NCBI GenBank assembly: GCA_029834535.1
Contig: JAQMWT010000218.1
Location: 1-59,342, forward strand
Source: Chrysophaeum taylorii
Taxonomy: Eukaryota > Sar > Pelagophyceae > Pelagomonadales > Pelagomonadaceae
Direction: 5' to 3'
DNA length: 59,342 bases
Shown here: piece by piece, positions 1 to 59,342 of the stretch
Numbering within the stretch: position 1 is the stretch's first letter
Layout: every line of letters begins with the position of its first letter
Notes under the pieces: model-generated
The model's input: the letters and a program-made list of their open reading frames with translations, nothing else
Told to the model about the DNA's origin: nothing
Databases searched by the model: none
Position numbers and translations under genes: made by a program

Positions 1-599
1 GAGAGTGGTGGCGAAGATCCCAGCGGAAATCGGCGAGTTTGCCACCAGCGGCTTTGTAAGCACCAATAGTAGACGCTTGTAACCGGGCTCGGATAGTTTT
101 CATAGAAGTGGCCTTGCGGGTGTTGGGCTGTTTGGAACCTGGGACAAGAATGAGGTCATCTTGTGCAAAAAGGTCTTTGTAAGAAGGAAGCAAGGGCGGC
201 GGTGACATAGAGCCAGAATCGTCGGCGAGAGTGTTAGAAGAGGAGAAGAGGCAGGAGCAGGGGACGAAGAAGGAGCTGAGGAGGTGGGAGTGCCCCCTCT
301 GAGGATGGGAGTCCGTGTCCCCCTATGACATGGTCTTGGATAGCGGTGTGGGGTGTGAGCGAGAAAGGCGCGGGAGGAGCGTGAGGCGGAGGAGCAAGTT
401 CAGGATCAGGAGTAGGATGCTGAGCATGTAGAGGAATTGGCTTGGACGAAACACGAATTTGTCCGTTTTCAGGGTTGAGGACGACGTCAGCGAGATGGTC
501 GACGTGGGAGACGAGCGGGTTTGCGCGTTGGCGCAACAGAGATGATATTTGCGGCGGCACGGTTCCCATTGTGGTGCATGGGCTCCAATAAGGTAACAT
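1..599 (-). pseudogene. Integrase C-terminal/linker region of the retrotransposon, cut by the window edge
   Basis: The minus strand is open for 121 codons (599 to 234), with a Pro/Ala/Leu-rich tail. Before base 234 another frame reads as a plausible continuation with residues such as YKDLFAQDDLILVPG. In copia polyproteins a poorly conserved, Pro/Ser-rich linker joins integrase to reverse transcriptase, and the position directly after the integrase core fits that. No RT motif is visible before the window ends. The identity is inferred from position only. Confidence 0.4.
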
Positions 600-666
600 T
601 CAGCGCAAAAATCTTGAGCATATCATGTTGGAGTGTTGAGTTGGTTGTAGAGTAGCTGTTGCGGAC

Positions 667-1437
667 TCAGGATAGCATGATGAATGCGCTCGAGCGTGGT
701 TCGGGAGAAGGTTGTAGCTTTGAACGGTGTGTATCACCGCCCAGGAACATGATGGCTGGTTCCGATCTTGGCGCCACGATAGTGAGCATTAAGAGAAAAC
801 GAAGGCGAGTTGAGGAGGCGGAGGCGATGAAACCGATGGCGGACTCAACTTCAAAGTTAAAGTGGTGCATGTACGGCGGGAAGGCGATGAGTAATGCCCT
901 TATCGACGCGGTACGGGGAGGTAATGTGCTGGCTAAAATAGGGCTTGAAGGCATCGGAGTAGAGGGTGCGCATGTGCACGTTGAGTTGTGTACGACAAAG
1001 TCATACACAAAATCAGAGCTTGAGTGAACTCCGTGGCGTTGGTGGTGCGTGTAAAGTACACCAAGAGAATTTCGAATGAGTTCCTTGAAGACGATGATAT
1101 GTGTGAAGCCCCCCATTCGGATGGGATGGTCACATAGCCGCCGTCGCACGCCCAGACTTCGCCGGCTTTGTGAGTTTGCTCAAAGAAGGCTTGGTCGCAT
1201 TGAAATGCTTGTGCGGGTGGCGCTTGTTGTGTGCGATGCAGTCGGTGCATAAGTCGCGATATGGTATGTCAGAAGCAGAGAATCCAGGGCGAGCAAGTAC
1301 GTTGGGGGCCTTGGCAGCGTTGTCGGGGCAGTGATGCACCCGTGAAGCGGAGCGTTGGCACGTTCGATATTCGGTGGATCCGTGTGCGAGGACTTGAGGA
1401 ATGGGATGAGCGGGAATATGCCGTTTGCGCCGAACAT
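667..1437 (-). pseudogene. Copia-type integrase (pre-integrase zinc finger plus catalytic core), frameshifted
   Basis: Three minus-strand frames must be combined to read this domain. A CTDC pair near 1,226-1,240 fits the second half of the GAG-pre-integrase HHCC zinc finger. It is followed by GEVWACDGG (first catalytic Asp, about 1,140-1,165), GGFTHIIVFKE after a run of G at about 1,110, LYSDAFKPYFS (second catalytic Asp, about 930-960) and a segment containing FEVESAIGF that could hold the catalytic Glu. The frame changes at G-rich runs look like decay. The domain would have joined element cDNA to host DNA. The D and D boxes are clear; the Glu assignment is tentative. Confidence 0.65.
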
Positions 1438-1635
1438 CGAACTTGAGTTCGGTGTCTAAGGCAGGAGGCGGTGCGTCGTCATCCTGGTGCGCAGCAGGGT
1501 CACTTGGAGGTGCATCATCATCACGAGTAGCGAGTATCTTCGTAGGACGAAGATATATAGTTTAACGACATTTCGGTCAAGCAGTTGCTGGAAATAGACA
1601 TCATAAGCTTGTGCCAAAGACAAGGTATCTGTGCT

Positions 1636-3844
1636 TCACGTGGTGGAAGCTTGATCAATGGTCATGAAATTTGATACATAGGATTTCTTAGTCACTGCAG
1701 CAGTATGTTGGAAGGTAGGGTCCAACATAAGGGATTTAATATCGGCAACGAGGAGCGAAAGGTGCTTGTACAGAGTGCTGTACGTACCGGCAGGCAGAGC
1801 ATTGCTGAGCATGTCACAGCAAAGGTCATGGCGTAGAGACAAGAGGAAAGATTCCTGTTGTTTCGTGTGGTTGTTAGCACGAATCAACTCCGGTCGAGTG
1901 GGGTAGCGTAATTTCCCGTTGCGAGGGTCGAGTAAAATAATATTGGCATACCCTCGGACGGTGGGCAACGGAGCAAGCATGGAGTGGATTTTAGAGCCGA
2001 GTTTGCGGTCACTTCCACGAAGATACCCTATATAGCGACTATGGGACAAGTGGTGATCTTCCAGAGCAAAATGAGAATCCTCGTAATCGAAAGAGTTGTC
2101 GGTGGCCTTGTAGGCAAGGCAGCCAGGCATCTCAAGAGAGCATCTGGACAAGAGTTTTTGTATGGCGGTGCCATAGGTGGCAGCGGAGCCAACTTGGGGA
2201 AGGGCTTGGACTATCCACAAGTAACCCATAAACGGCTCCAAATATATGGACCTGTCCCGGTCGCGGGGGATGTCGGAAGCAGTGAACGTATACGTGCTTC
2301 CAAAAGCGTCGATGGAAGTCTGATATTTGGTGGTGGCGTTCTCTATGGTTGAGGTTGCCGTCGGAATGGTGGTCACCAGTTCAGAAGTAGGAGTTGTGTG
2401 ATGTTGATGAGGTTGTAAGTAATAACCTGTGTGACGGTTGGTTAGTTTCGAAAACGGTTATGTAATAGGACACAGGAGTTGGTGAGTTAGTGTGTAAGCT
2501 GGCAAACAAGTTGTAGAGGATTGTTAAAACCTTGATGTTTATAGGGTACGTTGCATTGGGTACCGGCTCCATAGAGGAGCGTTTAAAGCACAACTGATGA
2601 TAAGTACACTCGGATTGAACAGAGTGAGTACGCTGCTCGTGAGCCTGTTGTGAGTGAAGGCGAAGCAGTAACATATTGAGGGATTCAAGGTCAGCCATAG
2701 TAAGCTGAGCAGAACCTGTGCGAGAGTAAGGTGCAAACGTTTTAGGAACGGGAATATATGGAGGATCGGGGAACACCCGGATCCAGTCTTTGGATACGTG
2801 TTTAGTTAGCCAAAGTCGCTTGGGAATAGCTTGTAGATCATCCACGATCTTTAGGAAGGGGCGTGGATGGAGGATAGGCCACGACAATAATTTGATTGGC
2901 CCAGTAGAATATCTGTGTGCGATGCATATCCATCTTTCTCTAGATTGGTAGTCGCCACAGAGGTAGGTTGGGAAACTATCAACAACTAACTAACTAACTA
3001 ACTTCAGACCTCTCCCGAGCATGGGAGCCAGGCCGGACCGGCAGGAGCCGGTACGGAATCACATAGGAACATCACGCAGTTGGGGCAGAGACGAGGGACG
3101 AGGACGGACTTGTTGATGGTGGACCGCCACTGCGCGCGGTCTTGTGCGAGGTCGTGCAACAGCGTCGCAGGCCGCGGACGCGTTGGTCCACGAACAATTG
3201 ACCTGTCCGCCGCGTTCTGCCCAACAGAGCGAACCCGATCCCAGCGCGGACTTTCCGGGTGCTAACCGGCCAGCCCGGGAGGCGAGCAGGCACCGTCTCA
3301 CTCCGGGACGGCCGGGGCCGCCGCAGGGAGCAAGCGTGTTAGGCGCCGTCCTCCATCGCAACCAACGGTTAGCGATCGCAAAATCCGCAACATCGACACA
3401 GTAATCAAGTGTAGTATGGATAAGGTTGGCCACTGTGATGTGGTCTTGATGACAGTACTTATGTCGAGGCGTCATCTCCGCCAGTAGTACCAAGGGCTGG
3501 AGTAGCTTGATGACAGACAACATGCTGTCGAAAAGAGAATCGTCCAGCAGGCTGTGTAAGTCTTCTGTCTTATGCTGTTTTAGTAAATTCCTGTGTGTGC
3601 AGGGAGGAGTGATCTCAATTATATCACAATAGAATGTGCGCCTTTCCTCTGGTGAGATTAGGTGAAGACGGTTAATAAAGGCGGGGAGAGATTCAAATAA
3701 TAATACAGTAGGAAAACGGTGGCGTAACATACGAACAAGCGTATCATCAGACTCAACAACAACTTTTACATTGATATTTAAGCCTAAGTCATTTGTGGCT
3801 TGAGACAGGAACGCCGGAGTTGACAAACCAGAACAAAGTAACAT
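1636..3844 (-). pseudogene. Cytosine-C5 DNA methyltransferase inside the retrotransposon, interrupted
   Basis: Several conserved C5-methyltransferase motifs occur in the right order on the minus strand. Motif I is MLLCSGLSTPAFLSQ at about 3,844-3,800, followed by a motif II-like VVVESDD. Motif IV is DIIEITPPCTH, with the catalytic Cys at about 3,600. Motif VI is LLAEMTP at about 3,478. Motif VIII is DYQSRERWICIA at about 2,945-2,915. Motif IX is around LRYPTRPELIRANN (about 1,905). Motif X is LSNALPAGTYSTL at about 1,806. A ~390-bp element at about 2987-3378 separates motifs VI and VIII, and the frame shifts once near 2,380. Without the insertion the first two pieces are in the same frame. 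The family transfers methyl groups from S-adenosylmethionine to cytosine C5. Position between protease and integrase suggests it was part of the polyprotein. Retroelement-borne cytosine methyltransferases are known from a few eukaryotes (DIRS elements, some LTR elements). I cannot name the subfamily. Confidence 0.75.
2987..3378 (-). mobile_element. Short mobile element with (GTTA)4 3' tail, copy 1
   Basis: About 390 bp, nearly identical along its whole length to the plus-strand segment 48922-49301. The minus-strand 5' end starts at cgatcgctaaccg (3378) and the 3' end is a conserved block followed by four GTTA units (3002-2987). It lies inside the methyltransferase gene. The flanks carry a short imperfect repeat (gttg, possibly extending to about 12 bp with mismatches) that could be a target-site duplication. 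The tetranucleotide tail and 5' heterogeneity resemble non-LTR retrotransposons or SINEs. No complete protein is visible, so it is probably non-autonomous or 5'-truncated. Confidence 0.75.
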
Positions 3845-3901
3845 GACAGAGGGTTTGCGGAGATTGGACTATTGTGAGAGAAACACTGGGCGTGAAAGTA
3901 G

Positions 3902-4315
3902 TCAAGTTAATGGCTGCGTATTTTGCTGAACAAACTTGTTCTGTTTCCGAAGATTGAGAACCAAAGGGCGAATCCACAGGCGATCTGGTAAAACTCTTTG
4001 GAGTAGGTAGTTGTAGTATGCCAGTGGATCCCTGTTTTCAAGGTATCGCTTGAGGGGAAATGCGAGGGAACGGAGTTCGAGTTGCTTGTCGCGAGCGATG
4101 TTGTAAGTGAGACAAGGGAGAGCAGGTAAATTAGCTGCTGTGTAGTGTATGGGTATACGTACATCTTTGTCTATGCGGCTCGTGACAGCGCTAAGCTTTG
4201 GCTCAGCTCGATCATTGAACACAGTGGTCAGGTTCGTCTGGTTCCACTCGAGCATGCTCAGGATAGCGAGATGTCGGTCAGCCAGCTTGTGGATGATCTG
4301 GTAGGGGAACAACAA
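3902..4315 (-). pseudogene. Retrotransposon ORF between protease and methyltransferase
   Basis: A 137-codon minus-strand reading frame in the same phase as the methyltransferase start at 3844, separated from it by a stop at 3902 and about 57 nt. It overlaps the end of the protease frame by 38 nt in a different phase. The sequence contains stretches such as IPIHYTAANLPALPCLTY and LAYYNYLLQRVLPDRLWI but no motif I recognise. It probably represents the protease C-terminus or a spacer leading into the methyltransferase. Confidence 0.45.
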
Positions 4316-4877
4316 TGTTACGTGTTAACATCATGTGTGAGGCACGTTGTTGTCCAGTGGCCGTCTGAATAACAATCGGCGCGTATTTGGAGTCCAGTGG
4401 AATTATATGATTGGGTATTGCAAAATCGTAAGTGGACATCAATGAGATGGTAGCACAAGAGTCAAAATATAGAAAAGAGCAATGTGGAGGGACACTGTTT
4501 ACCTTCATGTAGTTGGTGAGGAAGGCGTTTTCCGAATGTGGGCAAGTAGTGGAGAGGCTGGCTGTGAAGAAGTTCTCCAGCAATAACAGATTCGTTGGAA
4601 TAATAATCGGTTGAACAGGTGGTGATGGTTCGTCAGCCTCATCAGCCATGCCGTGCTTTTCATCAAATGACGATAGCGAAATGATCGGCATCCCTTTTGG
4701 CTTCGGCTTGTGATGGTAGGTTGAGGGCAGATTGGACCTGTGAAGATAGCGAGGACAATAACGCTGGTGGTAAAGCCGAGATGGCGGAAGCGGTAAAGGG
4801 TTAGGCACAGTATTGGAAGGATTACCCTGCGTGTTTGTAGTAGGAGGAGTTGCCTTTGGGGTGGGGAGCAGTAACAA
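4278..4877 (-). pseudogene. Retrotransposon aspartic protease
   Basis: The frame ends in a retropepsin-like region with the box FLYFDSCATISLM around 4,461, matching the DS(G/C)A(T/S) active site of copia-type proteases, and later IVIQTATG. A Pro/Ser/His-rich segment precedes it. In copia elements this protease cleaves the gag-pol polyprotein. The frame is shifted +1 relative to the preceding gag frame, with a 56-nt overlap (4822-4877), which could be a programmed frameshift or decay. There is no ATG at the start of the open frame, as expected for a pol segment reached by readthrough or frameshifting. Confidence 0.65.
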
Positions 4878-6631
4878 CAGTATGGTGTTGTGGCTCCACG
4901 TAGTTTAACGACTTTTCGGTCGAGGATAGATGAACGTCTACATCATAAATGATGTCTTCTGCAAACATGAGCTGTTCGTTTAGACGAAGTAAACTACTGT
5001 TGTCCTCAGTAGATGTCGTTGACAGAATGTCAGCTGATTGTAATAGAGTCTCAAATAACTTGTTGATATTCTGTTGTAGCTGAGCCGTGGTATCATTATC
5101 TGTCACATGCTTCGTAAGTTCACTACACTGTTCTCGCAGGGTGTTTAAGGTGTGGTTTGTTCGATCTAATAATTTCATGTTAGACCGAGAGGACCTGTCA
5201 AAAGTGCGGGGGTAAATTGGACGGTCATGGGACTGTCCAGCAGTTTTCTTGGTGACGTAAGAATCACCAGAACGATAATACGATAAATCGCTGCGAGAGA
5301 AAGGCTGGCGAGCATCATTAGAGTTACGCAAGCGTCTAGCATTAAACGTGGAAGATGTACCAGGTTGGGACGAAGTGATGAAGGCGAGTGTGTTAGCAGT
5401 TTGAGTCAGACTTTTGTCTGATGAGTCCAAAGTGTTTGTAAGTAGTAACTTTGGCTTTGGTTGAGATGATAAACCTTCGACATAGGGTTGCCAAGAAACA
5501 GGGCGTTCTAAGCGTCTTTTGTTCGACCCATTTGATACTACATTGTATAGGTCTAATGCGTATTCTAAAATGTAGCTAGGGTTGGTAGGGTGACACAATC
5601 GTTCAGCTTCTGGCACAGGCCGAGATGAAGATCGGGTTTCATACATATAACACCAATCTACCCAACCACGATCGTAACGATTGTTGCTGGTATTATCGGC
5701 ATAATGCCGATGTATCTCTTCATAGATTTTTCTACAAAGAGTGCCAAAGTCGAATTGAAGGTCAGTCTCTTCCTGGTTAAGTTGGTAAGAGATTTGCCTA
5801 AATGCTAGGACAGCTTCGATAAATACATGGACATACCAGTTAGGATTATAAACAACAGAGTTAAATTGCTGTTTCAAATAGGACACATCAGTAGTCGTAA
5901 CAGACTCGTAGTGACTAAAGGCGATGAGCATAATGGCTCGAGCCTTGTTGGGTAAATAACTTTTGTTATATACCTCATTGATGGCGGGCCAGGCCGCAAG
6001 TGCTGGTTTTCCAACACTTTCAAGATTGAAGTAAGTATGCAAGAATGTAGCATACGTGTTCTGATAAGTGTGCCAGTCAGCAGCAGTTAACGAAAACATG
6101 GTAACAGGGGCACGAACACGGGTGTCGAAAGCTAATGCCTTCGGGTGCGCGCGATTTAAGATTCGTTCCTCTTCTAAGAAACGGGCATTGATTTCAGGAC
6201 GTAATGCCTTGACTTCATAGTCGTAACAGACAGTAGCTAGCTGAGCTACTTCTGCATCAGGTAAGTGGGGAAAGCTTCGTTGGTGAAATGCCACTCCTGA
6301 TACTCAGGGGCAATTCATCAACAGCTAAACGGAGATCAGCAGCCCTATCGGTCTTCCATTCCAGGAAAACGCGATCGAGAATTTGATTCCGGAGGATCTC
6401 GTAGTCCTTGCATGACCGAGTATATGCTTCGTACGAGTCGTACTCGAGGAAGGCATCGGCATGACTGGACCGTAACAATTGCTTAATGTGCTTGATTTGC
6501 AAGGATACCTTGCGAGTCTGAAGCTGAAATCGATTTCCATCGTTAAGAAACTCAACTACAGGAGCTTCGAGCTTCAATATATCCGCACCTGTGATCGCCT
6601 TGGGTGCGGCTCGTGCTGCGTGTTCTGCCAT
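4822..6631 (-). pseudogene. Retrotransposon gag-like protein in two overlapping frames
   Basis: The first frame starts at an ATG at 6631 (MAEHAARAAPK) and stays open to 6257. A second frame, shifted by one base, is open from 6294 to 4822 and encodes about 490 residues. The two together read as one roughly 600-residue hydrophilic protein rich in Tyr, Asn, Ser and Thr, with a helical N-terminal part (LKLEAPVVEFLNDGNRF) typical of capsid proteins of copia elements. No CCHC zinc knuckle is visible. The overlap at 6257-6294 is either a frameshift mutation or a recoding site. Gag identity rests on position directly upstream of the protease, not on a recognised motif. Confidence 0.55.
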
Positions 6632-6952
6632 AGCAGTTGACGGGGAACCTGTGGGTTCAGTCACGCAGTTGACACTGTCTAGACATTCTAAGGGGGTCTG
6701 TCTATCGGTGTCTATGTACACTCATCGTTTTCGATGGAAAGATGTCTATTTGACGACTGTGCAAGCTGTGAGTCCAGAGTAGTGTCGCTAAGCGTAGTCA
6801 CTCAGGCAGCTGGTTAGTTTTGGTGCTCTCAAGGAGCTTGTTAAGTGCATTGCCATGGAATGTACGAGTGGACGTACCCAAAATATTCCATAACATGTGT
6901 GCAAGAGTACAGGTTAGCCAATTACACACACATCAACATTGACATGACAATA

Positions 6953-7288
6953 CGATGCTATGAACAGGTGCACACAAGGTTACACGATCACGTGTGCAAA
7001 AAAGTATTATATACAGCCCAATGGTAATGGCGTTGTATTGACAAGCGTGTTTACGTGGCGAGGCTGAACCGGCGCGGTAACAGTCCAAAACCCATAGGTT
7101 ACGTGCACGTTTTAACACATGGTTTCTCAGGGACCCGCCTGGGCCCATAACCTGCAGAGCATTAGCAAGCAGTGGTAAGTCACCTGGGAAACCATCCCGT
7201 CTCATCATGAACGTCTGGAAGTATTTAATTCGGGGAATGAAAAGGTATGTTCCCTATATCCTCAGAACACGACAGGCGGCATCTAGAA
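6953..7288 (-). promoter_or_regulatory. LTR-like block with TATA box, copy 1
   Basis: This segment is repeated at about 55059-55420 with moderate divergence. On the minus strand it has a TATA-like tgtatataata (7015-7005) about 375 nt upstream of the gag ATG. It lies between the end of the RT fragment (7289) and the gag gene, as an LTR would. I could not define matching LTR termini or a tRNA primer-binding site, so LTR status is inferred. Confidence 0.4.
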
Positions 7289-8935
7289 CTACACGAGAAA
7301 GGTAAAGTGTATAGTGCTACATACCTCGGGACGCGCTAGACCATGATGATGAGCGTAGGCACAAATCAGAGGACTATTTGATTGTGTCGAAAGGAAGAAG
7401 AAGGGTAAGGAAGAGATCACGTTCTCAACGGACGGATAAGGGTAAGAGGCAGCAGATTTCTCTGCAGGAAGATCAAAGTCATCAAAAAGTTTGAGAAGCC
7501 AGGTGAGCTCAGCAGTAGCGGCGTAAAGAGCGAGCAATTCGGCTTCAAAAGATGAGCGGGCGAGGAGGTGCTGCGAGCGGGAGCAGTAGGAAATCATAGA
7601 GCCACCAAGCAGAAAACAATAGCCTGTGGTGGAGTGGCGGTCATCAGGGTCGTCGGCCCAGCTGGAGTCGGAATAACCACAGAGACGAAGGGTAGAATCG
7701 CGACCAAGAACAAGGGCAAGATCTTGAGTACCATTGAGATAACGGAGGGTATGAGTTAAGGCGTGCCAGTGGGGTTTACCAGGATTGTCTGTAAAACGCG
7801 CACACTGATTGACGGTCCAAGTGATATCAGGGCGTGTCATAACAGAAATAAACAAGACACAACCGACAATACGACGAAAAGGGATGCGTGCCATGAAGAC
7901 CTGATCGGGGGAGCCAGGTGCAGGACAATCAGCCGCAGAAAGATGAAGACCTTTGGGAGCTGGAGTCAATTCTGGGTTACTGTGGATAAAGCGATGTTCG
8001 GCGAGAATTTCGCGTAGAGCATGGGATTGGTCGATAGCGAGCGTGCGACGTGCGCGTTCACGCGTAATGCGGAGACCAACGTAAGTGTGAAGATCGAGTT
8101 CGTTGACACGAGTGAAGGCTTTGAAACGTAGAAAGAAGGCTTGGTAATGGCCAAGGAAATGACGAGGGTGCACCACAAGAATATCATCAACGACAAGAAC
8201 AAGACGCACAACGACAGTGGAATCACAAGCAACAGCTTGTAACTGCAAATGTCACCAGATCCGCGGACGAAGCCACAATCGTTGACAAGGAAGCGCTCCA
8301 AATAAAGCCACCAATTGCGACAAGCTTGCTTGCAACCATACCAAGAGCGACGGAGTTTGTAAACGATTTTGGAGCCATCTGTGGGTTGGCGAGGAGCATA
8401 ACTTTCGGGGGGGCAGACATAGATGTCTTTGTCAATTGGAGCTTGGATAAAAGCGGAGCTGACATCCAACTTGTGCAAATCCCAGTCATGAACAGCAACG
8501 AAGGTGAGAAAGAACCGAATGGTGACAACGTTGGCGACCGGAGAATACGTATCGTGATAATCAATGCCGTGAACCTGGGTGTAACCGCGGACAACAAGGC
8601 GAGCCTTGTACGATTTGAAGCGGCCAGATTCATACTTCTTGCGGAGGACCCACTTTAAAGTGCAGATGTTGCCGGAAAAAGTAGAAGGAACGCGAACGAC
8701 AACCCAGCAACCGAGCTGACCAAGGGAATGATATTCTTTGGCGATGGCTTGTAACCAGCCAGGGCGTTCAGGATTTGTGTGAGCTAAAGCCTCGCGTAAA
8801 TGAGTGGAAATGATAGCACCGTCATCAATATAAGAATATTGGGAGGTTTCTTCGGAAGCAGAGTAATGAGCGTGGACAAATTGGGGATCAACAAGGGTAT
8901 GGGCGAGACAAAGGGGAAGGAAGACATAATGAACC
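7289..8935 (-). pseudogene. Copia reverse transcriptase/RNase H fragment
   Basis: Reading leftwards from 8,935: an N-terminal RT segment (YIDDGAIISTHLREALAH, KARLVVRGYTQVHGIDYHDT), then DVSSAFIQAPIDKDIYVCPP and VYKLRRSWYGCKQACRNWW, which match the copia boxes DVKTAFLNG and LYGLKQAPR. A frameshift near 8,240 leads to LVLVVDDILVVHP, the catalytic box with Val in place of the usual Tyr before VDD. RNase H follows, with RPDITWTVNQCARF, SDSSWADDPDDRHSTTGY and SFEAELLAL. The open frame ends at 7289. No integrase precedes it on this strand. It is a fragment of a different copia copy from the one at 1-6631, or a rearranged one. Confidence 0.85.
7369..7434 (-). repeat. Segment homologous to the 3' region of the NHA antiporter gene
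   Basis: About 66 bp at the end of the RNase H region match 31971-32047, downstream of the minus-strand antiporter gene, with a few mismatches and a small length difference in a GAA-rich stretch. The same segment is present in the second retroelement copy near 55,461-55,520. Both matches are in the same transcriptional orientation relative to the preceding gene. Confidence 0.7.
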
Positions 8936-9180
8936 TCTTAGCAGTCGACATTTAAAGACATAATGAACTAACAAACGAAAGCTAGAATAAGCAACATACA
9001 GGGAGTGACAGGAGGAAACAGAATTGACATTACGCTGTGGACAAACGCCAGAATTTGAGTTCATGGTTTCGCGCGAGTAGTAGGTTCTGTTTCAGCGTAA
9101 TAGGCGCTTTGGTCGACTTTGCGCGGTCGGCTCCGTTTGGCGCGACGTAATGGTGCACTTTTCGCATTGTTCGCTGATGG

Positions 9181-9831
9181 TTGTGGTATTGTTTCTGGGG
9201 TGATCAGTCTCTTTCTCCATTTGTGGCATTTTCTTCTTGCCCTCGCGTACACGACCCTTGTGCTTTTTCAGTTGTGTCTCAACGCACCCAACTCACCTAC
9301 GACATTTGGCATGCTCGTCTTGGTCATTATAGTCCCTCTTATATCCGTCGTTTGTCTTCTCTCGCTGTTGGTGCACCGCTCTTCCCAAGTTCCGCGTCTC
9401 TTTCTTTTTGTCCTGCTTGTGCTTTAGGTAAAATGCATGCTGCGCATGTTGGCCATCGTAAACCACGTGAATCCACTCCCAGCTCTCTTCCTGAAAACGA
9501 AATTTTGTCACGCCCACGTGCCGTTGCGCCCTATCTTATTATCCACGCTGATCTCATGTTTACCGGTGTCCCTTCTTTCATTTACCAAGACCGTGCCATC
9601 CTTACGTTTGTCGATGATCATGCGCGCCGCCGCACACGTTACTTTGCTCCTCGACAAAATGCACTCACGAACGCTCGTCAACTCGAACTTTTCGTGTGTA
9701 CTGTGGTTCGACCCTTTAGCTATCGTATTGCCCTCATCTACACAGATCGTGACAAGTCACTAATGAGCCAATTCGAAACCTTCTGTCTGGGCAACAACAT
9801 CGCCATCAAACGAACACCTGCTACCATGTGA
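9181..9831 (+). pseudogene. Copia GAG-pre-integrase/integrase fragment
   Basis: Plus-strand frame of 216 codons. It contains LTYDIWHARLGHYSPSYI and CPACALGK, the HHCC zinc finger that precedes copia integrases, then the start of the catalytic core: HADLMFTG (first Asp), FVDDHARR and ALIYTDRDKSLMSQFETF (second Asp). The frame stops at 9831, before the catalytic Glu, and GH45 downstream sequence begins at once. It is a 3'-truncated fragment in opposite orientation to the RT fragment at 7289-8935. The same pair occurs in the second copy at 57035-57667. Confidence 0.85.
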
Positions 9832-9909
9832 CAACAGGAATGGAGCGTTACTCTAGCGATAAGGGAATGACGTAGGGATACAGGATGCGTGGTGAGGGGT
9901 AAGTAAGTG

Positions 9910-11367
9910 TCATAGCTTCCTCACATTGGTGGTGGTGTATTCTGTTGGCTGGAAGTGGTCCCGAACCTCGTGGAGCTTGTGGGCGAGGCACCCGGCGAGC
10001 GCGCAGGTGACAAAAAAGAGGGCGATGAACAGGATGGCCAGCGTCCGCCAGAGAGAGACGCTGGCTGCCGTGGTCTTCTTTTTGGAGGTCGTGGTGCTCC
10101 CGGTCGAAGAAGAAGAGGAAGAGGAAGAGGACCCCCCAGCGTCCCTTGGTGGGGTCGGCGCGAGGGTGGAGCTCGTCGGTTTGAGCGTCGTCGGCTCGTG
10201 CGTGGGCGCGAGCGTCTCGGTGGGCCCGGGCGACGGCGGGAACTTGGTGGTTGGTTCGGGATCCGTCGGCTTTGGCGGGGCCGATGGCTTGGGCGTGGGC
10301 TTGGGCGTGGGGTTCGGATAGGGCGCGACGGTCGCGTCGCTGCCGCCGCACCACGTCGTGTCCGTGCACTGCTCGCAGTTAGCCTGGCTCTGCGCGCAGT
10401 AATTGGTCGAATCGGCGAACGACTCGCACGCCGCGCAGACGTCCGTCGACGACCCCGGCGGGGGGTAAAAGCAGCACCCGCTTTGCGTCGGGCCGCGGGT
10501 CGGGGGCAGCGTGGTTGGCGCGGGCGAGTAGGTCGGCTTTGGGGAGGAAGTCGGCGCCTTGGTCTCCCGGTAGTCGGGGTAGTCGTCGTCGTCGAGGGGC
10601 TCGGTCCCCGAGAGCGCGACGAGTTCCTGGGGGCACTTGACGCGCCGAAATCGCACGTAGGGGTTGTCGGACTTGCCGTTTTCGGTCTTCCACGAGTACG
10701 ACGCCGAGTAGCGCCACTCGCACCCCGGCCGCAATTCGTCCGGCAAATCGACGCACCCCGTCGCGTCGTCGCATCCGCCGTAGTTGTTTCCGCAGTCAAA
10801 GTCCTCGGTCTCGTAGCCAGGAAACTGGATCGGGCACCCCGACGTGAAGATACCTTGGCCCGCGCCAGGAATCTGTAGGTCGAACGAGTGCGAACCGGTC
10901 ACGTCGTACCCAATATTCGTCACTTGAATGATATGCTGTTTCCCCACGATATCGGGGTGTGCGCCACCACCGTACGAAAACTCCTCCGCAGTCCACCGGA
11001 GCTCGTAGCACTCGCCGCAGTTCTCGTCCCCGTTCAGTCCGCTCTTCCCGCCGACGGCGGCGGCCGCGAACCCCATCGTCACGCCTTCCGCGACGTCAAA
11101 CGGTTGGTGGTCGGCACAGCTCGCTGCCGTACCTCCATCGCACACGCTTGTCGTGTCGGGGTCGTCGAGGGTTTCTCCGGTTTCGGCTTCGCAAGATCGA
11201 ACAGGGTTCGTGACGCTCCCCTTGCCGGACCACGAACACGACGGCTTGCAACAGTCCCAGTATCCGGTCGTGTAGGTTCCCGTGGTCCATTGCGCGTCGT
11301 CGTCGTCCTCCTCGGTGGCCGCCACCGCGCCGAGCCAGAACACCAACCAACTACTGAGCACCAGCAT
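9910..11367 (-). CDS. GH45 endoglucanase with Cys-rich module, PT-rich linker and C-terminal membrane anchor
   Basis: 485 residues. A signal peptide (about residues 1-18) is followed by a glycoside hydrolase 45 catalytic domain (about 30-255), a family that cleaves internal beta-1,4-glucan bonds of cellulose with inversion. TTGYWDCCKPSCSW holds the catalytic Asp (38), and VTNIGYDV and SFDLQIPG hold the other conserved Asp residues (155, 163), equivalent to Asp10, Asp114 and Asp121 of Humicola Cel45A. Many Cys residues are conserved. A Pro/Thr linker leads to a small Cys-rich module (GCCFYPPPG to CTDTTWCGG, about 296-342), probably carbohydrate-binding, then a long PT-rich stalk and a transmembrane helix near 443-465 with a short tail. 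This predicts a cell-surface enzyme. ATG at 11367 is the only start that keeps the signal peptide. A truncated, decayed copy lies at 57740-58606. All catalytic residues are intact here. Confidence 0.88.
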   Translation of the reverse strand: MLVLSSWLVFWLGAVAATEEDDDDAQWTTGTYTTGYWDCCKPSCSWSGKGSVTNPVRSCEAETGETLDDPDTTSVCDGGTAASCADHQPFDVAEGVTMGFAAAAVGGKSGLNGDENCGECYELRWTAEEFSYGGGAHPDIVGKQHIIQVTNIGYDVTGSHSFDLQIPGAGQGIFTSGCPIQFPGYETEDFDCGNNYGGCDDATGCVDLPDELRPGCEWRYSASYSWKTENGKSDNPYVRFRRVKCPQELVALSGTEPLDDDDYPDYRETKAPTSSPKPTYSPAPTTLPPTRGPTQSGCCFYPPPGSSTDVCAACESFADSTNYCAQSQANCEQCTDTTWCGGSDATVAPYPNPTPKPTPKPSAPPKPTDPEPTTKFPPSPGPTETLAPTHEPTTLKPTSSTLAPTPPRDAGGSSSSSSSSSTGSTTTSKKKTTAASVSLWRTLAILFIALFFVTCALAGCLAHKLHEVRDHFQPTEYTTTNVRKL

Positions 11368-11520
11368 CCTCTCGCGTTGTTCCCTTCTTCTTCTCTCTAC
11401 AACCGGTATCCGCCGACGTCATCATTATTACACTCTAGTGGTGACGACGACCCTATCTTCTTCTTCGGTCCGTACAGAAGTAAGTGTACGTACATCTTGG
11501 ATTATTCAAAGAAAAAAGAA

Positions 11521-13044
11521 CTAGTAGGCGGTTCGCGGCTTTTTGCGCGGCGAAGAAGAAGAGGAAGAAGAAGAAGACAGGGGGGATTTTTTTTTTTTTT
11601 CTCCAGCGGGGGACGTTGAGGGGCGGATGCGGGCCAAGTCGGTGCGGACGTAGAAGAGGATGTAGCCCTCGGAGTGGTGGACCTCCTCGAAGTCGACCTC
11701 GTTGACTTTGGTGTCATCGCAGACGAACCACTTGCCGCCCTCGTGGACATAGCAGGTGTAGTGGCCGCGCGCGACGTCGGCGCCCGAGTGGTTGACAACG
11801 GCCCAGAGCGTGAAGGCGTGTTTCGGGGGGGGGGTGGCTGCACTATTTCGAAAGGGAGAGAGGTGGGGGCCGAGGTCGCATGCGGGGGGGAAGTCGAGAT
11901 GCTCGGTGATCTTGCGGTCCTTGCGGGCGTCAAAGCGCTTCAGGTGGATCACCAAGACGTTGGGGAGTTTCTCGACGGTGAGTTGCTTGGAGCGCGAGAC
12001 CGTTCGGCCGCAGGCCTCGCAGACGGTCGTCTCGGGGAGCATCTCCGGCGAAGTAAAGCGGTCGAGGCACTCCTCGAGCTTGAGGGGCGCGCTGTCGTCT
12101 AAAGCCAGCGAAAGGTCGAGAAAGGGCTCGCGCGTGGAGCTCGTCGCCCCGCAGGCCGCGCACACGACGTCGCTCCGGAGCGAACCGCAAAAGACCTCGC
12201 GAATAAAGTTAAGTCCGCGATTCTTTCCGGCGTCGACGCGCTTGGCGAGGGCGTCTAGCAAGACCATAAGAAACTCGTGCGCATCCTGCTGCTCGTAGCC
12301 GGCGAGGCGGTCGGCGACCTTCCAGGTCGCGTAGAGCATGCGATGCGGGACGACCGCGTCGTCGGCTTTTTCGTCGTCGTCGAAGACCGCCGCGAAGATC
12401 GTCGCCATCTCGCAGGCCAGGCACGTCGACTCGCCGCAGCGCTCGTGTCCGCCGTGGAGGAAAAACGCTTGGAAGGGCGGAGAGTGCACGAGGACCTGGA
12501 GGATGCAGGACATGAAGCACGTGTTTCCCATATTGTGGAAGCCGCGCAAGCCGTGATGCTGCCTCTCCTCGGGCCGCGACGTTATCGCCGTCAAGCTCGG
12601 GACGTCGGCGCCCTCGAGGCACCGCGTCATCCAGCCGTGGGACCCCTTGCGCTCGGGCTCCTTCTCCTTGAGGGCCGCCGGCACGGCGCGGTCGTACACG
12701 AAGTCGCCGCACCGCTGGCAGTACACTTCGAATCTCTCGAGGTGGACGGCGAACGCGTGGCCGCACCGCACGAGGTGCCACTGGATGTGCCGGCCCTCGA
12801 CGCCCCGACGTCGCCGGAAGGGAGACCAGCACCCGACGTAGTTGCAGTGGAGGCACGCCATCAGGTCGTCGCCTCGGGCGAGCCGGTCGAGGCCGCAGGT
12901 CGCGCAAGGGCCCGCGCGCCGCCTCGCGGCCTCGGCCTCGCTCGCCCACCGACTCGCGTCCCCCCGTAAAGCAGCGAACCGCGCCTCGAGCAACGACACC
13001 TCGTACCCAGACACGCTCTGGATGTGCACACATCGCTCTCGCAT
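11521..13044 (-). CDS. Ubiquitin-specific protease of the USP22/Ubp8 type
   Basis: 507 residues from the ATG at 13044 (the open frame extends to 13074 but begins with GTG). An N-terminal ZnF-UBP-like finger (about 47-115, CATCGLD, CLHCNYVGCW, HLVRCGHAFAV, CQRCGDFVYD) precedes a USP catalytic domain. Its Cys box is GFHNMGNTCFMSC (Cys176), then EQQDAHEFLM, two CxxC zinc pairs (CAACG, CEACG), and the His box RGHYTCYVHEGGKWFVCDD (His428). The order ZnF-UBP then USP and the overall size match Ubp8/USP22, the deubiquitinase of the SAGA coactivator that removes ubiquitin from histone H2B. A Ser-rich, basic C-terminus (PRKKPR) may be a nuclear signal. It is divergent from the C2H2 gene, with 35 bp between the ATGs. 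A decayed, inverted partial copy is at 58597-59263. Assignment to SAGA is by family resemblance. Confidence 0.85.
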   Translation of the reverse strand: MRERCVHIQSVSGYEVSLLEARFAALRGDASRWASEAEAARRRAGPCATCGLDRLARGDDLMACLHCNYVGCWSPFRRRRGVEGRHIQWHLVRCGHAFAVHLERFEVYCQRCGDFVYDRAVPAALKEKEPERKGSHGWMTRCLEGADVPSLTAITSRPEERQHHGLRGFHNMGNTCFMSCILQVLVHSPPFQAFFLHGGHERCGESTCLACEMATIFAAVFDDDEKADDAVVPHRMLYATWKVADRLAGYEQQDAHEFLMVLLDALAKRVDAGKNRGLNFIREVFCGSLRSDVVCAACGATSSTREPFLDLSLALDDSAPLKLEECLDRFTSPEMLPETTVCEACGRTVSRSKQLTVEKLPNVLVIHLKRFDARKDRKITEHLDFPPACDLGPHLSPFRNSAATPPPKHAFTLWAVVNHSGADVARGHYTCYVHEGGKWFVCDDTKVNEVDFEEVHHSEGYILFYVRTDLARIRPSTSPAGEKKKKSPLSSSSSSSSSPRKKPRTAY

Positions 13045-13079
13045 AATTAAGTAATCCCTTTCTGGGCCCAACACGTGGT
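13045..13079. promoter_or_regulatory. 35-bp divergent intergenic promoter region
   Basis: Only 35 bp separate the ATG of the deubiquitinase (13044, minus) from the ATG of the C2H2 membrane protein (13080, plus). Any core promoter elements must lie here or inside the 5' coding ends. The E-box-like cacgtg at 13073-13078 is the only motif that stands out. Confidence 0.4.
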
Positions 13080-13808
13080 ATGACTTCGTGCGCGCGCGAT
13101 GCTTCTCGGATTGCCCGCTTCCTGCTCCGACGCCGAGTCGATGAAGACCCGCCCGAGGCCTGCGTGCTGCGCCATGACCGCTACGCCCTCGACGAGGCCC
13201 GCAAGACGCCCGTGCGCTGGAACCTCTGGCGTTGTCGCGTCTGTGGCAAGCAATTCTCCTCCGAACTATACCTCGACCGCCACTTCGACAACCGCCACCC
13301 CCCCAACGCGACCAAGCCTTGCATCGCCGATCTCTGCCCGGCCCTCGACTGCGCCGCGGCCCCGACCCTCGCGCGCACGCCGCTCGCCCGTGCTTCTTCC
13401 AAGCGCCGAGTCGGCCGACGCGACCGCGGACGCTCCAAGCGCCGCGCGGCGCGCTACGCCGTCGCCTGCGAAGACCCCGCGGACGCCATCGCCCAATGCC
13501 GCAAGGCCTTTGGGGACTGTGGCCTCGACCTGGCTACCTGCGACCGCCTCGTCTGCGACGCCGGACGCCTCCGCCTCGACGATACTACGAACGCGCCTCT
13601 CGTCCTTGCTCCCCCATCCCAACAGGGGACGAGTCCCGCCGTCGTCGCGCTCTACGCGGTCTTCCTCATCATCTTCTACGTCTTCCTCGCCCTCCAGACC
13701 ACCGACCACCCCCCGCGCCGACGCCCCCCGCGTACCAACCGACGCCCCCCGCGTACCAACCGACGACCAACTACAGCGCCCAAGCTCCGCCGCGCGCACC
13801 GCGACTGA
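13080..13808 (+). CDS. C2H2 zinc-finger protein with one C-terminal transmembrane helix
   Basis: 242 residues starting at ATG 13080. One classical C2H2 finger is visible at about residues 50-74 (CRVCGKQFSSELYLDRHFDNRH), followed by a Cys-containing segment (CIADLCPALDC). A basic region rich in Arg/Lys follows, then a hydrophobic helix (VVALYAVFLIIFYVFLAL, about 188-206) and a basic Arg/Pro tail. A finger combined with a membrane anchor is uncommon. It could be a tail-anchored ER or nuclear-envelope protein. The pairing of a finger with a downstream Cys motif resembles a conserved protist/plant protein family, but I cannot name it. The frame is supported by the finger and by the divergent partner at 13044. 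Confidence 0.65.
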   Translation: MTSCARDASRIARFLLRRRVDEDPPEACVLRHDRYALDEARKTPVRWNLWRCRVCGKQFSSELYLDRHFDNRHPPNATKPCIADLCPALDCAAAPTLARTPLARASSKRRVGRRDRGRSKRRAARYAVACEDPADAIAQCRKAFGDCGLDLATCDRLVCDAGRLRLDDTTNAPLVLAPPSQQGTSPAVVALYAVFLIIFYVFLALQTTDHPPRRRPPRTNRRPPRTNRRPTTAPKLRRAHRD

Positions 13809-16743
13809 CTCGCTCACTTTCTGACTGACTGACGGACCGTAGCGCCGCCCGCGTTGCGTAGGGGCGAGGGCCGCGGCTTTTGGGGGATTGTACACGTCGG
13901 AGCTCGTCGTCCGGCAGATCGGCGCACCCACCTTGGTGCCACAAGGTCCATCGTCCTCGGTGTGTACAGGCGATCACAGGATCCATTCAACTGCCACGTC
14001 GTCGTCCTCAAGTTCCAGGTTGTCGTTCGAGAACCCCCGCTGCAACGTCACATTCGGCAATCGATGTCCTACCATCGCACGCGCTCTCAGTGTTTGTCCC
14101 GTTTTCGCATGATAATTTATTTTGTAATACTAATACGGCTGGCTGGCTGGCCGTGAAGAAGAGGCCGGATTGCTACAGTCCTGGTCGCGGAGGTCCGTTG
14201 CGCGTCGTCGGCCGTCGCCGCGGAGCTTGCAAGAAAATCAGTCTTAGAGAGAGAGCTCCTCCAACTACATCATCTCGGCGGGTCGCCACCTCGAGAGGAG
14301 CCTGGCGTGCTTCGAGGGAAGCCGCCTGGGTGCCGGATCTCGATGACCTGCGGCGCGGGCGGCGCGGCCTGGTTGGTGGCTGTCGTAGTTCAATAGCGGT
14401 GCAACCATCCAAGTTAGCTCGAACCGTAGAAGAGGGTGGTCCGAGCCCTACGTGTCGTGAATGCTCGACGGCATTGACCTGAGCGCTCGGGCTAGGGCCA
14501 CAATGAGGCCAATAAAAAATTCGTTATGCTTCCGGGAGATGTCAGTCCTCGGTGGCTGCACGACAAATTCTGCGCCGACCATCGCTCGTACCATCAAGAT
14601 TAGCTATCTCCGCATGTGGGGGATCATACCGGAGGCCAGTGCACTATGGCCACGCGATCGCGAGGAACACGCCGCGCGAAAAAAAGGTCAGAAATCGTCT
14701 TGAGGTCAGAAGTAAGGAACTTCGAGGATTCGACAGGCTGGGTATAAAAGAGATTCGGTCAAAAAAATGAATGTTATTCACTCACCAGACGTTCACGACG
14801 GGCCATAGAAGATCCTTCAGGTGGAGAATTTACGTTTTGACGTAAGAAGAAGGTCATTGCAAGACGATCATTGCCAAGGACAAACCTTCATCGCAAGTTA
14901 ATTCGCGTACTCACCAGGATAAGACACATGAATGCCACCTTTGCGATGATGAGTTTAGGGCGAGTGTGACTCGGTCGCATTGACAGCAGCCAAGGATACG
15001 AATCAAGCTTTGTTGCACAAACCTTCGTTGCGTGCTCCGAGTTTTGACGTGAAATCCTCGAAGAGGTTGCACGGTTCAGATTTGCACGCTGCAGGAGCAC
15101 GTTCGCCGAGTTTTGACTCGAACTGCCAGTGTCTACCACCACACATTAAGTTTCGAGCTTATTCGCTGTCGAGATTGCTCCCTCGTCATCGAAAACCAGG
15201 AGCGGGATCGGTGTTTTGGATTGTAACAGAAAGCAGTTCGGGCGAAACTCGACACAGTCTCCCTAAGCTTCATTAGAATCTGAGGCTGCAGCATGCGAAA
15301 GGTGGACTTACCAGCGGCGATATTATGTCGCTTAGACGAACGACCATGAGAAAAGGTAGCCAAAAGCAAAACAGCAGTTAGCCGTCGAAGATCCGAGTCT
15401 CTCGACATTTTTGTCGACCCCCCCCTTCACAACACGACTCCGCATCCACGCCCTCGTAAGCACATGCTCCGTGTTGTCGGTGGTGGCAGCCTACGGCGTA
15501 GGCTTGGCACGTAGTCCTCCGTGAGTTCACTAGCTCGTCTCTCGTCAGCAAAGTCTATTTCACTCTCGCTCGATAATGCGCGCAGCGGCTGGGCTTAATT
15601 CCTTTTTTTTTTCTCGCGACGTGCGGTTCCTCTGCACTTGCGCGCGACTGGCTGGGTTTCGTCGGAAGCCATTTAAAGTGCGAGACTGTGCCAAACCGTC
15701 CCGGCTCGGGTTGCTCTTCTTGTTGTTGTTTCCTATTGTCGCGTGCTGTGTTCTTGCTGGCTGTTGTAACGCTACAAACCATCAACATTCTGAGCGACTA
15801 AGGGGTCTGCTTTAAATCTTCAAGCCGAGGTCGACATAAAATGGCCTAAGTAATTTGCTAAATAAAACTCGGCCTTTATAGCATGTTCTTGTTCCTCTCC
15901 CTTCCTCTGCGATCCTCCATTCTTACTCTTTGAGCGCGGGCGTTGCTTGCCTTAAAGAAACAATGGTGTGCTTGCCGACAGTGTCTTCAGCTGAGGATAA
16001 CTGGAGCTCGTCACACAGGTGATTTCGGAAAAGCGTGGATAGCAGTTGGTTCTGGAGACTACATCCTAGTTAACTCTGTGGTTTATGTAGCACAAAGTCG
16101 CTCGCAGCCCGACCACATGTTCGCGCTTGGGTTCTTGTTACCTATAGTGAAGTTGAGGCAAACCTATAGCGCCGTAGGCAGCAGCTAATACCAACAACAG
16201 GGAGCATAATATACACAGGTGGACGTGTGGGGACGAGATGATGAGAATAGGTTCGACGACAGCCTCTCTTCTTGCAGACGCGCGCGGGTCATTTCGGCGA
16301 CGGGCGGGTTTGTTGAAGACGGCAAGCCAATTAGTAATAATCGACAAAAATGTCGTGTTTTTTCGTTTTGCAATTTTCGTGACTGATTATTATTCCTCAT
16401 CGTGCTCGACAATGTGCATGATCTCACTCCCTAATAGTGTCGCCACGACTATCCCCCGACACCACGCGCATATCTACTAGCACCTGTGAACAGCAGACCT
16501 TGGCGACATAGGGTGTGCGGAGTGCGCGTCGGCGAAATAGCCGCGTACTTATTTGGCAACAACAACAACAACAACAACAACAACAACGAATTTTATCATA
16601 CCGCGGTCGGCCACAAAAAAAAAAAACGCCGCCGAAGCATATGGAGGGGTCCCCCCACCACCCCTATATTCTCCAACATGCTGGCGAGCGTCTTCCCTCG
16701 CACCTACATTATGATGACGACACCAATAAGCACTGGTCATGAC
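13809..16743. other. 2.9-kb intergenic region without a recognisable gene
   Basis: Only short open frames (under about 200 codons, without recognisable motifs) occur on either strand. From about 14,460 the sequence is noticeably less GC-rich than the neighbouring genes. A (CAA)n microsatellite lies at 16557-16587. I saw no tRNA, snRNA or rRNA. A small multi-exon gene or an lncRNA cannot be excluded; the longest plausible small frame (15576-15815, plus) contains a hydrophobic stretch but resembles nothing I know. Confidence 0.5.
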
Positions 16744-19011
16744 TCAATCCCCTTTGTGGTCGACGCCGTCACCCTTATGGTCGTCGTCGGAAACATCTTG
16801 GGCAACGCGGTCACTCTTAGGGTCGTCGTCGCCGGCAACATCGTGGGCAACATGGTCGTCGTCGTTTGATGGCCGTGCGATGGAGGAAAGCGCGGCATGG
16901 AGTTTGTTGCGCTCGTCGTGTTGGGGCGTAGTGAGTGGAGTCGCGAGGCGGCGGAGGTAGACGGTGGTCGCGAGAGAGACCGCGATCATCTTGGAGGAGA
17001 GAGCGTTCTTGCCCGATGCGAGGGCGAGAGAGGGTCGCATGCGCGGTGGGTCGACTTGGATGCCGAGGTCGCGCGCGACATCGTCCACGTGAAGTAGCGG
17101 TGTTTTTTTCAGGAGGTCGAAGACGAGGAGGCGACCGTGGGCATAGAGCGCGAAGAAGACGGACGGTCGATGCGAGGACCATTTGACGTCAGAAACGGGC
17201 GTCGGGATGCTGTCGTCGTCGTCATCGTCGTCTTGGGCTGCCACGGTGCCTTTCGAGTCAAAAGTAAGGACCGGGTCCGGGCGGTCGAGTTTGTGGAGCC
17301 TAATATCGCCGTCGAGCTGGCCGACGAGGATCAAGTCAGGGATGCTGAGGGCGAGGGCGGTCACTCTCGAGAGAGCATCGTCGTCTACGACTGTGTTGGG
17401 ATCGTAGACGGGCGCGCAATAAGCCAAAGGTGGCACGGGGGTGGGTCCACCGAAGGAGCAGCGAACGACGTGTCCGGGTCGGGAGAGACCGACAAATAGA
17501 TCATCGGGGTTCGTCGCGTCGATCGTCGCCGCGCACACGGCGAGCGCGCGCGGTGGTGCCGGATTTGCTTCGTCTGCGGGAGTAGTCTCGAGGTCCACGT
17601 CGACTGCCGGATGGGTCACCAGCATCCCTTCGTCTTCTTCGTCTCCGGGAAAAAAGAGCTTGGTAGGCACGCCAGCCCAGATGATGCAGGCCTTGGCGAG
17701 GCGGAGGATAATTTTTGCCCCCGGCTTGGCCCCGAGATCGTAGACGGTTTCGTCGTCGTCGTCATCATCATCTTTTTCTTTCGCTTTTGTGACGTCCCAG
17801 AGGCAAGCGAAGCCCGCCGCGTCGATCGAGACGAGCTCGAAGAAGAAACCTCCTCTGGGGACTGCCTCGACGGCCACCAGCGCGTCGCGGTGCGCGACGG
17901 GGGTACCCGCGAGGCAGGCGGTGTTGTAGGCCGGTTCGGGTGCTGCATCTCTCAGGTCCCAGATCATGACGTAACCGCCGTCGGTGCCCGCCGCGACCGC
18001 CGGCGCGCTTCTCGGAGAAGGTGGTCCGCACACGCACGTTACTCGGCCGGGCCCTACAAGGACGCGACGTTGCGTCGTCGCGTCCCACACAGAAATAAGA
18101 TCGCCGCCGCGCGTGTCGCTCCACACGAAAATGGTCGACGGTCGCGCGCGCGAGAAGACGGCGCCGGCGCCCTCGGCCAGTCTTCGCCACTTTTCGTCCG
18201 CGAAAATCTCTCCCGCCTCCTCGTCTCGCGTCTCCTCCTCGAGGAGCGCTTCGATCACGGGTCCGACGTGGCGCGCAAAGGCGGCCAGTCGCCGCGTCGA
18301 AGGCGCCTCGAAGCTCACGGAGCGGCCGCGCACGAGATTCTCGAGGCTCGCGTCGTCGTGGCCCAGCGCGAACTGCATCTCCACGTCCCGCTGCTCGAGG
18401 CCCTCGGTCTCGACGTCGACTGTCCGCCTGTCGTCGGCCGGCCCGCACCCATACTCGCGCTGGGGTGCCCCTTTCGACCGCATTCGCACCCTGTACCACT
18501 GGTAAGACGTCGTCGGCGGCTGTTCGAACGCGAGGAACCTCTCGGGCGTCAGCGTCAGCTGCTCGCGAACGCGCTTGGCGCGCGCGACGCGCGGGTCGAG
18601 GCCCTCTACTCTCAGTCGCGCCGTTCTCGGACGACCCTTGGCACTCTTCTTCGTTTTCTTCTCCTCGATTGGCTCATCCTTGGGGACCGCCTTGTTGGCA
18701 ATTTCCGCCGCGGCGAGGCGCGACGCGCGCTCGGCGGTCCCCGCGTTCTCCAACTTGACCGACTCCTGGATTGCCTCGACGTCATCTTCCAACGCCGCCG
18801 GCGGCGGCGCCTTCGCCGGAATCGACGACACGCGCTGCTTGGGCATCGCCGGCGCCTGCAGCACCGTTTCCTCGTACTCCTCGAAGTCGTCGTCGTACTC
18901 ATCCTCCACCTCCACAGGCTCCTTCTTCTTCTTCTTCTTCTCGTTCGCAGCCTTGGCTCTGCTCGACGACGACGACGACTTGGCGCCGCCCGACTTCTTC
19001 GCCTTATTCAT
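16744..19011 (-). CDS. WDR60-like cytoplasmic dynein-2 intermediate chain
   Basis: 755 residues from ATG 19011; the open frame runs on to 19539 but overlaps the divergent gene, so the internal ATG (MNKAKKSGG) is preferred. A basic, low-complexity N-terminus is followed by the acidic EVEDEYDDDFEEYEE box characteristic of WDR60/FAP163, a charged central region, and WD40-type beta-propeller repeats (VAAGTDGGYVMIWDLRD, SIDAAGFACLWDVT, VGQLDGDIRLHKLD, ALYAHGRLLVFDL). WDR60 is an intermediate chain of the dynein-2 motor that drives retrograde intraflagellar transport, so the organism probably makes cilia at some stage. The Asp runs between blades and the short repeat near the C-terminus (VAHDV, DDDPKSD, DDHKGD) are simple-sequence expansions. 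The divergent partner is the giant protein 133 bp away. Confidence 0.75.
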   Translation of the reverse strand: MNKAKKSGGAKSSSSSSRAKAANEKKKKKKEPVEVEDEYDDDFEEYEETVLQAPAMPKQRVSSIPAKAPPPAALEDDVEAIQESVKLENAGTAERASRLAAAEIANKAVPKDEPIEEKKTKKSAKGRPRTARLRVEGLDPRVARAKRVREQLTLTPERFLAFEQPPTTSYQWYRVRMRSKGAPQREYGCGPADDRRTVDVETEGLEQRDVEMQFALGHDDASLENLVRGRSVSFEAPSTRRLAAFARHVGPVIEALLEEETRDEEAGEIFADEKWRRLAEGAGAVFSRARPSTIFVWSDTRGGDLISVWDATTQRRVLVGPGRVTCVCGPPSPRSAPAVAAGTDGGYVMIWDLRDAAPEPAYNTACLAGTPVAHRDALVAVEAVPRGGFFFELVSIDAAGFACLWDVTKAKEKDDDDDDDETVYDLGAKPGAKIILRLAKACIIWAGVPTKLFFPGDEEDEGMLVTHPAVDVDLETTPADEANPAPPRALAVCAATIDATNPDDLFVGLSRPGHVVRCSFGGPTPVPPLAYCAPVYDPNTVVDDDALSRVTALALSIPDLILVGQLDGDIRLHKLDRPDPVLTFDSKGTVAAQDDDDDDDSIPTPVSDVKWSSHRPSVFFALYAHGRLLVFDLLKKTPLLHVDDVARDLGIQVDPPRMRPSLALASGKNALSSKMIAVSLATTVYLRRLATPLTTPQHDERNKLHAALSSIARPSNDDDHVAHDVAGDDDPKSDRVAQDVSDDDHKGDGVDHKGD

Positions 19012-19144
19012 CACTCTTGTTGCAACTAACGCGCCGAAACTTGGGGTAAGGGTGGTGGTAGGTGTGTGATGAATGACGCCGCCAGAATAATGCTCTCTTT
19101 CTTCGTCCAAACACAGAAGGGTAAGGGTTAAGTGTTCAAAGAAG
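19012..19144. promoter_or_regulatory. 133-bp bidirectional promoter between WDR60-like gene and giant repeat gene
   Basis: The ATGs of the two divergent genes lie at 19011 (minus) and 19145 (plus). No clear TATA box was seen. Co-expression of the two genes is possible but is an inference from spacing alone. Confidence 0.4.
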
Positions 19145-22100
19145 ATGCAAGCGGATGAGCTCGAGTGGCTGCTGAGGGAGCTCGAGACCGCGCGGCCCGC
19201 GCGGCGCGACGAGGACTGCAGCGCCGTGATCTCGGAGGACGGACGGCGGTCGCTGTTTCCGCGGCACACGAGAGCTGAAGTCGCTGACGTGTTCGACGGA
19301 AAGCGGTTCTCAGCGATCCTCGCGCGGTCGAGGGCGCTCCACTCCCCCACGACGTGCGCCACGTGCGCGCACGTCGTGGGGTCGTTGCGACGACCGCGCG
19401 CGGGGTCGCTCGCGCCTTTCGAAGTGCGACTCCCCAAGAAAAAACATTGGGGTTTGCAACTCATCATGCTTTCCGACCTCGAGCCGTACTCGTTGCCGCT
19501 GAACCGCGTGGCGGTGTTCGCGTCGGAGCGCGACACCATCGCGGCGGGCGACCGCCTCGTGTCGGTGAACGGCGAACCGCTCGATTCCTCGAGCTTCGAC
19601 TCCGTCGTCCATCAGCTCACCGAGGCACGCGCGCCCGTGCGGCTCGGTCTCGTGCGCGTCGCCGACCTCGCGTTGCTGGGACCAGCGTTCCGCCACTGGC
19701 GCGCGGCGGCGGCCCAAGCCCAATCGAAGGTGGCGATGGCGCGCCTCAAGCGTGCCGCTTCCTGCTCGTTGATGGCTGGTCTCCTCGCGACCCGCAGAGT
19801 CTGCCATCCCTCCGAGGCGCGAGGCTTCCGGCAGTGGGTCGAATTCGTACGCGCCTCGACCGCCCGCCGCCGCCTCGCTAACACCGGCGCGACCGCCGTT
19901 GCCCGGATTCTCCGTCGCTGGCGCCGCGCGCGCCTCGCCGCGGTCTTCGAGGCCTGGCCCAGACGACCGCTCTTACGATCCCACGCGACGCAAATGGCCA
20001 GCGTGCTCGCGTGGTCCGCGCGCGGCCTCCAGCGCGAAAGTGCTTTCGAGGTCTTTGGAGGCGCCTTGAGCCGCGCGATGCGCCGACGCGAGAGACGACG
20101 ACCACGTGTGGCATTCGATCGCTGGCGCGACTCTTCTTTGGAGCGCGATGTAAACGACGACCACCACAACGACGAGGGCAACCGCCTCTCTTCTCCGGCG
20201 GCAGGCTCGGCGCTGCCCGGGAAGTTTCTTGTCGGCTCCACCGAGTTGGCTTTGGACGAGGAGGAAGAAGACGACGACGATGAACCGTATCAAGACGCGA
20301 GACGATACGGCGTAGTCGCCGACTCGAGGCCGCTTCTCGAGGAGAAGGAGGAGGAGGAGGAGGAGGAGGAGCAACCGGGTTGTCGCGAGCAGCCGAGGAA
20401 ACAGGCTGGCACCGCCGTGGTTGTCGACTTCAAGTCCTTGCCGGTTGAGGAGTATGAGGAGGACCAACGCGACGAACTCCGCGATGTTGCTGAGACGCTG
20501 CGCTGCGAAGAGCAAGTACCTCGCGACGAGGAGCCGTGCAACCGCAGAGATGTTGTCGTCGACATGTACTCGTCTCCAGAGGACCGAGGCGCCTTCGAGG
20601 ATGTCAAAAGTAAGCTCTCTGACGCTACCAAGTCAACCCGAGCCTTGGAAGAACAACCGCCTCGCGACCAGCAGCCAAGCAAACATGCCCGTGACGACCG
20701 TCGTCGTGACTCTCAGTCGCTTGTGGAGGACCAAAGCGAGCGATCTGATTCTGCCGATGATGTCTCGGCGCGCACGTTTCGCGACGACGAGCCCAGCAGT
20801 CAATCCCGCGAGGATCTTGTTCTCAACTCGCTGCTTCTTGAGGAGAAAAATGCTGTCGATGTTGTGCTGGCTTCGGGTGAACGTTCGCCTTGCGGTAACA
20901 ATCCGCCGAGCAGTCGAGACAATGGCGTCATCGACTCGATCCTGTCGCCCGAGAACCAAATCGAACTCTCGGTTGATTGTGAAGACTTGCTGGCGTTGAA
21001 GAACCAGCCATGTCAAGACGAGCAGCAGCCCGATGGAAAGGCTGACACTGACGTCGTTGACTCGAAGAAATCGTCGCGCACTGATGAGGACCACTCCGAT
21101 GGTGTCGCCGAGGCACTTCCTTCTGCGGAGCGCTCCATCGACAGCCCCCTGCCGGAAAGACAAGATGACCTTGTTGTCGATTCGACGCCGCCCTCCGTTG
21201 GGGAGCACCGAAGCGAGCGATCTGATTCTGCCCATGAGTTGGCTTCTGCGAAGCAATTGTCGTGTCACGAGGAGCAGGCGCGCAGACAAGCCCGCGAAGA
21301 TCCCCTTGTCGACTCGCCGCTGACTGCGGAGATAAGTCAGCTCCCCGATGCAGTCGATTACGATCCAGCCTCGGAAGAATCTTTCCCTCGCAATGCGCAG
21401 CCCAGCAGACAAGTCCGCGAGGATGCGGTCAGCGCCTTGAAGCCGCTCGAGGAGCAGAACAAGCTTCCGTGTGCTCTCAAGGCCGCACGTGCCTATGAGG
21501 AGACGTTTTGCGACGAGCAACCCCAATTACAGGCTCGCAATGGCCGAAGTGTTGACTCTGAGCCGTCGCCACCGTCGCGGCTAGAAGAGAAGGACGAAAT
21601 TGGGCTCACTGATGTTGCCGATGCTGTGCTAACAGAGGAGGAGGAACCGACTCGCGTTGAGGAACCAACTCGCGTCGAGGAGCCCCGCGCACAGGCTTGG
21701 AATGACCTTGCAGACACGACGTCCCGGTTACCGCTCGAGGAGGGGGACCGAAGCGACCTCTTTGAAGTTGCTGGGTTGACCCTTGCCTCGCAACCGTCTC
21801 GGAACGCGCGGCCCAACGGAGAAGCACACAATATCGTTGTCGACTCGTGGTCGTTGCGTGAGCACCAGCGCGGGAAATCTGATGATGCTGTTAGTGCTGC
21901 CGCGGATTCTGGGCTTGCCTCGAAAGGACCATTGCCACAGAACGATCAGCCCTACAGACAAGCTCCTGAGAATCTTGTTGCTGACGTGAGGTCGCTCGAC
22001 GAGCATAGCGAATTCGCTTGTTCTCCCGAGGCGATGCTTGCGTCTGATGACCATGCATCTTGCGACGGGCGGCCCGGCGAAAATGATTGTGATAACCTCG

Positions 22101-25100
22101 TCGTCGACTCCTCGAAGTCGCCGCTCCCGCTTGAGGAGGATCAATGCGAGCCGGCCAGAAGACAAGCTCGAGATGCCTTTGTTGTCGACTCGAGACCATC
22201 TCTTGAGGACGAAAGCGAGCTCACTCATGCTGCGGATGCCTTGGGGGAGCGGCTGCCTCATGATGTGCAGTGTAGCAGACAAGCTCTCGATGACCTTGAC
22301 TACTCGCGGCCGTTGCTTGCAGAAGACCAAGGCGAGTTTTCTGATGCAGCTGAGTTGTTGGCCTCGGCTAGTCCACCATCTCGAGATGTGCAGCCCAGCA
22401 TACAGAGTCCCGCTGCTGATGCTGTGCTGACCTCGGAAGAGGAACAACCTCACGGCAACCAAGGTGGAGACGCTTGCAATGGTGTTGTCGACTCGAAGTC
22501 ACCCCCGGTTGAGGACCAAAGCGAGCACTCTGATGTCGTTGAGACGCTCGCTTCGGCCGAGCAACTTTCTAACAGCACGTTGCCCATCGGTCAAGATCGA
22601 AAGGAAATTGTCGTCGCTTCGACGTCGCCGCGTGTCGAAGTGGACCGCGGTGAGCGCTATGATGCTCTCTATGCTTTGTCTGCCTCGGCAGGGCCAGCGC
22701 GTAACGCAAAGCAGTCCTGCAGACAAACTTGCGAGGATCTGGTTGTGGCTTCGATGCCGCACGATGAGCAGAACGCAGTCTCTTGTTGTGCCAAGGCTGC
22801 ACCTTTCTCCCAGGAGTGGTCTCGCAACAACCAGGCTAGCGGACAGACTCACAGTGGCTTGGTCGTTGACTCCAAGCAGCCGCAGCCTCTGGATGAGATT
22901 TACCAAAGCAAGCTGTGTGATGCTGTCGAGCCTGTGCTTGCGTTGGCCGAACCGGCTTGTATCGAGGAGCTCGGCGGACAGGCGTGCAATGATCTCGAAG
23001 ACTTGAAATCGCCGCTACCGCTAATGGAGGGCAGAAGTGACCTGTTGGACATCTCGAAGTCACCGCTAGAGGACAAGAAAGATCTCCCTGATGTTGCTGA
23101 GACGCTGGAATCAGAAGTGCAACCATTGGTTGAGGAGGACCAGAAAGGTATCCTGGATGTTGCGGAGACGTTGACATCAGAAGAGGCACCGTCTCGCGAC
23201 TTGCAACCAAGCAGCGGGGCTCGCAAAGATGACGTCGATTTGAGGCCGTCATCCACGGACCAAAGCGAGCTCTCTGATCCTGCCAATGCAGTACCGATCT
23301 TGGAGGAGCAACCGGCCCGAGGTAAGTACGGGATATGCAGTGGCTTTGTGGATTCGAGGCTGTCGCTCGAGGAGAACAATGGGAAGCTATCTGATGGGAA
23401 TGATTCAACACGGGCCTTGGAAGAGCAACCGCCATTCGACGATGATCCTACGAGGGAGGCTCGGAAGGATGTTGTTGTCGACTCGTGGCCGCTGCTCGAG
23501 GAGCAAACGGAGATCTCTGACGCTGCTGACGTTGTACGCCTGTCGCACTGTGGTATCTTTCACGAGGAACTGACTTACGATAACCATCCTGGCAGACGTG
23601 CTCGCAATGATGTTTTGAGTTCAAAGTCACCGGAGGAGGACACGCGCGATCATCCCAACAAACAAGCTTGCGATGACTGCGTTCTTCGCTCGATTCCGTC
23701 GGGTGAAGACAAAATCGATCACTCAGATCCTGCTCATGTTATGCAGGCCTGGGGGAATGATTCATCTCTCGAAGACGACTCCTCTGACTCGGGCGACGAG
23801 GAGCCTAGCGCACAGGCTCGCCAAGATATCGTCATCAACTCGCCGCCTTTCGCGGAGACCGAGCTCGCTGACGGTGTTGATGTTTTGCTAGCCTCGGAGG
23901 AAGAAGGAACTGTCGGCGTAATATCCGGCGCGAAGGTCCGCAATGATCTTGTAGATCCAAGGCCTTCCCGCCAGGGCCAAGACGACCTCTCTGATGCTGC
24001 CCATGCGGTGCTGGCCTCGGAGAAAGTGTCATCTTTCGACGAAGCGACCAGCAGACAAGCTCCTGAAGAATTGAGTGTCGTCTCGTGCCCGTCGCCCGTG
24101 GTCCGGAACGAGCTCTCTGAAGCAGCCGATGCCGTTCTGGCCTCGGGAGAAGAAACGGATTGTAACGAGCTGGCTGGCAGACCAACGCGCAATGACCCTG
24201 CGGGCTCGACATCGCCGCGGCCCCTTGAGGAGACCGGAAATAAGCTGCCTGATGTTGCTGAGACAGTGATCCTGGAAGAACAACCATCTCGCGATGTGCA
24301 GCCAAGCAGCGTGGCTCGCCAAAATGTTGTCGGCGACTCTAAGCAGTTGCGCGGTCAGCACGGCGCGATTTCTGATGCAGGCGATGCCTTGCTAGGCTCC
24401 GCGATGTCTCGCGACGAGCGGCCTGGCGGCCAGTGTTTTAATGACGGTGTCGACTTAACGTCGGCACCGCCGCTCAAGGAAGACCGAAGCAAAGAGGCCA
24501 ACAGAGAATTACGCGATAACCTTGTTGTCGAATCGAGGTCATCGCTTGAGAATCAAAGCGTGCTCTCTGACGCTGCGGCCGCTGTATTGGCCTCAGAGAA
24601 TCGACTATCTCGCGACGAGCATCCCAGCGCACAAGCCTGCGATGACCTTCTCGACTCGGCACTGTCGTTTGCAGAGGACCAAGGCGAGTTTTCTGGGGCT
24701 TCTGAGTCATCGGCGACGGCGGACCCCCTGTCTAGTGACGTGCAGTCCATGAGACAATGTCTCACGAATGCTAATGGTCCCGTTCTGACGTCGGAAGGGG
24801 AGCAATCTGACGGCGAGCAACCTGATGGCTATGCTCGCGATGAAGTTGTCGATGCGAAGTCACCCACAATCAAGGACCAAATGGAGCATTGTAATGTCAC
24901 CGAGACACTTGCTTCGCCCGAGCAAGCGTCTGACTGCACGCCGCCCATCAGAAAAGATCAAGGGAACTTTGTCGTCGATTTGAAGGCGCCGCCCGTTGAG
25001 GAGGACCATAGCGCGCGCTCTGATCCAGTCTATAATGCGTCGGCCTCTATAGGGCAAACGTCTCGCGAAAAGCAGCCCAGCAAACAAGCCCGGGAGGATT

Positions 25101-28100
25101 TTGTTGTTGCTTCGATATCCCTCGAGGAGCAGAATGAACCCTCATGTGGCGCGCAGGCTGCACCTGCCTCTGAGGAGTCGTCTCGTGACAAGCAGCCCGG
25201 TGGACAGGCTCGCAATGGCTTAGTTGTTGACTCCAAACCGCCGCCGCTGCATGAGAGGGACCGAAACAGGCTCTCTGATGGTACCGATGCCGTGGTCGCG
25301 GCAGTGGAACCGGCTCGCGACGAGCAGCCCGGCGGACAGGCGTGCAATGATATCGTGGGCTCGAAATCCGTGTTACCGCGATCGGAGGGCAGAAGCGATC
25401 TACCCGACATGTCTGAGACGCTGGGATTGGAAGAGCGACCAACAAGGCTCAGTAGAGAGGCTCACGAAGATGTTGTCGTCGATTCGGGGTCGTCGCCCGA
25501 GGACCAAAACGAGCTTTCTGATACTGCTGATGTCGCCCTGACCTCGAAGGAGCCATCATCTTGCGACAAGTACCAGGCAAGCAATGGCTTCGTGGGCTCG
25601 AGGCTGTCATTTGAGGCGGACAAAGACAAGCCCTCTTATGCGGCTGCCCAGTTAGTATCGCCGTCCTTGGAGAACCAACCAGTTTGCAACGAGGAGCACT
25701 GCATTGAAGCTCGCAAGAATGTCGCCGTCGAGTCATGGCCACTGCTCGAGGAGCAGAGCTCGCACACTGATGCTGCTGACGTTGTACGGGCTCGCGATGA
25801 GCATGGACATGCGTCCAACGATGTTTTCAACTCGAAGTCCCCGGAAGAAGACACACGCTGTCATCCCAGGAGACGAGCTCGAGATAACAGTGGTGTTCAA
25901 TCAAGGCTTTCCGTTCAAGACCAATGCGAACACTCTAATGCTGCTGATGTCGTGCAGGCCTGCGAGGAGGAACCATCTCTCGACGACGACGACGACGACT
26001 CCGACTCTGGCGACGAGCAGTCCAGCGCACAGGGTCGCCAAGATTTTGTCATCACGCCGCTTCGAGAGGAGACCGAGCTCGCTGTCGGTGCTCATGCTGT
26101 GGTGTCGGAGAGAGAAGATTCTGTCGGCGCGCAATCTGGCTCTAAGGGCCACTATGACCTTGTGGATTCAAGACCGTCGCTCGAGGGCCAAGACGACCAC
26201 TCTGATGCTTCCAATGCAGTGCTGGCATCGCAGGAATTATCATCTTCTGACAAAACGCCCGGCAGACGAGCTCCTGACGATTTTTCTGCCGTCTCGTGCC
26301 CGTCGCCCAAGGACCAGGGCGAGCTCCCTGATGCTGCCGACACCATGCTGGCCTCTGAAGAGGAAACGGGTCGTGACAAGCAGCCTGGCGGACGGGTGTG
26401 CGATAACCGTGTGGGCTTGAACTCACCGCAGCCCCATAAGGAGACCCGAACCGAACTGCCTGATGTTGCTGAGATGGTGATCTCGGAAGAGCCGCCATGC
26501 AGACGTGACTGCAAGGATCTTGTTGTGGACTCGGCGCTACTCGGGGAGCTGAGTGAGCACCCTGACATTCTCGATGTTTTGCTTGATTTGGGGAAGCCAT
26601 CGAATCGCGACGAGCAGCCCAGCAGACAAGCCCACGAGGATCTTGTTGTCACCTCGAGGCCGCAGGACGATCAGAACAAGTTCCCTTGTGGTGCCAAGGC
26701 GGTGCTTGCCTCCGAGGAATCGTCTCGTGACAAGCAGCCTGGCGGAGTGGCTCGCAATGGCCTAGTAGTTGATTCTGTGCCGTCGACGCTGGGTGTGAAG
26801 ATCCAAGACAAGATTAACTCTGTTGCTGTCGATGTGGTGCTGGTGTCAGAGAAGGAAAATGTTTGCGACGAGCAGCTTGGCGGACAGTCATGCGATGACC
26901 TTGTGGAATCGAAGTTGCCACCACCACAAGAAGGGAGCCGAAGCGATGTTTCTGGATCAACCCTTGCCTCGGAGGACCAGCTGTCTCGCGACACGCAGCC
27001 CAGTGGAGAGGCTCTCAAAGAAGTCGTTGTCGATTTGGCTCCAGAGTCCCAAAGCAAGCCCGTTGATGCTGCCGATGGAGTATTGGCCTCCAATGAGCGA
27101 CCTTCTGGCTACGAGAATCCAGGCGGACAGCACAACGACCTTGTGGACTCGAGGCCCTTGCTTGAGGACGAGGACGAGCTCGCCGATTCCACGGGATCCA
27201 TGAATGCTGTGCCGGAACAACCATCTGACGACGACACGCAGCGCCCGAGAGAGGCTTCCAACGATGCTCTTATCGACTCGGGACGGCTCGAGGTACCTCG
27301 CGAGTGCTCGCATTCTGTCGATGATGCTGCGTTGGCCTCTGAGCTTGCTTTGGCAAAGCAGCCATCTCGCGACGAGCAGCCCAAGGGACAGGTTCGCAAT
27401 CGCCTTGTTGTTGACTCGAAGGAGCTGCCGCCTCCACCATTGGTCGAGAAGAACCAAAGCGAGATCTCTGACGCATCGGGTGCAGTGCTGGGCTTGGAGG
27501 AAGAACCATCTCGAGACGGACAGTCGGTTAGACTTGTTAGCAATAACCAAGTTTACTCGAGACCACGGCTCGAGGTGCAGTGCGAGGTCCGTTGCGCTGC
27601 CGACGCTGCTCGTGCCTCGGGAGGAAATCTAATGCGCGACAAGCAGCAGCCCAGCACGCAAAGTCTCTTCGATGCTGCTACCGATAATTGGCGAGCATCT
27701 CAGAAGTATCCCTCTGGTGGCGAGGAACTTAGTAGACAAGGTCGTGACAACCTTGATGAGACGAGGCTGTCTCTTGATGAGGGCCCAAGTCAGGCTCCCA
27801 ATCCAGGTGCCGAAGTCCCCGGGTCGCGACCTTCGGAAGTCGCGGTGCAACCAGGACATCAGGCTAGCCAAGACGTTGTCGTTGACGCGAGTGCGCGTTT
27901 TGATGAGGATGACCAAGGCGAACTCCCAAAGTTTGCAGTGGAACCGGTGGATCAACCGTTTGGCAGCACGCTACCTTTTCGTCGAAAAGGCTGCAACGAA
28001 GAATCGAAGACTCCATTTGAGGAGCAGCAGGAGAGCGTTCCCGCGCATGCTACCAAGGATATGCCTGCATCGAAGGACCAACAACCACCTTGTGACGCAC

Positions 28101-29965
28101 AGCGCAGACGTGTGGTCGTGGACGCGGCGTCACCTGCGCGAAATGAGCCCTCTGAGGTTGCTGCTGATGCAGTACTGGCCTCGGCGGAGGATCCATTTCG
28201 TGACGACGCGCAGCCAAAGAGCCAAACTCGCGATGCGCTTGTCGAGTCGAGGCCATCCCCCGAAGAGTACCATAGCGAGGTCTTGTGTGTTGCCGAGACT
28301 GTGATTGCCTCGACGGTGGAGCGATCTCGTGATGTGCAGCCCAGCAGACAAGGTCTCCCTCGGATTAGGCAGGCGTCCGAGGACGATCCGTTTCTCGGCA
28401 CGCGACGAGCTCGCGAGGACCTCGCCGTCTTGAGGCTGTCTCCCGAGGGCCAAATCGAACTCCCTCATATGGTCGAGTTAAGATTTGTCTCGGTGGAACC
28501 TCCTCGAGACGAGCAACCAAAAGCCCTTCGAGACGACACGAAGTCATCGGATCGAAGCGAACTCCCTGATAATCTAGCGGAGTCGATGTTGCCCTCGGTT
28601 CGTCGACAACAACCGTCACACGGAGGGCAGCAAAGAGACAAGGACTTTAATAATATGAAGTCCAAGAAGAAGTCGTCGTCGTCGTCGTCGTCGTCGTCGT
28701 CTGATATCAGACAAGACGATGTTGTTTTCGCGGACTCGAGGCCGCCGCCGCCGCCGCCGCCGCTTCCGCTTGAGGAGAACCCAAACAACAACGAGGTCTG
28801 CTCCTCCGAGTCAACGGAAGAGGCGGCTCGAGACGGCGAGCAGCCTAGCAGACACGAAGGGGAGGACCGTGGCGGGCTTTCTGATGCCGAGGATGATGCT
28901 GCCGAAACTCTCTTATCCTCGGAGCAACTCTCTCCTGGCTCGCAGCCCAGCAGCGAAGATGGTTCCGTTGACTCGAGGCACGCGTCACTGCTGCTGCTCG
29001 AGGAGGAGGGGGAACAAGCGAGCCCTGCCGCGTCGAAAGGACCGTCTCGTGGCAACTATCAGGCCAGCAGACAGGGTGGTGGTGGTGGCTACAAGGATGG
29101 CACCTCGCGGCGCGCCAAATCTCGCTCGACGAAAGCTGTCGTGTCGCCGGACTTTGAAGAAGCCTGGCTAGTTGCCGCGTCGACGCAAACCGAGGACTTT
29201 CGTCCTCGTCGCGCGCGCCGCTCGAAGGCCGTGCGTCGATTGGTGGTGGCGTGGAGGACGTGGTGGCGTCACATGCGTTTAGGCGCGCTGGTCGTGCTGA
29301 ACCGGCGACGGGCATTGCGCGAGGCCGTCCGTCGTTGGCGCGACGCGTTGGTCGCGGTCGAACGGATGCGGCAGAGGCGTCTCGAGGCGCTGCGCGGCGT
29401 AGTCCCCGGGCGGATCGATGTCGTCCGGTTTTGGTTCGACCGGTGGAAGTCGTCCGATGGGTTGCTCGAGACACGGACGGGGTGGTTCGACGACGGGTTG
29501 GTAGGGTCGCGGACGACGGTCGAGCTGTCGTCTCTTGCCGACGAGGTGCTGGCGCCGATTCTCGTCGATTTCGAGCCGGATCCCGTAGAATTGTCCCCCG
29601 GAGGACTCTCGGATGCGGTCCTCGACACGCGAAGCTCGCGACGACTCTCGCGGCGCAAGTCGGCTCCAGTGACGCCAACCTTCGAGGAGGAGGAGAGGCC
29701 GAGTTACGGCGGTGGTTGTCTCAACAGCGTCGCGCGGCGGCTGTACGGGCTCGACATGGGCGGCCGCGGAGACGAGGTCGAATACCCGGAATCGAGGAGT
29801 CCGCGGCGGGTGGACATGGCAGAGCGGATCCAGGCGCTCCAGCGGGGGGTCGCGACGCGCAGCACCACAAAAATCGTCCGCGTCCCCCAGGACACCCCGC
29901 CGCCCTCGCCACGCGTTCGGCTCCCCGTCGCCTGGCTCTCTAACCCGAGCCTCGGGACCTTATGA
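19145..29965 (+). CDS. Giant PDZ/Sfi1-like protein with about sixty degenerate acidic repeats
   Basis: 3,606 residues in one uninterrupted exon. The N-terminus holds a PDZ-like domain at about 88-174 (HWGLQLI, GDRLVSVNGEPLDSSSF). Next come helical Sfi1-like segments (about 178-345) with regularly spaced Trp residues (FRHWRAAA, FRQWVEF, LRRWRRARL, FEAWPRR, FDRWRD). From about residue 395 to 3,270 the protein is an acidic array of degenerate units of roughly 40-45 residues, built around SRDEQPS, RQARDDLVVDS, LEEQ and LSDAADAVLASEE. The C-terminus returns to Trp-rich helices (about 3,349-3,440, VAWRTWWRHMR, VRRWRDAL, FWFDRWKSS) and ends with an IQ-like motif (RIQALQRGVATRS). Sfi1-type helices bind centrin at centrosomes and basal bodies, so a cytoskeletal scaffold is plausible, especially next to a dynein-2 gene. 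Poly-Ser (28674-28700) and poly-Pro (about 28741-28765) runs lie near the end. No orthologue recognised. Confidence 0.8.
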   Translation: MQADELEWLLRELETARPARRDEDCSAVISEDGRRSLFPRHTRAEVADVFDGKRFSAILARSRALHSPTTCATCAHVVGSLRRPRAGSLAPFEVRLPKKKHWGLQLIMLSDLEPYSLPLNRVAVFASERDTIAAGDRLVSVNGEPLDSSSFDSVVHQLTEARAPVRLGLVRVADLALLGPAFRHWRAAAAQAQSKVAMARLKRAASCSLMAGLLATRRVCHPSEARGFRQWVEFVRASTARRRLANTGATAVARILRRWRRARLAAVFEAWPRRPLLRSHATQMASVLAWSARGLQRESAFEVFGGALSRAMRRRERRRPRVAFDRWRDSSLERDVNDDHHNDEGNRLSSPAAGSALPGKFLVGSTELALDEEEEDDDDEPYQDARRYGVVADSRPLLEEKEEEEEEEEQPGCREQPRKQAGTAVVVDFKSLPVEEYEEDQRDELRDVAETLRCEEQVPRDEEPCNRRDVVVDMYSSPEDRGAFEDVKSKLSDATKSTRALEEQPPRDQQPSKHARDDRRRDSQSLVEDQSERSDSADDVSARTFRDDEPSSQSREDLVLNSLLLEEKNAVDVVLASGERSPCGNNPPSSRDNGVIDSILSPENQIELSVDCEDLLALKNQPCQDEQQPDGKADTDVVDSKKSSRTDEDHSDGVAEALPSAERSIDSPLPERQDDLVVDSTPPSVGEHRSERSDSAHELASAKQLSCHEEQARRQAREDPLVDSPLTAEISQLPDAVDYDPASEESFPRNAQPSRQVREDAVSALKPLEEQNKLPCALKAARAYEETFCDEQPQLQARNGRSVDSEPSPPSRLEEKDEIGLTDVADAVLTEEEEPTRVEEPTRVEEPRAQAWNDLADTTSRLPLEEGDRSDLFEVAGLTLASQPSRNARPNGEAHNIVVDSWSLREHQRGKSDDAVSAAADSGLASKGPLPQNDQPYRQAPENLVADVRSLDEHSEFACSPEAMLASDDHASCDGRPGENDCDNLVVDSSKSPLPLEEDQCEPARRQARDAFVVDSRPSLEDESELTHAADALGERLPHDVQCSRQALDDLDYSRPLLAEDQGEFSDAAELLASASPPSRDVQPSIQSPAADAVLTSEEEQPHGNQGGDACNGVVDSKSPPVEDQSEHSDVVETLASAEQLSNSTLPIGQDRKEIVVASTSPRVEVDRGERYDALYALSASAGPARNAKQSCRQTCEDLVVASMPHDEQNAVSCCAKAAPFSQEWSRNNQASGQTHSGLVVDSKQPQPLDEIYQSKLCDAVEPVLALAEPACIEELGGQACNDLEDLKSPLPLMEGRSDLLDISKSPLEDKKDLPDVAETLESEVQPLVEEDQKGILDVAETLTSEEAPSRDLQPSSGARKDDVDLRPSSTDQSELSDPANAVPILEEQPARGKYGICSGFVDSRLSLEENNGKLSDGNDSTRALEEQPPFDDDPTREARKDVVVDSWPLLEEQTEISDAADVVRLSHCGIFHEELTYDNHPGRRARNDVLSSKSPEEDTRDHPNKQACDDCVLRSIPSGEDKIDHSDPAHVMQAWGNDSSLEDDSSDSGDEEPSAQARQDIVINSPPFAETELADGVDVLLASEEEGTVGVISGAKVRNDLVDPRPSRQGQDDLSDAAHAVLASEKVSSFDEATSRQAPEELSVVSCPSPVVRNELSEAADAVLASGEETDCNELAGRPTRNDPAGSTSPRPLEETGNKLPDVAETVILEEQPSRDVQPSSVARQNVVGDSKQLRGQHGAISDAGDALLGSAMSRDERPGGQCFNDGVDLTSAPPLKEDRSKEANRELRDNLVVESRSSLENQSVLSDAAAAVLASENRLSRDEHPSAQACDDLLDSALSFAEDQGEFSGASESSATADPLSSDVQSMRQCLTNANGPVLTSEGEQSDGEQPDGYARDEVVDAKSPTIKDQMEHCNVTETLASPEQASDCTPPIRKDQGNFVVDLKAPPVEEDHSARSDPVYNASASIGQTSREKQPSKQAREDFVVASISLEEQNEPSCGAQAAPASEESSRDKQPGGQARNGLVVDSKPPPLHERDRNRLSDGTDAVVAAVEPARDEQPGGQACNDIVGSKSVLPRSEGRSDLPDMSETLGLEERPTRLSREAHEDVVVDSGSSPEDQNELSDTADVALTSKEPSSCDKYQASNGFVGSRLSFEADKDKPSYAAAQLVSPSLENQPVCNEEHCIEARKNVAVESWPLLEEQSSHTDAADVVRARDEHGHASNDVFNSKSPEEDTRCHPRRRARDNSGVQSRLSVQDQCEHSNAADVVQACEEEPSLDDDDDDSDSGDEQSSAQGRQDFVITPLREETELAVGAHAVVSEREDSVGAQSGSKGHYDLVDSRPSLEGQDDHSDASNAVLASQELSSSDKTPGRRAPDDFSAVSCPSPKDQGELPDAADTMLASEEETGRDKQPGGRVCDNRVGLNSPQPHKETRTELPDVAEMVISEEPPCRRDCKDLVVDSALLGELSEHPDILDVLLDLGKPSNRDEQPSRQAHEDLVVTSRPQDDQNKFPCGAKAVLASEESSRDKQPGGVARNGLVVDSVPSTLGVKIQDKINSVAVDVVLVSEKENVCDEQLGGQSCDDLVESKLPPPQEGSRSDVSGSTLASEDQLSRDTQPSGEALKEVVVDLAPESQSKPVDAADGVLASNERPSGYENPGGQHNDLVDSRPLLEDEDELADSTGSMNAVPEQPSDDDTQRPREASNDALIDSGRLEVPRECSHSVDDAALASELALAKQPSRDEQPKGQVRNRLVVDSKELPPPPLVEKNQSEISDASGAVLGLEEEPSRDGQSVRLVSNNQVYSRPRLEVQCEVRCAADAARASGGNLMRDKQQPSTQSLFDAATDNWRASQKYPSGGEELSRQGRDNLDETRLSLDEGPSQAPNPGAEVPGSRPSEVAVQPGHQASQDVVVDASARFDEDDQGELPKFAVEPVDQPFGSTLPFRRKGCNEESKTPFEEQQESVPAHATKDMPASKDQQPPCDAQRRRVVVDAASPARNEPSEVAADAVLASAEDPFRDDAQPKSQTRDALVESRPSPEEYHSEVLCVAETVIASTVERSRDVQPSRQGLPRIRQASEDDPFLGTRRAREDLAVLRLSPEGQIELPHMVELRFVSVEPPRDEQPKALRDDTKSSDRSELPDNLAESMLPSVRRQQPSHGGQQRDKDFNNMKSKKKSSSSSSSSSSDIRQDDVVFADSRPPPPPPPLPLEENPNNNEVCSSESTEEAARDGEQPSRHEGEDRGGLSDAEDDAAETLLSSEQLSPGSQPSSEDGSVDSRHASLLLLEEEGEQASPAASKGPSRGNYQASRQGGGGGYKDGTSRRAKSRSTKAVVSPDFEEAWLVAASTQTEDFRPRRARRSKAVRRLVVAWRTWWRHMRLGALVVLNRRRALREAVRRWRDALVAVERMRQRRLEALRGVVPGRIDVVRFWFDRWKSSDGLLETRTGWFDDGLVGSRTTVELSSLADEVLAPILVDFEPDPVELSPGGLSDAVLDTRSSRRLSRRKSAPVTPTFEEEERPSYGGGCLNSVARRLYGLDMGGRGDEVEYPESRSPRRVDMAERIQALQRGVATRSTTKIVRVPQDTPPPSPRVRLPVAWLSNPSLGTL
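20380..28960 (+). repeat. Degenerate tandem repeat array inside the giant gene, with higher-order repeats
   Basis: The basic unit is about 120-135 nt, with a recurring pattern of cgcgacgagcagccc, acaagctcgc, gttgtcgactcg and gatgctg. Units differ by substitutions and in-frame length changes. A longer period of about 2.2-2.35 kb is superimposed: segments starting at 22154 and 24497 align (offset 2,343), as do 23795 and 26012 (offset 2,217) and 24250 and 26461 (offset 2,211). Partial further copies begin near 21,020 and end after 26,600. Reading frame is kept throughout. Confidence 0.85.
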
Positions 29966-30051
29966 CGACGACGACGACGACGAGGAGGAGGAGGAGCCGA
30001 CTCTATCATAATATAGCGTGACAGAAGAAGAAGAAGAAGAGAAAAATGATC

Positions 30052-30984
30052 TCAAAAGACGACGGTGGCGAGCATGGTGGCGAGGACCTGGAGGATGTTG
30101 TCGGCCATGAGATCGTTGACGTTGGCCTCGAGGTGGCGCTTGGGGTCGATTTTGCCGACGTTGGAGACGAGAACCTCCTCGGGCGTCTTGCCCTCCTCGT
30201 CCTTGACGCGGTCGTTGTAGTTTTTGGAGTGCTTGGCCATGCCCTGGATGAGGTCGAGGTTGGCCGCCGAGTGGTCTTCGAACCTCTTGGTCTTGAGGCC
30301 GGTCGCCCAAGTATTCTTGTAGAGGTTGGTCAGCATCTGCTCCTCGAGGTGGTTTTTGCGGTAGTCGATGACCATCGAATAGTAGTGGCGGTTCAAGCCG
30401 TGGATGAGGGCCTGGATCGAGGGTTTCTTGAGATGGCCGACGTTGGAGGTGGTCTGGCGGGGTTCCTGGCCGAGCATCATGAGCTGCGGGTTGATGAGTC
30501 GAAAGCAGTCGATGACGACCTTTCCCTTGACGCTCTGGACGGGGTCGATGACGACCGCGACGGCCCGCTGATTTAAGGCTTCGAAGCTCTGCTGCGTGTT
30601 GATGTCGACCCCCGACATCCAGCACCCAAAGCCTGGGTGCGAATGGTACCATCCGACGACCATCTCTGGTCGGCCCGTCTGCTTGAGCATCTCGAGCATC
30701 TTCGTCTGGAAGACGGGGTCGACGGCCTCCACCGAGACGCCGGTCCCGCTCTGGGGCATCGCGAACACGTCGACGCAGTTTATGGTGTAGTCGTCGACGA
30801 ACTGGCCGAGCATGAGCCCCATCACCTCCATCGGGACGCCCGCGCGGCCGTGCTTGAGCATCTTGAGAAGGGCGAGCGACGAGATCTGAACCTTCTCGGC
30901 GGTGTCGACGACGGGCGCGTCGGGCGCCGACGTCGGGTTCCCGAGTCCGGGCAAGTTCCCAAACAACCGCGACAGTCGGTCCAT
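30052..30984 (-). CDS. RPN11: 26S proteasome deubiquitinase RPN11/PSMD14
   Basis: 310 residues from ATG 30984 ([10 protein letters not shown]), the same length as typical RPN11. The upstream in-frame extension to 31020 overlaps the divergent gene and is not expected. The MPN+ (JAMM) metalloprotease site is complete: Glu53 in MEVMGLMLG, and [16 protein letters not shown] with His114, His116, Ser124 and Asp127. RPN11 sits in the proteasome lid and removes ubiquitin chains en bloc as substrates enter the core. The C-terminal helices ([19 protein letters not shown]) are also conserved. It is convergent with the giant gene (86 bp) and divergent from glutaredoxin-3 (35 bp between ATGs). Identification is secure. 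Confidence 0.97.
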
Positions 30985-31019
30985 CGCTTGGAGAGTGGTT
31001 AGGGTTATTACTAATAACA
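30985..31019. promoter_or_regulatory. 35-bp divergent promoter between RPN11 and glutaredoxin-3
   Basis: The two ATGs are at 30984 (minus) and 31020 (plus). The spacer is less GC-rich than the flanking coding DNA (gttagggttattactaata). Both 5' UTRs must be very short or overlap the neighbouring gene. Confidence 0.4.
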
Positions 31020-31919
31020 ATGGAAGTGCTGAAGAATCCGTGGTCGATTTTCGAGTCCAAGACGTGCGGATTGTGCTGTGCCGAGTGGGACGGTCCGTCG
31101 AAGCAACTAGAACAGGTGCTGGAGGCCATCGCGGTACCGGGCGTGCGGTTCGTCAAGTTCGACGGCGAGAGCCACAGCTCGCTGTGCGAGGCGCTATCGA
31201 TCACGGTCATCCCGACTCTGGTACTCTTGGACGGCGGTGTCCGCGAAAAGCTCGAGGGTGCCCAGGACCCCAAGACTCTCGCGTCGCGGCTGGCGGCGTT
31301 CGCAGAGGAGGAGGAGACCGCGGCGATCGAAAAGCTCAAGTTCGAGAATCGCCTCAAGCAGCTCGTCAACGCCGCGCCGTTGATGGTGTTCATGAAGGGG
31401 ACCCCCGAGGCCCCGAGATGCGGGTTTTCGCGCGAGGTCTGCGAGCTGCTCAAGGGCAAAAAGTTCGCGTCCTTCGACGTGCTTCGGGATCGCGCCGTTC
31501 GCGAGGGTCTCAAGACCTACAGCGACTGGCCGACCTACCCCCAGGTCTACAAGAACGGCGAGCTTTTGGGGGGGCTCGACATCCTGAAGGAAACCGATCT
31601 CGACGACGACGACGACGACCAGGAGGATTTTGCGGCGCTCGTGTCGCGAGCCCCGGTCATGTTGTTCATGAAAGGCTCCCCCGAGGCTCCGCGATGCGGC
31701 TTTTCGAGGAAAATGTGCGACATTTTGACGGCTCACGACATCACCTTTTCCACCTTTGATATTCTCGAGGACGACCGCGTGCGCCAGGGCCTCAAGACCT
31801 ACGCGAATTGGCCCACCTTTCCCCAGCTCTACGTCAACGGCGACTTCAAGGGCGGGCTCGACATCATCTCCGAGATGGCTGGCCCTGACCTCAAGGCGGA
31901 CCTCGGGCTCAGTACCTGA
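31020..31919 (+). CDS. GLRX3: Glutaredoxin-3 (PICOT): thioredoxin-like domain plus two monothiol glutaredoxin domains
   Basis: 299 residues. The N-terminal thioredoxin-like domain (about 1-95) has CGLCC near residue 16-20 and [11 protein letters not shown] with the cis-Pro loop. Two monothiol glutaredoxin domains follow, each with the CGFS active site: [10 protein letters not shown] (Cys134) and [10 protein letters not shown] (Cys226), plus [18 protein letters not shown] and [18 protein letters not shown], which bind glutathione. This architecture defines cytosolic multidomain monothiol glutaredoxins, which carry bridging [2Fe-2S] clusters and deliver iron to cytosolic and nuclear iron-sulfur proteins. 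The human protein has the same order at 335 residues. An Asp run at about 194-200 separates the glutaredoxin domains. Confidence 0.95.
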
Positions 31920-32096
31920 TGCAGACTATTCCTCCAAACCTTCCTTCCTTCCTTCCTTCCTTCCTTCCTTGAGGACTATTTTATTTGATTTTAGGGAAGA
32001 AGAAGAAGAAGGGTAAGGAAGAGATCGCGTTCTCAACGGGCGGACGGAATTTGCCCGCAAGAAAGAATGAAGATCTCATCATCATCATCATCATCA
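31920..32096. other. Convergent spacer with microsatellites and retroelement-like segment
   Basis: Contains (TTCC)n at about 31939-31969, a ~77-bp stretch (31971-32047) matching the 3' end of the copia RT fragments at 7369-7434 and about 55,461, and a (CAT)n run starting about 32075 that extends to the antiporter stop codon. It would be the 3' UTR of the minus-strand antiporter gene. Confidence 0.6.
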
Positions 32097-33500
32097 TCAT
32101 CGTGTCTCGTTATCATTTTGCGGGGATTTTTGTGGTTGCTGCTCTTCGAGCCGGAGCGTCAGAACGTTATTATCGTCGTCGTCGTCGTTCGGAAGAACAA
32201 CAGCAGGCTCCTCTTTTTGGAGGAGCTTGGGTCCCGAGACGGAGATGGCGACCGCCCCGAGGGGTGCCGTGAGGATAATCGCGATTACGGAGACGGCGAG
32301 GATGATCCTCGCGCGGTTTTCTTGAGTATCGGTCGTAGCCGCGTCCAACGGGACCGCACCGACCGCGGCCTGGACGGTGGCCTTGGGGAGCCAGGCGAGC
32401 GCGACGAAGAGGCGGTCGGCGGTGCGCGGAAGACTCGGGGCGACGGCCGCCGCGGTGGCTCCGAGCCGGAAGGCCGCGCCGACGACAACCAGCAAAACCG
32501 CGAGGGCGGCCGTGCGCGGCGGGAGGTCGCCGAGGTCGACCGCGACGCCGAGGAGGCTGAAGAGCGCAGGCTGGGCGACGAGCGTCCAGGCGCGGGAAAA
32601 ACGAGCCCCGACGAGGTCGGACGACTGCCTTCCCCAGTCGCGGGCAGCAATCGTCGCGAGCGCTAATGTCGCGAGCGCCGATGCGCCCGAGAAGCCGAGG
32701 TGCTTGAGGCCAAAGGTCGCGGCCAAGGCGGCGACCCCTAGGGCTGCCGCGCGCTTTTGGATATCCTCGGTCGAGGCGTATCGTAGGGCGAGCGCCGCGC
32801 CCGAACCGACGGTCGCCCCCAAAAAAAGTTCGAGCGGGGCGCGGGACCAGGCCGGGAGCCGGTCGGAGGTGTCGAGGGCAAAGCCGAGGCTGACCCCGAA
32901 GCCCGCGAGGGAAAAGACGTCATCCAGAGCGGCCGCGGCGACGACGAGCGTCGGGATACCGGTTTTCGTCCCGTAGCCTTGCCTGTCGAGGTCGACCAGG
33001 CTCGGGACCACAACCGCGGGAGACACGGCCGCGACGACAAACCCGAGGGTCGCGCACCAGGGAGCGGGGAGCGAAAACAGCAAGAATCCAAGGATGGCAG
33101 CGACCGTCGCTTCTACGAGACAAGGAAGCGCGGCGAGGCGGAACGCGGCCCACCGCAGCCGTCGAAGGGCTTCCGTGTCGAGGCCGAGGCCCGCGCGACA
33201 CAGGATCAGGGAGAGGGCTGCCGTGCGCAGCGAGGACGATGTCCGCTTGTCGACGCGCACCCCCGCGGCGTTCCTCAGACAGCAGCCGGCGATCAACATC
33301 CCCAACAAAGGCGGCAGCCGCGCGCCGCTTTTGCGGTTGACCCAATCCACAATCTGACCGCCCGCTATGCCGGCCAAGATGACGCATTCCACCGCGAACA
33401 CGGGACCCCCCGGCGCGGCGGCGGATCCAATGGCAAGGTAGGCGACGACGCACCCCAGAAGAGCGACCACCCACCACATCCTTACCCCCTTGCCACACAT
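32097..33500 (-). CDS. SLC9B/NHA-type sodium(potassium)/proton antiporter (CPA2 superfamily)
   Basis: 467 residues, mostly hydrophobic, with about a dozen predicted membrane helices. The transport-site pair Asp193-Asp194 lies in AAALDDVFSLAGFG. LPPLLGMLIAGCCLRN and WLPKATVQAAVGAV match the conserved blocks of animal NHA1/NHA2. The PAVVVPSLVDL segment after helix 5 also fits. The family exchanges Na+ (or Li+/K+) for protons at plasma or organelle membranes. The C-terminus is hydrophilic and Asp/Gln-rich. The first ATG (33500) and a second at 33479 both precede the first helix. Divergent from the PHD-IQ-PH gene with 62 bp between ATGs. Confidence 0.88.
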   Translation of the reverse strand: MCGKGVRMWWVVALLGCVVAYLAIGSAAAPGGPVFAVECVILAGIAGGQIVDWVNRKSGARLPPLLGMLIAGCCLRNAAGVRVDKRTSSSLRTAALSLILCRAGLGLDTEALRRLRWAAFRLAALPCLVEATVAAILGFLLFSLPAPWCATLGFVVAAVSPAVVVPSLVDLDRQGYGTKTGIPTLVVAAAALDDVFSLAGFGVSLGFALDTSDRLPAWSRAPLELFLGATVGSGAALALRYASTEDIQKRAAALGVAALAATFGLKHLGFSGASALATLALATIAARDWGRQSSDLVGARFSRAWTLVAQPALFSLLGVAVDLGDLPPRTAALAVLLVVVGAAFRLGATAAAVAPSLPRTADRLFVALAWLPKATVQAAVGAVPLDAATTDTQENRARIILAVSVIAIILTAPLGAVAISVSGPKLLQKEEPAVVLPNDDDDDNNVLTLRLEEQQPQKSPQNDNETR

Positions 33501-33562
33501 CCGTCCTTACCACCACCACCAAGAACGATAGTAGAGTATCCGAAACGTATCATCATCATCTC

Positions 33563-35101
33563 ATGCGGCAGCACGTCTGCGAGGAAGTCGCGAGGTTCGT
33601 GCGAAGCCACGTGGACGCAGCCGACGACCTCCAGAAGCCGACCTTGCGGCGAAAGAGCCGACGGTCGTGGGCTGATGAGTTCTCGTCGCGGTGCGCGCGG
33701 TTCGAGAAGCCGAGAAAGAACAACCTCCCCGCCGCCGCCGCCGCCGCCGTCATCAAGGCGCCCGAGCGAGAAGAGGAGGAGGAGGAGGAGGAAGAAGTGC
33801 CCGAGCCGCGCCCCCCCAAAATCTGGCGCCACGGCTGGAATCGGGTGTGCGAGTACTGTTTGAACGCTGCCGTCGCCGGCGCCGACCGCGTCGAGTGCCG
33901 GTACTGCAACGTCGTAGCCCACCGGAGGTGCGCGGATGCGCAGCCGCAGAAGATATGGGTGTGCCGGGACTGCGTGTTGGTGCTGGACGACTGCCGACGC
34001 GCGGCGATCGTCGCGACTTGCGAACGCAGGCTGTCCCGCGCGCGGCACTTAAACTCGGTCGCGATTCAAGCGCGCGCCCGGGCCTACATCCATAACCAGC
34101 CGTTCCGGAAGCTCAGGCGTGGGGTGGTGGCGATCCAGGGCGTCGTCCGCTGCATTTCCGAGCGCCGCCGCTTCAGGGCGCTCTACTCGAACGAGGAGCG
34201 TCCCTACCACGTTCGCGTCGTTTCGGCCTCGGGAATCCTCGAGGAGGGCGAATATTTCGGAATTGTCAGCATCGTCCGCAACCAGACGTCCGACGACCTC
34301 AATCCCCTCGAGGCTGCCGGAGGAGCGACGCTCTTCCAATTCTTCACGCGATCTGACAGACCCGACGCCTCCGGCCGGCTGAACAACGTCGACGTCAACG
34401 TCCTCGTCCCTTCGACCGTCTGCGGCGTCACCGTCTTCGTCACCCTCGTCGCCAAAACAAACAACAACGCGCCGACGACGCCCAACCCCAACAACAACAA
34501 CAACAACAACAACAGCAAGGAGCCGTCCTCCGACGCTCACCAGATCGCGTTCTACGCCCAAGCGAGCTCGGACCTCGAATACGACCTCCTCTACTACCGC
34601 CGTGCCGTGCGGAACCTAAGCTGCATCACCAGTTCCGACGACTGCTTCGAGCCGCGAGAAAAACCCGGCTCCCTCCAGGCCCTCCGCATGCTCCACCGAA
34701 CCGACCGCACCCCCTCCGATAACGTCGTCGTCAAACTCGAACTCGCCCCGTGCCCCGTCTCCACGACGCACCACGGCCTCCTCGAAGAGGTCTCCTCCAT
34801 CTTCAGCCGGAAGGCCGTCAAGCGGCGCTGGTGGTGCCTTCTCGCCGAGCACGTCCTCCACTTCTATCGGTCGCAATCCGACCAAACCCCCCTTCTCTCC
34901 TTCCATCTCGGCCGGTCCCACCTCAAATTCTACCACCAGTCGGCCGTCCTCGAGATCAAGTGCCTCGAGAAGACGATGCTCGTCTCGCAGCACGACGCCA
35001 ACGCCAGAGCGGCCTGGTTTCGGATGCTCAAAAAGAACTGGGATTCGGCCAAACTCCGAGCGCGCTCGTATCGGCCCTCGCACCCCCTCCGCTCGTCCTA
35101 G
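33563..35101 (+). CDS. PHD-like finger, IQ motifs and PH-like domain protein
   Basis: 512 residues. After a charged N-terminus and an Ala/Glu-rich low-complexity stretch comes a C4HC3 finger at about 95-135 (CEYC, CRYC, HRRC, CRDC), most like a PHD/FYVE-type zinc finger. Two IQ-like motifs follow (VAIQARARAYIHNQPFRKLR and VAIQGVVRCISERRRF, about 170-210), predicted to bind calmodulin or centrin. A beta-rich middle part (YHVRVVSASGI) resembles a C2 domain. The C-terminus reads as a PH domain (RRWWCLLAEHVLHFYRS to ARAAWFRMLKKNW, about 420-495). An Asn run lies at about 310-320. The combination suggests a Ca2+/lipid-responsive scaffold; the exact role is unknown. Confidence 0.7.
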   Translation: MRQHVCEEVARFVRSHVDAADDLQKPTLRRKSRRSWADEFSSRCARFEKPRKNNLPAAAAAAVIKAPEREEEEEEEEEVPEPRPPKIWRHGWNRVCEYCLNAAVAGADRVECRYCNVVAHRRCADAQPQKIWVCRDCVLVLDDCRRAAIVATCERRLSRARHLNSVAIQARARAYIHNQPFRKLRRGVVAIQGVVRCISERRRFRALYSNEERPYHVRVVSASGILEEGEYFGIVSIVRNQTSDDLNPLEAAGGATLFQFFTRSDRPDASGRLNNVDVNVLVPSTVCGVTVFVTLVAKTNNNAPTTPNPNNNNNNNNSKEPSSDAHQIAFYAQASSDLEYDLLYYRRAVRNLSCITSSDDCFEPREKPGSLQALRMLHRTDRTPSDNVVVKLELAPCPVSTTHHGLLEEVSSIFSRKAVKRRWWCLLAEHVLHFYRSQSDQTPLLSFHLGRSHLKFYHQSAVLEIKCLEKTMLVSQHDANARAAWFRMLKKNWDSAKLRARSYRPSHPLRSS

Positions 35102-35192
35102 TAGTTCTTCTTCTCGCGCCGCACCTTAAAATTATGGCGCCCAAATCTCGCCGGCCTCCTCTCTCTCGTTTCCCCTCTGACCCAACAACGCC

Positions 35193-35470
35193 ATGATTTC
35201 TTTGCTCGAGCAAAATTGTATATCGTACAAAAAGAAAATGCCCAGCATCGGCGGCGGCGGCGTGAGCCTCCCGCCACAAAAAAAAAGCAGCGTCGTCGCC
35301 ATCGCCGGCGCGTCGCGGTCGGGAAAGTCGACGCTGGCCGCAAAGCTGAGGCTCGCGCTCGCCGGGCGATGGCCACTCTCCGGGTCTGGCTTCCCGGTAC
35401 GTCGGGCACGCGCGGCTCGTTCGAAATTGGAACGTCGACGTGATGGTGCATGTCAAGGCTTACAACGTCG
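35193..35470 (+). pseudogene. P-loop (uridine/nucleoside kinase-like) N-terminal fragment
   Basis: The plus strand encodes SVVAIAGASRSGKSTLAAKL, a perfect Walker A as found at the N-terminus of uridine kinase and nicotinamide riboside kinase proteins, preceded by a Met-containing leader. After about 75 residues the similarity stops. A different frame downstream (about 35,420-35,495, RNWNVDVMVHVKAYN to WRGGK) could be the following segment, which would imply a frameshift. A possible splice donor gtacgt occurs at about 35,398, but no sensible acceptor follows. Most likely a decayed gene fragment; a short-exon gene cannot be excluded. Confidence 0.35.
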
Positions 35471-35479
35471 CTTCTGGAA

Positions 35480-35879
35480 ACTGGAGAGGCGGAAAGGTAA
35501 CGAGTGGAGCATCCTCAAACTCGCCCGCGAGGACAGCCGGTCGAGACCTGTGATGACAGCGATAAGCCGCCGACGATCCGGGTGCACTTGTCGAGGCGTC
35601 TATATTGCAAGCATAGTCATCAACGGGCAGTACTGCGTATTGTCGCCAAGCTCGACAGAGACCTCGCAAATGCGACCGATCACCAGCGCTTTTGGACCTG
35701 GAGCAAATGAAAAACACGATCATCATTCTGGCAGGCCCAAAGTGTCTTCCTTGTTTTTTAACTCGAGCGCGCGCATCTCTCGAAGAGAAGACCGCCGTGG
35801 TAAAAACGGGCGCGGTGCGAAAGCATTTAGGATCAAGAAGACAACGTCGGTGAAAAAAGTGACTGACTGCTTTGCTTTG

Positions 35880-35933
<54 letters not shown>

Positions 35934-37549
35934 GGAAAAAGGACCAGAGTTCGGTCCTTGGCGTGGGCGAGGTGCGTCCAGTCCGTGACGAAGGGACTAG
36001 TCGATGGACATCGGGGGAGGACCCTGTTGTTGAAAGAAGCGCGGGGTCCGTTGATATCATGAGTCGGGTGCCAACTCACCAAACCTAGAGGTATTGGACA
36101 TTGGTCTGAGTGCTCCTCGAACCTTGAGTCGCGGCGCTGCTTGGGGTGAGAACTAAGCGCGGTGCGAGCGTGTTGCGCCGAATTTCCCGTGGTGATTCGT
36201 CAGGGTTGGCTTCGAACTTCGACGCGAAGTTTGCGTTCTTCAAAGACAAGCGCCTTTGGAATTTTATTCAGCCATGTTTCGCACGTTGGTTGCCCAAAAC
36301 AAGAAGATTATTCGGCGTTAGGCGACTTACGTTGTTCTGGTCTCCCGAATGCCGACGTGCAGCGCTCATCGCAGCGTCCGCGCGAAGAGATCACACTCGC
36401 CACGATCGAGGATGTGCAATACTTTTCTAAGTTCAGCGGAGTCGCTCACCTTATTTCTGCGGCGTGCTCGGCTGCTGACGGGCTCGAGTATTGCGCCCTC
36501 ACCCTCGCGCGCGCGTGTGGTGCACGCAAGAAGTCCGAATGCCGCTTGCGCTCCTCATCATGATGAGCGAATTCCGCGAAGCCGTAGCGCTACGTCCCAC
36601 ATCAAAATTCGATGTCGTCCGCGGCGAGAACATTTAGCGTGCGCTCGCGCTCATAGACGCGACGTGCGTGAGTCGGACAGCCACGTCGAAATCACGGAAA
36701 CACGAAAGCTAAGCGTGCCAAAATGCGCTCTCCGGCTCTGTTGTTATGCACGATGTGCGTGGCGCAATCAACAAACACGCGGGCATCGGACGATCACGAC
36801 GACGCACCTATGCTGACAGGCCGCCTTCCAAGCCCTACGTTCTCATCGCGCATTATTCGCAAATTTGTGGCGTCCTCTCGACCAGTGGTCGTCCGCGACG
36901 CGATCATATTTACCTCACGTCGGCGGTTCAGCGCACCCAGGTAGGTAGCCCGCTTGGCTCATACAAGATCGGGCTACACTCATCACGGGTCCATTGACCG
37001 ATAACTCCAAGACCTGTTCCAGCACGGCCCAGTCTTCCGCGAGACTCCGCCGTTGTTGCCGGTCGGGACTCCCGCCAACAACCTGCTGCTGCTGTAGCCA
37101 TTCCCTTGTCCGAGCCAAATCTCTGGTGCCACACACCAACTTCGCGGTCGTCGACGAGCCTTCGGATGCATGCGGGCGACGGTTGGCGGTACGGCTCAAC
37201 CTCGGAACACACGTCTCGACGTGGTCCGCCGATGTAGGACTTTGCGTGCGTGCTACCCCCATCACCGCCGACGTCTCGGCTGAGGTTGCCTAGGTCGATG
37301 TGTCCAAATCAAGCGCTGTACTTCGATTATGGACGTTCGCGCGACATATAGACGAACGATCGCTTGACGGCGAAAAAAAAAAAGCGCGCTTTCTTCTATT
37401 AGAAAGAAGTATGTGATGATGTGGGAAGATGATAGAAGCTTGTGGAGCTTAAAAAATAATTAAGTGTGGTGAAAAGCGGGCATGTGTGGAGAGCGCGATG
37501 ATGATGATGATGATGATGAGACGCGCAGTGCTGCCGCGCAGACCGTTGT
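35480..37549. other. 2.1-kb intergenic region, no gene recognised
   Basis: It holds a long (CTTT)n microsatellite at about 35879-35933 and a (GAT)n run at about 37498-37519. Open frames of up to about 155 codons on the plus strand (36146-36816) have biased Arg/Ser composition and no recognisable motif. No RNA gene was seen. Confidence 0.5.
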
Positions 37550-39388
37550 CTAAATTTCGACGTCGTCTGTGTCGGCGGCAAGGCCACCATTTGAGGCACC
37601 GCCAGCGTCTTGGGTAGTAGTAGTAGCGGTGATGTCGGGGACGGTGACGCCTCCTCCTCCAGAATCATCCCCGGCGTCTAAGAAGACTTGGGTGTCGAGG
37701 TCAGCAAGGCCGCAACCAGCAACGTCGTCTCGGGTGGTGTCGGCAACGCCAGCAGGGGAAGCAGCATCGTCGCCGGGGGTCGTGGTGTGAAGAACAGCCT
37801 CACAAAGAGAAGCGTTTTCGGTGGGAGCACCATCCCCCAGATCTTGCGAAGAAGGGGGCGGGCCCCAGTAGGGATTCCAGAGGGTATTGTCGACGTCGGG
37901 GAGCTTCTCGCCCGTGATGTCTTCGAAAGCCTCCAAGTAGTGGCAGCGCGGGATGGACTTGTGGCGTTGTTTGTACTGAATGTCGTGGTGGACTTGGATC
38001 GAAGGCACGGGCGCCGTGTAGTAGTGGTCGGACTGCTGGTGGAGGGCGACGTTGTCTTCGTGGAACATTTCCAACGGGAGAAAGCAGAGGTCGTCCTCGT
38101 CGTCGGCCGACCGCATCCGGGCCGCTTGGATTTCGAGGTCTACTTTGTCGCGGATATCGTCTTGGAGCGCGTACCATTGCGCGGCGCGGTCCGAGTAGGC
38201 TTTTTTGGACGAGGGCGGGAGCAAGCGCCACTCGTCGAGAAAGAATTTTTTGAGGTCGTCGAGTTGTTCGGTGGGAACGCGCTGCTCGACGCGGGCGATT
38301 TCCGAAAAGGTAAAGGCCCGTTTGGACCAGACGTCCCAAAAGACGCGAAAGCCGTGGGGGTACCAGCCGTCGTCGTCCTTTGCTTTTTCGATTCGATAGA
38401 GATGGAGGACGGCGTCGCGGTACGCGATCCTCGCGAGAAGACGCGACGCGTCGCGCGCCGCCGCTTCGGCAGCTTCCCGGTCGCGGCGCTTGGTTCGCGC
38501 CTCTTCCTTCCGCAACTTGATTTCCTTCTCCTTTTCCTCTCGGGCTGCCTGGAGCTGATTTTTTTTTTCGCGGCGGTTGCCCGCGCGGAGTCGTTGTCTC
38601 TGGATTTCGCGGATCCTCTCGGTGCGGAGGCGCATGAAGGCCCAGTTCTTTTCTTTCTCCTCTTGCGTGGGCTCGATGTGGCGCGTCGCCTCCCACCTCA
38701 TCTCCATCATTTCTTGCTCGGCATCCTCGATACACGTGGTCAGCTTGTACTTGATTTCCAACGCCTGCTCGCGTCGGAGACGCAGCTCGTTCGTCGCGAC
38801 ACGGATGCTCCGGCGCTCGTCCTGAATATCGAACTCTTCGTCCATCCCGATCTCGTAGGTCAAGTCGGTCATGATTTCGTTGAAGCGGCGCCGCGGAATC
38901 ATCCTCGCCGCGCCCGTCGCCGGATCCACGAGGCGCTGCCACCAGACTCGCTTCTTTAGCCCGCGCATCCGGAACCCGACCTCGTTCGCGCGTTCGTGCC
39001 GCATCGCGAAGAACTTGTCGGGCGCCCAGTCCACGCACTCCTCGTCGGCGAGCGCAATCTTCGCGCGCTCCGCGGCGCATTTCCGCCGGAGGTCGCCGTA
39101 CCTCCGGTCGACCTCAAACCTCCGCGTCTCGAGGACTTCTTGCTCCGCCAGAAAGTCGGCATCGATGCGCTTGAAGAACGCGGAGGCGCCCTCGCTCGAG
39201 CTTGGAAACTTCGTGATGTCGAGGTACTCTGGAATCTTTCCCGCGGCCGCGGCACCGCGCTTCACGGCTTCTACTAGCTCTTCGTGCAGGCAGTTTTCCT
39301 CGTCCACCACGAATATCCCCTCGGTCTTGGCTCTCTTCGCCGCGGGCTCCTCGGTCGTCTCCTCGACCTTGACTCCCTCTTCCTCCAT
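37550..39388 (-). CDS. Charged coiled-coil protein with HMG-box-like domain
   Basis: 612 residues from ATG 39388. The N-terminal half is acidic then helical and strongly charged (about 60-330, many Glu/Lys/Arg heptads such as REKKNQLQAAREEKEKEIKL). At about 355-425 a segment with GFRVFWDVWSKRAF, FFLDEWRLLPPSSKKAYSDRA and AAQWYALQDD has the Trp/Pro/Lys pattern of an HMG box, which would suggest DNA binding. A Thr/Asp/Gly-rich disordered tail follows. A KRAKT cluster near residue 19 could be a nuclear signal. I do not recognise a named orthologue. It is a single exon and lies head to head with the coiled-coil gene at 39861. Confidence 0.65.
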   Translation of the reverse strand: MEEEGVKVEETTEEPAAKRAKTEGIFVVDEENCLHEELVEAVKRGAAAAGKIPEYLDITKFPSSSEGASAFFKRIDADFLAEQEVLETRRFEVDRRYGDLRRKCAAERAKIALADEECVDWAPDKFFAMRHERANEVGFRMRGLKKRVWWQRLVDPATGAARMIPRRRFNEIMTDLTYEIGMDEEFDIQDERRSIRVATNELRLRREQALEIKYKLTTCIEDAEQEMMEMRWEATRHIEPTQEEKEKNWAFMRLRTERIREIQRQRLRAGNRREKKNQLQAAREEKEKEIKLRKEEARTKRRDREAAEAAARDASRLLARIAYRDAVLHLYRIEKAKDDDGWYPHGFRVFWDVWSKRAFTFSEIARVEQRVPTEQLDDLKKFFLDEWRLLPPSSKKAYSDRAAQWYALQDDIRDKVDLEIQAARMRSADDEDDLCFLPLEMFHEDNVALHQQSDHYYTAPVPSIQVHHDIQYKQRHKSIPRCHYLEAFEDITGEKLPDVDNTLWNPYWGPPPSSQDLGDGAPTENASLCEAVLHTTTPGDDAASPAGVADTTRDDVAGCGLADLDTQVFLDAGDDSGGGGVTVPDITATTTTQDAGGASNGGLAADTDDVEI

Positions 39389-39860
39389 GCTTCTTCTTCT
39401 CTTTTTTCGTTCTTCTTATGCCGTGTCCGTCGTCGTGCTTCGGCGGCGGTTGAAATGCCACGCCGTCGTCCGTTGATGCATTCTTCTTCTTCTTCGCAGG
39501 CGTTAAAAATAATTGTAACGAAGAAGAATGAATTCTTCTTCTTTCGGAGGCAAGCGAGCGGCGCCAAACATTTCGTTCGTTCACATACTACTACGCTATG
39601 GCTGGGCGCCCGCGCCACCCTCAGCCACCCCGTCGCGCAGCCCCACCCTCGCCGCCGCCCTGCAGGACGCTGCGCTTTGTCAGCACGCGTACGACCAGGC
39701 GGGGCCCCTCCCTCCCTCGCTTCGCTTCGGTTGCCCCCTCCTTTTATTTATTTATTTATTTATTTGTTATCCTAACTACTAATCGACAGATGTTTATTTC
39801 TCAAAAAAGGTGTGTGTTTTTGTTGTTGTTGTTTTTTGATTTATTTACCGTTAAACAAAG
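39389..39860. other. 472-bp divergent intergenic region
   Basis: Lies between two divergent genes. It includes a (TTTA)n run at about 39741-39770 and T-rich stretches just before the plus-strand start. An open frame crossing the area (39284-39775, plus) is biased in Arg/Pro/Ser and looks like chance. Nothing else recognised. Confidence 0.5.
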
Positions 39861-41045
39861 ATGATTGAGGAGTCAAAAAAGGCGGCGCAGAGCAAGTCCG
39901 AGGCGTCCGATAGTTCGTCGTCGGAGTCGTCGGTGGTGGTGTCGGCGGAGTTCGAGTTCGCCCCGACGGAGGCGCGCGACGAGTGCGACTTGTCGCGGTA
40001 TGATGCCGAGGAGTTGAAGCGCAACCTGGGGCTCGCGTTGTCGACGATAAAGGAGCTCCAGAAGCGGTTGATCGGGTGCCACCGGTCGATCGAGGCGCTG
40101 ACGTTCGAGCGGAACCAGTTGCGGCGCGAAGCGCAGCGGTCGCTGCGAGCGGCGGAGCGGTGTCGCGCCAGGCTCGCCGACCGCGATTCCTCGGCCGAGG
40201 CGGCGCTCGCGGCGGCGAACGAGAGGCCGCGGCTCGAGGAGGCAGCGAGGTGCGAGGCGGACGCGCGCGCCGCGGCCGAGGCTGCGCTCGCGGCAGCGGT
40301 CGCCGAGCTGCGGGCCGCGGTCGACCGCGAGCGAGAAGCGAGCGCGCTGCTCGTCGATCGACTCGAGGCGTCGTCCGCGGCGGAGGCGGCGCGACGCGCG
40401 CGGGACGCCCGGGTCGTGCGTGCCAGCAGAGCGAGGGCGGAGGCGGTGGAGGCCGAGGCGCGAGAGGCGCGAGCCCTCGTCGTTGCCGCGGAGAGTCGAA
40501 GAGACGAGAGCGAAACGAAGGTCGCCGAGGTCGGCGCCGAGCGGGACCGGACGGCGCGGACGGCGACGGCGGCGCGCCACGCCTTCGAAAGGCAGCGGTG
40601 CGCCGCCGCTACGGAGCTCAAGGCGGCCGTAGACGCGCGACGCGCGGCAATCGCCGCTTTGGAGACCGTCCGGAACCAGCTCCGCGTCTCGGAGCGGTGC
40701 CGGTCGGCCGTTTGCGCCCAACTCAAGGAAGCGCGAGAGCGCCGCCGCCTCGACCGCGCCGAGTGCGAGGCCCTCGAGGCGCGGATAGAGGCCTACGAAC
40801 TCAGGCACCGGACTCACCTCCACGAGCTCAGGGAGCATCGGGTCGCCAGGAAGCGGGAGAAAACGGCGCGGGTCGCCGCGCTCAAGAAGAACGACGACGG
40901 GGACGACCGCGGGCGGCGACCGCCGAGGCGGAACGCGCTCGTCCACCCCTCTGATTCTGGACCGCGACACGTCCTCGTCGACCTCCGCTATCACACGCCG
41001 CCACCGTCCACAGACGGGGTCCCCGAGCCCAGTCCTCTAATTTGA
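39861..41045 (+). CDS. Ala/Arg/Glu-rich coiled-coil protein
   Basis: 394 residues. A Ser/Glu-rich head (about 1-40) leads to a nearly continuous predicted coiled coil (about 45-340), rich in Ala, Glu and Arg with heptad-like spacing (LSTIKELQKRLIG, ERNQLRREAQRSLRAAERCRARLADRD). A basic, Pro-rich tail follows. No catalytic motif is present. It may be a structural or scaffold protein. The stop lies only 8 bp from the convergent stop of the RED gene (41054). High GC makes the opposite strand open too, but this frame has an ATG and coiled-coil pattern. Confidence 0.65.
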   Translation: MIEESKKAAQSKSEASDSSSSESSVVVSAEFEFAPTEARDECDLSRYDAEELKRNLGLALSTIKELQKRLIGCHRSIEALTFERNQLRREAQRSLRAAERCRARLADRDSSAEAALAAANERPRLEEAARCEADARAAAEAALAAAVAELRAAVDREREASALLVDRLEASSAAEAARRARDARVVRASRARAEAVEAEAREARALVVAAESRRDESETKVAEVGAERDRTARTATAARHAFERQRCAAATELKAAVDARRAAIAALETVRNQLRVSERCRSAVCAQLKEARERRRLDRAECEALEARIEAYELRHRTHLHELREHRVARKREKTARVAALKKNDDGDDRGRRPPRRNALVHPSDSGPRHVLVDLRYHTPPPSTDGVPEPSPLI

Positions 41046-41053
41046 ACTCTATA

Positions 41054-42142
41054 TTATTTTTTCCGTTTCTTCTGCATTTCCGCGGCCCGCTGCTTGGCCA
41101 TCGCGTACGTCTCGTCGTCGGAGTCGTAGGTGATGGCGTCGCCGTACGCCGCGTCGGTCCCGTCGAAGTTCAGAGAGTACTTGGACCGCCTCGACGCCGA
41201 GATCGACTCCCCGCCGATGATGTCGCGGTGCACGACCTTCCGTTTCGGCTGGGAGGTTGCTGCCGCGGGGAGGGGGGGCTTTTGTTGACCCCCCTGCGGA
41301 ACCCGCGGGGGGGGCTTTCGTTGTTGCGTCGTCGTTCTCGCGAAGTACTTGGAGGCGGGCTGGACCTCCTCCTCGTCATCCTCGAGCAGGACGGCGGTGG
41401 CGGCGCTCGGGAGGGCGGGAAGGTACTTGCCCGCGCCCTCGAAAATATCGACGCCGTCGCCCAGTTCTGGCTCGACCGAAATCGTTTTTTTTTCCTTCTT
41501 CTTCTTCTTCTTCTTGCGCTGCTTCCCCGCCAATGCCTCAACAACGGCGTCGGGGATCCGAAGAATTACCGCGTCGTCCGAGGGCGCGTGATTCACGACT
41601 GTTGCCGGGAGCGCGTCGGCTTTGTTCCGGTCGAGGAGCGCGCCGCCAAGATCGAAATCGAAAACGCGAGGCGCGTACCGCGACGTTTCCCTGTGCCGCA
41701 GCCACCGTCTCACCCCTACCGCCACCGCGCTCATCGGCTTGGCGGGCTCCTTCTCCTTCTCCTCCGGAGCTGCCTTTTCCTGCTGCTGCTGATGTTCTGC
41801 CCTCGTCTTCTGCAACAGCACGTAGTCTAAGCCCTTGACGAGGTGCGTGTGCTCCACATCGCCGCCTAAATACTTGGACATCTCCACGTCGACCTCCGGC
41901 AGCTTTTCGGTGTTGGTGTCGGTGCGACGCTCCTTCGCGCGGTCCCGGTACTTATTGGGCTCGCGACTCCGTTTCGCTGGCTTCTCCTCCTCATCCTCCT
42001 CGACGGCGACTCGCTTCTTCGCCTTGGCCCGTTGCATGTCGGCGTTTACGAGCTTCCGAATCGCCCCGAGGTCCATCGATTCCTTCTTCTTAGCGGGGCC
42101 GCGCGGACCCGACACCAAAGCGCGGAACGAGTCGTTGTCCAT
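41054..42142 (-). CDS. RED/IK-like spliceosomal protein
   Basis: 362 residues from ATG 42142 (MDNDSFRALVSG). The RED N-terminal signature is clear: PNKYRDRAKERR, then MSKYLGGDVEHTHLVKGLDYVLLQKTR (about residues 68-135). The C-terminal part is charged, with Lys runs, and ends in a short YDSDDETYAMAKQRAAEMQKKRKK-like tail. RED/IK is a component of the precatalytic B complex of the spliceosome, needed for activation together with SMU1. The human protein is longer because of its RED repeat region, which is reduced here. The ATG further upstream (42232) would add unrelated residues. Confidence 0.88.
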   Translation of the reverse strand: MDNDSFRALVSGPRGPAKKKESMDLGAIRKLVNADMQRAKAKKRVAVEEDEEEKPAKRSREPNKYRDRAKERRTDTNTEKLPEVDVEMSKYLGGDVEHTHLVKGLDYVLLQKTRAEHQQQQEKAAPEEKEKEPAKPMSAVAVGVRRWLRHRETSRYAPRVFDFDLGGALLDRNKADALPATVVNHAPSDDAVILRIPDAVVEALAGKQRKKKKKKKEKKTISVEPELGDGVDIFEGAGKYLPALPSAATAVLLEDDEEEVQPASKYFARTTTQQRKPPPRVPQGGQQKPPLPAAATSQPKRKVVHRDIIGGESISASRRSKYSLNFDGTDAAYGDAITYDSDDETYAMAKQRAAEMQKKRKK

Positions 42143-42586
42143 CGTCCACTCTTCCAACGGATCTCTGCCAACCCTATAGCATCCAAAAAAAATGGCAGAC
42201 GCATCATCTGGACACCACCATAAGCCAAGCAACTATTAACTCACAACATTATGACTTGAAGCAAGCAAGTTCGGGCCCCTACTATATTCGTCGTCGTAAC
42301 TGGTGCCTATTTTTTTCAGCAAGCGTAACGAATGGAGCGAACAACCATTATTCGGGACATCGTCCGGTCGATATCAAACCAGAGATAACAACAACAGTTT
42401 CCCGAGCGATGATGATCAATCAATCACCTGGTTTTGTTCATTCAGTCTTTCACACGTCTTGCATCCGTCATCATGACCACCCGACATGTGTATGTTGACC
42501 ACCTGCCGGCCCCTTAGTTTATTTATTGCGGCCAGAATGACCCCCCACGGCATAACACTCCTCCTCGATAAGTAAGAGCGAAAAAA

Positions 42587-43150
42587 TCAAAGATCAGCGA
42601 GGCGGAGTGGAGGGTGATCTTCGAGGGAGTGTCCTTGTTGCTTCTCGATCGCAGTTCGTTGTGCCTGGCGGCGTGCCTCGCGCTTCGCGTAGGCCGCCGC
42701 GACCTTCTTGGCCTTGCGCTTCTCGGCGACCGAGGTAGCCTCGTCGACTTTGAGGGGTCGGCCCCCAACATCAAATCCGTCGAGCGATGTCTTAGCGTTC
42801 GTGGCGTGGAGCGCGTGCGTAAAAGTCACGAAACCCCAACCCTTCGAGTTACCAGTGTACTGGTCGCGCATCAGCTTGCACCGTATCACGGGTCCGATCT
42901 TGGCGAAAAGGTGGTGAATCTCGTCTTCCTCGACGTCATACGGCAAGTTGGCGAAGAAGAGACGATGGGGAAGGGCGATTGTGTTTTTTCGCTTGAGGGT
43001 CTGTCCGACGACTGACGTGAACTTCTTCTCGGCGATCTTTTTTTTCGGGTTTCGCTTCGTCCACACGTTCAACGCCGTCTGCTGCGGCTCCCTGACGTGG
43101 ATGGTCGAAGGCACGAAGGCACAGACTGTGGACAGCAACAATAGTCGCAT
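42587..43150 (-). CDS. Plastid-targeted RRM RNA-binding protein
   Basis: 187 residues from ATG 43150. The N-terminus MRLLLLSTVCAFVPSTIHV is a signal peptide whose predicted cleavage site is followed by AFVP, the aromatic +1 motif used for plastid import in diatoms and other heterokonts; a basic transit-like region follows. One RNA recognition motif lies at about 60-140, with RNP2 LFFANLPYDV and RNP1 KGWGFVTF. The C-terminus is basic. Such single-RRM proteins bind organellar transcripts. An upstream in-frame ATG (43171) would add seven residues (MNIPLIE) ahead of the signal peptide and is less likely. Plastid location is inferred from the motif. Confidence 0.8.
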   Translation of the reverse strand: MRLLLLSTVCAFVPSTIHVREPQQTALNVWTKRNPKKKIAEKKFTSVVGQTLKRKNTIALPHRLFFANLPYDVEEDEIHHLFAKIGPVIRCKLMRDQYTGNSKGWGFVTFTHALHATNAKTSLDGFDVGGRPLKVDEATSVAEKRKAKKVAAAYAKREARRQAQRTAIEKQQGHSLEDHPPLRLADL

Positions 43151-43281
43151 CTCTATCAACGGAATGTTCAAACCAACAAACGGATATATTACATGAAAAA
43201 ATCTAGTGCGGCGGCGGCGGCGGCCGGGGTCCAGGTGACAGCGCGATGTCGGACCATCTCATCTCATCACACCTCATCACA

Positions 43282-43701
43282 TCAGAAGGCGTCGACGACG
43301 CCGAAAAGGAGAGTGCGTCCGATGGTCTGAAGCATGGTGAGCCACTCGAGGAGTCGAGGGTACCTCAGCAACGGCAGGATGACGGCGGTTGGGATAAAGG
43401 TGCTCGTGACGGTGAGGATCGAGGTCCGCCAATCGCGCGGCAGGACTTTCCAGAGCTTGACGGCGGCCCCGACCCCAGCCTATGAAAGAAACTATTTAAA
43501 ACAACAACCGAAAAGAAGAGGAGTTCGACGCACGAGCGCAGTCGTCGCCTTGGAGCCCCAGCGCGCGGGTTCTTCAAAGCAGGGACACTCGACGCGCGAG
43601 GGTTTCGTCGCGCGCGGCGTGCTCGGCATGGTCGGGAGGGGCGCGCTCGCGGCGACCCGGAGACTCCCTACTAGCGCCACCCACACACAACAACAATACA
43701 T
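43282..43701 (-). CDS. Small two-exon protein with signal peptide and hydrophobic segments
   Basis: Exon 1 is 43701-43534 and exon 2 is 43479-43282, with a 54-nt intron (43533-43480) that begins GTGCGT and ends TTTCATAG, phase 0. The joined product is about 121 residues. It has an N-terminal hydrophobic leader (MYCCCVWVALVGSLRVAASA), a middle part (ARWGSKATTAL) and a C-terminal half with two hydrophobic stretches (SILTVTSTFIPTAVILPLL and LLFGVV). The exon 2 frame runs open straight up to the acceptor, which supports the splice. I do not recognise the family. Confidence 0.55.
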
Positions 43702-43824
43702 CACTGTGGGGGGTGGTATTGCAGTTGAAGTCGAGAGCCGTTGCTTTTGTTACCGTTGAAAGGTCGTCGGCTCGCCGCTCGCCGCTCGCGGTCGCTGGGG
43801 GGGGGGGTATCACGTCGTCAACGA

Positions 43825-43856
<32 letters not shown>

Positions 43857-43866
43857 TCAAACTGAC

Positions 43867-44291
43867 TCAGAGCTCGTCGTGGGCGCGGAGCTTGGCATCG
43901 ATGAGGGTGTCGAGGGTGTCGGCGTAGTCGCCGGCGTAGTGAACAAAGTAGAATGGTTCGGGTTGGTCGCTTGCGACGGGCCACCACTTGAATGCCGGGA
44001 CCTGGTGGACACCCAGCTTGGAGGCGAGCTTGCGGTCCTTGTATGCCGAGAGCGCGACGAGGGCGACCTGGTGGTGGAGTCGCAGAGACTTTATTTCTGT
44101 AATCGCACGCACACACGACTCACGTCGTCGCGTCGGTCCGCGACTTTGGCGAAGGCGCCAACAAGGTGGTCGGCGCAGAGGGTATTTGACTTGCTACAGA
44201 ACATGGCGAGAACGGGGGTCGTCCCCTTGCGCGCCTCCTCGAGGTCGCTGTTGGCGGCGGCGAAGGCGATGATGACGTAGAATGACATCAT
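43867..44291 (-). CDS. ER-lumen thioredoxin-fold protein ending in HDEL
   Basis: Exon 1 is 44291-44124 and exon 2 is 44067-43867. The 56-nt intron (44123-44068) starts GTGAGT and ends ACCAG, phase 0. The product is 122 residues: a signal peptide (MMSFYVIIAFAAANS), then a thioredoxin-like fold in which DVALVALSAYKDRKLASKLGV spans the splice junction and HQVPAFKWW carries the cis-Pro. The C-terminus is RAHDEL, an ER-retrieval signal. Where PDI has CxxC this protein has MFCSKSNTLCADH, with a single Cys at the second position and another six residues before it, so classical disulfide exchange is doubtful. It resembles single-domain PDI-like proteins. Joining the exons restores a continuous fold, so the gene model is well supported. 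Confidence 0.8.
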
Positions 44292-44355
44292 AGCCTGAGC
44301 TTGCAACAACGAAACCGTTCGAATATTATTATTATTGTTTACACTTGACGACACG

Positions 44356-45447
44356 ATGTGGCTTCCTTATGTCGTCGGCGCGACAGTTCTGGACGCCCTA
44401 ACGGACGTCGCCTCGGACCACGTGATCGCGACCGAGGAGGAGCCTCAGGACGAAGAGGCGTGCTTGTGCGGGGATCCGTCACCCCAGGCCAAGGGCCGGA
44501 AACCCCGGAAGGATCCCCTGTTGCTCGCCAAGCTCGGGTTGGGGGACATCGATGCCAAGCTCACCTCCGAGCAGGATCTCGTGTGCTCGTGCGTTGCGAT
44601 GTTCTGGATATCGGTGCTCATTTGGCAGTGGAGCGACTGGAGCGTCTTGCCCACTTCCGACGCGACTTACCTTCTCGCGGTGATCGCGGGCGTCGCGTAC
44701 GCGTGCGCAATGCGCAGCGTCATGAAGGCCTGGGAGCTCGTGCCGTCGACGATCGTGACCCCCATGATGCAGCTCTCGGGGCCGGTTGTCGAAATCTTCG
44801 AGGCCGCGCTGGGCGCGGTTGCACGCAGAAGGAGACGACCCAGCATTCTCGACTCGGTGGCCAACGCTCAGCTCGCCCCGACAGACGCGGTCGCCTTTGC
44901 CTTGATTACGCTCGGAGGCCTCGCCCCCTCGACCGACTCGCTTCCCCAACTCGCGCGGTGGTCCACCTGGCGCTCTCCCGCGATGTCGCTCCTATTGGTC
45001 TCGAATCTCCTCTACGCGACCTACTATATCCTCTTGTCCCTCTGCGTCGGCGAAAAAGACGCCCCGACGCCCATGACCGAGCTCCACTTCGTCGTCATCT
45101 CGAACCTCGCCGCCGTCGCCACCTTGACGCTCTGGTTTGCGGCAAACCCCGACCTTCGGAGGCATGCCCGGGGTCTCGCGAACGTTCCTAAATTTCCCAA
45201 GCTCGTCTCCGCCGCCGCCGAGGCCACCAACTACGCTGCGATGCTGCTTCTCTCCTTCGCCTACCAGCGCCACTACTCCTCCGGTCTCGTCACGGCCGCG
45301 CGGACGGGTCTCAACCAGTTCACCAACGTCATCCTCGCGGCCGTCCTCTACACCCTCGGCGGCATCGGACGCCCCGTCCGCGACTTCAACAAAAAAATCC
45401 TCGCCGCCTGTCTCGTCTCCATCGGCCTTTTCATCTCCGTCGAGTGA
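44356..45447 (+). CDS. EamA/DMT-like multi-spanning membrane protein
   Basis: 363 residues from ATG 44356 (MWLPYVVGATVLDAL). About eight to ten hydrophobic helices are visible, arranged as in drug/metabolite transporter superfamily permeases. An acidic loop with Cys residues (EEPQDEEACLCGDPS) sits between helices 1 and 2. The last part (TGLNQFTNVILAAVLYTLGG, KKILAACLVSIGLFISVE) matches the typical final two helices of EamA domains. Substrate unknown. It is divergent from the HDEL gene (64 bp between ATGs) and convergent with the TPR gene (53 bp). Confidence 0.65.
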   Translation: MWLPYVVGATVLDALTDVASDHVIATEEEPQDEEACLCGDPSPQAKGRKPRKDPLLLAKLGLGDIDAKLTSEQDLVCSCVAMFWISVLIWQWSDWSVLPTSDATYLLAVIAGVAYACAMRSVMKAWELVPSTIVTPMMQLSGPVVEIFEAALGAVARRRRRPSILDSVANAQLAPTDAVAFALITLGGLAPSTDSLPQLARWSTWRSPAMSLLLVSNLLYATYYILLSLCVGEKDAPTPMTELHFVVISNLAAVATLTLWFAANPDLRRHARGLANVPKFPKLVSAAAEATNYAAMLLLSFAYQRHYSSGLVTAARTGLNQFTNVILAAVLYTLGGIGRPVRDFNKKILAACLVSIGLFISVE

Positions 45448-45500
45448 CGACGACGATACAGCCTGTCTTTCATGATGGAAAAAACTGATTTAATTTCTTC

Positions 45501-46250
45501 CTACCACCGCCGCCCGCGGCCAAACATCCCCCTTCCTCGCGGCCGGTAGTACCCTCCGCCGCCGCCTCCTCGAAGCACCATTTGGGCGAGCCAGAGGAAG
45601 GTCATGGGGTTGAGCCCAAAGAAGGCGGGGTGCCCGAAGAGCGGCGGCAGCTTCCACGCGGCGACCATGAGCGCCCCGAGCCCCATCATCCCGAGCCCGC
45701 CGCCGCCGCCGCCGCCGCCGCCGTAGTAGTAACTCCTCGAAGGAGGTGGCGGACGGTAGTAAGAAGAAGACCTTCGGCCCCTCGCGACGATCAACCAAAG
45801 CACGAGGAGCCCGCCAGCAACGACGACGACGACGTAGAGCCGATTCCCCGGATCCTGGAGCCACGCCAGCGCCCTCGCCCCCGCCTCGGCGGCCGTCTGG
45901 CGCCGCGCGTCCCGGTCGGGTCGCCCGTAGGTCCTCGGATCGAGGTCGGCCGCCTTCTCCAAGGCAGCCTCGGCTTCGGCGCGACGGCCCTTCGCCTCGA
46001 GGCATGCCCCCAGACGCGCGTGGCCCTTGGCGAATCCCGGTTTGAGCGCCACCACAGCCTCGGCGTCGTCCAGTGCTTCGTCCCACCTGCCGAGCTGCTG
46101 CAGCGCCGCGCACCGGTTCGAGTAGCAGAGGTAGAGCTCCTCCTCCTCCTCCCCGCAGGCGATCGCCGCCGAAAACTCGCGGTACGCCTCCTCGAACCGA
46201 CGCGCGCGGTACGCTTCGCTCCCCCGCGCCTTGTGGTATTTCACAGACAT
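45501..46250 (-). CDS. TPR protein with one transmembrane helix and Gly/Tyr-rich tail
   Basis: 249 residues from ATG 46250 (MSVKYHKARG). Three tetratricopeptide repeats (about 2-105: EAYRARRFEEAYREFSAAI, CYSNRCAALQQLGRWDEAL, AHARLGACLEAKGRRAEAE) resemble the cochaperone TPR clamp. A transmembrane helix follows (VVVVVAGGLLVLWLIVA, about 135-152), then a low-complexity Gly/Tyr/Arg tail with a second hydrophobic patch. It may be a membrane-anchored cochaperone. The 5' region contains a seven-codon upstream ORF (46292-46269) that starts with the 20-nt sequence also found at 8942-8961. Confidence 0.7.
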   Translation of the reverse strand: MSVKYHKARGSEAYRARRFEEAYREFSAAIACGEEEEELYLCYSNRCAALQQLGRWDEALDDAEAVVALKPGFAKGHARLGACLEAKGRRAEAEAALEKAADLDPRTYGRPDRDARRQTAAEAGARALAWLQDPGNRLYVVVVVAGGLLVLWLIVARGRRSSSYYRPPPPSRSYYYGGGGGGGGGLGMMGLGALMVAAWKLPPLFGHPAFFGLNPMTFLWLAQMVLRGGGGGGYYRPRGRGMFGRGRRW

Positions 46251-46324
46251 CGGACACACACTCCCCACTTACCAGTCGACATTTAAAGACATCGGACGGA
46301 CCACAAACAACAACTATAGCAGCG
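46251..46324. promoter_or_regulatory. 74-bp divergent promoter with 20-nt sequence shared with retroelement
   Basis: Lies between the TPR gene ATG (46250, minus) and the decarboxylase ATG (46325, plus). It contains cagtcgacatttaaagacat at 46273-46292, identical to 8942-8961 and to the equivalent place in the second retroelement copy. On the minus strand it reads as the start of a micro-ORF followed directly by GTAAGT, a splice-donor-like sequence. Confidence 0.45.
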
Positions 46325-47656
46325 ATGATGGACGTCTGCTCAGCCTATGCGCCGACAAATATCGCCGTCGTCAAGTACTGGGGGAAGGATGCGGCGCGCG
46401 GCGGGAACACCCCGATCAACTCGAGCTGCTCGCTGACGCTGGACCCAACGGACCTGCGCGCCGAGACGGTCGTGATCGCGTCCTCCAAGTTTCTGGAGGA
46501 CGAGCTGTGGCTCAACGGGGAGCGCGCGGCGCGGGAGGGGACGCACGCCAAGAGGCTGCGCGAGTGCCTGTCCCTGATGCGCGAGCGGTGCGAGCTGCCG
46601 GTTACCTCGGCCGCCGCGAGCGCCGCCGAGCTCAAGGCGTGGAAGGTGAGGGTAGTGAGTCGGAACAACTTCCCGACGGCCGCGGGGCTGGCGTCCTCGG
46701 CCGCGGGCTACGCCGCCCTCGTGACGGCCCTCGCCAAGCTCTACGGGGTGCGCGGGGACCTTTCGGGGGTCGCGCGCATCGGGAGTGGTTCGGCGTGCCG
46801 GTCGCTCGACGGCGGTCTCGTCGCGTGGCGGAAAGGGTCTAGCGTCGACGGCGCCGACTCGATCGCCGAGCCGCTGGTTGGGGCGTCGCACTGGCCCGAA
46901 TTGCGCGTGGTGATCGTGGTCGCCGACGCCTCGGAGAAGGAGACGCCCTCGACCGAAGGCATGCAAAGATCGGTCGAGACGTCTCCGTTTCTCTCGTATC
47001 GGGCGATCAACGTCGCCGAGCCTCGCATCGACGAACTCCGGGACGCCTTTTCGAGCCGCGACTTCGACCGCTTCGCCGAAATATGCATGCGCGACTCGAA
47101 TTCCTTCCACGCGACCTGCCTCGACACCTACCCGCCTATTTTTTACATGAACGAGACGAGCCGGAAAGTCGTCCGTGCCGTGCACGCCTTAAACGACGCC
47201 TTCCCCCAGGCCCAGGCCGCTTACACCTTCGACGCGGGCCCCAACGCGGTCGTATTCTGCAAGACCCCCGAGGCCTCCCAGATGCTCCTCGCTCTCCTAA
47301 AGGAGGTCTTCCCCAAGTTTCCCGTCGTCGGTCCCGAAAGGGATCGCGACCCCCCGTCTTCGCTGCTGCCGCCGGGCCTCGTCGCCAAGGTCGGCCGTTC
47401 CCGCGGCACCACCACCAGCAGCAGCGTCGTCAAGCTCGTGTATCTCACCAAGGTCGGCGCCGGCGCCGGCTCGCCGCTCCCGGATGCGGCACTCGCCGAC
47501 CTCGTCGACCCCTCTACCCTCGAGCCCGTTCTCGAACGTACGAAAACCTTCCCCACCACCACCAAAAAAAAGACCGGTGTTGTCTTATGTGCGGCGGCGC
47601 TGCTGGGGATCGTCTTCGCTGCTGCTGCTGCTGCTGCCCGGCGCCGCTCGTTATAA
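46325..47656 (+). CDS. MVD: Mevalonate diphosphate decarboxylase
   Basis: 443 residues from ATG 46325. This GHMP-kinase family enzyme makes isopentenyl diphosphate from mevalonate diphosphate using ATP. Conserved blocks: YAPTNIAVVKYWGK near the N-terminus, NFPTAAGLASSAAGYAALV (phosphate-binding loop), GSGSACRSLDGGLVAW and AYTFDAGPNAV with the catalytic Asp. The usual aromatic residue after CRSL is Asp here. The C-terminus carries an extra segment: a Lys-rich stretch then TGVVLCAAALLGIVFAAAAAAARRRSL, which looks like a transmembrane tail anchor. The enzyme is normally soluble in cytosol or peroxisome. Its presence shows a cytosolic mevalonate pathway. The stop codon directly abuts the stop of the convergent gene at 47657. 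Confidence 0.93.
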   Translation: MMDVCSAYAPTNIAVVKYWGKDAARGGNTPINSSCSLTLDPTDLRAETVVIASSKFLEDELWLNGERAAREGTHAKRLRECLSLMRERCELPVTSAAASAAELKAWKVRVVSRNNFPTAAGLASSAAGYAALVTALAKLYGVRGDLSGVARIGSGSACRSLDGGLVAWRKGSSVDGADSIAEPLVGASHWPELRVVIVVADASEKETPSTEGMQRSVETSPFLSYRAINVAEPRIDELRDAFSSRDFDRFAEICMRDSNSFHATCLDTYPPIFYMNETSRKVVRAVHALNDAFPQAQAAYTFDAGPNAVVFCKTPEASQMLLALLKEVFPKFPVVGPERDRDPPSSLLPPGLVAKVGRSRGTTTSSSVVKLVYLTKVGAGAGSPLPDAALADLVDPSTLEPVLERTKTFPTTTKKKTGVVLCAAALLGIVFAAAAAAARRRSL

Positions 47657-48184
47657 TTACGTTTTCAACAAGAAGGGCAGCCTATGCCGCCGTCGGTTCA
47701 GCGCGAGGACCGTAACAAAGACGACGAGGCCCATAGCCCCGCTCGCGCTGAGGGCCGTCACGGCGGCAGCAGCCGCAAACACGTTGCGGTCGCTCTTGCT
47801 GCTGGGCGCGGGGGTACAAGCCGTCGATGGTACGCTGTAGCGCGCTTCGACCTGAAACTCGGCAACTACGCCGCCCGAGCAGAAGTCAAAGTCGACCGCC
47901 TCCGACACGTTTATTTCCAGCCCGGACCCGAGCGTCTCGATGTCCACCTCGAGCACCGGCTCGCACTCGTGCCACGTCGAGCACTGCGACCGGGACCCGC
48001 CGTCGCAGATCACCTCGTTCTCGACAACAGCGCGTTTCCCGTCCCCTCCAAAGTCACCGCGCGCCGACACGATCGCCTCCGCGCTCGCCTCCGCGTTCGG
48101 CGGCGCGCTCACGCGGGCGTACACGATCCCTGGCCGCGACACGCTCACGGTGGCCCTGCGGCTCGCAATTGCGAAACAGCTCAT
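47657..48184 (-). CDS. Small membrane protein, possibly 5'-incomplete
   Basis: 175 residues from the first ATG in frame (48184). The main part is a Ser/Ala/Val-rich, probably beta-sandwich ectodomain with several Cys residues (ENEVICDGGSRSQCSTWHEC, DFDFCSGGVV). A C-terminal transmembrane helix (VFAAAAAVTALSASGAMGLVVFVTVLAL) and a basic tail (NRRRHRLPFLLKT) follow. No signal peptide is present, yet the frame stays open upstream for about 11 codons to a TAG and an acceptor-like TTTTCAG lies there, so a 5' exon encoding the leader may be missing from this model. Function unknown. Confidence 0.5.
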   Translation of the reverse strand: MSCFAIASRRATVSVSRPGIVYARVSAPPNAEASAEAIVSARGDFGGDGKRAVVENEVICDGGSRSQCSTWHECEPVLEVDIETLGSGLEINVSEAVDFDFCSGGVVAEFQVEARYSVPSTACTPAPSSKSDRNVFAAAAAVTALSASGAMGLVVFVTVLALNRRRHRLPFLLKT

Positions 48185-48616
48185 CGACACTGTACCACCT
48201 GAAAACGTAATGCGGGAGCCACACTATTTATTGCGGGACTTTTACTAGCAGTATGTATTATTAGTCTTCATATCTTGCGCAAAAAGTGCCCCCTTCATTC
48301 GCTTTCTCGCCAGCATGTTTTACTGATGTGACATCACGATGAAAGGTATGCAAAATGTACTCCAGCCCGCGTCATCGTTTTAAGCCAAATCCTTCACACA
48401 ATAAGGTGCGCGACACTCCCCCCCCCCCGACCCGTACCGAAAACGTGGCTCGATATGATATGGTGGTCTTGACCCTTTAGTAGAGCCGATCGCCGCGCGG
48501 GCCGGTCGGCAGCCGGAACGTTCGCAGTGGGACGGGGTATGGCCGGGGGGCGAAGACGGAAGGTTATCGACGAGTTGGTTGTCAGTCACAACGCGGTCTC
48601 CTCGTCGCATGGCGAC

Positions 48617-48752
48617 AAGCTTGATGGTCACTCTCCGCCGACCGACCTTTCGGCGCTCCTCGTCTACAGGCCCGTGATTCCGGACTGGCTCCTGTCGGTC
48701 CGGCCTGGCTCCCATGCTCGGGAGAGGTCTGAAGTTAGTTAGTTAGTTAGTT
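48617..48752 (+). mobile_element. Short (GTTA)n-tailed element, insertion A (136 bp)
   Basis: Flanked by a perfect 8-bp direct repeat, atggcgac, at 48609-48616 and 48753-48760. Its last 79 bp (48674-48752) match the 3' end of the elements at 48922-49301 and 2987-3378, including four GTTA units. Its first ~57 bp are different from those elements. It therefore represents a separate or differently truncated member with a common 3' end. Confidence 0.75.
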
Positions 48753-48921
48753 ATGGCGACCATGCGATGAATCTCGGGCCGAAGCAAGCAATCAAAATCG
48801 GCGTTGACAGCGCGCCCGAGAAGCTGGTGGCCAAGGAGATCACCAAGCGCGACAACGTCTCGTCGGCATACACCGACGAATACCGGTCCAACTGGACCTG
48901 CTGTTATAATGGGGGATATGT

Positions 48922-49301
48922 CGATCGCTAACCGTTGGTTGCGATGCAGGACGGCGCCTAACTCCATGCGGCGGCCCCGGCCGTCCCGGAGTGAGACGGT
49001 GCCTGCTCGCCTCCCGGGCTTGCCGGTTAGCACCCGGGAAGTCCGCGCCGGGATGGGGTTCGCTCGGTTGGGCAGAACGCGACGGACAGGTCGATTGTTC
49101 GTGGACCAACACGTTTGCGGCCTGCGACGCTTTTGCACGACTTCGCACAAGACCGCGCGTAGTGGCGGTCCGTCATCAACGAGTCCTCGTCCCTCGCCTC
49201 TGCCCCAACTGCGCGAATTTTCCTCTGTGATTCCGGATCGGCTCCTGCCTGTCCGGCCTGGCTCCCATGCTCGGGAGAGGTCTGAAGTTAGTTAGTTAGT
49301 T
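48922..49301 (+). mobile_element. Short (GTTA)n-tailed element, insertion B (380 bp)
   Basis: Flanked by the direct repeat atatgt at 48916-48921 and 49302-49307. Full-length match (roughly 88% by eye) to the minus-strand copy at 2987-3378. It starts cgatcgctaaccg and ends in four GTTA units. Short frames inside are conserved in part between the copies but are not clearly coding. The features fit target-primed insertion by a non-LTR retrotransposon machinery. Confidence 0.8.
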
Positions 49302-49662
49302 ATATGTGAAGCAGCACGTCCACGTGTCGTGGAAGGCACACGGCACTTCCTACTGCACGTCGTACCACGTGATGCATCGACGTGTGCTCGCGTCTCGGAT
49401 CCTGGCGCAGACTGCTCTCGCGAACGCGACGGGCGTAAAACGACGCTGGTCGAACACCCAGCGACCACAATCCCATGACACCGACTACGCGCTTCGTGGC
49501 GACGGCGACGGCTACCGACCATACGTCGACGTGAATAGGAACAAGGGCGTTGTGAAACACTTATCGAACCAACGGCGCACGAATGCCAAAGAACGCGGAA
49601 AGTCTGTCGAGGAGGCCTCGGCTGCGAGAGCATCCCGACGATCCACCCGGGCCAAAGCTTAA

Positions 49663-50966
49663 ATAAAAACCACCTTCCCGTGCTTCCTTCCTCAAGCCGC
49701 CCTCCCATAAATTTACCACGCTCGCAGGTGCACGACGACGTCAAGTCGACCAGCTCCGGAGCGCGACGCCCCCACGCGTCGTCGAGTCGACCCCAGGACC
49801 CCCCATCAAAACCTCTCCCCGGGCCCACTAGTGGAACCTTCTATTAGCTTCTGTTCCTAACCCTAAGCCTCTTACACCCCGTACACCCTCCAACCGCACT
49901 CTCATTTCAGCTCGACGCTCTCACCCCCGCCAATCTAAGCTGTTTTCATCAGCGCACGTTCGCTAGCCTTTGGGTTTACTCCTAAACCCCAAGCCTCCAG
50001 TATGTCGAAGCCGGTGCAACCACCGCCCACCTCCGGCAGCGGCATTGCGCACAGGCGCACTGTAGTGGTTTTCTCAGACACCCGCCCCCCTTGGCCGGGC
50101 CAGAGGCCTCAACAGCCCTTTCTCCCAACCCGAACCGCGGGTGAAACCACCACACGCCCGATCTCAGCGCAAACACCTCACGCCATCACGATTCGTCGAC
50201 AAGAAATCGGACAATCAAAATGAGGGCAATAGCAAGAAGACAGCAGGAAAGCAATACAAATGCCTGGTACATTGGGTTCAGTGGAAGCGCAGGTGAGGAT
50301 GTCAAGGTGACACCCCCCCCATAATTGCTAGGGCAACAATCAGGGTAAGTCAGGTGGCAGGCAGGCAAGTGGGGGGAATGGGCGTTACTGCCACAGGAGC
50401 CCCCTACTTGAGATGAAGTCGTCCTCGACTTAAGGGTGACGAAGGTCACGCTCACGAATGGTACGATAATAGAGAACAGTAAAAATCACTGTGCCTCTGG
50501 TAGAGAATGATGGCAGTGGTAGCGATGCCTTTCGTCCTGTCCTCTAACGACACAAAGAGCAGCACGGTGTGCGACACAGCGATTTAGTGGTTGTAGGTGT
50601 GAAGTGTGTGGTTAAGGGGGGGGGGGGTTCCTAACCCTAAATGGAATTTTCTATCTCTACGCCCTCGCAGATTGAACTCGGTGATGAGCGAAATCTGGGA
50701 CAAACAAAACAAATGTCTGGCCAGGGACAAATGGATGTCGAGTCGTGAGAAGGCGTTGAAGGAAAGTGTGCGAAGTGCATGAAAGAGATAGAGGAAAACG
50801 AAACGCAGGTAGTCTGTGAAGTGAGAAAGGAGAAAGAGAGGATGATCAAAGAAAGGAAAAAGCATCGATCTTGAGTAAGAAAAAAAGTGGGGAAGATGCT
50901 AAGTAGGCTAACGATGAAGTATGGCGAGTGTTGTGCGAGAGAGCAGATCGTCATCTTGCTCGGTGG
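49663..50966. other. 1.3-kb region without a recognised gene
   Basis: Open frames are short and of biased composition on both strands. A G run lies at about 50616-50627. Isolated telomere-like CCTAACCCTAA occurs at about 49857 and 50631, too little to be a telomere. From about 50,200 the base composition drops towards that of the following retroelement-like region. Confidence 0.45.
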
Positions 50967-53900
50967 CTAATGATATAGGGGACGGTGTGTGCCGGTGGAT
51001 AAATCCGAAGTGTCTGGGGGAGCATTTGAGTAGAGCAGGTGATCTAACGAATAACAACAGGAGGGATCATGGGTCAGGCAGTCGGGAATTGTGCAGCAGA
51101 CCAATGGTTGATCGGAAGGCGAATAATGAGAGTGGCCGTAGGGATGAGATTCTATTGTGGCTAATGTTGGGCTAGTAAAGATTTGACGATGTGACGGAGC
51201 GCTAGCGTGATCCCATGAAGAAATATGACCATGTAACCGAATCGGTTTCGACATGGTAAGGTAATCGTCGTAATGGGAGCGAGCAAGGCGGAGCTGTTTC
51301 TGGAAGATGAGAGAACCAGAATTGCCTGTCACATACGTGTCAAAGCTGTCGTCCTGAGTGTAGCGTGGGACAGCTGAAGCTAGGCTATGAGCGTCTAAAA
51401 TAATATGCGGATAATCGTAGCGCGATGAGGACATCGGGATAAAGTTGCCGGGAGGTGGCCATAAATATGAAAACTCTAAATTTGCTGTAGTTCGGGGTTC
51501 GTAGTCTCGTGTAAGTCGCCAGTGGCTATCATCGAAAGATGATTGGGCGGAGACTGAGGTTTGCGAGTGTATCGCGTATGATGGTGGATACAGGCGTGTG
51601 TCCTGTGCTGACGAGTCGGTGCTCTGTGCAGAAAATGCAGAAGAGTCGGGCAACAGAAGAAAATGCCTGAAGGCGATGGACTGCTTGAAGATAGTGTCCG
51701 TGCCAGGGGGAGAGTTGACTTCGAAGGTATAGTCAAAGTCGCATCTTTTATGTTCTGTTCGATAAAGTAATCCTGAACTGTGACAATCGACTGATCTATT
51801 CATTTCATGTCCGGAGTCGTTTTCATCAGAATCAAACGAAGCATTTTCACCAGAATCAAACTTCCCTTGATGTACAAGCGCGAGGGAGCGTGCTGCATCC
51901 CTGGTGAATCGTGCAGTGACTGAAAGGGGAGACATTCGACAGAAGGGTGTTGTCGATATGCGAGAGCTGTACAGTTTACAACGTGTAGGGAGCGTATGTT
52001 GCAAGAGAGGATTAATCTGTGGACGGGGGATGTCCGAAGAATGAACATGATGTGAGGTCCTGTCCATAATGCGAGAACTGTCCGGCAATGAGTCATGTGA
52101 GACTGTGGCTAGCAGCGAGTGTGTGGGAATGAAGAAGTGAATAGTCATGGCAGTTAACTTCCCTTGATTCGTAACACAACTGGGTGGGGCTAGCGGTGTG
52201 TGGCAGTGAGATGCGGTGAAATGCTTAGAGCAGATCGCGTGTCCAACCTGTGGAGATTGGGAGTTATCCTCGCGGATGCTACGGAAAGCGTCGGCTGGGT
52301 GCGAATCGCAATGTCGGCTGTTGGGCTCAGAGTTCTGCAAGATGGAACCTGCAGTGCGAACGGAGAGGAGCGAACCGAGTGCGTCATAAGAGCGTAATAC
52401 GCTGGTGCTGTCCGAGCTGTGTCCGAAGCATGATTCCGATAACAATGTCGACAGATGCGAGATATGATCAGAACTGGACGAGGATTTTGCGTGAAGTTGT
52501 GTTGTAACCGAACCTAGTGGTGCAGAGCTTCAACGTCAAGCATGGTGCTGGGAGGGATGTGAAGAGAGGTGAGTAAAGGTGAGTAAAGGACTCTGCGTGC
52601 GGCTATCATTTGGTGGCGGGCATTTATTGCGCGAGACTAGCGATAACTGCGAAGTGTGTGGTTGGCGTGACTGAACTTCGTTTGCATATGAGAGCATGCT
52701 GGATAAAATCGAGCGAGGGTGGAATGCTGAAACTTGAGAGGTCTGACCTGCGAGAGATTGACGGAAGAGCGTGGGAGGCTCTGAATTGCGTTGATGACGG
52801 AACTTTGTGTCATCACAAATCGTCGGGGATTTGATCGTCGGGAGTCGCGTTGAAGCGGGGAGGAACGACGAATACTCATTAGGTCTTGGCGTGTGACAGA
52901 GGTCCTTAGAAAGAGCGACTTCGGTACGTGCCTTGAATTGAGTTCCGATGTAGCCAGAGTAGCCATAGGAGGCATGACTGATACGAATCGAAACGAATCT
53001 TGTCGTCGGTGGAATACTAATGCGCCCTCGTAATTCGAACTGGGTGGAGTCTTCGAATTGCCGGTGAGACCGAGACCGGTGAGACCGAGAGACCATGATT
53101 GCGAAACGAGCGCGGAGCCGGGCGGCGGTCGGAGGAGGCGCTTCAGCCGTGGCTGAGACGACAGTGTTCTGCGTATCATGAATCAAAAGGTGTTTGGGCA
53201 ACGTACTGTGCGACAAGCGAGCGTGCGTCTCAGTTGGCTGTGAGTGTACCAGGGGTATGGCGCAATGTTCGTAGTCTAAACCGAGAGGGGCGGTGAGCGT
53301 GCCGTCGCGAGTGCATTGTAGCCTGTGCGGTGTCTGGGCTTTAATCGGAATATGACATATGACGTCATACAAAGCGATGGGAGCTGAATCAGACGTGATG
53401 GGACTTGCTAGTAGTGCCGGGAGCAGCATGTCGGGGGTGGCGCTCAGAGATGAGGGTGGAACGCAGTCCACTTCTATCTTGGTTGCCGTGTGTCGTGGTA
53501 ATATGGGCGTAAACAAATGACATGAAGTAAATGCTTGTGTCCCAAACGAGAATGCGGTTATAGTCGCATGGGGAGGTTTCATTTTGTCTCTGCTGGAGTC
53601 AAATGCTTTGGAGGAAGCCAATGGAGAAACCATGAGCACATGGGTGGCGTCTGGTGGCCAAAGTTCCTGTGGGAGTGGTTGAGGTGACTCCAAAGTAGGA
53701 TTCCTTCTTGGGTATGACTCAAGCGTTTCAGTGAGTTCTTGCTCGAGATCATAGTCGTCCATTAGATGACTTGAGGTGGTCGCGAATGAGCGATACGTCG
53801 ACCTGGTGTCAGGGGAGACCGAGGTGGTGCAGTGACCTGACTGGCTGAGGTAGCCGTGCTGGTAAGATTCCAGCGGGTGCGCATAACTCTGCAGAGTGCT

Positions 53901-55031
53901 GACATTGGCTTGTGCCTGATCTGCAGTCGTGCAGGGAGGCGAGATCATCTGTGCGAATACGGATTGCAGCGACAGGGGAGGGTCACGTGCCTGGGAGGCT
54001 GAGAGGCGGCCTTTGTCTTCCGGAGGCGAAGGGGTCAAGCAAAGCTGTAGCTTCGTCTCGTCGTGATCGGATAGGCGCAATGAGCTTGAGCGCATGATCG
54101 TGGTGCGTTTACCTGTGTCTTAATGATGTACCTTTGTGTCCTGTGGTGGTGCTTCTGCGAGCGGGACATATCTTAAGGATTGGTCCATTGGATGGGGTGC
54201 ATCAGCTATGAATGAGACAGGAGCCAGTAGCAGTGCAAGGTCAGGTGACAGAACGTTTGCGTGGTCGAGTAATTGAGCGTTGGACCTGAGCATCGTCGGC
54301 ATAGTCTGGAACCGTGCTGTGCAGTTGGTTTGCGTTGTCTCGTCTGCTACATCAATGAGCTGGCTGGTGTAGCTGGCCGTTGTGGTCTTATCTTTCGTCT
54401 TGTCGTCCAATAGAGACTGCGAGATAGTACTCGTTGCTATGTGCGAGACTTTAAATAGCTGTTGAGCAGCTGTTGAGAGCTGAGTGCTCTCTTGTCTGGC
54501 AGTTTCTGTTGCTTTGGAGTTCCAGGGACATGATTGCGCAGCTTCGGACGTCTTGGCATTGGGGATTGCCATGAAGTAACTCGTAAGTTCAAAGTCGGAC
54601 GTCCGAAAATGCATCGAAAGACCTGTGAGGTCACCAATTGAAATACGCCCTCGTAAGGCGTGCGCGTCGTGGTGCTGGCGCGAGCGACTTAGGTTGGTGA
54701 TCTGAAGGTCGTGAGATACGTTACGGCGCGGAGTGTCGGTGGAAATGACGAGTGTCTTGGTGTTAAAGGCGGTGACGCGGAGAGCATCGAAAAGCGTGTC
54801 ATGCTCCAAGAGCGAAACCGCGTGATGCGGGTGGTCCGAAGTCAGTGCCAAAAGGAGTGTGGCTCGCGGCTGACCTGTCTGCAAGGTAGGGCAGATGGGC
54901 GCGTGAGCTGAGATCCCGTGGTGGAGAGTATCCGGCCTGAAATGCTTGGGGTCCAGTGCGGGAAGTCGAAAGAGGGGTCGCCGAAGGAGAGTGCAGTTGA
55001 ACCAAAGGGCGATGTAAGGGTCAGTTGCCAA
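50967..55031 (-). pseudogene. About 4 kb nearly open in one minus-strand frame, unidentified
   Basis: Three long open stretches, 55031-54120 (303 codons), 54095-52536 (519 codons) and 52445-50967 (492 codons; the frame is actually open from just after 52530), are all in the same phase. Only three stops (at 54120, 52536 and 52530) interrupt about 1,355 codons. The opposite strand has no frame over about 100 codons, so the signal is not simply GC bias. The product is rich in Ser, Thr, His and Pro. LRGRISI recurs in two places within similar surroundings (SRSRQ/SRSHRQ before it), hinting at internal repeats. No enzyme motif recognised. It directly follows a retroelement LTR-like block with a TATA box, so it may be an unclassified retroelement polyprotein. 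The first stretch lacks an ATG; another frame has one at 55051. Confidence 0.5.
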
Positions 55032-55058
55032 TACACCTCAACAGCGGACATGACTTAC

Positions 55059-55420
55059 CGATGCTATGAAGAGTGCACAAGGGTTACACGATCACGTGTG
55101 CAAAAAGTATTATATACAGCCCAATGGTAATGGCGTTGTATTTTGACAAGTGTGTTTACTTGGGTGAGGCTGAACTGGCGCGGAACGTTTGTCGGTTACG
55201 TGCGCGTTTTAACACATGGTTCTCAGGGACCCGCCTGGGCCCTGCGCTGAGAATGTTTCAAGAGTGCAAGTCGATTTGGAAACCATCCCGTGGCGTCAGA
55301 AACGTCTGGAAGGATTTAATTCGGGAATGAAAGGTATGTTCCCTATATCCTCAGAACACGACAGGCGGCAGTCTAGAACTGCACGATGAGGTAAAGTGTA
55401 TAGTGCACATACCTCGGGAC
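55059..55420 (-). promoter_or_regulatory. LTR-like block with TATA box, copy 2
   Basis: Homologous to 6953-7288 with substitutions and small indels. It keeps the minus-strand TATA-like tgtatataata (55118-55108), here about 80 nt upstream of the 4-kb open region. It follows the RT fragment on the minus strand, as in copy 1. Confidence 0.4.
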
Positions 55421-55429
55421 GCGCTAGAC

Positions 55430-56800
55430 CATGATGATGAGCGTAGGCACAAATCAGGGACTATTGATTGTGTCGAAAGGAAGAAGAAGGGCAAGAAGAG
55501 ATCACGTTCTCAACGGACGGATAAGGGTAAGAGGCAGCAGATTTCTCTGCAGGAAGATCAAAGTCATCAAAAAAGTTTGAGAAGCCAGGTGAGCTCAGCA
55601 GTAGCGGCGTAAAGAGCGAGCAATTCAGCTTCAAAAGATGAGCGGGCGAGGAGGTGCTGCGAGCGGGAGCAGTAGGAAATCATAGAGCCACCAAGCAGAA
55701 AACAATAGCCTGTGGTGGAGTGGCGGTCATCAGGGTCGTCGGCCCAGCTGGAGTCGGAATAACCACAGAGACGAAGGGTAGAATCGCGACCAAGAACAAG
55801 GGCAAGATCTTGAGTACCATTGAGATATCGGAGGTATGAGTTAAGGCGTGCCAGTGGGGTTTACCAGGATTGTCTGTAAAACGCGCACACTGATTGACGG
55901 TCCAAGTGATATCAGGGCGTGTCATAACAGAATAAACAAGACACAAACGACAATACGACGAAAAGGGATGCGTGCCATGAAGACCTGATCGGAGCCAGGT
56001 GCAGGACAATCAGCCGCAGAAAGATGAAGACCGTTGGGAGCTGGAGTCAATTCTGGGTTACTGTGGATAAAGCGATGTTCGGCGAGAATTTCGCGTAGAG
56101 CATACAGCTTGTAACTGCAAGTGTCACCAGATCCGCGGACGAAGCCACAATCGTTGACAAGGAAGCGTTCCAAATAAAGCCACCAATTGCGACAAGCTTG
56201 CTTGCAACCATACCAAGAGCGACGGAGTTTGTAAACGATTTTGGAGCCATCTGTGGGTTGGCGAGGAGCATAACTTTCGGGGGGGCAGACATAGATGTCT
56301 TTGTCAATTGGAGCTTGGATAAAAGCGGAGCTGACATCCAACTTGTGCAAATCCCAGTCATGAACAGCAACGAAGGTGAGAAAGAACCGAATGGTGACAA
56401 CGTTGGCGACCGGAGAATACGTATCGTGATAATCAATGCCGTGAACCTGGGTGTAACCGCGGACAACAAGGCGAGCCTTGTACGATTTGAAGCGGCCAGA
56501 TTCATACTTCTTGCGGAGGACGCACTTTAAAGTGCAGATGTTGAAAAAGTAGAAGGAACGCGAACGACAACCCAGCAACCGAGCTGACCAAGGGAATGAT
56601 ATTCTTTGGCGATGGCTTGTAACCAGCCAGGGCGTTCAGGATTTGTGTGAGCTAAAGCCTCGCGTAAATGAGTGGAAATGATAGCACCGTCATCAATATA
56701 AGAATATTGGGAGGTTTCTTCGGAAGCAGAGTAATGAGCGTGGACAAATTGGGGATCAACAAGGGTATGGGCGAGACAAAGGGGAAGGAAGACATAATGA
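55430..56800 (-). pseudogene. Copia RT/RNase H fragment, second copy
   Basis: Degraded copy of 7289-8935. KARLVVRGYTQVHGIDYHDT, DVSSAFIQAPIDKDIYVCPP and VYKLRRSWYGCKQACRNWW are intact in one frame (56578-55922). A ~205-bp deletion then removes the VDD catalytic box and fuses the upstream part to the ALREILAEHRF segment. RNase H remnants follow in other frames. It cannot encode an active enzyme. Confidence 0.85.
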
Positions 56801-57034
56801 ACCTCTTAGCAGTCGACATTTAAAGACATAATGAACTAACAAACGAAAGCTAGAATACAGGGGGTGACAGGAGGAAACAGAATCGACATTGCGTTGTGGA
56901 CGAACGCCAGAATTTGAGTTCATGGTTTCGCGAGTAGGTTCTGTTTCAGCGTAATAGGCGCTTTGGTCGACTTTGCGCGGTCGGCTCCGTTTGGCGCGAC
57001 GTAATGGTGCACTTTTCGCATTGTTCGCTGATGG

Positions 57035-57667
57035 TTGTGGTATTGTTTCTGGGGTGATCAGTCTCTTTCTCCATTTGTGGCATTTTCTTCTTGCCCTCGC
57101 GTACACGACCCTTGTGCTTTTTCAGTTGTGTCTCAACGCACCCAACTCACCTACGACATTTGGCATGCTCGTCTTGGTCATTATAGTCCCTCTTATATCC
57201 GTCGTTTGTCTTCTCTCGCTGTTGGTGCACCGCTCTTCCCAAGTTCCGCGTCTCTTTCTTTTATCCTGCTTGTGCTTTAGGTAAAATGCATGCTGCGCAT
57301 GTTGGCCATCGTAAACCACGTGAATCCACTCCAGCTCTCTTCCTGAAAACGAAATTTTGTCACGCCCACGTGCCGTTGCGCCCTATCTTATTATCCACGC
57401 TGATCTCATGTTTACCGGTGTCCCTTCTTTCATTTACCAAGACCGTGCCATCCTTACGTTTGTCGATGATCATACGCGCCGCCGCACACACTTTGCTCGA
57501 CAAATGCACTCACGAACGCTCGTCAACTCGAACTTTTCGTGTGTACTGTGTTTCGACCCTTTAGCTATCGTATTGCCCTCATCTACAGATCGTGACAAAT
57601 CACTAATGAGCCAATTCGAAACCTTCTGTCTGGGCACAACATCGCCATCAAACGAACACCTGCTACC
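57035..57667 (+). pseudogene. Copia pre-integrase/integrase fragment, second copy
   Basis: Matches 9181-9831 but with small deletions that break the frame at about 57,270 and again at about 57,490-57,520. HARLGH, HADLMF and the segment before the second Asp remain readable in separate frames. It ends at the same junction with GH45 downstream sequence. Confidence 0.8.
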
Positions 57668-57739
57668 ATGTGACAACAGGAATGGGGCGTTACTCTAGCG
57701 ATAAGGGAATGACGTGGGATACAGGATGCGTGGTGAGGT

Positions 57740-58606
57740 AAGTAAGGTGTCTTCCTCACATTGGTGGTGGTGTATTCTGTTGGCTGGAAGTGGTCCCCTC
57801 GTGGAGCGTGTGGGCGAGGCACCCGGCGAGCGCGCAGGTGACAAGGGGCGATGAACAGGATGGCCAGCGTCCGCGAGAGAGACGCTGGCTGCCGTGGTCT
57901 TCTTTTGGAGGTCGTGTGTGCTCCCGGTCGAAGAAGAAGAGGAAGAGGAAGAGTCCCGTTTGGTGGGGTCGGCGCGAGGGTGGAGCTCGTCGGTTTGAGC
58001 GTCGGCTCGTGCGTGGGCGCGAGCGTCTCGGTGGGCGGGCGACGGCGGAACTTGGTGGTTGGTTCGGGATCCGTCGGCTTTGCGCCGATGGGGCTTGGGC
58101 TGGGAGTGGGGTTCGGATAGGGCGCGCTGCTCGCAGTTAATGTCTGCGCGCAGTGGTCGAATCGGCGAACGACTCGCACTACGCGCAGCGTCCGTCGACG
58201 ACGGCGAGGGGGCAGCACCCGCTTTGCGCCACCGCGGTCGGGGGCGTGGTTGGCGCAGTGGGTCGGCTTTGGGGAAGTCGGCGCGGTCTCGGTCGGGTGT
58301 CGTCGTCGTCCGAGGGCTCGGTCCCCGAGAGCGCAGTTCCTGGCGCCTTGACGCCGAAATCGCGGGGGTTGTCGGACTTGCCGTTTTCGGTCTTCCACGA
58401 CGCCGAGTAGCCCACTCGCACCCGGCCGCAATTCTTCCGTATCGACGCACCCGTCGCGTCGCATCCGCCGTAGTTGTTTCCGCAGTCAAAGTCCTCTCGT
58501 AGCAGAACTGGATCGGTACACCCCGACGTGAAGTGCCTTGGCCCGCGCCGGGAATCTGTAGGTCGAACAGTGCGAACCGGTCGTCGTACGCCTGTCACTT
58601 CGTGCG
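57740..58606 (-). pseudogene. Decayed GH45 endoglucanase copy (3' part only)
   Basis: Corresponds to codons from about residue 148 to the C-terminus of the intact GH45 gene at 9910-11367. Dozens of short deletions destroy the frame. Recognisable pieces include the Ser-rich/PT-rich tail, part of the Cys-rich module and SFDLQIPG-adjacent DNA. The homology stops at about 58606, so the N-terminal half with the signal peptide and first catalytic Asp is absent here. Confidence 0.85.
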
Positions 58607-59263
58607 CCGTGCCGGCGGCCCGTGACGCGGTGCCTCGAGGGCGCGTCCCAACAACATTTGTCCGAGCAGCATCACGGCGGCTACAATATGGGGCTCACAT
58701 GCTTCATGTCATCCTCAGGTCCTCGTGCACTCTCCGCCCTTCCAGCGTTTTCCTCCGGACACGAGCGCTGCGAGTCGATGCCATGGCGACGACTAAAGCC
58801 GACGACGACGAAAAAGTCACATCGCATACTCTGCGCGACCGTTTCTTTACGAGTTATATGGTCTTGGGCGTCGACGCGGAAAGAGGACGGTCTTTTGCGG
58901 TCGGAGCGACTGTGCGCGACCTGCGGGCTGTACTAATAGACCGCCCTATCGGCCTCGACCCCCACTTCGTGCCCGGACGAGGCTGCGGCCAGGTCTCGCT
59001 TCAACTCACCGTCGGCTTCCAACTGCTTGGTACCTGGTATACAGGACACCGTTCGACTTCCCGTACATTACTCCTTTCGAAATAGTGCACCCAATACGCC
59101 TTTCTGCAGACGTTGTCGATACTCAACCGACGACAGCCTATGTCACGGGCGGCAACGCGGTAACGGTCGGTCAATCCTCGTCACCGACTTGTACATCGCG
59201 TCCCCACTGAAAAAAAAATCCCCCTGTCTTCTTCCTGTCTTCGCCGCGCGAACCGCCTACTAG
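58597..59263 (+). pseudogene. Decayed inverted copy of the USP22/Ubp8-like gene (3' two-thirds)
   Basis: Plus-strand sequence matching the reverse complement of about 12706-11521. Pieces such as MTRCLEGA, TCFMSS around the active-site Cys, and the C-terminal RTAY followed by the TAG at 59261-59263 are recognisable, but deletions of many sizes break the frame repeatedly. In copy 1 this gene is on the same strand as GH45; here the two are on opposite strands. The last 79 bases of the window (59264-59342) match the reverse complement of the GH45-USP spacer. Confidence 0.8.
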
Positions 59264-59342
59264 TTCAAGATAATCCGTGTACGTACACTCTGTACGGATA
59301 ATGGGACAATGACGTCGGCGGATACCGGTTGTAGAGAAGAAG

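Follow-up and report, generated by a model that had tools for sequence, protein, structure and literature searches.

The window, the whole stretch of 59,342 nucleotides analysed here, contains a broken Ty1/copia retrotransposon with a C5-methyltransferase-like domain, and we consider it likely, with a probability of roughly two in three, that this domain serves to methylate the cDNA of the element itself, ahead of integration. At the level of sequence, the presence of a C5-methyltransferase-like domain between protease and integrase is confirmed, and the placement of the element in the Ty1/copia superfamily of LTR retrotransposons is supported. The window copy itself is dead, with broken frames, a LINE-like insert at 2987-3387 and a contig start that comes before the reverse transcriptase (RT), and it is incapable of cDNA methylation because its frames are broken and the insert splits the methyltransferase.

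Layout and decay of the window copy

From the 5' LTR to the contig start, the copy is composed of the following features:

7153..7466 (-): 5' LTR, 314 bp, with TGCAGA...TCTGCA ends; adjoins a second Copia remnant
4822..6721 (-): region called gag-like by position; its two frames correspond to ORFs 6257-6721 and 4822-6303
4278..4904 (-): putative aspartic protease segment, by its motif only (YFDSCATISLM at 4437-4469)
3902..4324 (-): spacer frame separating protease from methyltransferase; lines up with the last part of the L051 gag/protease frame
3388..3868 (-): C5 methyltransferase, motifs I, IV and VI (motifs, alignment of relatives, predicted structure)
2987..3387 (-): LINE-like insert with a (TTAG)n tail, splitting the methyltransferase; without counterpart in L051; 3-4 bp target duplication
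2381..2986 (-): C5 methyltransferase, motif VIII and start of the long middle region (motif, collinearity with L051)
1636..2457 (-): C5 methyltransferase, remaining middle region and motifs IX and X (motifs, collinearity with L051)
521..1534 (-): integrase in several frames, with zinc finger at 1226-1255 and rve-like core at 1113-1157 (motifs, L051)
5..316 (-): region connecting integrase and RT, ending at the contig start; 80% to L051 pol residues 1083-1188

The sequence-only reading had ended the element at 6631, which proved too short, as it reaches a 5' LTR ending at 7466. The segment at 7153-7466 is read as the 5' LTR because it lies upstream of gag here and recurs in two other loci, L036 (4027-4340, 96%) and L044 (3758-4052, 89%), in each case downstream of window-type pol by about 2.5-3.4 kb. 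No target site duplication can be read for the window copy, since its 3' end lies off the contig, and the contig starts before its RT and RNase H, which are therefore missing from the window. The gag-like pieces are 88-100% identical to the gag frames of L051, the locus of copy C42, and the region gave no significant match in a Pfam scan. Likewise, the protease segment matched no family in a Pfam scan; its motif FDSCATISLM we take to be that of an aspartic protease. DNA identity between the window copy and C42 amounts to 96.6% in the gag/protease block and 93.3-96.1% in the pol blocks. Fragments related to the LINE-like insert are also found at 48674-49302 of the window.

Identification of the methyltransferase domain

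On the minus strand of the window, C5-methyltransferase motifs I, IV, VI, VIII, IX and X follow one another in order from 3844 to 1780, flanked by the protease motif (4469-4437) and the integrase core (1157). The motif strings named in the sequence-only reading were recovered at their positions, as was its placement of the domain downstream of the DSCAT protease (4437-4469) and upstream of the integrase core (1113-1157); the LINE-like insert at 2987-3387 lies within its span of 3844-1636.

3809-3844 (-): motif I, MLLCSGLSTPAF
3599-3625 (-): motif IV, DIIEITPPC
3467-3490 (-): motif VI, VLLAEMTP
2930-2956 (-): motif VIII, GDYQSRERW
1885-1911 (-): motif IX, LRYPTRPEL
1780-1812 (-): motif X, MLSNALPAGTY

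The order I, IV (Cys), VI (Glu), VIII, IX and X is found with LPC or EMT deviations, and a middle region of more than 300 residues separates motifs VIII and IX.

On their own, the window frames had no Pfam hit of relevance at E<=1, literally the outcome that the sequence-only reading had named as a refutation, and the uninterrupted window-type domain of L051 had none at E<=10. In a second family, here called C96-type, the domain at the same position passed the PF00145 cut-off in each of the four frames scanned for it (E 4.6e-7 to 9.8e-9); among retroelement matches to PF00145 in the genome search, the lowest E was 1.1e-10. The identification of the window-type domain relies on these relatives. 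The two domains are 21% identical in a collinear alignment, and their local alignment score exceeded the maximum of 1000 shuffles over the full length (84 vs 77), over motifs I-VIII (59 vs 57) and over motifs IX-X (70 vs 50), while for residues 1-480 vs 1-450 the score was reached by 10 of 1000 shuffles. A profile comparison of the two families gave an E of 0.057 over 207 columns, a weak result because both profiles are shallow.

Outside the genome, PHROG DNA methyltransferases are matched by the C96-type domain, as is TIGR00675 dcm at a score under that model's cut-off, and the window-type domain matches phrog_116 in the same register, with an E of 0.06. Protein database searches returned no match for the window-type (7984 candidates scored) or the C96-type domain (7993 scored); with the combined alignment, one weak metagenomic methyltransferase was retrieved (P0001, E 4.3e-4, 24% identity, 7997 scored). 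Of 11 stretches from an IMG/VR pattern search, one codes for a related methyltransferase on a viral contig (L052), with 35% identity over about 95 residues. Against the sequences of solved structures, the C96-type profile had a single match, a cytosine methyltransferase at E 0.32, and the window-type profile a chance match only; a comparison of the C96-type with the DNMT2-like protein of the host was uninformative. Bearing on a possible Rossmann-type methyltransferase fold, an AF2 model of the first half of the window domain, built from a three-sequence alignment, had C5 methyltransferases at ranks 1-10 in Foldseek and 1-23 in VIA, and single-sequence prediction, run as a control, produced no model.

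Copia architecture, copy number and spread

In copy C42, a single frame of 1691 aa runs from the methyltransferase motifs through an rve-like core (E 0.0026) to RVT_2 (E 2.6e-43), and in the C96-type family a frame of 1952 aa (L032) holds DNA_methylase (6.4e-8), rve (0.004) and RVT_2 (5e-39), both rve matches being below the curated cut-off. Integrase thus lies upstream of an RVT_2 RT in relatives of both families, in line with the copia type claimed in the sequence-only reading, and the shared frame supports its view of the methyltransferase as part of the polyprotein. Two other classes were considered and rejected: a DIRS retrotransposon, as Pfam scans of the pol stretches (E<=0.01 and E<=10) found rve in two and PF00589 tyrosine recombinase in none, and a Ty3/gypsy element with Dnmt3, as the relatives have RVT_2 with integrase before RT and not RVT_1 followed by integrase.

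The order recurs across the genome. A search with the full-length pol (28 of 3886 candidates scored) gave at least 43 matches, 18 of these 43 unbroken from the methyltransferase past the integrase (start at or before residue 480, end at or beyond 995) and seven of these stop-free. When methyltransferase and RT were searched separately, 58 of 143 methyltransferase matches were followed by an RT match on the same strand no more than 9 kb downstream, at a median of 4107 bp, against none with strands flipped. At least 143 genomic matches to the window-type domain (143 of 2553 candidates scored) and at least 130 to the RT (130 of 1910) were obtained; whole and partial copies of the methyltransferase-bearing copia element together number well over a hundred in this genome. 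The first 47 of the 130 RT matches share 99-100% identity with the RT of C42, which points to recent spread. PF00145 has 57 matches in the genome, 30 of them with given loci; of these 30, once fetched, 28 were C96-type methyltransferases, and the remaining pair consisted of one DNMT2-like and one DNMT5-like gene.

LTRs at both ends were found in five of nine C96-type locus pairs around element matches, and all five copies with both LTRs show a 5-bp target site duplication. No repeat of the two ends of L051 was found inside its 10 kb, which leaves the window-type without an observed copy carrying both LTRs. Of the intact copies that the sequence-only reading proposed to look for, long frames with the same order exist in both families, and LTRs at both ends were observed in five C96-type copies.

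Proposed role and comparison with known systems

We hypothesize that the methyltransferase domain, either released by the element's protease or working inside the polyprotein, would methylate double-stranded cDNA in the particle. New copies would then arrive already methylated, and might be treated by the host as its own DNA or be shielded from nucleases or damage.

Alternatively, the enzyme could act after insertion, tagging the loci of its element for host silencing and so keeping copy number down, or providing genome-wide de novo methylation for the DNMT5-like host enzyme to maintain. We regard this as unlikely, even though the host DNMT5-like protein carries an SNF2 domain, element copies are numerous and the elements show mild CpG depletion, which as a putative in vivo footprint is modest and short of decisive; the present data are compatible with methylation before or after integration, and the host methyltransferase set is known in part, from the 30 of 57 PF00145 matches with loci. 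Somewhat more doubtful is a barely catalytic or non-catalytic fold kept for another task, for instance to bind nucleic acid or to organise the particle or the integration complex. The LPC and EMT deviations, the low identity between the families and the long middle region would fit such a role, but the Cys of motif IV, Glu of VI and Arg of VIII are kept in both families and invariant across 11 aligned C96-type copies. In fact, the C96-type domain is under purifying selection, with a median dN/dS of 0.125 over motifs I-VIII (55 pairs, 11 loci). Quite improbable is an RNA substrate (element RNA or the tRNA primer) modified in the fashion of DNMT2, a possibility raised for LINE-borne enzymes in PMC5890265: DNMT2 heads the Foldseek list for the window piece, but DNMT1 heads the VIA list, families barely differ in Z, a separate DNMT2-like gene is present in the host and no sequence feature points to RNA. 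The window copy alone, fragmented and with a true insertion, would suit a methyltransferase gene of the host with retroelement pieces inserted on either side, or a chimeric assembly; this reading is effectively excluded, as many loci keep the order at similar spacing (the 18 full-length and 58 RT-paired matches, among the best-scored candidates) and two divergent families have it in common.

If cDNA self-methylation is indeed what the element does, it would be an unusual answer of a parasite to host silencing, as a retroelement-borne cytosine methylase inverts the usual picture of hosts fighting transposons by methylation. A broader scenario, which we hold to be rather doubtful, is that a bacterial- or virus-like C5 methyltransferase was taken up by an ancient copia lineage, which retained it while diverging into at least two families, pre-methylates its cDNA and supplies de novo marks for DNMT5-type maintenance by the host; de novo methylation of the genome would then be written by the parasite. 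A high-copy lineage with long frames in two families, within a genome of 70.8 Mb, would offer a compact system for asking whether cDNA is methylated before integration and whether element or host writes 5mC.

Ordinary Ty1/copia elements have the order gag-PR-INT-RT-RNase H, LTRs and a 5-bp target duplication, and the elements described here share with them the integrase before RT, the LTRs and the 5-bp duplication; ordinary elements of this kind are not known to carry a methyltransferase. Published retroelement methylases are few, those found here being from PMC5890265 and papers citing it; they sit in DIRS, LINE and Gypsy elements, and PMC5890265 describes Symbiodinium Copia as without methyltransferase, so the present lineage would add another superfamily. 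The architecture, called unusual in the sequence-only reading, has no described copia counterpart with a methyltransferase between protease and integrase in the accessible open-licence PMC literature, apart from one sentence of PMC12344493 (2025) on 'LTR Copia' elements with embedded DNMT3, for which its section 5 gives no architecture or species. That sentence cites the 2018 paper, which describes Gypsy, and may refer to the same element renamed or to a real precedent.

SymbioLINE-Dnmt of Symbiodinium, grouped with orphan DNMTs in PMC12344493, likewise is a C5 methyltransferase borne by a retroelement, but a non-LTR element with an endonuclease, and according to PMC5890265 the tested enzyme showed no de novo DNA methylation in yeast. 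SymbioDIRS-Dnmt3, also of Symbiodinium, has DNMT and RT in one ORF, and de novo CG methylation is reported there for its DNMTs; it is a tyrosine-recombinase DIRS element, whereas an rve-like integrase is found here. KnitGypsy-Dnmt3 of Klebsormidium nitens, as presented in PMC5890265, resembles our element in its LTR-element domain set, in a DNMT inside the Pol polyprotein ORF and in purifying selection, as observed here for the C96-type. It differs in being a DNMT3-related Gypsy element with DIRS-like repeats (figure legend), in contrast to the copia RT of the RVT_2 type after integrase and the simple LTRs of the lineage described here.

The damaged copy in the window

The sequence-only reading placed a copia-order element on the minus strand of window 1-6631 and saw a cytosine-C5 methyltransferase in it, after the protease and before the integrase. 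This element is real and was correctly read from the raw sequence; its motif strings were located in order, at positions that are facts of the sequence, and the names given to them follow common usage.

Motif strings located in the window copy, with its 5' LTR
4437-4469, minus strand, protease motif
3809-3844, minus strand, methyltransferase motif I
3599-3625, minus strand, methyltransferase motif IV
3467-3490, minus strand, methyltransferase motif VI
2930-2956, minus strand, methyltransferase motif VIII
1885-1911, minus strand, methyltransferase motif IX
1780-1812, minus strand, methyltransferase motif X
1226-1255, minus strand, integrase zinc finger
1113-1157, minus strand, integrase core
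7153-7466, minus strand, 5' LTR (314 bp, TGCAGA...TCTGCA ends, upstream of gag)

In a Pfam scan, a check proposed with that reading, the minus-strand frames of the window copy taken alone matched no relevant family. At the DNA level this copy is 96.6% identical in the gag/protease block, and 93.3-96.1% in the pol blocks, to a long-frame relative on another contig (L051, contig C42), with a single large interruption at 2987-3387. This stretch, which has a (TTAG)n tail and a 3-4 bp duplicated target, is read as a putative 5'-truncated LINE-like insert, and because it interrupts the copy the methyltransferase is broken into three pieces in two frames; the integrase is spread over several frames. 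At 48674-49302 (+), related fragments, LINE-like too and likewise tailed by (TTAG)n, match parts of the insert at 90-96%. The segment 7153-7466 was read as an LTR because it recurs downstream of window-type pol at two further loci, L036 (96%) and L044 (89%). The contig begins inside the element, and consequently RT, RNase H and the 3' LTR fall outside the window.

Around the element, a duplicated segment (6928-10909 and 55033-58589, 82-96% identical in pieces) spans the junction of the 5' LTR with a second, different Copia remnant at 7467-8937 (-; RVT_2, E 2.9e-32). On the strand opposite to this remnant, 9178-9831 holds an integrase-like frame in which a stretch resembling a zinc finger was recognised by eye. 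The window also holds a pair of open frames side by side, 520 and 527 aa long (50967-54119, -), and one of 3624 aa (19091-29965, +), whose start looks PDZ-like by eye and which contains long degenerate repeats.

Long-frame relatives in two families

In C42, one 1691-aa frame runs from methyltransferase motifs through a core resembling rve, whose E of 0.0026 falls short of the curated cut-off, to RVT_2 (E 2.6e-43). The RNase H-like frame that follows matched no Pfam family itself and aligns with the matching frame of a second, divergent family, the C96 type (E 2e-17). The latter accounts for 28 (L003-L030) of the 30 loci fetched after a PF00145 search of the same genome, which gave at least 57 matches with 123 of 474 candidates scored. 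The 1952-aa frame of C96 contains DNA_methylase (6.4e-8), rve (0.004, below cut-off) and RVT_2 (5e-39), and a DGGAS motif read in translation, presumably protease-like, precedes the methyltransferase of this type. Identity between the two families is 35% in the BLASTP-aligned RT stretch and 21% in the methyltransferase. In both, more than 300 residues separate motifs VIII and IX (L017 1357-3126, +; L051 4777-6696, -), a stretch that exceeds its counterpart in the aligned enzymes and might contain an additional domain or the part that recognises the target. A third related family (L039 132-2347, -), compared by gag/protease alone, is 47-72% identical there, in pieces, to the window type.

For the C96 type, which the selection figures cover, median dN/dS in motifs I-VIII was 0.125 (55 pairs, median dS 0.50) among 11 of 28 loci chosen for open frames, a choice that favours low values; after motif VIII it was 0.185 (27 pairs), where values are raised by some rows ending out of frame. 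The window-type domain is covered by the window copy and L051. The best 47 of 130 scored window-type RT matches are 99-100% identical, and this family has therefore spread recently.

One element rather than an accident

The sequence-only reading had named as its alternative a host gene with retroelement pieces inserted around it. Host methyltransferase genes do occur among the 30 PF00145 loci: L001 (1498-2577) was named DNMT2-like by inspection; L002 is part of a 2086-aa frame (L047 8468 to L048 4824) called DNMT5-like because it joins methyltransferase and SNF2 helicase domains. The proposed search for copies of the same order gave 43 full-length pol matches among 28 of 3886 candidates scored, 18 of them unbroken from methyltransferase past integrase and 7 of these stop-free. 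In separate searches, whose counts are lower bounds (at least 143 methyltransferase and at least 130 RT matches), 58 of 143 methyltransferase matches were followed, no more than 9 kb downstream and on the same strand, by one for RT (median spacing 4107 bp); a control with strands flipped gave none. Ten locus pairs were fetched, one being the DNMT5-like gene; among the nine around element matches, five carry LTRs at both ends (about 195 bp, 89.4-96.5% identical). All five elements, of 9.1-9.6 kb, are flanked by a 5-bp target duplication (CTCAC, ATGAC, TCTCC, TATCC, GTTAG); their termini were placed by eye at TAGAGA...TCTCTA, and one of the left ones is mutated. The repeated order, the LTRs and the target duplications make both the host-gene reading and an assembly chimera very unlikely.

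Putative role and comparison with known systems

Since the methyltransferase lies in pol in the long frames of both families, one would expect it to be packaged along with RT and integrase; its simplest use would be to methylate double-stranded cDNA before integration, as argued for DIRS elements in PMC5890265, where the DIRS-borne enzyme is shown to carry out de novo CG methylation. The element might thereby gain disguise, protection or a means of setting chromatin at the target. Element CpG observed/expected is mildly low, at 0.89-1.04, where two host stretches have 1.28 and 1.34. In both copy comparisons, transitions at CpG run at about 1.4 times the average of the remaining contexts. These figures are compatible with some CpG methylation and also with base composition.

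According to PMC5890265, Symbiodinium has DNMTs in its LINE and DIRS elements and none in its Copia superfamily, and in Klebsormidium a Gypsy element carries one. PMC6338049 mentions Gypsy-clade and DIRS-clade elements that encode methylases, with hosts that include stramenopiles, red and green algae and charophytes. A single sentence of PMC12344493, for which the 2018 paper is cited, speaks of DNMT3 embedded in "LTR Copia and DIRS"; Gypsy may have been meant, or this may be a true precedent. In the open-licence literature searched, we found no description of a copia element whose methyltransferase lies between protease and integrase. Retroelement-borne cytosine methyltransferases are already known; as far as that literature shows, what is new is to meet one in a copia-superfamily element, behind the protease and ahead of the integrase. 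Two divergent families share this arrangement, and for one of them selection on the predicted methyltransferase domain was measured.
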